Part shown: positions 1-64,000 of the stretch, piece after piece
Position numbering within the stretch: position 1 is the stretch's first letter
How the letters are laid out: every line of letters begins with the position of its first letter
From: Acholoe squamosa
Lineage: Eukaryota; Annelida; Polychaeta; Phyllodocida; Polynoidae
Assembly: GCA_949317995.1 (NCBI GenBank)
Contig: OX439036.1
Coordinates: 21,116,854-21,180,853 of the forward strand
Reading direction: 5' to 3'
DNA length: 64,000 nucleotides
Notes under the pieces: model-generated
Databases searched by the model: none
Told to the model about the DNA's origin: nothing
What the model saw: only the letters and a program-made list of their open reading frames with translations
Translations under genes and position numbers: made by a program

Positions 1-3000
1 GAATGTTAGGGACAAGAAGAGGGCAGCAGGATTAAAACCTAAAGGGATGTGGCAAACTGTCAGCATTTTGGATTCTATTGGATTCTCCCATACTGCATAG
101 GAATTCAAGCTGAGATGAGACACCCCCCGACCACACACACCCCTTCCTCAACCCCATAGATTAACATCGTGGAAAAGGTCCACCAAAGTAGCCTGGGTGG
201 CAGTTTCTCTTAGTGAGCAGACCCATTGTCATTAAAAAATGAAGGCAAAATATCAAAATATTCAGATAAGTATCTTAAATGTATGGGAACATAACATTTT
301 GTGAAAAATATGTGGGGAAAACAGAATGAGCTTTCTATCTTAAATGGCCATCTGCGTAAATGCGATGCGCTATGTTTGTTTTCGACTTGAGGCTTTCCCT
401 TAGAAATTCTACATACCGGTGGGCCATTACATACACAGAGATGTCAGACCTTCAGAGTTCCGTGTATTTTCAGAGACTCAAAAGTGTATGATACACTTTA
501 TACGTGATATCGCTCAGCTCTAAATTCACAGTGAAATATGTGTCTAACTCCATATATTCTAGATAGGTCGGAGGTACACTATTGCCAGGCTAGGGAATTA
601 AGAGTCACAGGGTCAATGTCACCATATATTTGTCAGATAAACAAGCTAAAGCCTCCAGGGTGTGACCATGCCCCCCCCAAACCCTACCTCTCAGTCCTAA
701 CCCTAACTTCTCCCCTCCCCCCATCCCCAGGCCATGTGTACAGTGGAGGGGGAGGGCGTGATATCATACATGTTATGTGATATACCTGGCCAGCGCGATA
801 CAGGTACTGCACTACATTGACATGAAAGCTGCACCGCTCGCCAGTTAATGCTAATCGTATGTTTAACATGCCAGCCTTTCTTTACGACAGTAAACTTTCC
901 ATGGTCTCTGGTTTGTAAGTTATATTTACCTTAAACTTAAAGGGGAGAGAGATGGAATACATATTGGAACCCACAATACTTTTTGATCTATAAAATAGAA
1001 AAAAAAAAGAAATATATACAGGGGCCTGAAGAAGTTGGGGAAGGAGACCTGCAAAGAAGTGCAGAAAATGTTGATGAGAAATACTGTCAAATGTTATTGA
1101 GTAAAAAAAATTACACAGTGTATGTTTCTATATATTGTAAAAAATACCTCACTTACTATGAAGTGTGCACCGTTCCCATTTAATCTGGTAAATAATAAGG
1201 GACCTGTCCAGACTAATAGTTGGGGTTATAGACAGAGGCCAAGTCTAGTGCCCCTATAATGTACTTGAGTTCTTGGAGCTGATCCAGCTATCATTCACTT
1301 GTTACAAGTCAGGGAGTACCTGTGGATGTATATTGTTACTAGCACCTAGAGCTGTGCCTTAAGGATGTGTTCATTGTTCTTATGTGGCAATACTAAAACT
1401 ATGGTAAGTGACTTTAAACATGTCTTTTCATAGCATTATTCCTCCAGCCGCATGACTAAAGGCCTCTATGTTAGCGTTTGCTCTGTGATTTCTCTCAGTC
1501 TATTTTGCTGGTCAGAAATCGAATTTATCCACACTTCTCAAATCCCAGTGAAGATTGACTCCATGTAATTCAGCGGCCGGTTTATGGGTCTCTCCACATA
1601 ATTAGTTGTACAGTGAGTGTACTTTCAGCTCATGTTTTATGCTCTTTGGATGTAAATATTAGCAGCTAAAAGAGGAATTCAAAAGAAAATCTTTCTATTG
1701 AAAATGTAGCAAAGAATAAGTTGATCAAATGAAGAGTTTTTACCCAGAAACAATGGATGACTTATTACAATTCTTATACATCTTTACATTTATTTAAAAC
1801 TAGCACCTACATTTGAAAGCTTACTGAACCTGGTGTCATAAAATCCACTTTGCGTTTTATACCCCATAGATTCTTGTCGTGAAGAATTCGCTCCCTTAGT
1901 GAAGAGACCCTGGTAGTGCTTTGATGTTTCCTTTTCAAAAAGAAAATCAATATAAACTGAAATGAGCCAAAGAGCAAATATGCCGCAAGTTGTGTGTGTA
2001 TGTGTGCATATACCTATCAATTCTTGTTATAGCCATATATGATACCTTCAGGATATCGGTCAGCTTTACGAGTGTCCTTTCTCAAACATTACCTTCAATA
2101 ATTAACCAGAGAGCACAGAACATTTGACTTATATCACAGAGCGGTCAGACAGGGTCGAGTCACGACAGGTATGTGGGCCATTGAGATGGATGGTTCTTAT
2201 CAATGCCTTATCTAGTATTACTTCCATAACACGTGTCTATAAGAGTATGGTTTACCTCTATTACTAATTGGATGGTTGTGAGTCGATAATACAGATTAAA
2301 GAGAGTCGAACCCTTGATAGATCTTCTTGTAGGACAAAATCGTAACTGGAATACCTATCATGCCTGAAAACTCTTCACTTTTGTCAGTTTCCTAAGTGTT
2401 TTAAAGATCCATCTGTGAGGACGAATCTTGTGTTTCACCCAAATCCATTGAGATCTCATTTCATCACTTATGTGAAGCGGGGGGGGGGTCTTAAAAAATA
2501 CGAGGAGCCCAGTATTTTTTCAAGTTTGGAGGTATCCTAGTATGGTTTTCCTTGCTTAAAAGAAAGGTTACTGATATCCACATTTACCCGTGACGGTATC
2601 AGTATTCCAAAAATAGAGGATTTGAGTCAGAGTTCTGAAGGAGTCCTGGTTTTATATATAAGCGATGATAGATATCCTATACATCTGATATCAGTGATAG
2701 TCTACTTCATGTCAGGGTGTTAATGAGATAGAACAGGTCCATATCAGTGGCCATGGTTGATAATTTACAGGAAGCTGTACATGCATATCTTAATCTGTCC
2801 AGACTCAGTTCAAGGCACTTCCAGATGCGCTGCATTGTTTACCGCATACAGACTGTGCTTTATATAATAATGGCAGGTGGGCGAGGGTTTAAAATCAGTC
2901 ACATTAAGAATAAAGGAGGGATTGTACTCCTTCTAAAGTGTAATCCTATGAGAACCATTTTCTTTTTGGGGGGACGAGTCAAGGTGACCTTTTTTAAACA

Positions 3001-3142
3001 AACAATTGATGGTAAAATTCAGCCATTGCCAGATGCCATTCGCCTTCACAATGTCTTGTGTCTCTTTGAAGCGGGGATACCATCTTACTAGACAACATAT
3101 TATGTAATTCTTTGTCATAATTCCTTGTGTTTTGTTTTTCAG
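1..3142. other. Upstream flank of EFCAB7, no coding gene seen
   Basis: No open frame here looks like a conserved exon. There are C/G runs near 670-730 and 2478-2488 and a short telomere-like CCTAACCCTAAC near 700, too short to mean anything. The first coding exon of EFCAB7 is preceded by a polypyrimidine tract and AG, so a non-coding first exon should lie in this stretch. One candidate donor is the CACGACAG|gtatgt junction after 2168, which would end a 5' UTR exon starting somewhere around 2080-2100. That is a guess from splice-site quality only. No TATA box or CpG island stands out. Confidence 0.4.
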
Positions 3143-3148
3143 CCAGTG

Positions 3149-6100
3149 ATGTCGGGTAGACGACCCACATCAGCACGTCCTACCCCTGCTAGGCGATCAA
3201 CGTCTAGCGAGAGACGGGGTAGTGTCAGCGAGACATCATCTCGTAAAAAGATGGAAGAAATGGAGCATGACTGTAAAGTGGCCTTTCTGGTGGTGGTTGA
3301 TGATCTGGATGATAACCTCACATCCAAGGAGCAACTCAGGAATGGTAATTTTATCTTTCTAAAATACATAATTTTACCTCTCTAAAATACGTGCAGGGAT
3401 GTCTGATTTCAGAATTTTCAGAGGTTGAGATGACTATAGATCTACCGAATGTTCTTTTCTTAGGTCAATTTTTTGTAGTATTTTACAATGAATTCGGAAC
3501 TTCTATGTGTACATTCAGAATTTTTCACACACCCTGTACGTGGTCACAGGTACAGATATACCTTGACAGTATTCATCAACTTTGGTCAAATATTTGGCGT
3601 TCCTCCCATTTAGAGCAGAAAATAGTGTTAGCATGGATGTTAAGTACTGTCGAGAATACTTAAGGTAACATTATTAGATATTTAGTAACTGATTTGTTTT
3701 TCTTGTAGTGCTGAACCAAACTGGACGGAATCCATCAAACCGCGTATTAGAGAAGCATTGGAAATCATCCACAGGTAAGTTTGTACTGTTGACCTATGGA
3801 GTTATGTGCAGGAGGCTTCTCCTTTTCATTTAATGTTTTGATAGGTTTTTATGTGAAGCCAGGTATCATAAAAATATGATTTTTTTTATATGTGAAAGAA
3901 AGGAGACAAATTTTTACCATGAATGAATTACATTACTGGAGTTGCTCTGATTTTCAGATTCCCTCTCATTTGAGGATGTCCTGCAGATCGCGCGACAAAT
4001 TCCTGTCACAAGTGAAGATGATTTAATGAAGGCCTTCCGTAAAATCGACATCAATGGAGATGGCTTTATCTCTAATGATGAGCTTTTCAAAGTGATGACC
4101 ACTGTAAGTGTCAAGTTCTGTGTTCAAGATATGAATTAAAAAAGTAGAACTGGCCTTGATAGTTCTTGGTATATAAAGATGGTCTTAGTGATTATTTGCA
4201 ACCAGATTGCTTTTGATTTAAAATTGCAGTTGAATGCTACCAGTAGGAAAAATCTATGTAAGTTGAACTTTATTGTGGTAAGCTTTCTAAAGCTTGTTAT
4301 TCAATTCTTTTTAAAAAGTGTTTGATAATTAGGATGTTGGTTATGTTATAATTAAATGAGTTGAAAGTTGATCAAGTATATCTATGTGTATAAAACTGTG
4401 GCATGGTTATTGAGTATTACATTTTGATGTGTGAAAGAGAGGAGACAAGATGACGCGTAAGGAGGTCCAAGCAATCATTGATGAAGTGGATGAGAACAAA
4501 GATGGCCGCCTTGATTACAAAGAGGTAAAAAATACCATTTCACTTTTTAATCTGATCTAGAAATATTGGTTTATAAGTACTCATCAAATTAGATCTTTAA
4601 ATCATCAATCTTTATATTTATATATTTAATCAAAGAAACGTCACTGTCATAATCTCACCTTCCTATCTTCCTTTTCATATATCAGCTTTCATTTTCTATT
4701 TCTTTTCTTGAAACTACTTTCTTCAATCAATCAATCAATCACTGTGTCTTATAAATTATAATTATAATCTGCATCCTTAATTCTTTACTAGTAGTTTGGA
4801 TTATCGCAATCAATTCTTTTCTTTTGCATACTGTATACAGAGAGGACAATTTATGTATGAAAAGGTATCACCAGCTTATTTCTTTTGATTCTTGTTATGG
4901 ATATTCTCTCCCCCAGTGCTTGAAATGTCCCAATTTGTTATCATTGAATGTGATAGGACATCAGTGATTGTCAAAACATAGTTGTATGTCTTTTATTGCA
5001 ATCGCCTTTGTATATGTTCAGCTGATCCTTTGTTTCTCCTATGAACAATTATGTTCACAAATATTGACAAAGTAGTAATTTGATTTTTAAGAAATGAAGC
5101 AACAAGTGTTACATTGACCCTGTCCCTCTTGCAAGGTTCAACATTCATTTAGTAATAGTTAACCCTCACCCCTCAGTGTAGGTCATTGTAGGACTATGGC
5201 CCACAATCATTGCCCAACATTAGGATATGCTTACAGGCTCTAATCCCACAGAGGTATTGGTCAACTGTACGGTTATGTGACATAACCTCTGCATGTTTGC
5301 ATATGTCTTGTATATTTCTTCTTGACGGTGATATAATGCCAGCCATTGGTTAAGAATGAGTAGGCCGAAGCATGCATGCCTAGCAAGATCCCTTAACAAT
5401 AACATAATGCACAAATCCTTGCATTTCTTTTGCTGGGACAGACCATACTCTGAAATGTTTTCTACCCGGAATGAAAATCATATATTTTCTATTATCAGTC
5501 ACCATCTGTCTTTTCTAGATTTTATGGCACATGTTCCAAGAGTGGCAATACCGTTTAGCAGTAGAAATTCCAGTTATAATCAATTTTATAGCATAACAAA
5601 ATATACATTTGAAGATATATTTATGTAGTAAAGTATGCCGACCCCCCCCCCCCTCCCCTAGGTGTACTGTTTTCTTCTAGTGCATTTAGCGCAGGTTGTT
5701 CAGTATTGTTGATCAGTTCTAAAGGCATCGACCTAAACAGCTGTATGACATGTCAAACTATTATAACGTCTGCTCGTGTTAACTCTGGTACCAATATTGT
5801 TGCTTAGATGTTAAATCTGTATTTAGCATTTCCTTAGTGAAAGCTGTATTCAACTTTTCTGAAATAGCACTCTGGGATGATAGCTTAATTGGAAGGAAAA
5901 TTGCCCTGTTGGTCACGTTTGATGCATCTTACTAAGCACGTTCTATACTAAAGTCCCCTAAATGGCCCTAACCCACCACAGAATGCCTATAGCATGGTAT
6001 CATGTGCACCATATATAAAACAACTGTAAGGAAATGACTATATAACTTGATCAGACAATGGTGTAATATAGGTTTGGTCTTTTTCAGTTTCTGTCACCCT

Positions 6101-6634
6101 CCTTTTCCCAACTCAAAAAAAGAAAATGTTAGATCTAGATCCTGAGTAAAATCATCGCATGTATAAAATAAAAGTACTAGCACGAAAATGAGTGTTGTAC
6201 TGGAAAAGTAAATTCTCTCGTATGAGCCGCGGCTAGTACGGGACCCAAATAAAAATGGAGCTTATTGGAGGTTTCCAATGTCAGGGTGCGGCTCATATGA
6301 GTGTATTTGGCAGTATAGAGCAATACTTTTTTTTATAGAGCAATACTGAACAATTTCCCAATTTTCAAGCCCTAGGTGAGGCTTAAAGGTTATCCACAAG
6401 CTCAGGGTGCGGCTTATTTGAGGGTTGGGCTTATACGAGAGAATTTACTGTAGTACCACATAATCTATATGTGCATGATTATGTATTCAGCTGACTTTGT
6501 TCAAATCACACTTTTCCAGTTCTGTCAAATGATGTTGGCAACACAAGAGGAATGTGGCAAGATTGCCAAACAACGCTATGAAAAGCGGCGTGTAAAACAA
6601 GAAACACAACCCAAGTCAAAGACAAAGTCTCCAA
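3149..6634 (+). CDS. EFCAB7: EFCAB7 N-terminal EF-hand pair (exons 1-5)
   Basis: Exon 1 encodes a basic Ser/Arg/Pro-rich head (MSGRRPTSARPTPARR) followed by a helix with VAFLVVVDDLDDNLTSKEQL. Exon 3 carries EF-hand 1, loop DINGDGFISNDE at residues 118-129, with D, N, D, S and E at the calcium positions. Exon 4 carries EF-hand 2, loop DENKDGRLDYKE at residues 154-165, also complete. Exon 5 finishes the second exiting helix (FCQMMLATQEECGK) and passes into a Lys-rich tail. Both loops look able to bind calcium. Exon phases are 1, 1, 0, 0, 1. The exon 4 acceptor was placed at 4437/4438 because only that AG keeps the frame; several other AGs are close by. Confidence 0.9.
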
Positions 6635-9600
6635 GTAAGTACTTATTTAGTCAACTGAATTTGTCAGTCATTAAAGTGTATGGAAAGGGAGAGGTTGGCC
6701 AACACCTTTTAGTGGCATTTTAATGGAGGGGAGGGGCAGTTCTTACCTTTTATCTTGTGGGCGGGCACTTTTTGGAGCTTTTATGTGATTCATTTCGCTC
6801 TATGAGAGTGGTATGTTATGAAAATTTTAAACCTTAACAAGACTGATTTTTCTCCCTTTATGTACATGCAGTACTTTCTCTTTCATTTTTTTACTCTCTA
6901 TTTCTTCATCCAGTCTCCATTGAATCTAGGGCTCCCTTTTCTTTTTCTATCATCTATTTTTTTTTCTCTTTTTGATAATTGATGTATCCCTGAAAATATG
7001 AAGTGTGTAATACATAAACCAACTTATGTTTTTAGAGTGGTCTTACATATATATAGCTGTCTTTATAGAAAAGAAAATGAATAGCTGTGGCCATTGCATT
7101 TTTCATATTGTATCAACCTATGTTTGAGAGACTAATGCATTGTTTACCCTCTCAGAATGTATGTCAACCCTCTTGTTGTTTCGTCTCAAATGTTTATGGT
7201 TTTATTGTACACAAAATATATTATTTCTAAAGTAGTCATCCCACATTTCATTTGTTTCTGTGGGGACTGTAGGGAGATATCATTAAAATATTTCAGAAGA
7301 AGCAAATGGATCCACAGCCTCTTTGAGTGATGAAACTTCACACCGGAGTAAGAATTCTTCGCTTTCTATCCCCACCTGATAACTACCAACCCATTAACAT
7401 TCACCAATAGTTTTAAGCAGCCTAGAAGGCTACATTGTTTCAGATTGCTGTGCCATGCTTCCAGTATTTCCACCACTGAAGTTCAATTCATCTCTGTACA
7501 AATCAATTATTGTAAATACTGTCCTCCACTGGAACTGGAATAAATGCATTGGACAGGGAATGATGTGAAGCAGCATCAGAGACTTATAATGGTGCCCAGC
7601 CAAACAATATTAGAAAAGTTTTCATGTGACCAGACATCTATGCACTGATGTCCAACTTCTGATAAGGCTTCAGTGGGAGACATGAAAAGACAAATGTATA
7701 TACCATGTTACTCTGTGGATTCACTTTGTACTTAGATCTATCACAGATAGGCTGATATCAGAGATTTCACCTTAGATATAGTCATACCTCTACAAACCTA
7801 AGGGCCCTTTACATATCTCAAAGAGAGATGTGTGGGAAATAATACACTTAAATGATATCTTTAGAAGCATAGTAGTTACAACAGCAATTCCCCTTTAATG
7901 GTGTTATTTTTTTTTACCTAGATGTGCAATGAATCAGTCGATTTTACTTTACTCATAGGTGATAGAAATACTTGATTGGCATTTCTGAGCAGATTCCTCT
8001 CATTAGATACACCATCTGCTTAGTATAATAGCCATACGTTTCCAACCATATAGATATATTGTATATATGTGCCAGTTTAATTTCCTAAAGATTAGCATGA
8101 TGGCTTCATGATATCAGGGGTTTTAGATTGCTAGAATAGGATAAAAGAACATAATCATTATCAAATATTTGGGGACCACCACCACCACCTAGTCCTTATG
8201 TTATGATTTTGTTGCTCTGTTTGGTAGACTCAGTAGAAAAACAAGAAAAACATGATCCAGTTGGGTCTCAAGTTTCACTGAAGTCCACTGCCTCATCTGC
8301 AAGTAAATCCAGTAAGTTGACTTAAAAAAGAGATAAACTGTCTTTGGTAGTTTGCAGACTTCTGGGTTTATCATATAGCAACCTCTTATATTTTTAAACC
8401 TTGATTGGTACCCATTCCTGAGTTGTAGATATGAGCATTGTAAAATTGTTACCACATTTACAAAGTCTCCATAATGGATCTTTAATGTACATAAATGCTG
8501 AAGGGATATAATTTGTGTATTCAGATGCATGGTGTGCTAACTTTTAATGCAAATAAAGAAAGGCATTGCTGAGTACTTCTTCAAGGGTATAAGTAACATG
8601 CAGGTGCTCATGTGAATTCTATTGACCCGTATTACAGAAAAATCAGAAAAGCGCTCGGGTTCACTAGCATCTTTACGTTCACCAAGCAGTGAGCGACCAT
8701 GTAAGTTACCCTGAGCCGTTAGGTATATGGTATTGCAGAAAGCAGCATAGTATGTTATAACTTTAATTTTTTCTATTTTGTTTTCTGGCCATATCCCATT
8801 TGACCCTAAGAGATAAAAGATTAACTATTTATTGTACATCATATTAATCCTCTCAATCGAAACTTGTCTCAAAATCTTAGTATTACACTTACTAGATCAA
8901 ACAGCATGTAAACCTTCTCCAGGGTGTTAAATGTTTCTGCTTTTAATTTTAATCTATACTATTCCTTAAACGTTAAGACTAAAAGAACAGTCTTCTTTTT
9001 TCAGTTGAATATTATCTATCTTAAAATGTGTGGTTAATATCGGTTTATTGTAATCAGACACTTTGGTGGATCTGCAGGATAAACATTAATACTTTTTGAT
9101 TTTACAGCAAAGGTAGAAAGTGAAAAAGACAAAATGGGATCCCAGACTTCTTTACGCTCTGCGACCGGTCAGTTTTTCAGTGTTGTAGCCTTGCTTTCCG
9201 CCTTCCTGAAAATATCCCGCCCTAATAGGCTGTGTGTGGTCTGCCTGATTCCCACAGGATTTTGCGACTAATACAATATAGCCAACCCCCTAATGTCACT
9301 ATACTAATGACCCTTGGTGATTGATTCCCCTAACCCATGACTGACAACCAATTGTTTCAAGTTTCTTTCAGTCGCTGCTGTGAAAGTGATTTGTTTCTAC
9401 TCAAACAGTTATTTCTAGTTTCCTTTGTGTTAATCTATTCCCATTCATGTGCTTATGAAGCAAATGACCTGAAATCAGGGACTCCAATGTACCATAAATC
9501 CCCGGTCATAAGCCGGCCCCGGTCATAAGCCGGGGGGTGAGTTCAGGGAAATCCTATAAGCCGGTTTTGGTGTCAAATTTTTCCCATTTTCTCTTTATTC

Positions 9601-12600
9601 TATAGTAAAAAAAACACCGGTCATAAGCCGGGGGGGGGGGACTTTGGGAAAAATTTAGAAGCTGGTTTGGGCCCAAAATAGAAAAAAAAATCCGGCTTAT
9701 GACCGGGGATTTACGGTAATTGTGTGGGGTGGGTGCATTTCTGCATACATGTATTTAGAGAGGTTGTGTGACAGTTGGACAGATCGGCGGTTCGCCAGGT
9801 CTGCCAATTCGACAGAGTTTCACATTTCATGAGACAATTCGACAGGACCATACAACAGATTCAGAAGCACATCAAACCATGATTGTATCCCTCTCTTCTT
9901 ATAGTATTTGAAAGGACAACAACCCTAATGATACTGTCCCTATGCCTTAGAATCACGGAATGACAAAAATATGTTTTTAAAGTTTAAATAATTAATTTAA
10001 AAAGTTATCTCAACCTGTCGAATTGTCCCAAAAATCTGTCCAACAATCCTATCAAAATCTGGCCAATTGTCCTGTTGAATAGTCCTGTCGAACCGCTGAT
10101 CTAGCGAACTGTCCGTTCCCCACTTAGGTTTATATTCTAAGCTGTTGATATAAACTAATATTTGAGGTCCTGGTACACATATAGTTGCCATGTCTGTCCA
10201 GCAGACAGTGTATTTAGATAAAGCTAATTGAAAATGTGTTGAACATGAAATACCACATCCCAGTATCCATTGGGCAAAACCCTTCCACCCCATAAAGCAG
10301 ATTTGCACTCAAATTCCATAGAGTATCAGAAATCCAGGAGTGAAAGGGTTGATTAAATCACTCTTCATCCATATAAAGGGACAGCAGTAACTCTATAGCA
10401 TTGAGTATACTGATTTACTTTTTGTGACACCAAGGATAGCACTTTGATATACTGATGAACTCAATTAACAGAGTTTTTCTAACACAGGCTTTGTCAAGAA
10501 TGAGCATATTGCTTCAAGCAATCAGACCAAGAACCTTTTAGGTGCCTAGCTGAGATATTCCCTAGGCCAGTATTGATAGTTCCCTTCGTCTTATTGCGGA
10601 ATCATCATATTGAAACTGGTACTCATCGTGGCATGTGTCATCAGTGCATTTCTCGCCAATACATGTACCAGATAAAAAAAATGGCTATCGGTTATATAGC
10701 ACCAGGTCTCGCCACGAAGGAATACTGTATTCATTCTAATAAGCGCACATGCTCTAATAAGCGCACACCCCACCTTTTGGGACCTCAAATCATGCAAATG
10801 CAGTGCAATAACAAGAGATTTTGAGGGCAATAACAACGACTTTTAGGGGTTTTTTTCGGGTGGCTTATTAGAAATAATTTTGTATTGATGTCTTGGGAAT
10901 CTAACAATTAAATTTCCACACATGTGCGCTTTTTAGAATGAATACGGTAGGCTATTTGTCTTGATCTGAAACTGTTATTCAAGTATGTGCACTTTTGTAT
11001 TTGACTGACACTCAAGACGTGGTTAGTAGAGTCTTGTTAATCCCAGTTGTGTGGCAGACTATATTCACCACAAGTGTTGATCACACTCTCATCTACTAAC
11101 CCTAAAAATGCACTTTTGTTGTGCAAACTCATTATATGTTGCTCTTTCAAGATATTTCTGTAAGATATGCACAAGTTACCCATTCCAGTGAACTGGATAA
11201 GTTATAATGGATGAATTAAGAAAAAAGCAATGAGATAAGAACCAAAGCAATATTCATCTGGTCACTGATCCCACACTTTGATTGATAGGTTCACGGAGTG
11301 GGCGAAGGACTCCACGAGGGTTAGAAAGCTCAATTGATGCAATTCCTACCCCACGGGCATTACCCCGCCTAGCCCCAATAGAGTCTACCAAGTTAGACCT
11401 CCCTGAATCAAGTGATTCTGACTCAATTGAAGATGAGACAGAAAGTAAGTGTGTGAGATTTGTGTGCTGTGCTATCAGTTGAAACCCATTTGGTGGTCAT
11501 GCTTAGATCTCTCCAATAATGAAACTCTACTTTGTCTCTTGTTTGTTTTTGTTTTTTTCAATAGAAAGAAGCAAGAGCTGGTGTTTTTCAGAAGTGAGGT
11601 GAAGTGTTTGTATTGATAAGTTGAGCTGCTGGTTCATTGTTTGATATAGATATGACAATGTCCCATCTTCACTAAATGACTATGAGTATATATCTGTCTC
11701 AAGATATCAGTGGCGCTTATGCCTTTGAGTCCCAAACTGCCATTTCACATGCTGTAATTGACAGTTATATGAAAATATAGGTGTAGTAAAGGAAAATTAA
11801 AATCAGATATAACCCACCCTCCCTCCTTCAAGCCATCTGTTCTTATTAGAAATGTTTTATATGAACAGAAAAACCATCAGCCAAAACCGGGTCAATTGCC
11901 TCTGCCCGATCACGCCGCTCACTCGTTGAGTCTATCATGAGTAAGTTTAATCTGGAGCTTTAATCAAGAGTGTCATCTGATCTGGCGTTGGAGGTTGTTG
12001 ATGTTCAATAATAATAATTACATAGGGTATACATTGATGTATATATTCCCATCTGTCTGAGTATTTAGCTGTGATATTTGAATTGATTATCTTCTAATTG
12101 CATGTATTGGTATTTTAACCAGTTCATATAGCCACCTTGTCCCCTGGTTGAGATATCCATTGAACTCCTACCATTAAGATTTTGTTCTCTGAATTTGGTG
12201 TCTGATTTCCCTCTGTTGTCAGTCAAATTTGTGGTTTTGTGAGATTTACTCCCCAAGGCAAACTAACCCTTGATGATCTGAGTCCCTTTTGGTTAAATAT
12301 CTGACAGTGATTGACATCTTTAGCATTACATTTTTCAAATCGTTTCAAATAGATAGATTTAAAAAAAAAATATCAATTTGATTCAAGTTTGAAAATATAC
12401 ATTCTTTTGAACACAATGTAGGTACATGCAAGTTGAACAAAGAAATACATATAAATGATCAAAGTAAGAATGAACTAACATAAACTTGTATAAATGTTGC
12501 TGTGTGTTAGGTCGAACGCCGCGCCTCACTCCTCGCAGCTCACTCTCTGCACGGAAACCTTCCAGTGCTCAAGCTGCTAAAGATAGCTCTGATGACTCAA

Positions 12601-15374
12601 TAGCTGAGGAGGTGTCAGATGAAGAAGATAAGAGTAAGGAGAGTGTGGCAGTGTATAATGTTTAAGGGTTTCAAGTTGCAGTGATTGTTTTTTCTCTTAT
12701 AAACATCAGCATATCTGATCTGCACAAGTATACTTCATGCAAAATAGATGTGGACTTTGATTATTTTATTTTTTTGTGTGTACCTGACCCCTTTGTCTCA
12801 TTTCAGACATGGGAAAGATGGCAATGCCCCCCCCCCCAGTCAATAATAAGAATTGAATTGTGTGCCTTAGTGTACTGATCTAGTTTAAGACATTTTTTAT
12901 GTAGTCACCTATACCCTACCCCAAAACCCTTGCAGCTATACTTGAGAGAAATGGGTTTTTGTTACAACCAGGAAATGGAAAGCAAATAGATGTGTGAGGT
13001 GCCCTGCATGAAATGTATGGGTAAATTATTCACCTACATAAACAATGATATTAGCCATACATTTGCTCACCATTTGTGAGTAGTCTGTATACAATATTAT
13101 GAATATGGTGAGAAGACCATTGTACTAAATAGCAGACTATCAATTGTTCAGCTCATACCAATTGCAATATGAAAATGCATAAGGTCTATCCTGTTATTGA
13201 GAGGCCAACTGCAACTCATAGGAGTCTGATTCCATCTTATACAAGTCGTTGTCAAGGTTGTCCCTCCCCCCTTTCTTTTTAGATTATAATATCCCAAGGT
13301 TTGAGTGCACATAGGCAGAGTTTTATAAGGCCAAAAAAATTGTTGTGTTCAGGTAACGGGGTCGAAAAAAATTAGGGTAGATAGCTAGGGGAATTTTTTT
13401 ATTTTGGAGAATTTATTTTAGACTGGCTTACATCGTGAAAAGAAACGTCCATGTCTTGATAAGTCGAGTGCCAAAATATCAGATTTTCTCCCAAAATGCC
13501 CATAAAAAAAGTTAGGGTAGGGCCAAACAATTAGAGTAGGTAGCATAACCTGAACCCAACAATTCTTTTTAGGGCTAATACTGTCAAACTCTCAAAGGTT
13601 AGTGGATCTGAGAGGTTGTGGTACAAGGTATCTGATGAGAAGGTTAGAATTGGACTTGATGAAAGGCAGGGGATTTAATTGCAGGACTCCAGTTAATCAT
13701 TAATACCGGTATGCTGTAAATGATAGTGTAGGAAATATACTAATTACATCTGAGGGTTCGTTCAAACACACACCTAGAAGTAACATCTTCATCTTTCCTT
13801 ATATTTCAACTTTGAAAATTTCGGTATCGGTTAAACTCAAATGTGTGTTTTTGATACCAGTAGTAAACCAGTACTTCAGTATTTCTTTATACTCCTTTAA
13901 ACGAATCAACCAAATCCTTTTTTTCATACCTGTAGATATTTTGTGTGTTTAGTTATAGTATTTCTTTTATATTCTTCACTACAAGGGATATATGTTTGAC
14001 CAAACTGTTGAGGCAAAGCCATTATCAAATAGTAAACTGATAAAATGAAATTTACATTTTACAGCAATTTTTCACATTTCATTATTCTTTAAAGTTTATT
14101 CAAATATTTCTTTAAACAACGTTTTTCGTTTGTTGGTTTGTAATTTTTGTTTTCGTTTTAGCACTTCAGTATTCCTTTTTCAGATCGGAATAAACTTAAC
14201 GGTGATACTGCCAGTAACAAAGCAAAAGACATAAAGGTGGCGGAAAAAGACACAAACGCATCAGAAGTAGATAAGAAAGTTAAGGATGAGTCTCTCACAG
14301 AGGAGGTAGTTAAGAAAGACATTATAGACAAGAAAGTAGAGATACCAGAGGAGAAAAGTTCACCCCCACCCTTGGCTCTACAAAGCACAGGTGAATAGCA
14401 TTGTGCTCTGGAGATGAGCTGACTTCGTCCAGATAACAGTTGTTATAACAACCTATGCAGTAAAAAGTCATATCCAAAGAATATTGAAGTCATCACAAGA
14501 GCATATATTGAGTTATCATAAAAGTTTAAATAATTAAGCATAAGAGATCTTAGAGTGTAATTACTAAATGTATGTTTGGAAATTTTACACCCTAAACCTA
14601 CTGGATAGTTAGCCAAACCTCTGCAACCCGAAGATAAGTCATTACATGTCAATAATGCAAAATTGCAGGCATTTCAAACAACTATTTCCCAAAATTTCTC
14701 TCGATCTTTCTTGAAAATAATCAGAATTAGCAGGGAGTGGAATAAAAACACACCTTGGCTTCAGAAAGTGGTTCCACCTAGTATATGTTGTTTATGGAAC
14801 TCTTTATTTCAGATAAACCAATCTCAAAAGCAGGTGAACCAGAAAAGAAAGATAAACAAAGTAAGCATCTAGCATATTTGACCTGATCTCATTTAGTGGT
14901 AATTTTATGCCAGTTATCTTCAAGGAGATATTCCTGGTTCAGGCATTATAGTCGACGGCAAATACTGTAGAACCTCGATTATATATACAAATCTAAGATT
15001 TACTTTACCTTATACTCGAGGTACTTCACATGTACCTTTATGAAGTTTAGATTCGGTCCATGTAATTTATAATCAACTGCCGGTAAAATTATTTTGATCA
15101 AGTATCACCTCTATACTTTTCAAATAAAAAGCTTCAGAAATTACAAAATAGGTAACGACCCTAAAGCCCCGTGTATAAGACGCACCTTGTATGTGAGAAT
15201 AACCCCTTGCTGTGCCTTATAAGATCAGCAAAAATAGAGGGTGTCTTAAGTTATTTTGCATTAGGTTAGTAGTAAAGTGGTCTAAAACAAGCCCCTAGTG
15301 CGCTCTATAGGAGTCTCTCAAGTGAGGGGTACATCTTATATGCGAGGTGTGTCTTATACAGAGGTTTTATGTTA

Positions 15375-15438
<64 letters not shown>

Positions 15439-18400
15439 TATATATCACTGCGATTATGATAGTTCTGAGCAAGTTATGTCAAATTAGACTTACTAAATTT
15501 AAGTATGTACCGTACCAATACTATATGACCAAATGATGTTTGAGGACTATAGAACAGTTATCTTGTTGTCGGTCTTAGGTGAATCTGATGACGATGATAT
15601 AGTGGTTGGGTCACAAGTGTCTGTACGCAATGGCCTAAAGTCTGCAAAGAAGGGTAAGGGACAAATTTTTGGAGGTGGTTTCTTATGCTATTCACTTTGT
15701 ACAAAACCCAACCACAATGAAGAACAGATGAAAGATTTTCTCCCATTTTCTGATTGTACAAATGTTGCTTTTTGGATTTCTGATTACTTTCATAAAGAGC
15801 AGTTCATTGTGATTTTTTATATTTCACATCCCCCCCCCCTTACAAATTATATTTGCATGGTTTGGATGTGATAGAAACTTGGATTAGCTACCTGCTATGC
15901 AGCATATTAACACAGTGCATTTGATTTGTCATAACTTTAAACTACCGTAATCTCCCGCGTATAAGACGCGTCCTCTACGCCAAACAAAATGCTGAGGGGT
16001 CATATAGGATGTACTGAAATTAGGGGTGCGTCTTATACGAGGGGTAATTTTACCATAGAAATGTACTGGATTTACAAAATTGGTACCTAAGAGGTGCGTC
16101 TTATACGCGAAAATGCTTCTCCCAGGAAGGGTGTGCGTCCTATACGCACAACGCGTCTTCTACGCGGGAGATTACAGTATAATATAGTTTGTATATTTGC
16201 ATGGATGCAGATAAAAGAATCGCATGCCTATTCTAATAATTGCAATGGGTTTGAATGCTCCAAAAGGATTTGACTATTATTTCTATGAACTTGAAGAAGC
16301 CTACTAATGGGATTCAGAGATGATATACTTAACCAGTTTCCTTCATCTGGCTTCATAGACCTATTCATGTAGAAGCAGTGGTAGTTCTCACAGTGGGCTA
16401 TGCATAAATATGTTTAACATAATTTAGTGTTTAGTGTTAATTGAGAAATATATAACATAAGATTATGTTATTATCACACCTGATTATCCATTTTTTCTAA
16501 CATATTTATATGTAAATGACATTTATATGGTGTATATAGTAAAAATAAGAAAAACCTGTAGTTAATTGTGTTATGCACTAGGCAATATTGAGATATTACT
16601 AGTTACTAGTGTAAATAATAGAAAATTATAGCACTGTCTCAGTCCCAACCCTGAATTCTAAGTCTCATAAAAGTATACCTATTTATAAAACCTTTCAATT
16701 TCATCTCCCCCTATAGAAGCTCCCAGTCGATCTTCATCACAAACATCGCTACGATCGGCTAGGTCGGCCACAAAAAGTAAGCCCCCCCCCCCAATGTGTT
16801 CTTTTCCCACAAATGTGTTGTGTATTAACTCAAGAAGGTGATTTCATGTGTTTAATAACCAGCCTTTATCTACATTTGGGCACGATTTCACAGGTTTCCA
16901 TCCATAGGCCCGTAGCCACCCAGATTACTCATAGTTTAAGAATGTAGTGAACAATACAAATAAAGTCAGAGAAGTTTAACTTCCATACCCACTCAACAAC
17001 AAAAAATACGTCAGTTAACATCAAAAAACCGTTTTTAACGTTTTAAAACGTATGTCCATGTTGGGGAGCCATTAGGGAAACGTTTTGAAACGTTGTTTGT
17101 TGACTGGGTATTGTACTGTAATTATCATCCTAGATGAAATGAGAAAAGAAACTTAATATGCACCCCTGTCATCTGCGTATAGCGGGCAAAAATCAGCTCA
17201 TATGGAGTAGTCTTAATATTTAGAGATAAAAAAGAAACAGCTGTTAGTGAGCCCCATAGTTTGGGGATTTTAGAGAGGCCTTACTGCTACATGGACCAGA
17301 TTTTCAATAGATTATTGATTTCACTACATATACCTCATTTCAAAATACCCATGTATGTAGAAATTATTTCTATGACAATAAAAGAGGTGATTACAAGGGA
17401 GAATATTTACATTTCCAAACGGTATTTCACAGACGTTAACTATTTAGAGCCTCACCTGTAAGCTGAATGCCTACTTTGAAGGGGGAAAAATTGCTTCTGT
17501 GTAATAAAGATTTCCCCACAAAAGGGAGGATCATAGAGAGGATTTTATAATGTGCCCAGTGTAGAGATTTTCACAAGGCCTACAACCCAGTCAGTCATAA
17601 TACTACCTATTACACAATGGCTATGGAGACATTTGCCCTACACCTTGTAATAACTTCTTGTGTATGGTATATTTTGTGTACAATTGTATGTGTATACTAA
17701 CAAGTTACCCCTAAATTATTTCACTTTAGTTATTCAAATGTTCCCACCCGACTCGGTTAAGAGACCATGTCCTTTAAATATTGTTAGGTATAAGTGAGCA
17801 ATGTAAAAAGGCAAAGCTAAGTCCTGTGTTTTGCTAAGTCTTGCTTTAGATGAAGTCATCCTGTTTTCATGCATACTTCACAAAGTGTAGTCAGAAAGAA
17901 CAAGTACTGTTGACAACTGAAGTTTACTTCTAGAGTAGAAAACATAGACAGGATGGGATGATATCCGCATGCCTTTCATTAATTTCTACAGTTAGGGGCT
18001 ACACAATGCAATTTTTATGTCTATTTCTAAGGTATAAGTTGAATGCAGTATTCATAATATTGACTTAGTCGTGGTGTGTCGCTAAGTAACATTGACGTAG
18101 ATACTAATCTTATCCAGGGTCAAAAACGTACAGAAGATGTGTAGTCTATAACATTAATCTCTGTAGATCACTGTTCAATATGATGCTGGAAGTGGTCTGT
18201 TCATTTATCTATGTGCTGACTGCTGGTGTGCTTTGAAGATAAGAATCTCTGAACAGAAATCCTCCATTGGTTGAAATTAAGCAACGTGTATACATGCGTG
18301 ATCTTAATAGGTAGGTGCTCATAGTCTTAAGAACCTTTTTGGTTTTGAATGTGCAGTTTACTCTCATCATCTTCTCTTCGGCGTGGCTACTTTAATTCTT

Positions 18401-21400
18401 GACCAGTTTAAATGGAAAAGGGATATACACTTTTGCTTTATATTCATATAAAGGTTATGTATCTAAATAATTTTGAGATTGTTTTATCAGACAAATTAAA
18501 GATTAAAAAAGAAATTATAACAGAGTTTAAAAACATATGTAACAGAATTCCAAATTTGTTAAACATTTATCCTTTTTTTTTTATTCTGTGGCTTATGGTA
18601 TTTTGGATTCATTTGGTTTAGGGCCATGAGCTGGAGGGAAGCTGAGAGAGAGTAGCCGAAGTCGAAGATGGGATGATGAGAGAACTGTGATGACTGCACC
18701 ATATCTGTGATAGACTTGAAACAGACTATATCAACACCTACCACCCTTGGGGCCCTGACACTGTCTTCTTGCAGTGATTCCTACAGGGTCATCCTATGAA
18801 CAGTATGATTGTAGTTGCTTCAAGAAATTGTTCGCTCGTTAGAATTTGAGGTCCCGACCTCTTACTCTAAGGAGACTGAAACCACACCATGGGACCTTGA
18901 ACTATACTTTCTACTTGTGTCTATGAACACTTACAAGGGAGTTTTACATATTTAACAGGAGCATGCACACTAAGAAGCATCATGAGGAACAGTGGAGTAC
19001 AGACTTTATAAGGAGCCCAAATAAGGATCTGAATTGATAACTGTAGTATCTTCTCTAGATGAGATCTGCCAAATTGTTTTTTGATAAATTATATACATAA
19101 GAAATTTCATTATTTAACTACATTATTGGTGTGAGTGTACTTGGAGTGAAATGAAGTTAGGAATCTGCTTTATGGATACATGACACTTTTAAAGTGTGTT
19201 TTAAACACTTTAGGTATTGGCTGTCTAATTACTTCAGTTCATAAATGTAAATCACTGAAGTTGATTAGAAATGTCAAAATTGCCCCTTTCCAGACTTAAA
19301 TTTTAAGCTTCTGGGACAGTTTCAGAAAGAGAGTGTGGCAAGCTTTGTCATATCTTTTATCCGACTGGATTTACCAAACTCTGCTGTTAACTTTATTGAT
19401 ACATAATGGGACATGTGATAATCATTTATATCTGTGATGGGTTCCTTGTCAGGTCATTCAATTTAGTTAACTAACTTTGATATATTAAGTGAGTGGTTAT
19501 GTAGATAACCTCCCTCTGTCATCAGATTACATGGAGGCTCACTCCATTATTCCCCCATCAACCATTTATATAATTGATATACTGTAGTATCTCGCATGTA
19601 AGGCGCAGCTTATCTGCGAGGATTTAGTTCTATCTTGATCTAGAAGGAGGACACCCAAGACCTTTCATTTGATATATTACACTTTCTCTATTCCCTACAG
19701 CAGCATAGGGTGTCTTTTTTTCTTTTTACCTTCATTGAGTAGGATAGATGTTATGGTATAATAATTTTTTTAGGCAAATTTACAAACTCGTGATTTGCCT
19801 TATACACGAAGTACTATATATACGGTATATCTTTTTTATGAAATCCAGTAATGTCCATGTAGTTGAGCATATTGTGGATTGTTGAATTGAGACCCAATAA
19901 ATTATGTATTCTTGTCTATTTTGAGTAGATTTTATTCCTTACAGGCAGGTTTATGCGTAACTATATTTTAGGGTTTTATTCATTACAAATATGTTACAGT
20001 AAGATATATAGGGGGTAAGGAATAAGATTTACTAGGATGTAAGGCAGCTTTTGGTTATAAGTAAGCAATTAGATGGAATAGATAGAATTACTGCTAATTT
20101 TAAGCAACCTTTGTATGCCACTTTAAAGCAATTTTTTTTATTTCAACTTATCTGCAGGGTTTTTTCTGTTTTTTTCAGGCCATGAAAGACTGTTCACACC
20201 CTATGATAATAAAGTCAGTAGTCATGAAATGTCATTTTGATAAAATTTTTGAAACAAGAGAAGTCATATTTTTGCTGAATGCTTCCTTGCAGGTGATTCT
20301 GAAAATGGTGGTCCACCAAAACCTAAGCCACGTAAACCAAAGGAGAGAGAAAAAGACCCGAACGAGCCCACTCAGTCAGGTAGCAGACATTATCTCCTGC
20401 ACGGCTACATTACATCTCGCTTCTATAATTACCAGTACCCATAATTAACTTACTCTCCTCACCCTTACATTAACTTTCCACTGCAGAACCATGGTTTGAT
20501 GCTCAGCTCTACGAGGGCTGTTAGTATGAAAAGGTTTTGGTATAGGTAGCCAATATGATACAACTTTTAATTGGCTTCACTCCCATTATGAAAATTATGT
20601 CTAGTGTAGCTAAACCTGTCATTTATTTGACAGGATTGAATATGGTGGTGGTGCATTTTGATTGGCTGATATAATTATATGCTCAGAGGAAGCAAGTATA
20701 CCTTTACTGGAAGGGATGTTATATGAATTACCTTAGATTATAAATGCCTATGCATGCCAATAAATATCACTGCCATGTATATCATAACATCTATCACCCA
20801 CTCTATATAAGGCAGTTTATTTGGTACATGATGGCCTACACACACAATCCCAGCACGCTTCTTAATTTGGTTCAGCCCATATGAAACAAATGGTTTAGCA
20901 TCTTATTGAACTCATCAATTAGTTTCACTAGATTAATGGTTTTGAGTTGTTGACAGGGAATACGATATACAGGCTCTATACATGGGGTTATATATTCCAT
21001 TACCAATATACCTTGAAATACAAACTTCCCTGGCCCTTCTTTGAAGGGTCTAAATCTCTTCTGTTCTATCCCCTCTGTGTCTGATGAAAATGTGTGTGGG
21101 CACTGACAGATGCATTTATCCACCAATTGAAGTGTAATGTAGTTTCATTGTCATGAATATGACTGTGTCTGTCGAAATGACATTAAACAACCATAACTCA
21201 CTCATATTCAAATGCTGAGGTGAAGTTTCAAACTATTGCATATCTGTCTCTACACTGCACACATCTGGATAAGTGGAGAGAGAAAAACAATCAAAACAGA
21301 CACAACTCACTTTACTGTGAGTAGCTCTGTTAAGTTGTCAACAAGAAATCATGCACAGGTATATAAGGCCGGTTTGACTAAGCTGATGGACACAGAACTA

Positions 21401-24400
21401 ATGTGTAATATTATCTTGATTCATATATTTGATACATTGCATAGAATCTCAGATAAAACCAACATCCCTACCCCTAGTTGACAGGTAACATCATTTAAAA
21501 TGGCCTAGACATATTTAAACTAGAATACAACCAATCAGAAAACTCCCATTTAGCAATTTGGTTGTTAAGAGTTTGTTTCCTAGATGAAAACTTCCATTGA
21601 TCTATAGGTTGTCATAAAGGGGCCAATGGTGCTGTTATCATCCAGATGGCACTTCTCAGCTCAAATACAGTGAGTCTGAAATCCAAATAGATGCTATCAT
21701 AATATAAGGCATTCCTTGTACATGGGAGTTACCCAAGTAAAGGTGTGCCTTATACAGGTAGTATGTCCTGAAATCAGAGTGCGCTATCTATAATAGCATT
21801 TGTTTGAACATAGCATACACCCTAATGTGTCCAGTATACTATCGTCTTCTGTTAGATTAAGGAGGGAAGATTAAAAATAGGGTATCTGCATCAACAAAAG
21901 ATATTGGTGAACTCATGAGGTAGGGAGATGTTATATTGTGTGGATGTTATATCGTGTGGGAAAGGGAATTTATAGAAGGGTAAGTACAGGAAATCTAGCT
22001 AAAGATAATAGGTGTTGTTTTCTTTGGAAAAGATTCATAGTGTCTTATCGAAATGCTTTATTGAAAATATCTGCTGATACAAATGATTCATCATGGTAAG
22101 GGGCATGGAATAAAAGATATTGTAGCTATAGTATTGTAGATCCCTATGAAGGTGCTGCTAAGAATGTGTCATGTGATTCCCCATACTGCTAATGACCTTT
22201 ATTTAGTGTTTAAGTTTTGCAAGTTAAGCATGTAATCCTAATTGTGAATATTGCCTTCTTGAATAGCCCATTGTAATCAATTTTGATACCTGAAAGCCCA
22301 ATGATAACATAACATCCAGTTATCGCTGACTGATATATGTACCTCAATGGACGGAAGTGTGGTTTTTCCCTGCAAGATTGTTTAAATACATGATTACAAG
22401 TACAAGTAGCGTAGAGGTAGTTAGGAGTATATATGGCTATATATGTTTTAATGTATGAGTTACCTTTTTATCCATTACATATTGACTCAGATATACTTTA
22501 ATTATCAATGTGCATAATCATCTTAATTGTGGTCTCTTCATTTTACCAGGAAGGAAGAACCTCAACAATTATTACCCAATTTTTAAAGAGAACATTCTTA
22601 TCATAAGGAGGTTCTGCATTCTAATCTTAATACACTTTACCTTTTAGATGATGTAAAGGCATCTCCCAGACCAAAAGACAGAACTAAATCTCCTGTGGCC
22701 CTTAAAAAGATAAAACTGCCTGAACCAAAACGACTAAAGGTTTGTAACTTTTTGTGATCTATCCAACTATTCAGTATGATACATTACTTGTTATCACTTT
22801 AACTGCCATAGATATCTTCTGAAAAAAAACAAATCTAAAGTCATGTTTGCTTCTTCCTGAACAGGATTGGGAGATGACACACAGCAAGGGTTGTTTTTTC
22901 TTTGAGGATGATGGCGCCATAGTTTCCCACCAGTACATGCTGCAGTTGTCAAAGGACTCCTCAGTTTGGCTGACCATTGAGCCTTTCTTACTCAAAACAG
23001 GAGGTGATTTTTATTTGACTTTACTTAAATGGGCTTGGGGTTTGAGAAATAAAAAAGAAAGATGTGAGACCATACAGACTGCACCTGCACCAGAGAGGTA
23101 CTGTAACCTCAAAAGACTAACCCAATTCTCTCAACAAGCAGGCAAGTCCTCAATAGATATATGTGAATACCAGAGGGGACTTATCTGTAGTTTCTTTTTA
23201 AAAGAAGTGAATAGTCTTTTCAGTCATTGAATTCATAACTTATGTGTTCTGCTTTTTTATCAAAAAATTATTATGAGCAATTTTTATGCTTCAGGTGATT
23301 TGAACAGTGCACGTGAGGTTGGTGCACCACCCATTGACACAGCAGCCTTTATTTTGCGGGAGAAGCCGGATGATGAAGGTAACACCCTTGTCACATTCAC
23401 AGAGCAAAGAGATTCCAAAGGGGTAAGTAGTTCTTTAATAATGCACACAAAAGAGTTGGCAGTGACTTATAAAAATTGATAAATATTTGTTAGCAAGGGA
23501 TCTTTTTATACATTAAACCAAGTGGCCATTTTATCAGGTTTATATCCTGATGTTTCAAACGAATAAAGGTCTTCTCTTGCAATGCTTTTATTTCTTTTTT
23601 TTTTCTTTTTTTTTGGTTTATTTGATCTCAGTATGATCTGTAAGATCCACTTTAAAGTTTACACTTCCTGTAAGCCTAGTTTCGAAATAACAATAAGTCA
23701 GTTCATAGTAAAATCTGTTTGAGATATTTGGAAAAATAAATTTTTGTTATATATACACTATATGAACAAGGGTTTATTTCAAAGCTGTTTGAGATGTGTT
23801 TATGTAACAAAGCATTATTATTTACTCAGCGATATTGTGTGCGTTGTGACCTGGAGAAAGGACGTTATGTGATTCTTCCCTTCACCACTGGGTGTCGCTT
23901 TCGTCAGCGGAAGTCAGAACCAAAGAATGAAGCAAAACTTGTGAAAGAGGAAAAGGATGATAAATATGTTCTAACTAAGGCATTCAAGTAAGCTATTATA
24001 TGTATCATATGGTGACACTTCAATTTTTTTTATTCCTATATGTATTATATACTATTTCCATGTAGATTAACTTATATAAGTGTTCTTCCACAACCTGACG
24101 ACAGAATAAGGAAATATAAAGACTTGGTATTGTATGATTATCTACAGTACCTCTGCATTATTGACTATTCTTAAGAAATATATCATATGCTACATTTCAT
24201 TTGCAGTTTTTATATGATATAAATTGTAATTTAAGCAACTTTGAAAAACATGTATACATATGTTTATAAAACCACCAAAATGACATGTATTTTTATTTTG
24301 TCTTACTCTAGGGAGACATTGTCAGATATATTTGAGATATGTGACTTGGATGGAAATGGCTTGATGAACAGAGATGAGTTCAACTGGTTTAACATCAGGA

Positions 24401-26247
24401 CAAGTGGAGAGGAAGTTCAAGATGATGAGTGGGATGTTGTTGAAGGTACATATGACAAGAAAGAAAACCCTTTACTATTTTTCACTTCCAGTATGACTCA
24501 CCTGCACAGTAATCTATACATGACTGCAATCAAATATGGAATAATGTTGGTAGGTAACATATTGCCAGCAGAGTAGGGTTTATTGGGAATATTTGTTATT
24601 GTTTGTAAGAAAATAAAACCATGGATAAGTACATTCAATTAGATTATAACATTTATTTTTCTTTCATAGATAATGTTGAGCTGAAGAACGGTGAGATTAC
24701 ACGGAATGGCTTCATCACCTTGAACCAGATGGAGGCAGAGGATAACCAGGGTGACACAGATGACCTATGGGTGACCCTCAACAACATGGGTTATAACAAG
24801 GGACTCATTCAAGATGAGGTGATTTTCTACTTTATCTTGTGGTATATACTGCCCTAGATACAGGTGCAGGATGAAATACAAACAGAAACAACAAAAAACA
24901 TGGACATGATTATTCTTGACATGGTGAAGTTATAATGAGAGTGATTTTTATAATATAATGACATTTTACAGTTACTAGAGGTCACATAAGGGCTTACATA
25001 AAGAGATATGTTTTTTTAATATTGCATGCCATTACATAGGCACATGGTAACCATGTTTTGTTGAAATGGCTGTATGGAGATACATTTCTTTGTTTGCAGG
25101 CTGTTCCATTCCTTGTTGAAGTGTTTGCTGAGGATTGCAGGCCAACTCTAAAAGTATCAGGCATCAATCCCGCACAAAATAAGCTTGAACGAGCTATGGC
25201 ACAAATTGTCACGAGCAAGGTAAATATACTTTTTAATTTCTGTCAGCACACCTGTACTACATATCGCACAAGAGGAAATTCACAATGTAAATTTATTTTC
25301 TCTCCTCTTTTTTTTTGTGATGACATAATAAGAACAAAATAGTTGGTACCATTGATTAGTTGGTGTTGTAATTTATAATTTTACTATAAATCACAAAAGA
25401 AAAGTCATTGATTAAATGTTATGATTAGCTCTGCCTGTAACTTAAGACTTAGATATGTTTGTATCTGCTGTAAGTCAGGTATGTCATGCTAAACCTATTC
25501 TGCAGGGGGAGATGACCCGAGTGAAGAATATGAAGGACCTATTTCTATACACCTGGATAAACGACTTCCGTGCTTGTGTTGTGGTAGAAAATAAGGTAGG
25601 TGTTTAGTACATGTAGAGGGAATGGAGAATAGGGAAGTCAAATATGTATGCTTTTAATGTCATATTGAGTTAGAAATGTCACACTTCTGCCAAGTACAGT
25701 TGGATAATCTATTTATCCCCGATCTATCCTTTTCTTAAGAACATGAGTTACATCAAGTGATTGTATTCCTATTTCAGAGTCGAAGCCGTGTCACATTAAG
25801 TATTGACTGCAGTAAGAGTCGAAATTGTTCAACTAATCGCAAAGACCTAGACTTTACCTTAGAAGTCTCACCAAAATCAACAATGGTAAGTGTAACTTTC
25901 AAATCAATCTATTATAGTAAGAATAGACTGAACAATTTCCTCACCTACTGTCTGTGGTAGATAAAGGTATTGAAGTAGAGGGTTGTAAAATACAATAAGA
26001 CTCCAATTAGAGTGTATTTAATGATCACTGACACTGTTTCTGCTATGTTGATAAAGTGTGAATCAATTTCCCTGGACATGTATTGATAATATTTATCTAT
26101 TTTTTTTTTGTAAAAGACAAGTATGATATACCAGTAGATATTCAAATCTTCATGACACTCTTTCTCATCTAGGTGGGTCATCACATTTTGCCTTCAAACG
26201 AACGTCAAGAATGGTGCCTACGCTGCGTTGATACAATCGTCAAATGA
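3149..26247 (+). CDS. EFCAB7: EFCAB7 orthologue, EF-hand ciliary protein, 27 coding exons, 962 residues
   Basis: Exons seen: 3149-3344, 3709-3774, 3958-4103, 4438-4524, 6520-6634, 7297-7347, 8228-8311, 8638-8700, 9108-9167, 11289-11444, 11869-11940, 12511-12633, 14184-14390, 14813-14860, 15579-15653, 16717-16776, 20293-20379, 22648-22739, 22865-23003, 23295-23422, 23830-23987, 24312-24445, 24670-24818, 25100-25219, 25506-25595, 25778-25885, 26173-26247. All have AG/GT borders; total 2889 nt with an unbroken frame. The ATG at 3149 is chosen because an upstream in-frame ATG lies within the polypyrimidine tract. The protein has an N-terminal EF-hand pair, a long disordered linker, then the conserved C-terminal half with KGCFFFEDDGAIVSHQY, DLDGNGLMNRDE, DLWVTLNNMGYNKG and SPKSTM motifs that match my memory of vertebrate EFCAB7. 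The known vertebrate role is anchoring the EVC-EVC2 complex with IQCE at the base of the primary cilium for Hedgehog signalling. The same role here is inferred. Confidence 0.93.
3395..3545. mobile_element. Degenerate CAGGGATG-ended MITE in EFCAB7 intron 1
   Basis: It begins CAGGGATGTCTGATTTCAG and ends near CACACCCTG. The interior resembles the cleaner copy at 51837-52001, including shared ATTTTCAGAG, TTCTATGTGTA and TTCAGAATT words. The open frame through it is incidental. The CAGGG ends suggest a hAT-type non-autonomous element; old and worn. Confidence 0.5.
6199..6453. mobile_element. TACTG/CAGTA-ended MITE, 'ATAAGCC' subfamily, in intron 4
   Basis: The left side has GTAAATTCTCTCGTATGAGC, and the right side has GCTTATACGAGAGAATTTAC followed by TGTA, an imperfect inverted repeat of over 20 bp. 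The interior repeats GTGCGGCTTAT-like words. It is one of the diverged subfamilies of the TACCGTA family described at 15943-16179. The rest of intron 4 (4525-6198) shows only a short TCAA repeat near 4727 and nothing gene-like. Confidence 0.6.
7297..22739 (+). CDS. EFCAB7: EFCAB7 disordered linker: twelve phase-1 modular exons plus exon 18
   Basis: Exons 6-17 are 51, 84, 63, 60, 156, 72, 123, 207, 48, 75, 60 and 87 nt. Each is a multiple of three and each starts and ends in phase 1, so any of them can be skipped without a frameshift. The encoded residues (about 204-565) are rich in Ser, Lys, Arg and Asp/Glu, with no predicted fold. A short motif recurs: GSTASLSDE (exon 6), GSQVSLKS (7), GSLASLRS (8), GSQTSLRS (9), GSIASARS (11), GSQVSVRN (15), SSQTSLRS (16). 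Acidic stretches occur in exons 10, 12 and 15 (SSDSDSIEDE, SDEEDK, SDDDD). Exon 17 is Pro/Lys-rich and exon 18 returns to phase 0. Exon duplication and diversification is the simplest reading. The Arg/Ser motifs could be kinase sites, which is inference. Confidence 0.85.
9490..9718. mobile_element. TACCATA/TACGGTA MITE, 'CGGTCATAAGCCGG' subfamily, in intron 9
   Basis: The ends are TACCATAAATCCCCGGTCAT and the matching ATGACCGGGGATTTACGGTA, a TA-flanked inverted repeat of about 20 bp with one mismatch. The word CGGTCATAAGCCGG recurs inside on both strands. Length 229 bp. Confidence 0.75.
9769..10124. mobile_element. Probable MITE with GACAG/CTGTC inverted ends in intron 9
   Basis: The left end has GTTGGACAGATCGGCGGTTCG and the right end has the imperfect reverse complement CGAACCGCTGATCTAGCGAAC then TGTCC. 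The word TTCGACAGGACAATT and its complement repeat in the interior. The borders are approximate and I do not recognise the family. Confidence 0.5.
10723..10949. mobile_element. TACTGTA/TACGGTA MITE, 'CTAATAAGCGCAC' subfamily, in intron 9
   Basis: The ends are TACTGTATTCATTCTAATAA and, inverted, TTTAGAATGAATACGGTA. The interior repeats CTAATAAGCGCACA. Length 227 bp. It has the same layout as the 9490-9718 element, with a different core word. Confidence 0.7.
13326..13577. mobile_element. MITE with ~30-bp inverted ends in intron 12
   Basis: The left end AAGGCCAAAAAAATTGTTGT continues GTTCAGGTAAC. The right end reads CATAACCTGAACCCAACAAT then TCTTTTTAGGGC, its imperfect reverse complement. TTAGGGTAG recurs inside. 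The family is not recognised. The rest of intron 12 looks like plain intron. Confidence 0.6.
14964..15377. mobile_element. Fragments of pogo-like / TATAAGACGC elements in intron 14
   Basis: TACTGTAGAACCTCGATTAT at 14964 resembles the terminal motif of pogo-type DNA transposons. Between about 15165 and 15376 the words GTATAAGACGCACC and GTCTTATACAGAG place another TACCGTA-family copy. Neither has two clean ends. Confidence 0.45.
15378..15431. repeat. (TA)n microsatellite
   Basis: About 27 uninterrupted TA units directly follow the element fragment above, in intron 14. Confidence 0.95.
15943..16179. mobile_element. TACCGTA/TACAGTA MITE, 237 bp, 'GCGTATAAGACGCG' subfamily, in intron 15
   Basis: It starts TACCGTAATCTCCCGCGTAT and ends with the inverse CTACGCGGGAGATTACAGTA. 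The interior is built of alternating direct and inverted GCGTCTTATACGC words. Two other copies (35991-36227 and 42039-42275) have exactly the same length. The TA at both ends fits Tc1/mariner-pogo target use (inference). No transposase is present. Confidence 0.85.
16988..17108. mobile_element. Small CCCACTCAACA/TGTTGACTGGG MITE with AACGTT words in intron 16
   Basis: 121 bp with CCC...GGG ends and TA on both sides. The interior is AAACGTTTT-like repeats. The TIR and the AACGTT-rich body match the larger 34213-35186 element in style, so the two are probably one family. Confidence 0.6.
17109..20292 (+). other. Large EFCAB7 intron 16, no gene seen
   Basis: Read on both strands, this shows no conserved exon. 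The only structured parts are the inverted-repeat element at 19580-19827 and short open frames that lack splice context. Confidence 0.5.
19580..19827. mobile_element. TACTGTA/TACGGTA MITE, 'ATGTAAGGCGCA' subfamily, in intron 16
   Basis: The left end is TACTGTAGTATCTCGCATGT. The right end is GTACTATATATACGGTA, preceded by GCCTTATACACGAA. It is worn, but keeps the family layout of two TA-flanked ends with an ATAAGGC word facing inward. 248 bp. Confidence 0.5.
20990..21215 (+). mobile_element. SINE-like element with L2-type tail in intron 17
   Basis: It shares with 32050-32222 and 48742-48920 the series CTTCCCTGGCCC..AAGGGTCTA..CTATCCCCTC..GGGCACTGACA. It ends TGTCGAAATGACATTAAACAA and an ACTCACTCA tail, the kind of 3' end that L2-mobilised invertebrate SINEs have. 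It is the most diverged of the three copies. The 5' limit is unclear. The rest of intron 17 holds nothing gene-like. Confidence 0.55.
22865..26247 (+). CDS. EFCAB7: EFCAB7 conserved C-terminal half (exons 19-27)
   Basis: Exon 19 begins DWEMTHSKGCFFFEDDGAIV, close to the vertebrate sequence (SKGCFFLEEDGEIISHQY as recalled). Exons 20-21 continue a beta-rich domain ending at the conserved TTGCRFR. Exon 22 carries a third EF-hand, loop DLDGNGLMNRDE at residues 749-760, then FNIRTSGE. Exon 23 holds NGFITLNQMEAED and DLWVTLNNMGYNKG. Exons 24-27 make the C-terminal domain, with AVPFLVEVFAEDCRP, ERAMAQIVTSK, SPKSTM and the ending NERQEWCLRCVDTIVK before TGA at 26245-26247. Phases run 1, 0, 2, 1, 0, 0, 0, 0. 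No truncation or missing key residue was seen. Confidence 0.93.
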
Positions 26248-28035
26248 TGAACAGCCAATGATAAGGTGCCACAAATATTGGTAGCACTATAACTGATGAT
26301 AACATATGTACAGATCTATGTATATAATATATCAAATGGAAGCGTTGCTCTCCAGGATACCATGTTTTACTAACATTATCCGTCCAATAAACTGGACGGA
26401 TAATGAAAGATGTGTACACTTTAATGAAAAGTTATATATTTTGTTTTTTTCTATGAAAGAATGAGTGTTTGCTGATACAAAAGAGATACTGATATAATTT
26501 GATTCCTAATATAGAGTTGTTTAGCTGAAGGAGTTCTCAAAACTTCATAATATGAATATGCACCTATGTTCAATTCATATCACATTAAGAGGAAATCAAA
26601 AGTACATATTTATTCATTACAGCAACCTCCTGAACTCAGTTACTCTTGGACATAGTTTTTCTTCTGACCTCAAAGGAAGTGGTCAATTCTTTTCCAATAA
26701 CAAATGCATGTACTAGATTTAACTTCAGAATTAACTTTGATAGCCAAAGAGCATAAATGTTGCTACAATAAATCTTTTCCTTCCATAGTGTTTCAGTACT
26801 TCATCCGACTTAACTTCTAAAACATGTCTTACACAAGATGTCTTTGATCTGAAAGATGATTTGAATGTTTTCCCTTGAAAGCACTGATAGAGAGTTCTCA
26901 TAACCTGAGAGAGATTATTTCATTTCATTATTGTCATACTCCATCATATCACTAGACAATAAGTTGTTTGTAACACTTGACATATTTCCATGTATGATAT
27001 CACTTACTATCTGTCCGCATTATGATGATGATTTGATTTGAACTACTTTGTTTAATCATTAAGCTCCCAATATTGAGTAAATGACATGAAACACCGGGTT
27101 AGATCCAACAACCATTTTGAGAAGTAGGATTTGGGTTTTGAAGTCCGGGGATAGCTATTGAGAAGTCTGTGTATACAGTGCTACTAAACATCCATCCTAT
27201 ATGTATTTGGGAATTATCCAAGGAATTCTAATGATTTTGCAATAACTTAGGCATTCCTCATTTGATTGTTAATTTTTGTTTTTCATCAAACAAGTAAGGC
27301 TATTAGTTAGGAGGTCACTTGTTCTAGTCTGTTATTCTGTGATGTACTTCCTGTGATAGTTGTAGCTTTGTCCTAGGGTTCTAGACTTATGTATTATCAT
27401 GTCATTACACAGTTCATCATTTATAATTTGTTTGATATTTATGTAAACATATATACTGAGTTGTGTTACCAATTCAGTCATTGCAGCACTGTTTGTTATA
27501 TGTTTATATGTGAGATAACTGAGCCTGATGAAAGAAATGTAAGTATCTTGACCTAACCTAATAAGTGTTATATGATGCAGTATCAAATAGGCCTTAATAA
27601 ATTATTTTTGTTGTCTCAAACGTATTATGTATATAAAACTTGCTTAATTCTGAGAAGGTCAAGAGAGAATCCTTACACTAAATTGGCATTCTTGCTATGA
27701 TGTCTTGTAACCATAGCATTTAACACCACATGTAAATGATCTCACAATTGCCTGTCTTTGAATAAATGATGAGTATTACATATTGTGCCTAATACGAAGA
27801 TGCATCTGTCTTCACTCCGCCCAAAACTTAATATCTATGTATATATGTACCTCTGTTCTGTATATGATTGAAAGAAATCTCTCACACAAAGTGTAATTTT
27901 TAACCTAACTTGGGTTGAAACTTTTGCTATATGAGTACCAAAGGCATGCTGTATAATTCATATCTTTGAATGCTAGATGACACAATGAAGAAGTAAATAA
28001 AGCCTAATGGTCAATAAAGTAGTCATATCGAATTC
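26248..28035 (+). other. EFCAB7: EFCAB7 3' UTR with several poly(A) signals
   Basis: AATAAA occurs at 26386-26391, 26767-26772, 27761-27766, 27996-28001 and 28013-28018. The last two sit together just before the sequence turns into inverted-repeat elements at 28105, so the longest transcript probably ends near 28030-28050. There is no open frame of note. The exact 3' end cannot be read from sequence alone. Confidence 0.5.
26374..26405 (+). promoter_or_regulatory. Perfect hairpin presenting a poly(A) signal in its loop
   Basis: CATTATCCGTCCA at 26374-26386 is followed by the loop ATAAAC and by the exact reverse complement TGGACGGATAATG at 26393-26405. AATAAA spans 26386-26391, so the hexamer lies in the loop and one flanking base. 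It is 127 nt after the EFCAB7 stop. It could set the proximal cleavage site or be a tiny palindromic insertion. Confidence 0.75.
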
Positions 28036-28770
28036 TCTGTTCTTTATGCATTGAGTTTACTACTACGATTTTCTATGCTCCTAATTTTATTATCATAGCT
28101 TGACTACCATATATTCCCTCGTATAAGCCGCCTCCCTCATATAAGCTGCACCCTGACTTTAGGAGAATGGTATAAGCTGCATATGAGGCCTGAAATTTGG
28201 TGGTTTAGTACTGTCCCATAGTGCTATATACCCTCGTATAAGCCGCACCCAGACTTTTGGCTAATCCTATAAGCCTAATTTTGATTTTTTTTTTGCCCCA
28301 TTTGAGCAAAAAAGCCAGCGCACCAGTAAAGAATAAAAGGGGGGACGGGAAAATTTCAGACCCATTGGAGGGGGGGATGAAAAAATTGCCGTGCACGCGC
28401 TGAATTTCACCCACGCACAAAAATTAGTTACGCCCCCCTCGACGGCAGTCAAAATTATTTTTTTTGCCCCTCCCCCCACACCAGAGGTCCGGGGAATTTT
28501 CCTGCCCCTATTTGATCTATAGTAACGCACTGTTTTTTTTGCTAAAAAGAGGGTAAATTTTTTTAGCCTCCCCCCTCAAGAGGGGTAAACTTTTTTTTAG
28601 CCATGATAGGAAGGGCACTGAAAGTAGTCCCTGTTGGTATGGGTGAAACACCAGAGGCAGCTGTGGTGTTGACTAGGTGTAAGTTAGTTGGCCTGACCTT
28701 AATCAGTGACAAAGGACTGATCTTGGTGTTGAGAATATGTTGGCAACTTTAACACCTTGTAGTGACCGGT
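28036..28770. other. Repeat-rich start of the intergenic region
   Basis: At 28105-28265 are TACCATATATTCCCTCGTAT and two more CTCGTATAAGCCGC words, pieces of the TACCGTA family's ATAAGCC subfamily without a clear right end. At 28270-28620 is a C/G-tract-rich stretch with short T runs and no recognisable gene. Open frames on the minus strand here have no conserved features. Confidence 0.5.
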
Positions 28771-28840
28771 CCACAATAGGGTAGTGGTCAGAACACTGGA
28801 CTCATAATGCAGGGTAACTGAGTTCTAGCCTCGCCTGATG
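28771..28840 (+). repeat. tRNA-like SINE head or tRNA relic
   Basis: GGGTAGTGGTCAGAACACTGG resembles an A-box D arm. CTGGACTCATAATGCAG resembles an anticodon arm with CAT, and GAGTTCTAGCCTC resembles a weak B box. There is no convincing acceptor stem, so it is more likely a tRNA-derived SINE head than a working tRNA. Confidence 0.5.
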
Positions 28841-28905
28841 TTTTTGGTTTTATTGAATCAAAACATTTTATTTTTAGATTTTGATTGTGTTAATAAATAG
28901 CTATT

Positions 28906-29070
28906 GTGGGACGCGTGTGTCCATGCGCGCGAGGCAAGCGCCGGGCCTATGACGTCATATGGGGTAACTCCGGGCCCGATGCGCGGGCTATTGGGGCAAG
29001 ATTCCCGCACTTAAGAGCTGACTGCAGACCACTACACAGGTGCTGGAGTTGTCTCTCCTACATCTTCAAG
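28906..29070 (+). promoter_or_regulatory. GC-rich patch with CRE palindrome and strong splice donor
   Basis: A CpG-dense block (GGGACGCGTG, CATGCGCGCG, GGGCCCGATGCGCGGGC) contains the palindrome TGACGTCA near 28950. About 100 bp later comes CATCTTCAAG|gtaaga at 29070/29071, a near-consensus donor. Together these look like a promoter with a non-coding first exon. The target gene is unknown; SLC44A1 lies 31 kb downstream on the same strand. It might instead be part of a repeat. Confidence 0.35.
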
Positions 29071-31099
29071 GTAAGATACTCTGATATTAAGGGGTCATAT
29101 GTGAAAGTCTCTCATTTGGTGCCAGGAGTACTTGCCCTTGTGGATAAACTGTGTGTCTAAAAAACCTGTGGGCACCAGAACTGTTTTTGTGAAAGTTTTG
29201 GAGGAAGCCAGGAGGAAACTCCTCAGCCTCCCCCATCACTTCTTTGTGTACAGTGAGCATATGTGACCAGGTGAGGGAAAACATGCCTCCTGGCGGGAAA
29301 TGGCTTTTTAAGGTTTAAGTCATGGGCTTTAAAATGAGATATCTTGAGCTAAAATATCCCCGGTAGTTTTGCTGTAATTGCTTGTCAAACATAGGTTTGT
29401 GTGTACAAATGAAAATAGGAAATAAGCTCTAAATGCATTATATCCTATCATAAACACTAAAAATGCAAAGAAATACAGTTTTGTGGAAAAATAACCAAAG
29501 AAATGTGATGTTTTTGTCATAAAATTGGTTCTAGAGGGAATTTTTGAGTTCTGTTTTCAGTTCTGGGTTCCTGAAGGAAATTCAAAATGAGTTTGTGGCA
29601 AAAATTCAAAATTGGAATTGGGGAGTGGTTTCCATGGCAACCAGAAATTGCCTTATCTACCAATTTTCTATGTTTCCATGGCAACCAATGTTCCAAAAAT
29701 GAAACATTTTCAGTGGAGATGGAACGATTTTAAGCATACCACTGGATTCCTTATAAAAAATTGGTCTAAAGCTTTTTTTTAGCATATTTGTCAGTGTTTT
29801 ACCCATATTCTGCACCCTGGTGGCCAAAACCAGTACTAAAAATCCCCCCCCGGAGGCAAGTTCTTCCCCGTTGGGCCACATATCTTTAATCCATCTGCTC
29901 ACAAGGAAAACTCTATATTCTGAGAAAACCATTGGATTTATTTTGTTTACCACACTGGGGCCATCATTTCTGTGTGTTTGTCACCAACTGTTTTGTGAAC
30001 TTTGCCCTGTCTTGGAAGAACTGGGTCAAGCTGCCACTAATAAGGATTACTGGAATCTTACAGAGTAGCCATCTTGGATCTGGCAGTTAAGGCCTAATGG
30101 TCCACTGATTTGAATTGACAATCCAAGCCATCCTTAATATTCTTGAACTATCTCACAGTAACAAATTACTGGAAAGTGACTGACAATTATTGACAATATC
30201 AGTGGGATAATTATTTTTGTCAATTTTTGACAAATTAATTAGTTTGAGGTTTGGTACTTTCTGCCCATGTGGTTTGGCTGCCATTTTGAATTCTCCTTGG
30301 ACATGGTGGCTCTCAATAGTGGAAAACAGCTAAACAGCTAATGCTCCTAGGTATCTGGCATTTTCTATAATTATATTGAGGCCAATAATTTTGTGTCTTC
30401 TACTGTGCTTGAGGATTAGCCAATATCAACTTGTTTGATTTCTGGCATTGTGGGGTAGACCTGTCTACAGTGCCTCCCCCCCCCCCACCAGCAATAAAAA
30501 AAATTGAGAAAAATAGCCACTATCAACTTGTTTAATTTCTGGCATTCTGGGGTGGACCTGTGTACGGTGCCCCCCCCCCCCATTTTTTCGGAAATTCAAA
30601 AAAAAAAGAAAAAAAAGTGGGAATTCTACGGTGACCCCCACACCTCTATTTGAAAGGCAGACTCTAGTTCTATTATTTCCTGGTATTTTGGATTTTCAGT
30701 GAAATATCCTTACACCTGTGAATTTACCAATGCTATTGGCTAATGCTGCATATAATTAAACTTTAGGCCAATTTTTGTGAGAAATCTACAGGACTTGCAA
30801 TTGTGTGCATGACATATTCAATAAGGACATAACTTAACCAATGCATGTCATCTGGCAAATTATCACTTTTAAGTACATACGAACTTACTGACTGACAACT
30901 CACCCCCCCCCTCATCAAGAATCTGGAAAAGTAAGTGAAGAGGGGAAATACTAACACTGTATAAGATAAGCCAGTGATTGTAGTTCTGCTGTCACATTCT
31001 ATATCACCTGGCCCACTAATTACGCTCTCTCGGTTACTTGCACTGAGTCCTCCCTTCACCCACTTACATAATTATATATGATAAGCCTAACATACCCGA
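29071..31099. other. Intergenic, no gene seen; includes one ~100-bp tandem duplication
   Basis: At 30415-30590 two related copies read TCAACTTGTTTGATTTCTGG and TCAACTTGTTTAATTTCTGG, each followed by GGGGTRGACCTG and a C run. The rest, including several short open frames, shows no conserved coding signal. Confidence 0.5.
29628..29686. promoter_or_regulatory. Two identical X-box-like (RFX) motifs
   Basis: GTTTCCATGGCAACC occurs at 29628-29642 and again at 29672-29686, 44 bp apart. It fits the RFX X-box, a near-palindrome used by ciliary genes, with one weak base in the left half. EFCAB7, a ciliary gene, ends 1.6 kb upstream. Whether the pair acts on anything is unknown. Confidence 0.4.
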
Positions 31100-32049
31100 G
31101 GCCTGGTGACATTTGGGAGGAAAGGGGATAGCGTAGCGGACGTGATGGTCGTGTCCCCAGAAGAAGTCAATGCCGCGAAGAACTTCGAGGATTTGAAGGT
31201 GCTACTGCAGAGATCCATGGCACAGATAGAAGAGCTGGAGGCAGAAAAGCGGCAAAGGGAGGCCTGGGGGGAAGGGCAGCCACCAACGGATCAGAAGGAT
31301 GGTGCGGAGTTAGCATCGCACCAAGCATCGCCCGGGGCCGGGGCCACCTCAGCATCTGTCGGAGCCACCGCAGCAGAGCGCCCACATGGAGACACGCTCC
31401 CAACTGACGATGTAGCGGAGACTCTGCAGGCCATTCTGCAGCAGAACCCAGCTCTCGCACAGAGGACATGGGCAGCGCTGAGTAGCCCAGCATGGAGTGA
31501 AAGCACAAGGCATCTCGTCCACCTGTGAGCCAGGCCAGCGCCAAAGTGCTGAAGGAGTCGAAGAAGAGCAGGCAATAGAGGGTCGAGGACACGGAATCCT
31601 CGGACTCCGATGACAGTTCATCGAGCTCAAGCGACGAGGATGAACCCCCAGTGCACAGAGCAAGGGACGGCAGAGAAAAACCTCACCAGGAGAAGATTCC
31701 CACCTACGACGGTCACCTGAAATAGGGGATCTACAAGGAGCAGTTCGAAAGAATTGCTCGTAGATGGGGCAAGGAGGAAAAGATCGACAGCCTCATGCAA
31801 CATCTAAGAAAGACCCGGCGTGACTACAAAAAAGTCTGCAAGGTGCTGAAGGGCCGATTTGGAGCCAGAAAACAACTGACGACACCACGCAGGGAGCTCC
31901 GAAACCTGCACCAGGAACCCGATGAGGTGCTGGATGCGTTTGCACAGCAGTGCATGGATTTGGCAAGGGAAGGGTTCAGAGGGGACTCAGAACGGACCAT
32001 TGAGAAGGCAGCAGTTGACTCATTCTTGCAGGGCTGCTCTGAGCAGAAA
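31100..32049 (+). mobile_element. Ty3/Gypsy-type LTR retroelement gag fossil
   Basis: The segment encodes recognisable pieces of a Ty3/Gypsy capsid region: a coiled Glu/Lys-rich head, then KIPTYDG, EEKIDSLMQHLRKT, VLKGRFGAR and ELRNLHQEPDEVLDAFAQQC. These match the usual gag order. It is broken, with a few breaks. No protease, reverse transcriptase, integrase or LTRs were found nearby. A SINE-like element adjoins its 3' side. It is clearly richer in GC than its surroundings. Age looks moderate, because the coding pieces are still readable. Confidence 0.75.
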
Positions 32050-32222
32050 GCGGGCTTCCCTAGCCCACTTAAAAGGGTCTATATCTTCTCTTTTCTATCC
32101 CCTCAGATATGTGTGGTGCACATATGCACGGGCACCGACACATTCCCCTGTGAAATTGTGTAATTAGTTTTCGCCATGAATTTGACCTTAGCTGTCGAAA
32201 TGGCGTTAAACATCTATTACTC
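32050..32222 (+). mobile_element. SINE-like insertion at the end of the gag fossil
   Basis: It starts GGGCTTCCCTAGCCCACTTA, has CTATCCCCTCAGATATGTGT, and ends CTGTCGAAATGGCGTTAAAC then ATCTATTACTC. The first 110 bp nearly match 48742-48850, and the tail matches 21160-21190. It separates the gag fossil from the TatD-like fossil. Confidence 0.7.
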
Positions 32223-32276
32223 TTGGCGCTTTGTGACCAGAACACCGGACAAAGAGTCAGGACACCAAATGAGTCA

Positions 32277-32760
32277 ACTAGGTCCCTGGGGTCAACCCTT
32301 CCACCCGGTTTTGATGCCCACTGTCACCTTCGCCAGCTGGCCAGAAACTCCCACAGGTCCATTGTCTATGACAAAGGCTGGCGGAGGAGTCTCTCTACCC
32401 TTACGGTAGTTGATGTCCAATGCTACCCGGGTGACTGGGGACGCATGGCAGATCTCCCGGGAGGTGGGAGTGCTAAGAGCAGTGGGCCTACACCCAGCAA
32501 TATTCCCAGAACGGCTGGAGGACGGCTGGAGGATCTGCTAAACTGGACCCGTGAGGCAGCGACCCAAAACGTAGTCGCGGTGGGAGAGATCAGCATCGAC
32601 CTCTTCCATAACGAAGGCCATGGTCGGGTCCTGGCCCAAGAGGTGGCACTGGCCAATCTAGCCTCCGTGGCTGTGGAAAGGAGACTGCCAGTCCTAGTCC
32701 ATACATGCGACAGGGGTGATAGAAGGGCTGGTAGGATATGCCGACAGGTCCTCACACAAG
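32277..32760 (+). mobile_element. TatD-hydrolase-like fossil next to the gag fossil
   Basis: Pieces match the TatD metal-dependent DNase family: FDAHCHL (the N-terminal metal motif), VVAVGEISID (the VGEIGLD-type motif) and RRLPVLVHTCDRGD (the PVxxH segment). It is broken, with more than one break. From memory, multi-copy TatD-like genes accompany mobile elements in several invertebrate genomes, so it may have been carried by the same element as the gag. A decayed host gene copy is the alternative. Base composition matches the gag fossil rather than the flanks. Confidence 0.6.
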
Positions 32761-32810
32761 TGCTACCCAAAAAACACCGTATCCAAAAAACACCGAACAG
32801 GGAGTAACAC

Positions 32811-33348
32811 GTTACTCCCTGCTCAAAATTACTTTCACCCCCCAAATAGCACAAAGTGCAAATTATGTACACAAATCTACATAAATAGGTTAGGAGGACT
32901 CCATAACAAGCAAATGAAACAGTAGTAGGTGGAGTTTGATGGATATTCCTCAAAAAAATTAAAACAAGTTCCTATCAGGTGTTACTCTCTGCTCAAAATT
33001 CAAATTCCCCCATTGATTGGGTTAGTGGGGCTAAATAACTGCATGTAGGTAACATATAACACATTATTGAGGGGTACATCTATAATAAAAGCCACAAAAA
33101 ACAGTAATCTTTACAATATTAGGGACATGAGATGTGAAAAAGTGGGATAAATCTTTAGGTCCGATAGAGATTTTTGGAATTTCCACACTCAAACAAACAC
33201 TTAAAGTATTAGGATCATAACCAAATACTGCAGGAAGATGCAGGAGTGTATAATCTATCAGAAGGATATCATAAATATACATTTTGATAACTGCCAGACA
33301 GGAGAGTGAGTTTTAGCAGCAGAATCTATTTTTGAGCAGGGAGTAACA
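32811..33348. mobile_element. MITE with GTTACTCCCTGCTCAAAA ends
   Basis: GTTACTCCCTGCTCAAAA at 32811 is matched inverted by TTTTGAGCAGGGAGTAAC ending near 33346. A further TGTTACTCTCTGCTCAAAAT word lies inside near 32982, and an outward copy CAGGGAGTAACAC sits just left of the element, making a local palindrome at 32799-32820. About 540 bp; family not recognised. Confidence 0.65.
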
Positions 33349-33351
33349 CAC

Positions 33352-34072
33352 ATAGGGCTCGGGCAGGCGACATGCTTCAACCCCATATAACACCCAGTCA
33401 TTTAGAAATAATGGCAAAATTCTAGACCAAAGAGCAATAGTGGCCGACTCAAGGTACTTGTATAGTGGCCAACTCAAGGTACATGTATTGCTCAAAGACA
33501 CCTTGGGTCAGTCTTATCATACCACGAGTCAACTTCTATACAGCAGATTGTTGACTTTTGTACTGAACACTATAAAAGGAATAATTTCAAGTTAAATGAT
33601 GTTTGACAGAGTATGAATGCAATGCTTTTTTCCAATTTTAGTTAGGTTTAACTCTGTTACTTGGTCAATATCACATTATCACTCATCTATCATTTTGTTG
33701 CTAGAAAATCATCGGAAACCTATATCTGACTTCAAGAATAATTCACGAACTCTAGTGTCATCTAGAGCTCCTCGAAGTTCCTAGACTTATATTCCAAAAG
33801 ATGCTAAGATAGCTTATAGCATATCTTGCCATATAGCACCAGTGCAAATAGCTTAGAATCCACTAATATATTCATTAACACATACATTTTGTGCCCAAAA
33901 CCAAGCAAAATGGAATGACTCAAGCTACCTGGACGACTCAAGGTCACTCTACCCTATGTGCATTTAATTAGCCTGTACAGGCTTATGAGGCTATATCCCA
34001 CAATGCAGGGCGCAGAAGATCAGGGGTTACTAGGAGTGAGCTAGTGACACCTGGTATAAGGTTGTCCCTTTC
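33352..34072. other. Intergenic, no gene seen
   Basis: This holds a short near-duplicate (AGTGGCCGACTCAAGGTACT and AGTGGCCAACTCAAGGTACA, 33439-33485) and otherwise plain AT-rich sequence. Confidence 0.5.
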
Positions 34073-34212
34073 GGTTGCAGTACACCAATTGACGGGAGGT
34101 GGCAGCAGGAGACACTTTTTAGCTCCAGACTAAAGGGTGTTGTACAAAGATTATTGGTCTAAAATCTGACAGTGGGTAGGCAAACCAGGCATCAAATTAA
34201 TCCTTAGGGTGT

Positions 34213-35186
34213 CCCAGTGAACAGCAAACGTTTAGAGAACGTTCGTGAACGTCATTTTAAAGCTAGAAAGTGAACGTTAGGTTTTGATGTTTTCCAACAT
34301 TAATGAAATGTTCAGCAAACGTTTACTAATGTCCATAAAAGCTTTAAAACAAATGTTCATATATAATGTTTTATAACATCAAACAAACATTTAACAAACG
34401 TTTGTTAACATCAACAGTAATTTAGAATGTGAACATTCATTCCAAACATTTTAAAACGTAATAAAACATTCAACAATTGTTTATAGAACGTTTTCTAACA
34501 TTTTTATACGTTTGTGTTATACATATCTTCCCCACAAGGTGACAGGCCAATCGATGGGGAGATTTTCCCTGTATGTTCTGTAATCTAAAGTTGCTTTAAA
34601 TGTATACATTATCATATTTTTGCTTACTTCATATATCCTTGGATCAAAACTTTAATTCCAAGTCATGCTTGATAGAATATGACTGGTATTATCATATTCT
34701 ATTGGATTAAATGAAATAATCCTGATGAAGACACCCATTGCTTGTTACCAAGAAATATACATATTCCCTCTGAGGACAATGTCCTCTTGCACCAGTCCTA
34801 GAGATTTTTGCTCAGGGATTACAGGTATAATGTGCTTCAGGAGAATTCTATAATAAGATACTTCTATGTGCACAACAAATGATTATGTTCTGTCATTAAT
34901 TTGGCAGGCACAATAGTTTGGGCAATAGATACCTATACAAAATACAAAGTCAAAATACCCCAGCGGTTATGCTAGTAGAAACGTTTAAGAATGATCTCTA
35001 ATGTTTTTGAATGTTGAAAATTATGTTAGAAAACATTTTAAAATGTTAGAAAAAAATGTTTGTATGAACGTTGAAAAACGTCAGAATGAGTCAACGTTTT
35101 AACGTTAGAATAACATTCAAAACAAATGTTTGCAAACTTTCAAATTATGTTGAAAAACGTCAGAAAACGTCTTTTTGTTCACTGGG
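34213..35186. mobile_element. 974-bp CCCAGTGAAC-ended DNA element full of AACGTT words
   Basis: It starts CCCAGTGAACAGCAAACGTT and ends AACGTCTTTTTGTTCACTGGG in inverted form. Copy B shows the empty site GGGTGTATATT, so the insertion duplicated GT. Both halves of the element are filled with degenerate AAACGTT / AACATT repeats. No transposase frame was seen, so it is a non-autonomous element. Confidence 0.8.
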
Positions 35187-35228
35187 GTATATTAATCGAT
35201 TGAGTTGAGGGGGGTGCACTCTATTTAA

Positions 35229-35596
35229 AGTGGCATAGTCCGATAGTTGGAGCCAAAAAAATCAATCTTCTCCAAAATGAGCCAGGTTGATCATATAGGT
35301 CATACTTCCTATTGTGACTAATTTATTTGCTCTTCTTGCACATAATCAAGCTGATATTTGAGAGAATTGTCAGATTTATACCCTATTTCCTAGTTTTGGA
35401 GTGCACGCCAAAACTCCATCCATTGGAAATACACTGTAAAATGCCTATGTCAAGGTCCATGGGACCCCCTTTCTAGGTGTCTATGAGCTTAAGATAGCAA
35501 TAGATTGTCCACAAATGCCTAAATATGGTGTTATTACATGGTATAGAAAACATTTGAACAGAATTTGAAAAATGAAGAAAATTGGACTATGCCACT
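35229..35596. mobile_element. 368-bp TTAA-target MITE (piggyBac-like)
   Basis: The ends are AGTGGCATAGTCC and GGACTATGCCACT. TTAA is present on both sides (35225-35228 and 35597-35600) and only once in the empty site of copy B (CTATTTAATTAGAG). TTAA duplication is the piggyBac signature; assignment by TSD only. Confidence 0.8.
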
Positions 35597-35990
35597 TTAA
35601 TTAGAGAATTTATTGAAATCATTCACTGCAAAACCCCAAAATTTGGGTATGTCCGCACTCTACGGCCGATAGCGGAAAAGTTAATTACATTGTACCACAT
35701 CTCATGGCCCTAAATTAATGGGGAAAATGTGTGCCTACAAGAAAATAATAGTGGCTAAGCCCAGAAATGTGCATGAATATTTTATTTTTGCCAATATGCT
35801 ATATAGGCCAACAGTGGAAAAATAATTAGTGTTTTGCAGCCTCTACAGGCAATACAGGGTCTTTTACCAAATCCACCAAATCTCACTAAAATGTATTGAT
35901 TCTCCATGTGGTAAGTCAGATTAACAATGTTATGGGGAGAAATGTCAAAAAAGTTGGTATAATAACAGAAAAAAATAGCAAAATTCATGT

Positions 35991-36227
35991 TACCGTAATC
36001 TCCCGCGTAGAAGACGCGCTGCGCGTATAAGATGCACCCCAAACTTAGCAAATGCATTTTCGCGTATAAGACGCACATTTTAAGGCTCAATTTTGTAAAT
36101 TCAGTAAATTTCTATAGTAAAATTACCCCTCGTATAAGACGCACCCCCAATTTCAGTACATCCTATAAGACTCCCCAGCATTTTGTTTGGTGTAGAGGAC
36201 GCGTCTTATACGCAGGAGATTACGGTA
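35991..36227. mobile_element. TACCGTA/TACGGTA MITE, 237 bp
   Basis: It starts TACCGTAATCTCCCGCGTAG and ends ATACGCAGGAGATTACGGTA. Same length and layout as 15943-16179, in reverse orientation relative to it judged by the TTTTGTTTGG word. Target TA on both sides. Confidence 0.85.
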
Positions 36228-36991
36228 TTAGCATTTGGCCTCAGAGTGATTTCTCGAAAATTTATTAGCGTTGATCCGCAGGCCTGAAATTTCTCTCCAG
36301 GGGGTGCATGGTAACCAAAATTATGATTTTTAGGATCAGAATGACCTGAATTTTACCTTCTCAGCTTTTTCCATCTAGTTCTATCAACCTCAGTACTCTA
36401 TGGGAGGCCTTTTCCTGCATCGCGTAAAAACATCATTTTTCTCTCCCCGACCTATACAGCCAATGAATGTCTACTGACACTTAATAAAATGTCCTTGTAT
36501 TCACCATATCTGGTTTATTTTTTCTTCCTTACATAGGGGGACTTGAATAATGTGTAAATAGGACATTTTATGCCATTGCATATGAAGTAAAGATGCATTT
36601 TGTTGAATATTTTCCTTTATAACATTATATTTCCGAGGATTTTTTCATACATTTTACCCAAAATTTTGTATTTTTTATAGCACCTAGAGAGAAAAACACA
36701 CTCAGTGCCTCACATGGTGTGCTTTAGAAAACAGCATGTCAAATTTCTTAGCCCTGTGTTCATTTTTTCTTTGGGAAAAGACCATAACTGCTTAATTGTC
36801 ATTATGAGAAATCGATAAAATTTGAGGAGAGCGCTCAGACTGATAACCACTCTGGGAATCGATTCTCATTGCATTTTGAGGATCCAGATGGGCTTAAAAT
36901 TAAGGGAATCTGGATGAGACATTACTGGGGCTGTGAATCAAAGCTTTACAAGCTATTTGATTGACCACCAAGATGTCAACCCAGGCCTTTA
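36228..36991. other. Intergenic, no gene seen
   Basis: Plain AT-rich sequence without repeats or open frames worth naming. Confidence 0.5.
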
Positions 36992-37410
36992 GGTTGCAGT
37001 ACACCAATTGACGGGAGGTGGCAGCAGGAGACACATTTTAGCTCCACACTGAAGGGTGTCGTACAAAGATTATTGGGTCTAAAATCTGACAGTGGGTAGT
37101 CAAACCAGGCATAAAATTAATCCTTAGGGTGTATATTAATCGATTTGCGTGTTATTCAGGCTGATATTTGATGGTAAGTTGAGGGGGGTGCACTCTATTT
37201 AATTAGAGACTTTTATTGAAATCATTCACTGCAAAACCCCAAAAGTTAATACATTGTACCACATCTCATGGCCCTAAATTGATGGGAAAAGTGTGTGCCT
37301 ACAAGAAAATAATAGTGGCTAAGCCCAGAAATGTGCATGAATATTTTATTTTTGCCAATATGCTATATAGGCCAACAGTGGAAAAATAATTAGTGTTTTG
37401 CAGCCTCTAC
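36992..37410 (+). repeat. Copy B of the duplicated locus, empty at both insertion sites
   Basis: It is homologous to 34073-35846 across its length but lacks both inserted elements. It has a ~32-bp extra piece after TTAATCGATTTG and lacks ~40 bp found in A after AAACCCCAAAA. It serves as an internal pre-insertion reference. Confidence 0.85.
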
Positions 37411-37449
37411 CCTCCCTTTCCATCACATTGCTGTCCCCTAGTGTATAAA

Positions 37450-37598
37450 CGAGCAACTATTGAACCACTTCCAGGAGGCGCCACAGAATACTACCGGAAG
37501 TATTTGTTACTCAGTGCTGCTACTGCTAGCGCGTCGTTGTCGTCCTGGGGAGTTGGATGAGTTTACCTGAGGTGAGGAGACCTGCATCAGTACAACAG
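37450..37598 (+). promoter_or_regulatory. Candidate promoter with non-coding first exon (possibly SLC44A1)
   Basis: CTACCGGAAGTATT holds an ETS/GABP-type site, followed by a CG-bearing GCTAGCGCGTCGTTGTCGTC stretch. A strong donor TACAACAG|gtgagt follows at 37598/37599. An upstream exon is needed because the first coding exon of SLC44A1 at 60618 is preceded by a splice acceptor. Linkage over 23 kb is inference. Confidence 0.35.
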
Positions 37599-37997
37599 GT
37601 GAGTGCTCCACCAGTTGTTTATCACTGTCAGCAATCTCAACTCTAATTACCAGGTGCTTATAGGAAAGCCGTGATGCTGTAGGCATGTGTGATGGATAAT
37701 GGGGGAGATCTAAACCCCGGGATCTAAAGTTAGAGACTTTGAGTCTTTGTGGCCCAAGTAGTGACTGTGGACGGGGTGCCCACGGTCGGTGCCCCCGGCT
37801 GCCCTAGATCCTGGGCCGGGGGAGGGACTGGGGTGGTATTATTTACTGTCGCCTGTCGGCCTCCCACCCAGTCCTCCGGCCCTTGTGTGTTACTGTTTGT
37901 CATTGTCAGAATGGGGATCGTGTTGGTGTGCTAAAATAGATTTGGTCTACATGTCTAGACAGAATCCTCAGACGTCTGTATGATATTGCCTTATTAA

Positions 37998-38481
37998 CCC
38001 TGATGCATTAATGCATCATGTCCATTGGCATTGGTCATCATAGCATGATGCACCAGTGAAATGATGGTGAGACTACTCACCAGCACTTCATTGGACTGAA
38101 ATTGGAGCATCATCATGCTGACCCTACTGGGTTGATACGTATACTCCCTTAGGGTCGGCATGATGCTCCAATGAATTGCTGGCGAGTAGTCGTCTTGCCA
38201 GCGTGCCTACATACATGGGTACTCAAAATTTTTAGGACGTCACATCGTCACTTTTTAGGAGGGATGGCGCGTCACGCCGTCACTTTTTAAGTATATGCCA
38301 ATGTACTGGGAACTTTGCTAGTGGGGCCGTCCGTCACTTTTTAAAACCCCTGTGTCACAAGCATCACTTTTTAAAACCCCTGCGTCACGAGCGTCACTTT
38401 TTACCCATGTAGATCTATAGTGCTTCATTGGTGCATCATGATGACCAATGGGCATGATGGAATAATGTGGCCCATAAAGGG
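37998..38481. mobile_element. TTAACCCT-ended palindromic MITE with a nested insertion
   Basis: TTAA lies at 37994-37997 and 38482-38485. The ends CCCTGATGCATTAATGCATC and CCCATAAAGGG read inward into matching GATGCACCARTGAA words, making inverted arms of more than 60 bp. TTAA with CCCTTT ends fits piggyBac-like MITEs. A second element sits inside at 38214-38410. Confidence 0.7.
38214..38410. mobile_element. Nested element with CATGGGTA ends and GTCACTTTTTA repeats
   Basis: It is bounded by ACATGGGTAC and TTACCCATGT. The interior has about five spaced CGTCACTTTTTAAAACCCC-like words. It lies wholly inside the 37998-38481 element, so it is the younger insertion. Confidence 0.55.
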
Positions 38482-38910
38482 TTAAAAAAGTCCCTGCTGT
38501 AATATCAAATAGCTTTTAATAATTAAGGGGGTTTTGTCAATGGGATTCAGCTGGGAATTGAATTTCTTAATGGCGATACCGTGCAGTATAGATAGGTTTA
38601 AAAATGCACAAGTGGACAGATAGGAAAGTTCACATAATTATATTAAAATAAACTTTGTATACCCTTTTTTAAACATATATGCCTACTGCACCTAGCTATG
38701 CCTGGGGATTAAGGTTTAACTTAGCCTAGGGCCTAGGCTATTAGTTTTACCATATATACTCTATATCTAACATGCCCCCCCCCCCACTGGCAATAAATGA
38801 CTTGCCCCTTATTGTAAATATAATCAAAGAGCCTACTTGGTAGTAAATAAAAAAAAAAAGATCAATTGGTAGGTACGGAACATACTATAAATACAGTCAA
38901 AGCCAAGGGT

Positions 38911-39586
38911 GGTTGGTACCCGGTATGGCATTTGAGATCAGAGTGGGGTCAGCCACACCCCCTGGTCCCAGTCAATAGTTGTAGAGCAAAGATAGTGACC
39001 TAGCCAAATTTAGGTTTAGCCCATTAAATATTTCTTTTAATTAGAGCACTGCAAGGCACATGCAATGATGCACATTTTCTTACTCAGTACCATGGTCGGC
39101 AGTACAGAACCTTTTCTTGGTCATTGCATCAAGCCTAATATATCTAAGTACCCGTAATCTCAAACTTCTTCATGCCTAATTAGACTACCCGTAGTACATG
39201 AAGAAGACACAGGGTTCTACCATGTTGAAAGTAGTCTATGTTGAAAGTGGTTGGTACCCGGTATGGCATTTGAGATCAGAGTTGGGTCGGCCACACCCCC
39301 TGGTCCCAGTCAATAGTTGTAGAGCAAAGATAGTGACCTAGCCAAATTTAGGTTTAGCCCATTAAATATTTCTTTTAATTAGAGCACTGCAAAGCACATG
39401 CAATGATGCACATTTTCTTACTCAGTACCATGGTCGGCAGTACAGAACCTTTTCTTGGTCATTGCATCAAGCCTAATATATCTAAGTACCCGTAATCTCA
39501 AACTTCTTCAGGCCTAATTAGACTACCCGTAGTACATGAAGAAGACACAGGGTTCTATCATGTTGAAAGTAGTCTATGTTGAAAGT
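38911..39586. repeat. 338-bp tandem duplication
   Basis: GGTTGGTACCCGGTATGGCA begins at 38911 and again at 39249. The two copies differ at only a handful of sites by eye (e.g. GTGGGGTCAG/GTTGGGTCGG, TTCATGCC/TTCAGGCC), so the duplication is recent. No gene lies in it. Confidence 0.9.
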
Positions 39587-39735
39587 AGAATCAGTAGATG
39601 GGTGCCCCATACCTACTAGTAAGCAAAGAAAAAGTGGAGCTAAAATATGAGGCCATGTGGTAACACTTAAACATGCTCCACCAAACACATAATTCAGAGT
39701 GGCAAGGCAGATCGGCAACATGTAGTCCATAGAAT

Positions 39736-39999
39736 GGGTCTAGGCCCTAAGTTCGATATGGTGACATGGCCATTTCTTAAAATAGACATATGGCATTGCG
39801 TTTAGTGACAGAAACATGGAGAAGAAGAAAGTTCAGTGACATGCGACATGGCCTTTCCTTAAACATCGACATATGACATGAAGCTTGGTGACAAGGACAT
39901 GGGGAAATAGAAGTTAGTAGTTAGTGACATGTGACATGGACTTTTCTTGATATCAACATGTGGAATGGGGACCCCCCCCCCGCCCATCTAGACCCCTAC
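39736..39999. mobile_element. GGGTCTAGGCCCTA-ended MITE with internal ~50-bp repeats
   Basis: The ends are GGGTCTAGGCCCTA and CATCTAGACCCC. Inside, three spaced units carry GACATGGCCWTTTCTTAAA and related words, the reverse complement of the units at 45015-45253. Poly-C runs follow at 39971-40020. Confidence 0.6.
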
Positions 40000-40020
40000 C
40001 CTGACAGCCCCCCCCCCCCC

Positions 40021-41136
40021 CATAGAGACTGAGTCTAGATCTATATAAGTGTCATATATGTCTAGGTCTAGATGTCCCTTATCACGAATAGATGTATGAC
40101 AACATGCACTCCCACTCCATAAAACACCACAGGGCCTATAAGTAGGTCATACTATACTGGCACTCAGTCCCCTATGATGGTGCAATATGGACATTAGACT
40201 TTATATAGCCATATATCCTCATATCCCACAGTCAGAGGATGTACATTTGTACACAACATGTGAGTAATAGGTTGAATCCAGCTCCATAGTGGGAGAGGAG
40301 GAAAATAAAACAACAACAGGTCATTTCTTGTCTTGTCCCACATTTCCAGTGCTATGCTGACTGAAGTTCACTGTAACTTAAGACCTGACTGTTTTTGACC
40401 AGGGGACAAGATGGTGGCTTACAGTGGTTGATCACTTGTTATGCTATATAAACCCTAGAGGCCTACAGTTCCCTTTATGTGTCATGTGTTTACTGTGAAT
40501 GTGTATTTGTTGAAAAGGGTGGGGAAGTAAGGGATGGGGGAATGTATACATCCCCATCCCTCTGTTCTCAGGCCAGTCACTAATAGGATCTAATAGGCCT
40601 ACTATGCGATTAACTAAAACTATGGTTATGAAGCCCAAGGGGAATGCCACTATTGCACAAATCTCATATCAATTAAGAGTGTAGTTTAAACATTGCTTAT
40701 CAATTTTCAAATTAACTGTCTTGCCTCGGTTAACTAAAAGTCTACTTGAATTTAAAGGATAGAACTCTGAAAGTAGGTTCTAGAAATAGCAGGGGCTTAG
40801 AAAGTAAATTTCATGTTGGTATGGTTGGAGGGGGCTCCATTCAAGGTGCGAAGAGTGAATTGTGTGATTATTCGGGACCCATTTGGGTTTTCTAGGCCAG
40901 TTCGTAAGCATACTGAACCATCTCTTTTCGCAAAGCATTCCAATCTTATTCCCACAGGCACAGAGACAAACACATACACTGGCTAGCGGCAGGAATCCAT
41001 ACTCATAAATATATGACATGGAATGTAGCTCAGTACATATATAAACCTTTTTTTACTGCCTGTTTGAGTTGGTGTAGATGTGTGTTACTAGTTACAGTGA
41101 CTGGAGTTCACACCAGTCTGGCCTTACTCCAGGGTG
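40021..41136. other. Intergenic, no gene seen
   Basis: No repeat or conserved frame found. Open frames around 40444-41019 on the minus strand are overlapping and lack any recognisable domain. Confidence 0.45.
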
Positions 41137-41140
41137 TTAA

Positions 41141-41327
41141 CCCTATAGGTGCCGCTAATGCATTAATGCATCATGCCCATTGGTCGTTATGATGCATGGA
41201 TGCATTCAAGCATCATGCCGGTCCATGATGTGATACAACACCAGAGGGTTGGCATGATGCAGCAATGAAGTGTTGGCGAGTAGTACTTCATTGGTGCATC
41301 ATGACGACCAGTGAGCATGTTAAAGGG
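41141..41327. mobile_element. TTAACCCT/AAAGGGTTAA MITE, 187 bp
   Basis: TTAA flanks it at 41137-41140 and 41328-41331. The left reads CCCTATAGGTGCCGCTAATG and the right reads CATGTTAAAGGG. The interior shares GCATTAATGCATCATGYCCA and GATGCACCAATGAAG with the 37998-38481 element, so they are the same family. Confidence 0.75.
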
Positions 41328-41331
41328 TTAA

Positions 41332-41808
41332 ACCCATGGATGCCGCATAGTGCACTTATGATCCATGCATCATGCTAATGCCACTGAGTAGATACACTCT
41401 CAAAGGGTTAACTAATCTCAAAGGGTTAACTAATCTCAAAGGGTTAACTAATCTCAAAGGGTTAACTAATCTCAAAGGGTTAACTAATCTCAAAGGGTTA
41501 ACTAATCTCAAAGGGTTAACTAATCTCAAAGGGTTAACTAATCTCAAAGGGTTAACTAATCTCAAAGGGTTAACTAATCTCAAAGGGTTAACTAATCTCA
41601 AAGGGTTAACTAATCTCAAAGGGTTAACTAATCTCAAAGGGTTAACTAATCTCAAAGGGTTAACTAATCTCAAAGGGTTAACTAATCTCAAAGGGTTAAC
41701 TGATGCACCAATGCAGTGCATACAGTGAGACTTGCCACTACAGCATTGGTGCATCATGCTGACCAAGGAACATGAACCTAAAGGCATCAGGCGGCCCTTT
41801 GAAGTGTT
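41332..41808. mobile_element. Adjacent TTAA MITE copy containing an 18-bp minisatellite
   Basis: It shares its left TTAA with the previous element and ends at CGGCCCTTTGAAGTG then TTAA. It carries CATGCATCATGC and TTGGTGCATCATG words of the family. The middle 306 bp are an 18-bp tandem array (separate entry). Confidence 0.6.
41397..41702. repeat. 18-bp minisatellite, 17 copies, unit CTCAAAGGGTTAACTAAT
   Basis: Seventeen near-perfect units. Each contains AAAGGGTTAA, which is the outer end of the surrounding TTAA/CCCTTT MITE plus its target site. Both strands stay open through the array only because 18 is a multiple of three. Confidence 0.95.
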
Positions 41809-42038
41809 AAAGAGCTGGCGTCCCACAGGTTTAGGCACAGCTTATGTCTAGCCGATATGTATACAGTGTATTAAGTGTAGCTATTACATCATTACACAAG
41901 CAGCACTTTAAAAATGTGCCTAGTGCCGGAAGTATCTATAAAGTGCACTGGTGGTGCCATATGAATCAAGGTGTACTCTTGGCGATATAATGTACATGTG
42001 TATAGTATAGCCTTAGCTGTTAAATGGGTTACCCTCAG

Positions 42039-42275
42039 TACCGTAAACTCCCGCGTAGAAGACGCGCTGTGCGTATAAGACGCACCCCAAACTTAGCACA
42101 TGCATTTTCGCGTATAAGACGCACATTTTAATGCGTAAATTTGTAAGATTAGTACATTTCTATAGAAAAATTACCCCTCGTATAAGACGCACCCCCAACT
42201 TCAGAGAAAGCTATAAGACTCCCCAGCATTTTGTTTGGCGTAGAGGATGCGTCTTATACGCGGGAGTTTACGGTA
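42039..42275. mobile_element. TACCGTA/TACGGTA MITE, 237 bp
   Basis: It starts TACCGTAAACTCCCGCGTAG and ends ACGCGGGAGTTTACGGTA. Both ends carry the same change relative to sister copies (AATCTC to AAACTC, and the matching GAGTTTAC), so the inverted repeats have stayed matched. Very close to 35991-36227. Confidence 0.85.
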
Positions 42276-43115
42276 GTTGCCCATGCAATGACTTTAAGGG
42301 AAAATGTAACTAAAACAGTTTTATGTATTTGAGGGGAAAAACAGAATATACACACGTGCATCAGATAATTAGCATTAGCTCTTGATGATTGATATGAAAG
42401 AAATACAGGGGTGAAGTATTCATGATAATCCCTAATATCAGCGATTTTCAAGTTCCAAAGATAGATACATTCCTACAGGCTACACAAATCCTAGAGTTAT
42501 GGGTTTCTTATAGTTATTATTATAGAGCATTTCATGGAAGTTTTGTGTTAAGTGGATTTTTCATGGATATATCTTATAATATGTTTTGTTACTGGAATGG
42601 ACCATGAGGTGTACTAAGGGACCATCTAAGGCATGGGGAATGCTCCTCAGGAGAAATTCTTCACTTGTGCCATTGTTGCACGTGCCTCCAGAAAGCAGCC
42701 AATGAGGCGTACACACCTTGGCTTGTGTCCTCTGCACAGACTTTGCTCTGCACACAGACATGACTGGTGCCAAGACGCTGCCAGAGAATTAGGATATGTG
42801 CCTACAGATGGGTAAAATCTGACACGCACAAAATGGGGTATTTGAAATCTGAAATGCGCGACACAGGGTTCTTAAAAATTGACACAAAATGTATTTCTTA
42901 ACTGGGAGCCATATATAAGGCCAATTATATTTATCCGTAGTTCCAAACCTTGTAGAAACATCAATCTCCATGTCTGCTGTAGAATTGCCAATGATAAGTT
43001 GTGAATAAAGTGTAAGTCTTTGGATACTATTGGGTGGGTTATAGGCTGTTGAATTGTCAGGAGATCCTGTGAAGAGTGTCAATCCTGCTGTAGAGTTGTC
43101 AAGGTACAGATGTGC
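42276..43115. other. Intergenic, no gene seen
   Basis: Open frames overlap on both strands at 42633-42829 without any recognisable domain or splice context. A CAGGGATG-family-like piece (GATTTTCAAGTTCCAAAG) lies near 42440. Confidence 0.4.
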
Positions 43116-43740
43116 TGTGAATGTTTTATTAGCTCTACAGTTGTCAGGTTGTGTACAGAGTATAGGCTGCAGTGAATACTTTATAAGCTCTACAGTTGTC
43201 AGTAGGTTGTGTTCAGTGTATAGGCTGCTGTGAATGTTTTATTAGCTCTACAGTTGTCAGGTTGTGTACAGAGTATAGGCTGCAGTGAATACTTTATAAG
43301 CTCTACAGTTGTCAGTAGGTTGTGTTCAGTGTATAGGCTGCTGTGAATGTTTTATTAGCTCTACACTTGTCAGGTTGTGTACAGAGTATAGGCTGCAGTG
43401 AACACTTTATAAGCTCTACAGTTGTCAGTAGGTTGTGTTCAGTGTATAGGCTGCTTTGAATGTTTTATTAGCTCTACACTTGTCAGGTTGTGTACAGAGT
43501 ATAGGCTGCAGTGAATACTTTATAAGCTCTACAGTTGTCAGTAGGTTGTGTTCAGTGTATAGGCTGCTGTGAATGTTTTATTAGCTCTACACTTGTCAGG
43601 TTGTGTACAGAGTATAGGCTGCAGTGAACACTTTATAAGCTCTACAGTTGTCAGTAGGTTGTGTTCAGTGTATAGGCTGCTGTGAATGTTTTATTAGCTC
43701 TACACTTGTCAAGTTGTGTATAGAGTGGTGTACTGTGGAT
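43116..43740. repeat. 113-bp dimeric minisatellite, ~5.5 copies
   Basis: GCTCTAcagttgtcag after TTTTATTA recurs at 43132, 43245, 43358, 43471, 43584 and 43697, exactly 113 bp apart. Each unit is two related halves, one with GTACAGAGTATAGGCTGCAG and the other with GTTCAGTGTATAGGCTGCTG. Copies are nearly identical. Confidence 0.95.
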
Positions 43741-44012
43741 GGTCTATAGGCTCTACACTTGTCAGTAGATTGTGTACAGAGTATAGGCCTAGTCTATAGC
43801 ACCAGTATAGCCTGTAGAGTTGGCATTGGGTCTAATGACCAGTGACTGGCTGGTGCACCTCAGGGTAGGACTTTCACTCCTCATTTACCATTACCAGGTA
43901 CTGCCCGACTTGTTTGGTGACCGGCCAAACCAATACTGACAGACCTCGCACTCTCACCAGACCAAGCCCAATCTGGCCCCAGCTCGACCACTAGCGTGAG
44001 TCTTTCTGGCAG

Positions 44013-44387
44013 CTAGCGTTTGTGGGTAAAAGAAGTTTTTTTTTCGCTGGTTGCTGTAGTGCTTATTTGGAGGGAGGTACCTCGGGTAGTAATCTTCCCC
44101 AGAAAATGGGGACCATCATCCCCATACACGAAAGAGGTATTCCCTAGAATCCCGACCGGACGAGACTGGACCAAGCCTTTCCAGGTTAGATCTTGCCACA
44201 TTGATAAATCTATACAGCTATTATGTTTGTGATTTACATCTATTTGCTGCCTTCCATTATCAAAAGATTTTACTAGAAAGTGGGCTTTGGGAACTCCTAA
44301 CTTGGTCATTCCAGTGAAGGCTACAGCATTATCTCTCACATCTCTATCAACAGTGATAAAATTATTCCATTCAAAATAATGCTCCAT
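44013..44387 (-). CDS. Unrecognised open frame, 124 residues
   Basis: An ATG at 44387 opens a frame beginning MEHYFEWNNFITVDRDVRD and containing GILGNTSFVYGDDG, with varied, protein-like composition. I recognise no domain, signal peptide or membrane segment. The segment lies between a minisatellite and a MITE and has no adjoining exon that I could support. It may be a decayed gene piece, an exon of an untraced gene, or chance. Confidence 0.2.
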   Translation of the reverse strand: MEHYFEWNNFITVDRDVRDNAVAFTGMTKLGVPKAHFLVKSFDNGRQQIDVNHKHNSCIDLSMWQDLTWKGLVQSRPVGILGNTSFVYGDDGPHFLGKITTRGTSLQISTTATSEKKTSFTHKR

Positions 44388-44420
44388 AGTATTTTTGCCC
44401 CTTCTAATACATATATCCAA

Positions 44421-45014
44421 AATGTACCTCCATCAAGCAAGAGTTATGACTTCACATGGTCTTGTTTAACTCCAAGATTGACCAAAAGGGACACCATCCA
44501 CAGATCTATATTTAAAGAGAAAAAGGCAAGAAAAAGGTGAGAGTGTCTCTGATCCTCCCACTCAAATACTACATATATACATATATGCAACTGTCCCCTC
44601 AGTCTCTATGTTTCAGGGCCATGACATATTGCCCCTGCATCACTGTAGAATATCATTTTTTGTCATTGATGTGAAAATAACATATCACCCCGCTCGTCAC
44701 TAATGATGGTAATAATATACTGCCAGCTTTGTAAGCTGTAAGTGGCCTTTACAGCCCCCAATAGTACCAGTACATTGTCACAGTACAACTATGTAATCAG
44801 GTCAGTACAAATGTGCCATGATACAGTGTAGTATCAATAGACATGCACTCACAGTGGAGTGACTATAGTCAGCATAGAGTCTACTGGGGACCCTATGGAA
44901 CTTGGGGCAATATGGAACCTGTATGTGTAGACTCCTCTAGATCTGACATGTTGGCATATGGCTACATGGATTAGAAAAGTTTGTCAGCTGTTTGCTCTAG
45001 TTCTCGCTACTATG
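44421..45014. other. Intergenic, no gene seen
   Basis: Nothing structured apart from a short TATATACATATATGCA stretch near 44570. Confidence 0.45.
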
Positions 45015-45253
45015 AGGGCCCTAGACAGGGGGGTCCCATGTCCATTGTCGATTCTAAGAAGTGGCTGTTGTCCTTTGTCTCTCAAACCCATGTCCTTTGT
45101 CGATTTTAAGAAGTGGCTTTGTCCCTTGTCTCTAAGCCCATGTCCCTTGTCGATTTTAAGAAATGGCCTTGTCACTTGTCCCTAAAGCCCATGTCCCTTG
45201 TCGATTTTAATAAATGGCTTTGTCCCCTTGTCGATTTTACCCGTCTGGGGCCC
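45015..45253. mobile_element. AGGGCCCTAGAC-ended MITE with ~50-bp internal tandem repeats
   Basis: AGGGCCCTAGACAGG at 45015 and the imperfect inverse CCGTCTGGGGCCC are flanked by a direct repeat TACTATG (45008-45014 and 45254-45260), a clean target duplication. Inside are about four units of CCCATGTCCCTTGTCGATTT then TAAGAARTGGC. 7-8-bp duplications fit hAT-like elements. Confidence 0.75.
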
Positions 45254-46299
45254 TACTATGGGAACTCGCCTATATTGAATATTGAATAGACACGTGAAAA
45301 AGTGGACACATGAAAAAATCTCCATGGGGACGTACTGTGGTCGTACTTTATTTCGTGCTGTACATATTTTCGCGTTTTTCACGGAAATTAAAAGTCCGCG
45401 AATTCATGTCCTTCGGGGGGGGGGGGTTAACACTGCATACACTCACAGTAACACACTAGTATAACAAAACAACAGAACCCAATCTAATAGCTATCACTAC
45501 AACCATGCTTCTTTTTTTTAAATTTCGTTGTCAAGTAAATACATGTGCCTGGGTATTATAATTTTTGTCGAATGTTCCTGATAAGGTCGATTTCTAACAT
45601 GTGGTTGTAAAAGGAGGCCATGCTTGTACGTCTATGGCCCTCTGGACCTCACATATATAGATAGATCACCTCTTGTATGTGTAGATTTAAATTTAAACTT
45701 GACAAATTAGCGAATTTAAATACACTCAAATTTGTCTTTATCCTAATTCTGCGAAAATTTGTACACATGTAAATATCTACAACCACAGTACTATGTGGGA
45801 TGGGCGAATATATGGTATTTGTGGAATGTGCTCAATCATGTATCATTGAATATCCTATACTCTTTTCAATTTCATAAAAACGGTTTCTTACTTTAGGTCA
45901 CATATAAAAGCATGTCACCAAATATATACTAAATATCTGGTTGGGAGATTAAAGCATGCAAGGCCATTGTTGTAAAACAACTTGAGCATACTGACACAAA
46001 GGGCAGTAGCCTAGGTCATGTTGACCAAATGCTGCACTATTCCAACACCTCCAACTCAAATACAGATTTATCAGAGATAACACATGCCCTCCAGTATTAA
46101 TCATATCTAGATAACTAGCCCCACTTTCCAATGGCTTAGTTCAGTCTACATAAGACCCCAGCACCACCATCCCTCAGCCACAGCTGTAATATATATGTAC
46201 AGAGTGCATGATGTAAGGGTGGCCTGAGAAAAGGGCAAGGGTTAGTCAGGGTTAACCACATGTAAACACACCAGGAAAGCTGAGCTGCTCAGCTACCCA
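45254..46299. other. Intergenic, no gene seen
   Basis: AT-rich sequence with a G run at 45414-45426. No repeat or conserved frame was found. Confidence 0.45.
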
Positions 46300-46920
46300 T
46301 AAAACACTGATTCACATGCTCACACACTGAGGGTTGTATACATGTAGATGTATAACATTATAGAAAGCACTGATTCAAACATACTCACACACTGAGAGCT
46401 ATACCCCAATACACTCATAAATCACTGACTTACACATGCTCACACATGTACATGTATATAAAAAGCACTGACTCACACATGCTCACATCTACCCACACAC
46501 TGAGAGCTATACGCACGTAAAGCACTGACTCACACAGGCTAACATCTACCCACACACTGAGAGCTATACGCACGTAAAGCACTGACTCACACAGGCTAAC
46601 ATCTACCCACACACTGAGAGCTATACGCACGTAAAGCACTGACTCACACAGGCTAACATCTACCCACACACTGAGAGCTATACGCACGTAAAGCACTGAC
46701 TCACACAGGCTAACATCTACCCACACACTGAGAGCTATACGCACGTAAAGCACTGACTCACACAGGCTAACATCTACCCACACACTGAGAGCTATACGCA
46801 CGTAAAGCACTGACTCACACAGGCTAACATCTACCCACACACTGAGAGCTATACGCACGTAAAGCACTGACTCACACAGGCTAACATCTACTCGCACTTT
46901 ATAGGGCTATACACTCATTA
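46300..46920. repeat. 57-bp minisatellite, 7 clean units with decayed edges
   Basis: GAGAGCTATACGCACGTAAA recurs every 57 bp from about 46502 to 46844. Units to the left (46300-46480) and a stray copy at 47461-47534 are clearly diverged, so the centre is homogenised and the edges are old. The long minus-strand frame arises because 57 is a multiple of three. Confidence 0.9.
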
Positions 46921-47301
46921 ATCAGAGACTGTAACATGCACACACCTGTAACAAACTTCATGACCCCCTCCCCCTATTCTATTATGTAATATTTGAATAT
47001 TTGAAAGGCCTCCTATCTATGGAATTGCTATTAGTGATAATTGACCTATAGATGATCCTTTTCATCTAACACAAGTCAAAATATAGGATATCGGCCACAG
47101 AACTGGAGTTCATGTTTGAAGCCAAGGAAATGTTCAAATTATTAGAATCATGGACCTGTCTTTCAGGTCCGTGTTAGAATTGAGAAATCAATATAAAAGT
47201 AGTGATGATCATGATCATATATGAAAAAAGTGTCACCTTGAATGGATATTCATTTGAAGATTGTGAAGCCAAAAGCTGCATTCTAATGGTTTCTGATGAG
47301 G

Positions 47302-47449
47302 CCTTCTCTAGACCCTATTTCTCATGTCACTAAGCCCTATGTCATATGTTGAATTTAAGAAATGTCCATGTCACATGTCACTAGTATTGCCATATCCCAT
47401 GTCGATTTTAAGAAATTGCCATGTCACCATGTCGATTTTAGGGGTCTAG
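47302..47449. mobile_element. Third copy of the CTAGACCC-ended, tandem-repeat MITE
   Basis: TCTAGACCCTATTTCTCATG at the left and TTAGGGGTCTAGGGCC at the right, with internal CATGTCGATTTTAAGAAATT units as in 45015-45253. Worn relative to that copy. Confidence 0.55.
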
Positions 47450-47572
47450 GGCCAAACCTAAAGCACTATATACACACATCAAGCGCACTGACACACACAT
47501 GCTCACATCTACTCACACACTGAGTGCTCTACACATATCCACGCCCAGGCAATCTGGCACTGGCTAATGCCG

Positions 47573-47659
47573 ACCCCGCCTAGCTTAGAAATCTAAACTC
47601 TCATCTCTGTACCGCCGTGGTACAGAGATGAGAGTTTAGATTTCTAAGCTAACCCCGCC
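47573..47659. mobile_element. 71-bp perfect palindrome flanked by 8-bp direct repeats
   Basis: A 33-bp arm (47581-47613, starting TAGCTTAGAAATCTAAAC) is followed by GCCGT and its exact reverse complement (47619-47651). ACCCCGCC lies directly on both sides (47573-47580 and 47652-47659), an 8-bp target duplication. It looks like a minimal hAT-type hairpin element. Confidence 0.85.
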
Positions 47660-48681
47660 CAGCTCAGCCCACACCATGGAACACTCCTAATGACAGAACA
47701 CTGCTCCCGACTGCAGATGTGCTCAAGCTGCATAGAACTATAAAAAGAAATTATTGTTACTGGGGAAACCGGGTGGGGAAAGTAGGGCTACTATCTACTC
47801 CAAAGATAGAAGGTGGAATAGAGGCATGACGAAGAAGAAGGAGCATATCAAGAAAGGAAAAGAAGGCAAATTAACCCACTAGAGTTTATACGCACAAAGT
47901 AGGGGAGGGTTATGGTGGTGACACCTTAGTGGTTATGCAGTATTTGGTCTGACCTTAACACTACCTGTGTCCTGCAGTGACCAGCATCACTTACAATGTA
48001 CCACACAAAGGATACATCAGTGCTCGGGTAACCGGCAAACTAGTGTTAACTGACCTCATAACACCCCGATGGGGGTAGGGGTGGGAGGAAGGGGACACTG
48101 ATGCTGGCAAATTCGCAATAGTAATTATAATTGCTCATCACAACTATAATTAATTAACTGTACTGTAACCACTGCCGTGTCCCTGCACAACTCGAAATAA
48201 TGGTCTTTTTGTACACCAGGCAATACAAATTAATGTAATGGACGTTAAACAGTTTAGTATAATGTCATGGCTATAGGCATTAGGGAGTGCATGTAAACTA
48301 CTGCAATTGATGCCTGGTACTGATCATTAAATTGAATAGTTTCTTGATTAAAGAAGCAGGGCGCCAGAAGCAGCTATTTTTGCCTGAGCTTCAAGTACTG
48401 TTATATATCAGTACTGAAAATCGAATTCTGGAACAGCCACCCATGTTACACTTTACTCATGGACACTCCACCGTTTGTATCTCACTCAACTCATGGCACA
48501 CCATTGACTATGACCTTTGACCTGTCATCCCCATTAGTGGTGACCTTTGAGGCTGTGACCTTGTTAAATAAAAGGTGTACGGAAGTAACAGGTGTCCTGG
48601 AGGCACTAGGCCCAAATATACACATGTTGGGGCTATCATTACGCTGCAATAAATAGAGTCAGCTACCAGTATCTGTTAGAC
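47660..48681. other. Intergenic, no gene seen
   Basis: No structured repeat and no convincing exon. Confidence 0.45.
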
Positions 48682-48687
48682 TATGTG

Positions 48688-48745
<58 letters not shown>

Positions 48746-48917
48746 CTTCCCTAGCCCACTTAAAAGGGTCTATATCTCCTCTTTCCTATCCCCTCAGGAT
48801 GTGTGTGGTGCACATATGCGCGGGCACTGACACATTCCTCTGTTAAATTATCAACCTGCGAAGCACGGGATAGCCACTTGGTGCCGCTAAAGTGCTGTAA
48901 AACACAAATCAATCAAT

Positions 48918-48990
<73 letters not shown>
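48682..48990 (+). repeat. SINE fragment between two (TA)n tracts
   Basis: (TA)n near 48690-48741, then 48742-48920 with GGGCTTCCCTAGCCCACTTA, CTATCCCCTCAGGATGTGTG and GGGCACTGACACATTC, then TGCCGCTAAAGTGCTGTAAA and an (AATC)n tail running into a second (TA)n at 48921-48990. The first 110 bp match the SINE at 32050, but the 3' part differs, so this is another subfamily or a fusion. Confidence 0.75.
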
Positions 48991-48992
<2 letters not shown>

Positions 48993-49068
48993 GCATTGTA
49001 TACCAGCACTCTGTTTCTATACTGATGTAGTCAAATGTATCATCTGTATTTTGTATTCATAATTAAAC

Positions 49069-49313
49069 TACCGTAATCTCCCGCGTATAAGGCGTGTCTT
49101 ATACGCCAAACAAAATGCTGCTGAGTCTTATATGTGGGAGGGACATTGCCTTGAGTTTGGGGTGCGCCTTATAGGGGGGTATTTTTACTATAGAACAGTA
49201 CTAAATTAACAAAAATCTGCCCTTGGGGTGCGCCTTATACATTGGACAGGCCTCCCTGAGTTGGGGGTGCGCCTTATACGCGGGCTGCGCCTTATACGCG
49301 AGAGATTACGGTA
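49069..49313. mobile_element. TACCGTA/TACGGTA MITE, 245 bp, 'GTGCGCCTTATAC' subfamily
   Basis: It starts TACCGTAATCTCCCGCGTAT and ends TATACGCGAGAGATTACGGTA. The inner words read GGTGCGCCTTATA rather than GCGTCTTATACGC, so it is a slightly different core word within the same family. Confidence 0.8.
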
Positions 49314-49541
49314 TTCATGGATACATACATATGTTGTGCATATAGAATGATAAATAACAATATAGATATGGAAAGATTTTTACCACATGAGCTCATGCTT
49401 GAGCTAAATTTTAATAGTTCTTTTATAGGGTAGGACGTTTTAAAATAGTACCAGACACAGAAGGCAATATCATAGCAAGGAGTAAAGGAAGAAATGAAAA
49501 GTAGGAATGTACTGAGGATGTAAAGTGACATGCATACTGCA

Positions 49542-49682
49542 GGGATGAAAGTCTTCAGGGAATTCCCTGATTTCAGGGATTTTGAAGTTCCAGGGCCCTA
49601 TACATTCATATAGAAACCCATGTTTTTTGGGTGAATATTGGACCATTTCAGGGATTTTCGTGCTCCGTGACTTTCATCCCTG
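49542..49682. mobile_element. CAGGGATG/CATCCCTG MITE
   Basis: It starts CAGGGATGAAAGTCTTCAGG and ends GTGACTTTCATCCCTG. A direct repeat ATACTG abuts both ends. It is the cleanest copy of the family also seen at 51837-52001 and 3395-3545. The CAGGG ends suggest hAT. Confidence 0.75.
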
Positions 49683-50017
49683 ATACTGATGGATACTGAG
49701 AAGAAAGAGGTCAGGACGATTTAGATAGAATGAAGGAAGGATGGTTTAGGATAGTGAAAAGGAAAGGTAGTGAGGGACTGTAATGTCAATGATACAAGTT
49801 CAAGTGAATATTGGTAGAATGGAGGGTTCAAGGGAACACCTAGAGGGTTAGGTTACATCCAGGATGTGAGACAATAGGTGTCTTTATGAAGGTAAATATA
49901 ACCAGAGTTCAGGTACAGGTAGCAGAGTCACCTGTCTGCACATATTTACACGCCCTACTAATACTGGGGGTTCCCCTTTATTAGGTATGTCAGGTACAGG
50001 ACCGACCTCATCTGGAC

Positions 50018-50808
50018 TACCGTATTCTCCCGCGTATAAGACGCGTCCTCTACGCCAAACAAATGCCTTGTGCATCTTATAGGATTTCTTCAAGTTGGGG
50101 GTGCGTCTTATACGCGGGGTTTTCCAACATTTCATTTGGGAAAATGCGCCGATGACAGCTTGAACTCATAGCGCCAGCACCGTGGCAGACCGGTCGGTGT
50201 AGATTTGCTCGGCGGGTTTGACGCTGACTGTGTACCGATGACAGCTTGAACTCATAGAGCCTGCACCGCGGCAGACCGGTCGCTGTAGATTTGCTCGGCA
50301 GGGTGTAGGGAACACGTGGGCCGATGACAGCATCGACTCATAGCGCTAGCGCCGCGGCAGCCCGGTCGGTGTACGGGCGCTCGGCGGGTTTGACACCGAC
50401 CGTGTGCCGATGACAGCTTGAACTCATAGAGCCTGCACCGCGGCAGACCGGTCGCTGTAGATTTGCTCGGCGGGGTGTAGGTAACACGTGGGCCGATGAC
50501 AGCATCGACTCATAGCGCTAGCGCCGCGGCAGCCCGGTCGGTGTACGGGCGCTTGGCGGGTTCAAGCCGACCGTGGGCCGATGACAGCATAGACTCAACA
50601 GGTTGACAAATTTTTGGGGGTGGAGGGGGTGCGTCTTATACGCAAACCCCCCCCCCCCCCCTGCTGAGTTGGGGGGGCGTCTTGTACGGTTTTTTTTTTA
50701 CAAATCGATTCAGAGGGGTTGGATGCGTCTTCTACGCGAACCAGCATACCCTGAGTTTGGGGAGCGTCTTCTACGCGCACCGCGTCTTCTACGCGGGAGA
50801 TTACGGTA
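50018..50808. mobile_element. TACCGTA/TACGGTA MITE swollen by a GC-rich minisatellite
   Basis: The ends TACCGTATTCTCCCGCGTAT and CTACGCGGGAGATTACGGTA belong to the 237-bp family, and the outer ~130 bp on the left and ~200 bp on the right read as the family does. The centre is a tandem array (50149-50590). Confidence 0.8.
50149..50590. repeat. 86-bp GC-rich minisatellite with 172-bp higher-order period
   Basis: CCGATGACAGC recurs at 50149, 50235, 50321, 50407, 50493 and 50578. Units alternate between two types, one with TTGAACTCATAGAGCCTGCA and one with ATCGACTCATAGCGCTAGCG, so units 2-3 repeat as 4-5. The core GGCAGMCCGGTCG is kept in all. CpG content is far above the surroundings. Confidence 0.9.
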
Positions 50809-51836
50809 CTCTGTCATTGTATGGAGGTTCTCAGCACTCTCTGGTATTTGTATATTCTGTTGTCTGCAGATCTATCTATTCTTATAATAGTTGTCACCTG
50901 GACATTTGAAGGCAGAATGGGGCTCCTAAAATTATCTTATCGGTGGCATTTCAGTTCATCTTTGATGGGGAGCCTTGCCTTTGGTAAAAGATTGAGTACA
51001 ACTTGAGTGCTTGTATTGCAAAAATAACAGAGTAAAGACTTTTTGTATTGAATCTTTTACTTGACCCAGCCAATATATAGGGGTTCTATTTGAGCTTTTG
51101 ATGGCTTTCTGTACTCGGCCACTTAACTCTGTCTGCTATTCTTATGCACCCATTATATTTAGATGACTGGGTTTAGTGTATGCTTATACTTGGTATTTGG
51201 TTGAAGGGGGTGCTTCCTATATTTACATGACCTTCGCTCCCTCTTTTGGATGAAGTCCACATTGCCAAACATGAATTTAGCATAAACCCAGTCAGCAAAA
51301 TAAGAGACGACTCTCTGGCATTGACCAAGAAGCCTATTCATGCATTCCCTGAATCAATAGGTAGCAATATGCTCTATTTAGCAACAGAAATACATGTAAT
51401 ATATAATTGAATCAGTTTTAATGTTGTGTGTATTAGGATGTGAATCACACATTTTACACCTATTTTCCCACACAGACTACATAACTGAAGACATGGCCCA
51501 GATGTGTGTTCTTGTGTATTTGCGTCTGTGTTCTATTCTAGGACTCTATGATCCTGGTCCAGTTCCCATTGTCTGTTATATAACAAGGACCCTTTATCCA
51601 TTGATAAGTGACATTTGGATCCTGCTCTAAGCCCCTTTGCAGGCTTGTAGTACCTCTTGGCCACCTGCATAACACAGAAGGCATAGTTGTGAATTTTGAC
51701 AGGACTACTGGAAAGCTGTGTATTAAAAGATAGAAATGTGCCATAACTTTTCTATATAGTATTCATGCTTCCTTTTTAAGTAAAGTGATTTGTCTTTGTC
51801 ATTGCAGCTAGTCAATCCCTGTTGGGTTTCTTGTTC
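50809..51836. other. Intergenic, no gene seen
   Basis: No repeat of note. Short frames on both strands lack conserved features. Confidence 0.4.
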
Positions 51837-52001
51837 AGGGATGTAAGTTTTCAGATTTTTGTCTGATTTCCGAATTTTCAGAGTTGGAGATCCCTATACA
51901 TTTCTATTCTGATATCAATTTCTTGCAATATTTCACAATAAATTCAGACGTTCTATGTGTATCTTCAGAATTGTTCATACATCGTGACTTACATCCCTGG
52001 T
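51837..52001. mobile_element. CAGGGATG/CATCCCTG MITE
   Basis: It starts CAGGGATGTAAGTTTTCAGA and ends GTGACTTACATCCCTG, with TTGTT on both outer sides. Same family as 49542-49682. Confidence 0.7.
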
Positions 52002-55000
52002 TGTTGAACTGTTATTTTGTTTCTTGTTTTTGTTATGACTTCCCCATTGACTAGGATGTAGAGAATAGTACAGCGGACACACACGTACTTTCATGATGCC
52101 AGTATTAGTTGATCTGTATCTGTAGATCTAGGTGATTACTCATTTATCAGTCGGACTAATCCCTGATTGTGCAGGCATCACCGTTGTGATGAGTTGTTAA
52201 GAACAGTAAGATGGGACTATCCATTTGTGTTAGCTATAATCTGCTGTCTAGTTTCTACTCTTCTCTTTTCAAAACCAGACGATGTAACGCAAGTTTTTCC
52301 CATAATGCCAACCTCACAGATCGTATCAGTGAGAAAAAATGTAGTAGCAGTATGGTACAAATTCCATGTACAAATTCCATTATTAACAGCAATACTAGGA
52401 TCTTTGATACAATTACTGGTATACCAAACGTCCATGCCCCACCCATAGCTAAATAGAACGGTAATACCTACCCAGCCATAATGATAACCATACCACCATA
52501 GATCTGTATGTGCCACACCTAAGCTTTTTTCCCTCTGACTAAAATTATAGTAGAGCTCTGTAAAATACATATTGGGCAGGTGTACTTTTTGTGTATGCCC
52601 TGTTCTTCTACTGCAAAGGTATGTTAGTCTATAGCTACACCCCTTCTCTTAACATAACCCTTCATCGAATGCCTAACACTTTGACATCCTGACTACCCCC
52701 TGCTGTCGCTCTTTGCTTTTCTGTCTTCGCTAGGGTTGACTGTTGTGTTTTTGGGTTTATTCGTTTGTTTGTTTTTCCACAATATTTTCTGTAGCTTACT
52801 TTTCTACAAAAATCAGTGTTTCTGCAGATTAGGAATCAAAGCTCTTTTTTGTATTTTGGATCTCTGCGTATTGTGTGCAATAGAGAGGGGTAGTAATGAG
52901 TAACAAAAAAGGGTTGGGAAACTGTTTAAGACATGAAGGTTACCAGAATACCTTCTTAACCTAGCACACCTGAGTTTTTTAAACCTCTCTCTATAACCCA
53001 GTCCTTTGTGCATACACTTCTATATTAAGAGACCCTACACCGTGGAGGATACAATAAGCAGTAGTGAGAAACCATCTCCAGGTGTGTCCAACACCTGTAT
53101 GGTACCTGACATGTAGTTAATTATGGTAGACCCTGTTTGCACCTGTAGCCATGGTTACCTGACAGGGCTGGGTGCCGTGTGCATGGCACCTTGAGGTGAA
53201 GGCTTCTTGGTCAATGCTAATCTAGTCAAATCTATAGAGATCAATGTATAAACATATTGAAGTTGTAAAATCAACTTCTCTCTGCTAGGGGGGGGGGGGG
53301 CCCTTGTCAAACCAACAAGTAGTGGGTTGTTCACCTGTAGAGTATAGCTATAAATATAAGTAGTGGTTCGTTGGTCCTGTATGGAAATATGCTTATGAGT
53401 TAGTATAGGAGGAAATCAAAGAGAGATGTATTTTAATCAAAAGGAAAGGAAAATGGGGAGTGGGACGGTGGTTAGATAAGAGAGTAAAAGGCGTTTAGAG
53501 ATAAAGACAGATAAAAGAAAAAGGCAGCAGTGGGCGAAAATTTCTGAGTAAATTCTGGTGCATACGAGGGGGATTATAAAATCTATGATAACTTCTCCCC
53601 CAAATGCTGCCAGCTTGGTCTGTATGGCGTCTACCCTAACCCCCTCCCCATCTGATGATGTCAGCTCAGTTCTAGGCCTACGAGGTGGCTGTGTGTAGGT
53701 GTGGGGTGAGGAGGTGATAGGGAACTGGGTATCGCTGACCTCACCTGGAGCAGCCCCAGCAGTCACAGCTGATCATCACCACCATAACACACACAGGTAC
53801 ACACAGCTGATCCACTGTACATCTAGTAACCAGGTGGATGTTAATGGAAGATTCTGGTATCTCTCTTTAGCTAATTGTACATTTGGTGGTTGGTCACTTG
53901 TGAGTACTGTCTTTACCCCGTGGTCTTTTACAGTATCCAGGCCCATTACCAACATCGGCATGCCGTTTTAGCCAAATACAATACACAACTGTCACAAGGA
54001 GGCATCATGACCTGTAGTCACTCGAATAGAAAATTAGAATTTATTTATCATGCTATGATATACCATATTCCACCCACAATTATGAGGTACTATATCTGTA
54101 TTGTCTGATGTCCCATTTAGAATCAATGAGATTTGAGAATTTTGGCTATAGGTTGAGTTCCTATCTATTATCTAGCATATACTAGTCGATCGCTCCATAA
54201 GTCTTTATCCACCTTTTAAATTGAATGGCACATGCATGGAACCCCAAATAGACAACCAAAGATATCCTAGTAGAAAACCACCCTGGCCTTCCCTTTGTAT
54301 ATACAAACTGTTGAAACATTGAACCTCCATACCTGCGCCTCCAGGCTCCATTGATCCTGATGCACATTGTATTGATGAGGAGACAGGGCGGGGCCTCCTC
54401 CTGCACGGCTTCCTGCTCTTTTAAACTCCATCTACAACTAACTGACAAGGATAGATGTGGGCCAAGGCTAGAGCTGCTCTATACGAATGGCAAATACATG
54501 TTTATATCAGAAATGTAGGACAATGCATCGCTTCTTTCCTACTCTCCTACTCCTCCGTCACCTTTTATGTCTGCTTGTCTACGTGCCAGTCGGTCTGATT
54601 TCGCTGCATGTCTTTCTATCTGTTTTCCCGTATAATTCCCACCCCCCCCCCTCCAATATGTACCGTCAATGTCAGTCTGCCTACCTCTCTTCCTCCTTCC
54701 ATATTGCTATCCCCTGTCTTTGCCTCGTCTCAATCTCACTCAGCATCTTTAAAATACCTTCCTCCAACCTCTCATAGGTTCTCTTCCTTTGCCTCAGTCT
54801 CCACGATTTGATTCTTCTATATCTTTAGTTCCCTATCTCAATACTTTCCCTTTGTCTATATCAAAGAATCTAGGATACATTGGATTCATAGTTAACCCGA
54901 AAGGAGTTATTAGAGCCGGGTAAAAACTAGGTCATTTTCAGTGCCTACTTCCGGTTGAAAAAACGAAGAGACAAACCAATTTCTTTTTGGCAAAATATGG

Positions 55001-55084
55001 GTGAAATCAAACATTTGTTTTATAATCTTGCTAATACAACAATAGTTAAATATGTTAGGCTTACCTTGATACAGAGATTGTATT
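52002..55084. other. Intergenic stretch with unexplained open frames, no gene assigned
   Basis: At 52167-52448 (+) and 52217-52570 (-) open frames of 93 and 117 residues overlap on opposite strands. The minus one contains WWYGYHYGWVGITVLF and follows a TTTTACAG acceptor-like site. At 53437-53766 (-) a frame contains PPRRPRTELTSSDGEGVRVD after a CTGCTCCAG acceptor-like site. I recognise no family and could not link them into a gene. A G run lies at 53288-53302. Confidence 0.3.
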
Positions 55085-55256
55085 CTTATGTGCAGCAGAT
55101 TAGCTAGAATCTTTATCGAAACAGGTAAGGGTAGGGGTGCATAATCCTCCATGGCAGTTAAGACGCTTTTGTTTCCAATGCTTAAGGCCCCATAGGAGGT
55201 GCGAATAATCAACTTTCCCGCGTTTTTGGACTGAGGTGGTGCGGACAATTGCATTT
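55085..55256. repeat. Diverged dispersed repeat shared with 61845-61960
   Basis: Both copies have GGCAG(CCA)TAAGAC-CTTTT, TCCAATG and CAACTTTCCCGC-TTTTTGG in the same order. The TTTCCCGC word is E2F-like. The nature of the repeat is not recognised. Confidence 0.45.
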
Positions 55257-55299
55257 TGGGTTAAAAAAAATTGATCCAACGTTGATGAATTTGCCATCA

Positions 55300-55800
55300 T
55301 TCGTCCGTGCGCGCACTCGAAATGTCGTAATTTCGGCACAAACATGGCGTATATCGATTTTGGTAAATTATAATAGAGAAATATAATAAAGAATGGAAAA
55401 AATATATCATTTGAATCGATATGTATCATTAAAAACATAAAAAATTACGTGTTCGCCCTGTCGTTAATTCGCATCACAAAGCCGTGGTTGTGCAAATTGA
55501 CCCAAATAACCATGGAAATTGGGTCGGGCATGCGCAGATAGAGCCAAAATCCAAAATGGCGGACAACGAGACCATCGTCTCACGGTGCCATGCAAACTGC
55601 TGGATTATTACAAAATGGAGAATTACACTGTCTCATGCGTTTTTATGGTTAATATGGATCATTATTCAAGACCTGCTGGTATTGTGCAATGCTTAACTTG
55701 CCAGGAGAGGAGTTATTCGCCAATGAAACATACGAGTGATAATGGGTGTATTCTCCATAGGCTTAACCATTGACAGTGATAATGCTCGAAGAAAACATGA
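55300..55800 (+). promoter_or_regulatory. Candidate promoter with NRF1- and YY1-like sites, upstream of SLC44A1
   Basis: CCGTGCGCGCACTCG, GGGCATGCGCAGA (NRF1-like, near 55525) and TCCAAAATGGCGGAC (YY1-like, near 55548) lie close together with raised CpG. ATGGCGG opens a 46-residue frame (MADNETIVSRCHANC) ending at 55696, which may be an upstream ORF. A donor-like ATGAG|gttagt follows at 55802. The order suits a 5' UTR exon of SLC44A1, 5 kb ahead of its first coding exon; unproven. Confidence 0.4.
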
Positions 55801-58800
55801 GGTTAGTATCAGAAGGGGCCTAAAAGAAGAGATTAAGTGACCTTTCGGGTTACTTGCATTGCAAAATGCTGTCCTATATTATACTAAAATTATCATTAAT
55901 TCAGTGCTTGGTGGGTGTAGTTTATCTGACACGGTGCTAATGGTTCCTCCATGCCAGACGTGGCCTGGGTTAGTATGTACCTGATGCATTATATATGTAC
56001 TGGGAGATGGTATATCCTCTGCCCTTTTAAACCTTTAGGGGCTACATGCTATATAATAATACATAATGACATGGTTGTCACGATGCACACATACAACCCT
56101 GGTAAGTGGATCCCCAGGGCAGTATTCACGCCTCATGGAGACCCTGTGCTATTGATGAACTCCCGAATTATAAGCATGATGCCTGAATGCAACCTCACCA
56201 GAGCTGCATTCTTGTGTAGAGACAACAAAGGTTATAGTGCATTAAAGAACTGTGGTGCACTTAAGGAGTTAAGACTACCAAGCACATTAAATATCACAGT
56301 GCGTCCCACCACTGCCCACGTCCTTTCCCAAGATATTCATTTATATCTCTGGATATTTATCTACCTGTATGTGCATGAATATACCGACTATTGCTCTTGG
56401 CTTCTGCCGGTGTTCTGGTACTGGGTAAGGCTGGATATAAAGTGGGATCCAAAGTTGGTTTGTGCTCTGAGGCACCTGCAATGAAATTACTTTTCACTCC
56501 TACCCTGCAGTATAGAAAGATCACCTATATGATAGGGAAGTATGTGTCAACTATTGATGAATCTTATAGGCCATGGTAGACTATACCCATAAATTATGCA
56601 GTGACATGGTATCGAATCTTGTCGACGGGTGGGGGGGGGGTTAAGCAGTGCATTTGGCATAGTTAGAGATTTATATTAACAATATCAAGAAAAACAAAGC
56701 TCGGTCTAGTTAAGTTCTTAATCATGTGTAAAGTACAAGTGCCCCCCCCCCCAGTGTGAACCCTGGATCCAGGGACCGAGAAAGTAGACCACATCCCGTG
56801 CCTCATGGCAAATAGTAATTTCGGTGGAGCTAGGCAGGAGCACGACTTCTTTCCACGCCGCTATCACTGAAACTGACAGTAAAAAATAATACTGGCACAA
56901 AGGAGGTAAATCTGATTGACGTATATATACCCATAGGCACACAGTTAGCACTTGAACGTATTCAAGTGTCTCTTCAATCTTATCAAGTTTCATGTTATAC
57001 CGATTGAATAATACATGGCCCTAAAAACAGTGATTGTCTTGTTCTTGAGTTTTAAAAAGAAAATCCAACCTACCTAGATGGGATATGAATTTAACCTGAA
57101 ACGCACATTGTTGTGCCCTAATGCCGCAAGCCAACGTTTTGAGATTTTTGACAGTGTGGCCCATATTACTAGTACAAAGAAAATGCCCAGAGACCTTTTT
57201 GCTCAAAGCTTTAGATATATCCACAGATAAAGGAGATGTGTCTTACATTGCCCACAGTGAAGGCATATCAGTACTCATATCTATTTTCACTCAGATACCA
57301 AAGCATTGCATATTCATCTATACCTCTGAGACGTAGACCAGATCAAACACGGCCCCCGCCCTGTGGAGCAGCTCTCTCCTTCCATCTCGTGTCCACACAC
57401 AATTTGCTCCGACATGAGCAGGTCATTAGAGCCCCTCTCAACACGCCTCCTGTAGCCCGGTGCACTTGTATACTTGGTACTTGAAGACATGGCGACGGTT
57501 TTAAACCCAACTCTCCCTTCTCCCTGGTTCTCTACTTCCCTACTTGCTTCTCATTCCGCACTGCTCGGCACTCACATTTTTGTGTATGCGGCTGAACAGA
57601 TCACTATTACTACCCTTGTTACGGGATTTTTTCTCACAAATCCGCACCCTTTTTGGGGCGCTAATAATAATTAGATAGATAAACTAAGGAATTGGAAGGT
57701 CTTTATCTCTATGGATAAACTCTACGTTTGTAGGTCGATCAAAATTCTCCCATTTGAGATAACCTTCCTGAAAACCACTAATATTTACTCAAGGACTCGG
57801 AAATTTCTCCGTAAATCTGGGCGTTTTAGTCAAAATTTATCGCTGTAAAAATACCAATTAGAGCGATTTTCAAGTTCCCAAAACCTTTATAGCCCTACAC
57901 AAAAGCCGATTTTATGATGAGTTCCTAATTAATGAACCTTTCAAGGGGTTTGTCCTCAGTGACTTACATCCCTGCAATTACTACCAGATGAACTATACTA
58001 GATGGGGTCCCGTCATTGCATGTTTCACTCCCTGTGCCACACAGTACCGTTAATGCACCCTCCATGGTGCTGGGGGAACTTGGTGTAATGTTAATATTCT
58101 ATATCACTGACCGCCCTTTCAGCCGTTTTTTATATTAAATCATGTATTATTGATCATTCTCATTACATATGCAGTCGTTGTCATTGGGACCACTGTTGAA
58201 AACATCCTCTGGCATATTCAAAGATAACCTAGGCTATTAATCCTGAGCATTCATATAATTGATTGCCATGTAAAGTGAGATTTGTGTAAATATGTTTCTG
58301 TCTGATACTAGTAATTATGGCATGGTGCCTCTGGTTTATGAGAGAATGAAAGTCAATGGTTGATAACAAATGTGTGACAAATTAGGTTATATAACGACGA
58401 TAGTGGGTCATTGGCAAGAACATAATTATAGTTCTGCGTTGTGGTTTTTGATGTGTGGCGAACAAATAATTGGTTTCTTGCAATAAGGAACCATAGAATG
58501 TGGGGTTCAAAATCGTCATGGCATCATTCCATGGGTGTTTTCAGTAAGCACAAATAAAACTCCCGTGGGAAACTATCAGATGCAACAAGAAGTGAACACA
58601 GAGAGAGTTCAGACCTTATAATCTCTCTTCAAATAGAATAAGTTAGTTTGCTGATGACATTACTCACAATGTAACAGAACGATATCTATATCAGGTACTC
58701 TCTTATCTCCATCCATGTTTACATATAGGTCTAAAACGCTTGACTCTGTATATATCTAAGTAAAGAACACTATTTGTAGAGGACATAACATATAATAGCA

Positions 58801-60617
58801 GTCAGACGGGAATGGCTAGATGCCAAGTAATAGTGAAGGGTATTTTATGTATTGACATTTTGTGTATTGATATTGATATTGGCATTGATATAGGGCCATG
58901 TCTGACTCGGTTTACGTACTATTCATATTAATGATATGTTAAACTTCATTTTCATTACTTCTATGGTGCTTTGCACAGTCTTGGTCAGTTTTGATTTTCT
59001 CAGGTGTATACTGGCACAAAATGTAAATGTTTAGCGTTCAGAATTAAATAACCATTCCCTGAATGAAAAACATGTTAAGTAATTGTCCTAAGGCCCACTC
59101 ACTTCTAAGGAGGATTTAATACCTGAGAGAGACGTCTTATATGTAAGACCAGTCTGCACGTTAAGGTCCATACAGGTATTGGCACTGGTATAATTCATAC
59201 ACCACATTTAGGTCACCTATTTCCATGTACAGGCGTCAGCTACAGTGGGGGTGGAATGGGCAGCATTTCTCTGCATTTACACACTCCAGTTAGTCCTATG
59301 ATTCTTTCTTTTGTTATAGGTTCCCTCTATAAATCATTGTGTAGGAGAAATCCATTACATACTTTTCTATTATATCAAAGCGTTTACAAAATGATTATCG
59401 ACATGAGCATCAAGGAGCCATATTTTCATTGAAAAAAAATTCTTCCTTCATCCCTAACCGATTAAGTAGAAAATATGATTAACTTGAACATGTAAAACAC
59501 AAAATAAGTTTCAAAGACAGCTTTTTAAGTATCAGGCCTGTTTGGTGGCAATCCTTAGCTGATGTATATATGCTGTTAGAGTTGAAATATGAGGTCAGCT
59601 ATCACATTGACATAACCACAAATGTCCCCATGGTAAACACCAAAAGGAGTGCCGGCGTGGTCCAACACTAAATATAATACATGTATATGGGATGTTGTGG
59701 ACCATTAGAGTACATGTACCTGTATCTACTTTGCTGCACAGTATTATGGTTAATTTAATATATTTCCATACACTCTCCTAGTCTTCTAGGCATGTTATGA
59801 ATATATAAATTCTGCAAGTTGAAATATGTAGTCGTGTAACAGGCAGGGCTATATTTGGAGGGGAAAACAGGTCCTTTGGGATTCATATCATAAGTAGCTA
59901 TCAAAAAGTACATATTTCATATTTACAGATAATGGATGTACTGCCCAAATATCGTACCTGTCCTTTACATGTATGTGTTTGTTGTCAGGATTGTTGTGTA
60001 TGTCAACCAAAGGCACATAGGACTGCTGTTACTCCATCTGGTGTGTACAGGAGAAACTATAACAGCCTACAGCAGTTAGGCATTCTGGTAAGAGTGTTGG
60101 AGAAAGGATAGAGAAGGAAAAGTAAAATGGACGGACAAAGATATGTCCTGTAGACACGGAGGAGCACTAGAGATAGATTTAGGGACATATAGATAACAAC
60201 AGATGAATTCATGAGCGAAGCTGCAGATCTTTTTAGATACACCATAGAATTACAGGTCCTCTCTACTGCATTTAACTAAATTAATCGACGAAATTTGATA
60301 ACTTTGTAATGTTGGTGACGGTGTTGGTGATCAAAAAGACCAGCTATCTATTACCAATTGATTTAATGCCTTTAATGGGTGGGAGTTCCAACAATATTGG
60401 TATAAATGTAGCCATTCGATAGTCTAAATAAGATGTGGTGGTTTAGTCATGCATGATGCAGAATGACTCGCCGAGGGTACAATTATACATAATGCCAATC
60501 CCAGATAGTTGATGCATTATGCACATAATGTTAAAAATGAAATAAAATACAACACATTTACATAATAAAATTCACTGCAAATAGTATAATCGTATTGTGA
60601 TATGTTTGTTCTTTCAG
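55801..60617. other. Intergenic or 5' intron of SLC44A1, no exon assigned
   Basis: The longest frame, 55951-56484 (177 residues), has no recognisable domain and rich Tyr/Trp/His content. ACTTACATCCCTGC at 57963 is a lone right end of the CAGGGATG family. AGACATGGCGACGG near 57487 is a further YY1-like word. The rest is plain AT-rich sequence. Confidence 0.4.
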
Positions 60618-63600
60618 CCATTTAGAGAAGTACACGGACATTAAACTGTCACCATGTCGTGCAGTCTCGGCTGCTGCTGCTGTGAAAATGAGTCGCCGGA
60701 GGTGAGTAAAGAATTCATCCATATTATCGAAAATCAATAATATTGTGTTTCTCTTGCAGCAGAATAAATATTTCAGTGAGAGGAGTGTCAATATTTGGGG
60801 GTCGTATCATTTCCAGCTGATGAGGGCCCAGTAACGACAGTCCTTTGTGATGAGAGTTTTAGTTTTGAAGTTTCAAACTAATGTCAATGTCAGAAATTCT
60901 AAAGGATATTAATAAATGTGTCCAAATACATCATTCATACGAAAAACATATACACATTCACATCCTGGACCTTTTGCTGTATCTCTACTTCTTGAATAAC
61001 CAGGCCCTTTCAAAATCATTTGCTTTTGTTTTATTTCTTTGGTGGTTTAGTGGGTATAGTGCGTTTATGAAATAAAGATCCTCGTATTGATGCATCCTTG
61101 GCTGTTTTTCTCTAGCTGGTAGCAGGATTGTCAAGCCTCTGTGGGCATGGGCAGTTGTATCTAGCTGGCAGCAGGATTTATCGTGGGAGAGCAGTCAAGG
61201 GATGCCCCCCTGCTTCTTTATGGAGGGGAAGGGGGGGGGTGGCATCCCTCCAAGCTTATTATGAATCATGCTAATGAACTCAACATTTGTTTTCAAGTGG
61301 TATCTGCAGCCATGTGATTGTTGATATGTAGTATAGGTAATGTTTACTATGATATTTGATTTCTTCATGATCACCCATACTGTCTCAATAGCAAGAATGC
61401 TCTTGAAAAAGCAGTTAGAAGGCTTATGGTTATTGTATCAGAATATATGTGGACTTATTACGTCTGATATGGTAGTCCTTTATAGATGGTTGCTTCTTTG
61501 GATAATACTATTTAATTAAGTAACATTAGTTAAAGTTAAAGTCTGCTAGCATCATACTTTATCCCCTTTGTCAGCGAATTTCCCTATCTTAATGTATCTT
61601 TCAGCTAGATTAAGCTATTTAACTCGAAAAGCGAGTTATATGGAGACACCCTGGGGCCCTGCACTTTCAGTCATTTTGGTGGTGCGAATAAGTTTAAAAA
61701 AAGATGGGAATTTTATATATAAGAAGCAGAAATTACTTAATGAATTTGTAGTGCCATTAAAGGAGGAGATGTAGAGGTCTTGCAGGAAAAGGTATTTCAT
61801 TACAAAGTTTTGTAAATTTTGAGAAATTGTCAATATTGTACAGACTCAGTTGGTTGGCAGCCATAAGACACTTTTTGCCTCCAATGGTGAAGGTATATGA
61901 TGTTGATCCATGTATCAACTTTCCCGCCTTTTTTGGCAATATAGTGCAGTTTTGGCAGGAGTTATGCAAATAGTGGCTTGGTGGTGCAAACAACCTGGGT
62001 GAGCGGGTGCTGATGCAACAGGATGAGTACACAACTCATGGGAGCCAATCACAGGCTTTTTACTTTTCGAGTTATAAGCAATTTACATTGCTGCATTATA
62101 TTCTATACGCTTTTCAGCGGAGAGACAGGTACAATGTACATGTTTTCTCTCTGGCTGTGTGTATATGTGTCTCTCTTTTCTCTCTCTCCCCCTCTCTCTC
62201 TCATTCTCTATCTGTGCGGTGTCTGCTAAATTCCCGTACATCTTTGGGACGTTTTTCTTTCCCCACCTTTTCGTCTACTTTTCTGAATTAATATTTTCTG
62301 GTTAATTCCTGGATGATGGAACAATATCTGTTAGCTGGCTACTGAAATTAACTGTTTAGGACCGACTGGATGGGGGTAATTAGTGTCTATTAGAACCTTG
62401 CATTCCTACCACTTCTCTCATGCCATGCATGGACAACTGCTGCTGTTGCCAGGGTAACATCCAATGAAGGTATACCCTGTGTCTGAAAAGTTAGCCTTGA
62501 TTCTGCTGGGAAAGATACAAAATATGTGAGCAATGATGGATATATCAGTCTATATGGGATAGAGTATAAATTAATGAAACTGCATGTTTGTGAAGACTCC
62601 TTATTTAGTTTCAAAGTAACCAGGTGTAGTTATCAGAATCAGTTGGTAGTAGAAGAGTAGTGGCATTCTAGTTGTCAGTTAGAAATGGTGTTCATGGTGG
62701 CAAGAGTTCCCGGGAAGGGTCGCCGAAGACTGCGAACCATTCCCATTCGGCCAATACCCCGAGACATGAACGAGACCAATCATGAAGGATATCGCTATTT
62801 TTTTCCAGTTTTAGAGGTAAAGGATCGCGTGAAAATTCTTGCCAATACAGCTGGATGATGCTTCGATGTACCAGACACAGGATGGATCTTGACTCTCAAG
62901 AGTATCTTTAATTGAAGACTCAAGTTGGAATATCCATTTGATTGATACAGGGCCATTTAGAAATTATTTTCATGTTGTTTGATAGGAAGACTAACATGGA
63001 CCAGATCGGCCATTTATCTTTGTATTTCAGACAAAAATCTGTTCCATTCATATAGGTAACCCTAAATGCTGTAACATACATACAAGTCTAATTGTTCATG
63101 CTGGCCATGCTTTGTAATGCTTACCTTGCTTTTTCTGATAATTTCAGGAGGCGAAGCGGCCCATGTCACATAATCCACTCAAGCGGAATATCTGCTGTAC
63201 AGACATCATCTTCCTTATCATCTTTATTGCCTTCTGGGGTGGTATGGTAAGTTCAGCTGCTAAAGGCCTGGAGGATATTGAGCGATTTCAATATCTAATT
63301 GATGTCTTTCCATTCATATATTTAATTTTGTAATATAATAATAGGTTTGTGATATAACATTATGTAGGTAGTAAAGTCCAGGAGTGTCCAAATACCATAG
63401 TTCTTTTTTTTTTTTGCAATTATCTCTATAATACTATGAGGAGTATTGGTCACTAGCTGGTGTGGAGCTGGTTCCGGTGACACACACTGATAAGAACTGA
63501 TAAGATGGGACCAGCATGTCCCTGGAAGTGGGTATTAACCACGGACAAGGTACCCATCATGGTGTGTGTTATCAGTGGGTTTTACCATAACCAGCGAAAT

Positions 63601-63964
63601 TCAAAATGGTGGCTCCACTAGGCCTCCATACTGAGTCCTATAGAGAGACTGATTCTTTTAAACTAGACACCTTTAGTATCTTTCATGTCAAGTTCTCTAC
63701 ACTCCATCTCCCACTATCAAAGTCATACAGAGAAACGTAACCTAAAGTAGTAAACCTTGATGAATAAGTTGTAATCACTATCAATTTAAGGTAATAAAGC
63801 AAAATCATTTTATTTCAGATCTATATTGCTGTGTTCTCAGTGATGCAAGGTGCAGCGTTACGACTCGTCTTCGGTTACGACAGCTTTGGTAATACATGCA
63901 ACAGTGACATGAACCGAGCCATCCCGAACATATCCCTCAGCGGACAGGACACCAGTGGCATGTC
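60618..63964 (+). CDS. SLC44A1: SLC44A1-type choline transporter-like protein, 5' part, runs off the window
   Basis: Exon 1a coding part 60654-60701 (16 residues, MSCSLGCCCCENESPE), exon 2 63148-63246 (33), exon 3 63819-63964 (48 plus 2 nt), all phase 0 until the last. Exon 2 encodes KRNICCTDIIFLIIFIAFWG, and exon 3 has IYIAVFSVMQGAALRLVFGY then DSFGNTC. Human CTL1 has CTDIPWLLLFILF and GAAARLVSGYDSYGNIC in the same places (recalled), so the family call is firm and CTL1 is the best subtype match. The first membrane helix crosses the exon 2/3 junction. CTL1 carries choline and ethanolamine across plasma and mitochondrial membranes. The Cys cluster in exon 1a could be palmitoylated. The ATG has a good CACCATG context. 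Confidence 0.88.
62158..62215. repeat. CT-rich microsatellite
   Basis: Imperfect CTCTCTTTTCTCTCTCTCC run in SLC44A1 intron 1. Confidence 0.85.
62685..62816 (+). CDS. SLC44A1: Alternative first coding exon 1b of SLC44A1
   Basis: ATG at 62685 (second in-frame ATG at 62694) opens 44 codons including VPGKGRRRLRTIPIRPIPRD and GYRYFFPVLE, ending TTAGAG|gtaaag at 62816. Phase 0 matches exon 2 exactly. This would replace the Cys-rich N-terminus of exon 1a with a basic one; CTL genes in vertebrates also use alternative N-termini. It rests on frame, donor and position only. Confidence 0.45.
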
Positions 63965-64000
63965 GTAAGTGTCTAAAAGAACTGAATAATTTTTTTTTTA

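Follow-up and report, generated by a model that had tools for sequence, protein, structure and literature searches.

A run of twelve phase 1-1 exons carrying a repeated serine-rich core in the linker of a likely EFCAB7 gene of the annelid Acholoe squamosa

The likely EFCAB7 gene of Acholoe squamosa harbours an unbroken run of twelve exons of identical phase, seven of which encode one copy each of an eight-residue GSxxSLRS core. The gene lies in a 64,000-nucleotide stretch of contig OX439036.1 (positions 21,116,854 to 21,180,853 of the forward strand, assembly GCA_949317995.1), hereafter the window, to which all coordinates refer. Judging from its sequence, the segment encoded by this run is most likely a disordered tether that bears a multi-copy motif. 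The common phase of the exons, their size, the mid-exon placement of a single core per exon and the serine codons of the core favour duplication as the source of the motif exons.

Gene model and exon phases

The coding model, rebuilt from splice consensus and reading frame, comprises 27 coding exons on the forward strand between 3149 and 26247 and codes for a protein of 962 residues (Table 1). Its N-terminal EF-hand pair (residues 107 to 170, encoded by exons 3 and 4 and the start of exon 5) matches Pfam EF-hand_7 with an E value of 1.1e-19. Over the whole protein Pfam identified three EF-hand stretches, with EF-hand_1 in 3 stretches, and residues 731 to 828 match the EF-hand region of the Miro GTPase (4c0j; E value of 8e-8). 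Neither of the two candidate segments for calpain-III-like (ECH) domains matched Pfam at E <= 10. In the PDB, the C-terminal candidate had no match, and the other one matched designed ankyrin chains only, among the best 60 of 194 matches. The identity of the gene as EFCAB7 is likely, the name resting on its architecture. A single pattern scan of viral contigs and one of prokaryotic contigs gave 1 and 14 matches, respectively, and tblastn revealed no relative among them. Human EFCAB7 has 629 residues. The protein described here has 962, or 600 if the twelve exons are left out, and its excess over the human protein roughly equals the linker in size.

Table 1. Features of the gene, with positions in the window
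Feature	Position	Strand	Length (nt)	Phase	Core or remark
Coding exon 1	3149..3344	+		0-1	Start codon; N terminus rich in Ser/Arg
Exons 3 (3958-4103) and 4 (4438-4524) with intron	3958..4524	+			Most of N-terminal EF-hand pair
Exon 5	6520..6634	+		0-1	Last before run; followed by the first of the 13 phase-1 introns
Exon 6	7297..7347	+	51	1-1	GSTASLSD at 7308-7331
Exon 7	8228..8311	+	84	1-1	GSQVSLKS at 8263-8286
Exon 8	8638..8700	+	63	1-1	GSLASLRS at 8658-8681; last base T
Exon 9	9108..9167	+	60	1-1	GSQTSLRS at 9137-9160
Exon 10	11289..11444	+	156	1-1	Without clear motif
Exon 11	11869..11940	+	72	1-1	GSIASARS at 11889-11912
Exon 12	12511..12633	+	123	1-1	Without motif
Exon 13	14184..14390	+	207	1-1	Without motif; rich in Lys/Glu/Asp
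Exon 14	14813..14860	+	48	1-1	Without motif
Exon 15	15579..15653	+	75	1-1	GSQVSVRN at 15608-15631
Exon 16	16717..16776	+	60	1-1	SSQTSLRS at 16734-16757
Exon 17	20293..20379	+	87	1-1	Without motif; rich in Pro/Lys
Exon 18	22648..22739	+		1-0	First after run; preceded by the last of the 13 phase-1 introns
Exons 19-27 with introns	22865..26247	+			C-terminal half: further EF-hand region (residues 731-828) and stop codon

In agreement with an earlier reading of this DNA from its sequence only, the rebuilt model places exons 6 to 17 at exactly 7297-20379, all of them multiples of three and of phase 1-1. The twelve exons give 13 consecutive phase-1 introns. That reading had also described mixed phases in the rest of the gene, and the other 13 introns are indeed eight of phase 0, four of phase 1 and one of phase 2 (phase 1 in 13/13 versus 4/13, Fisher p 0.0002). 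Exon 2, which it did not mention, is also of phase 1-1 and lies outside the linker. When the gene's own phases were shuffled, runs of at least 13 appeared in 458 of 200,000 shuffles. If a phase-1 background of 30% is assumed, the bound for such a run in a gene of 26 introns is about 2e-6. Within the run, exons tend to be short (median of 73.5 nt, versus 120 nt for the other internal exons) and introns long (median of 718 nt versus 287 nt elsewhere in the gene, p 0.0003).

Scoring of splice sites and coding potential, which is mildly circular because the splice-site matrices were trained on the same gene, gave 18.7 to 58.4 for all 13 exons of phase 1-1 in the model, among them exon 2. Exon 17, which has a poor donor (CAG|GTAGCA), is the weakest of these. 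By the same measure, the best candidate for a missed exon in the introns reached 12.8, not clearly above the best opposite-strand control (11.5), and was not retained. The linker amounts to 362 residues devoid of F, Y, W and C. It has no match in Pfam, and its composition suggests that it is disordered.

One core per motif exon

As the sequence-only reading had reported, seven exons (6, 7, 8, 9, 11, 15 and 16) encode a GSxxSLRS core. Each has one, and no core is split by an intron. The cores begin 4 to 12 residues after the start of their exon and finish 2 to 9 residues before its end, with core-to-core spacings of 25, 23, 24 and 21 residues where motif exons adjoin. These features support the view that each motif exon represents one repeat unit. 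With 11 boundaries placed at random in the linker, all cores stayed whole and in separate exons in 956 of 200,000 trials. Reordering the real exon lengths, which is a weaker control, gave the same outcome in 12,616 of 200,000 orders (6%).

The motif pattern, which was chosen after the data had been seen, occurs seven times in the linker and at most three times in any of 20,000 shuffles. A search that selects its own best seven eight-residue words yielded a score of 183 (maximum of 173 in 2000 codon shuffles) and a sum of pairs of 407 (maximum of 348), neither of which was reached by any of the 2000 shuffles; this search selected exon 10 and not exon 6. A cruder score in which weak matches are summed was matched by 80/2000 and 39/2000 shuffles. 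Over the whole gene, the seven best matches to a profile of the core are those of the seven motif exons (17.5 to 23.8). Decayed or missed copies in the introns were also sought with this profile and were discarded, as the best match elsewhere on the gene's strand (11.2, at 21661) remained below that of the opposite strand (13.2). No occurrence of the motif strings was found in the literature searched.

We aligned all 66 pairs of linker exons and compared the alignments with shuffles. Eleven pairs had p <= 0.01 where 0.66 were expected, and all of them fall among the seven motif exons (11/21 pairs there, 0/45 for the others). Exons 10, 12, 13, 14 and 17 have no significant kinship with any other in these pairwise alignments. 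Exons 10 and 12 are weakly alike (p 0.035, among 66 pairs tested), which is not significant, and the idea of a duplicated two-exon block made of a motif exon followed by exon 10 or 12 was dropped. At the DNA level, tandem- and direct-repeat scans gave no array that follows the exons. Comparisons of the intron edges (220-nt flanks) and of whole introns yielded only short, out-of-register matches, the best with E values of 0.002-0.003, and thus no convincing similarity. The alignment of exons 6 to 17 with their intron edges, which the sequence-only reading had put forward as a check, therefore bears out kinship for seven of the twelve exons, but neither for the other five nor for the intron edges.

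The core motif is old and under selection. Third bases of like core codons are identical in 26 of 86 comparisons (0.30), where codon usage alone predicts 0.33. Pooling the 21 core pairs, we obtained a pS of 0.77 and a pN of 0.33; the cores were picked for their likeness, a choice that lowers pN but in which silent-site saturation played no part. Saturated pS together with low pN indicates an old motif held by selection, and with silent sites saturated, a loss of kinship at the intron edges is to be expected with age. Outside the core, pN rises to 0.71 for the four codons before it and 0.70 for the two after it, the values of random linker codons (0.72 +/- 0.03 in 500 sets of random linker blocks, never below 0.61).

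Serine codons of the TCN type make up 20 of 21 in the core and 33 of 50 in the rest of the linker (p 0.007), and among shuffled motif sets with at least 15 serines, 4/780 match the observed TCN share. As TCN and AGY codons are more than one step apart, this bias moderately favours shared descent of the cores over convergence.

Proposed origin of the linker and the reading frame on exon skipping

We propose that the linker grew inside a single old phase-1 intron, between what are now exon 5, which ends the EF-hand pair, and exon 18, with which the C-terminal half begins. An insertion into such an intron would survive only as a 1-1 exon, the frame being broken otherwise, so that one ancestral phase-1 intron would make all twelve exons 1-1, related or not. 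Seven of the additions would be ancient duplicates of a single exon some 24 codons long, in which just the eight-residue core can still be recognized. The other five would be either copies that now lack the core or symmetric exons of unrelated origin that this intron also acquired. The resulting tether would be disordered, span up to 362 residues and bear up to seven copies of a short, putative interaction or phosphorylation motif; it would separate the EF-hand pair from the domains by which IQCE and EVC2 are held in vertebrates. We give this combination of growth within one intron, seven old exon copies and a multi-motif tether an even chance. Since the intron edges hold no convincing similarity, duplication is something that we infer, as are disorder (from composition) and the binding role of the linker. 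The serial exon duplication by intron recombination put forward in the sequence-only reading thus holds in part: the single core in seven exons and the serine codons speak for it, and the five other exons, the flanking codons and the intron edges do not.

The symmetric exons might also have been collected by various routes, the motif having arisen independently in seven of them through selection by a binding partner or a kinase. The likeness of the exons ends at the core, beyond which codons are no more alike than random ones, short motifs are easily gained in Ser-rich disordered sequence, and not all motif exons are adjacent, exon 11 standing alone. Against such convergence speak the serine codon bias, the presence of one mid-exon motif per exon and the sizes of the motif exons (51-84 nt), and we consider it rather unlikely. 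Selection is at work in both cases: it kept the core if the copies descend from one exon and made it if they converged. Purely neutral padding, in which duplicated symmetric exons pile up in a tolerant disordered linker and neither its length nor its number of motifs serves a function, appears less plausible still. The length of the introns, the divergence of the flanks and the five exons without kinship suit relaxed constraint, and runs of symmetric exons are known in other genes (PMC4838654), but the low pN of the core at saturated silent sites is not expected of neutral copies so old.

We regard as improbable, more so than either of these, that one or a few old tandem-repeat exons were later cut by introns at equivalent sites of the repeat. 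Such late insertion also yields one unit per exon and equal phases, and the near-regular length of the units suits a repeat. However, it requires about 12 parallel phase-1 insertions, five of them in non-repetitive sequence, and the exon ends do not point to a fixed insertion site, the last base being G in 4/12 linker exons versus 11/14 of the others. Growth within one phase-1 intron remains our preferred reading.

The sequence-only reading had also suggested that splicing could change the length of the linker without changing the frame. This is correct for nearly all combinations: the frame stays open after any single skip, as well as when all twelve exons are skipped, and 3832 of the 4096 exon subsets keep the frame and create no new stop codon. 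The exceptions stem from two of the 91 possible junctions, 8-11 and 8-16, both of which create a TAA codon, exon 8 ending in T. Choice of the motif copy number by splicing is thus possible as far as the frame is concerned, and the idea that the linker acts as a spacer at the ciliary base is a conjecture. Taken further, splicing might set a valency dial, by which cells would choose how many of the seven phosphorylatable GSxxSLRS copies separate the calcium sensor of EFCAB7 from its EVC2/IQCE-binding half. This would tune the strength and distance of the hold on the EvC complex at the base of the cilium, and the lineage would use cilia-dependent Hedgehog signalling in another way than vertebrates do; we deem such a dial a long shot. 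If splicing does set linker length or motif number, the animal would adjust a ciliary scaffold of Hedgehog signalling through its choice of exons, and the array offers twelve frame-safe handles for testing splicing control. Regardless of splicing, the gene would provide a readable case of a disordered linker and a short repeated motif growing within one intron, with seven ancient copies each keeping just their eight-residue core, one per exon.

Comparison with known systems

The gene described here shares with vertebrate EFCAB7 a pair of EF-hands at the N terminus and another EF-hand in the C-terminal half. Published work describes vertebrate EFCAB7 as a protein with EF-hands and two calpain-III-like domains, whose partner is IQCE (PMC4631099). 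EFCAB7 and IQCE dock EVC-EVC2 at the EvC zone, and the ECH2 domain binds the Weyers peptide of EVC2 (PMC10413113). EFCAB7 is also reported from two annelids (PMC9695228). We found no mention of an expanded linker in the portions of the EFCAB7 literature covered, which is not proof of its absence.

Among the sources covered, the closest parallels to the exon run come from other genes. In TNNT3, which codes for fast skeletal troponin T, exon shuffling was proposed for the 5' cassette exons from their common phase class (PMC2447309). TNNT3 resembles the gene of A. squamosa in having several small exons of equal phase in a row, close to one end of the encoded protein; alternative splicing is established there, whereas here it is possible by frame only. 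In animals generally, successive symmetric exons of the same phase are described as arising from duplication and as being skipped without harm to the frame (PMC4838654, PMC6335736). Collagens and the arrays formed by 1-1 exon shuffling likewise show symmetric same-phase exons in succession. In human proteins, the association of symmetric exons with disorder is due mostly to collagen (PMC4838654), but the linker described here is not collagen. Thus, a long array of symmetric exons of the same phase is in itself familiar, and what is remarkable in this gene is its length together with the presence of one motif per exon.

Exon ends and phases

The twelve exons of the EFCAB7-like linker (exons 6-17) differ at their 3' ends from the rest of the gene: G is the last base in 4 of the 12, versus 11 of the 14 other exons, and most linker exons end in A, ahead of a strong GTAAG donor. 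Outside the linker, exon 2 (66 nt) is another phase 1-1 exon.

Mobile-element-like sequences and satellites

A MITE-like element of ~237 bp with terminal inverted repeats of ~28 bp occurs in three copies in the window, one of them in intron 15, with pairwise likenesses of 84-91%; it also has partial or more diverged relatives. The inverted-repeat stretch in intron 9 differs from this element. Its termini are ~32 bp long, of the CCCCGGTCATAAGCCGG type, and no further copy of it was found within the 64-kb window. A gag-like fragment (E 5e-4, a match below the curated cut-off) directly precedes a DNase domain related to TatD, which Pfam PF01026 matches at E 5e-10.

Features of the window
Feature	Position
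Exon 2, outside the linker	3709-3774
Intron 9 stretch, ~238 bp	9485-9722
MITE-like element, intron 15	15943-16179
MITE-like element, second copy	35991-36227
MITE-like element, third copy	42039-42275
MITE-like element, relatives	near 49057-49314, 50016-50120, 50724-50810
Retrotransposon gag-like fragment, then TatD-related domain	31726-32804
Exons 19-20, stretch with the ankyrin match	22985-23080
Near-perfect satellite, 338 bp x 2 (98%)	38909-39586
Near-perfect satellite, 18 bp x 17 (100%)	41398-41701
Near-perfect satellite, 113 bp x 6	43113-43788
Near-perfect satellite, 57 bp x 7.5 (99%)	46462-46891
Near-perfect satellite, 86/172 bp	50148-50588

A probably chance ankyrin match in the C-terminal half

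In a PDB search, residues ~632-662 of the EFCAB7-like protein matched designed ankyrin-repeat chains, with a best whole-chain E of 1.8e-13, a figure summed over repeats. This match is probably a chance likeness to a single ankyrin repeat.
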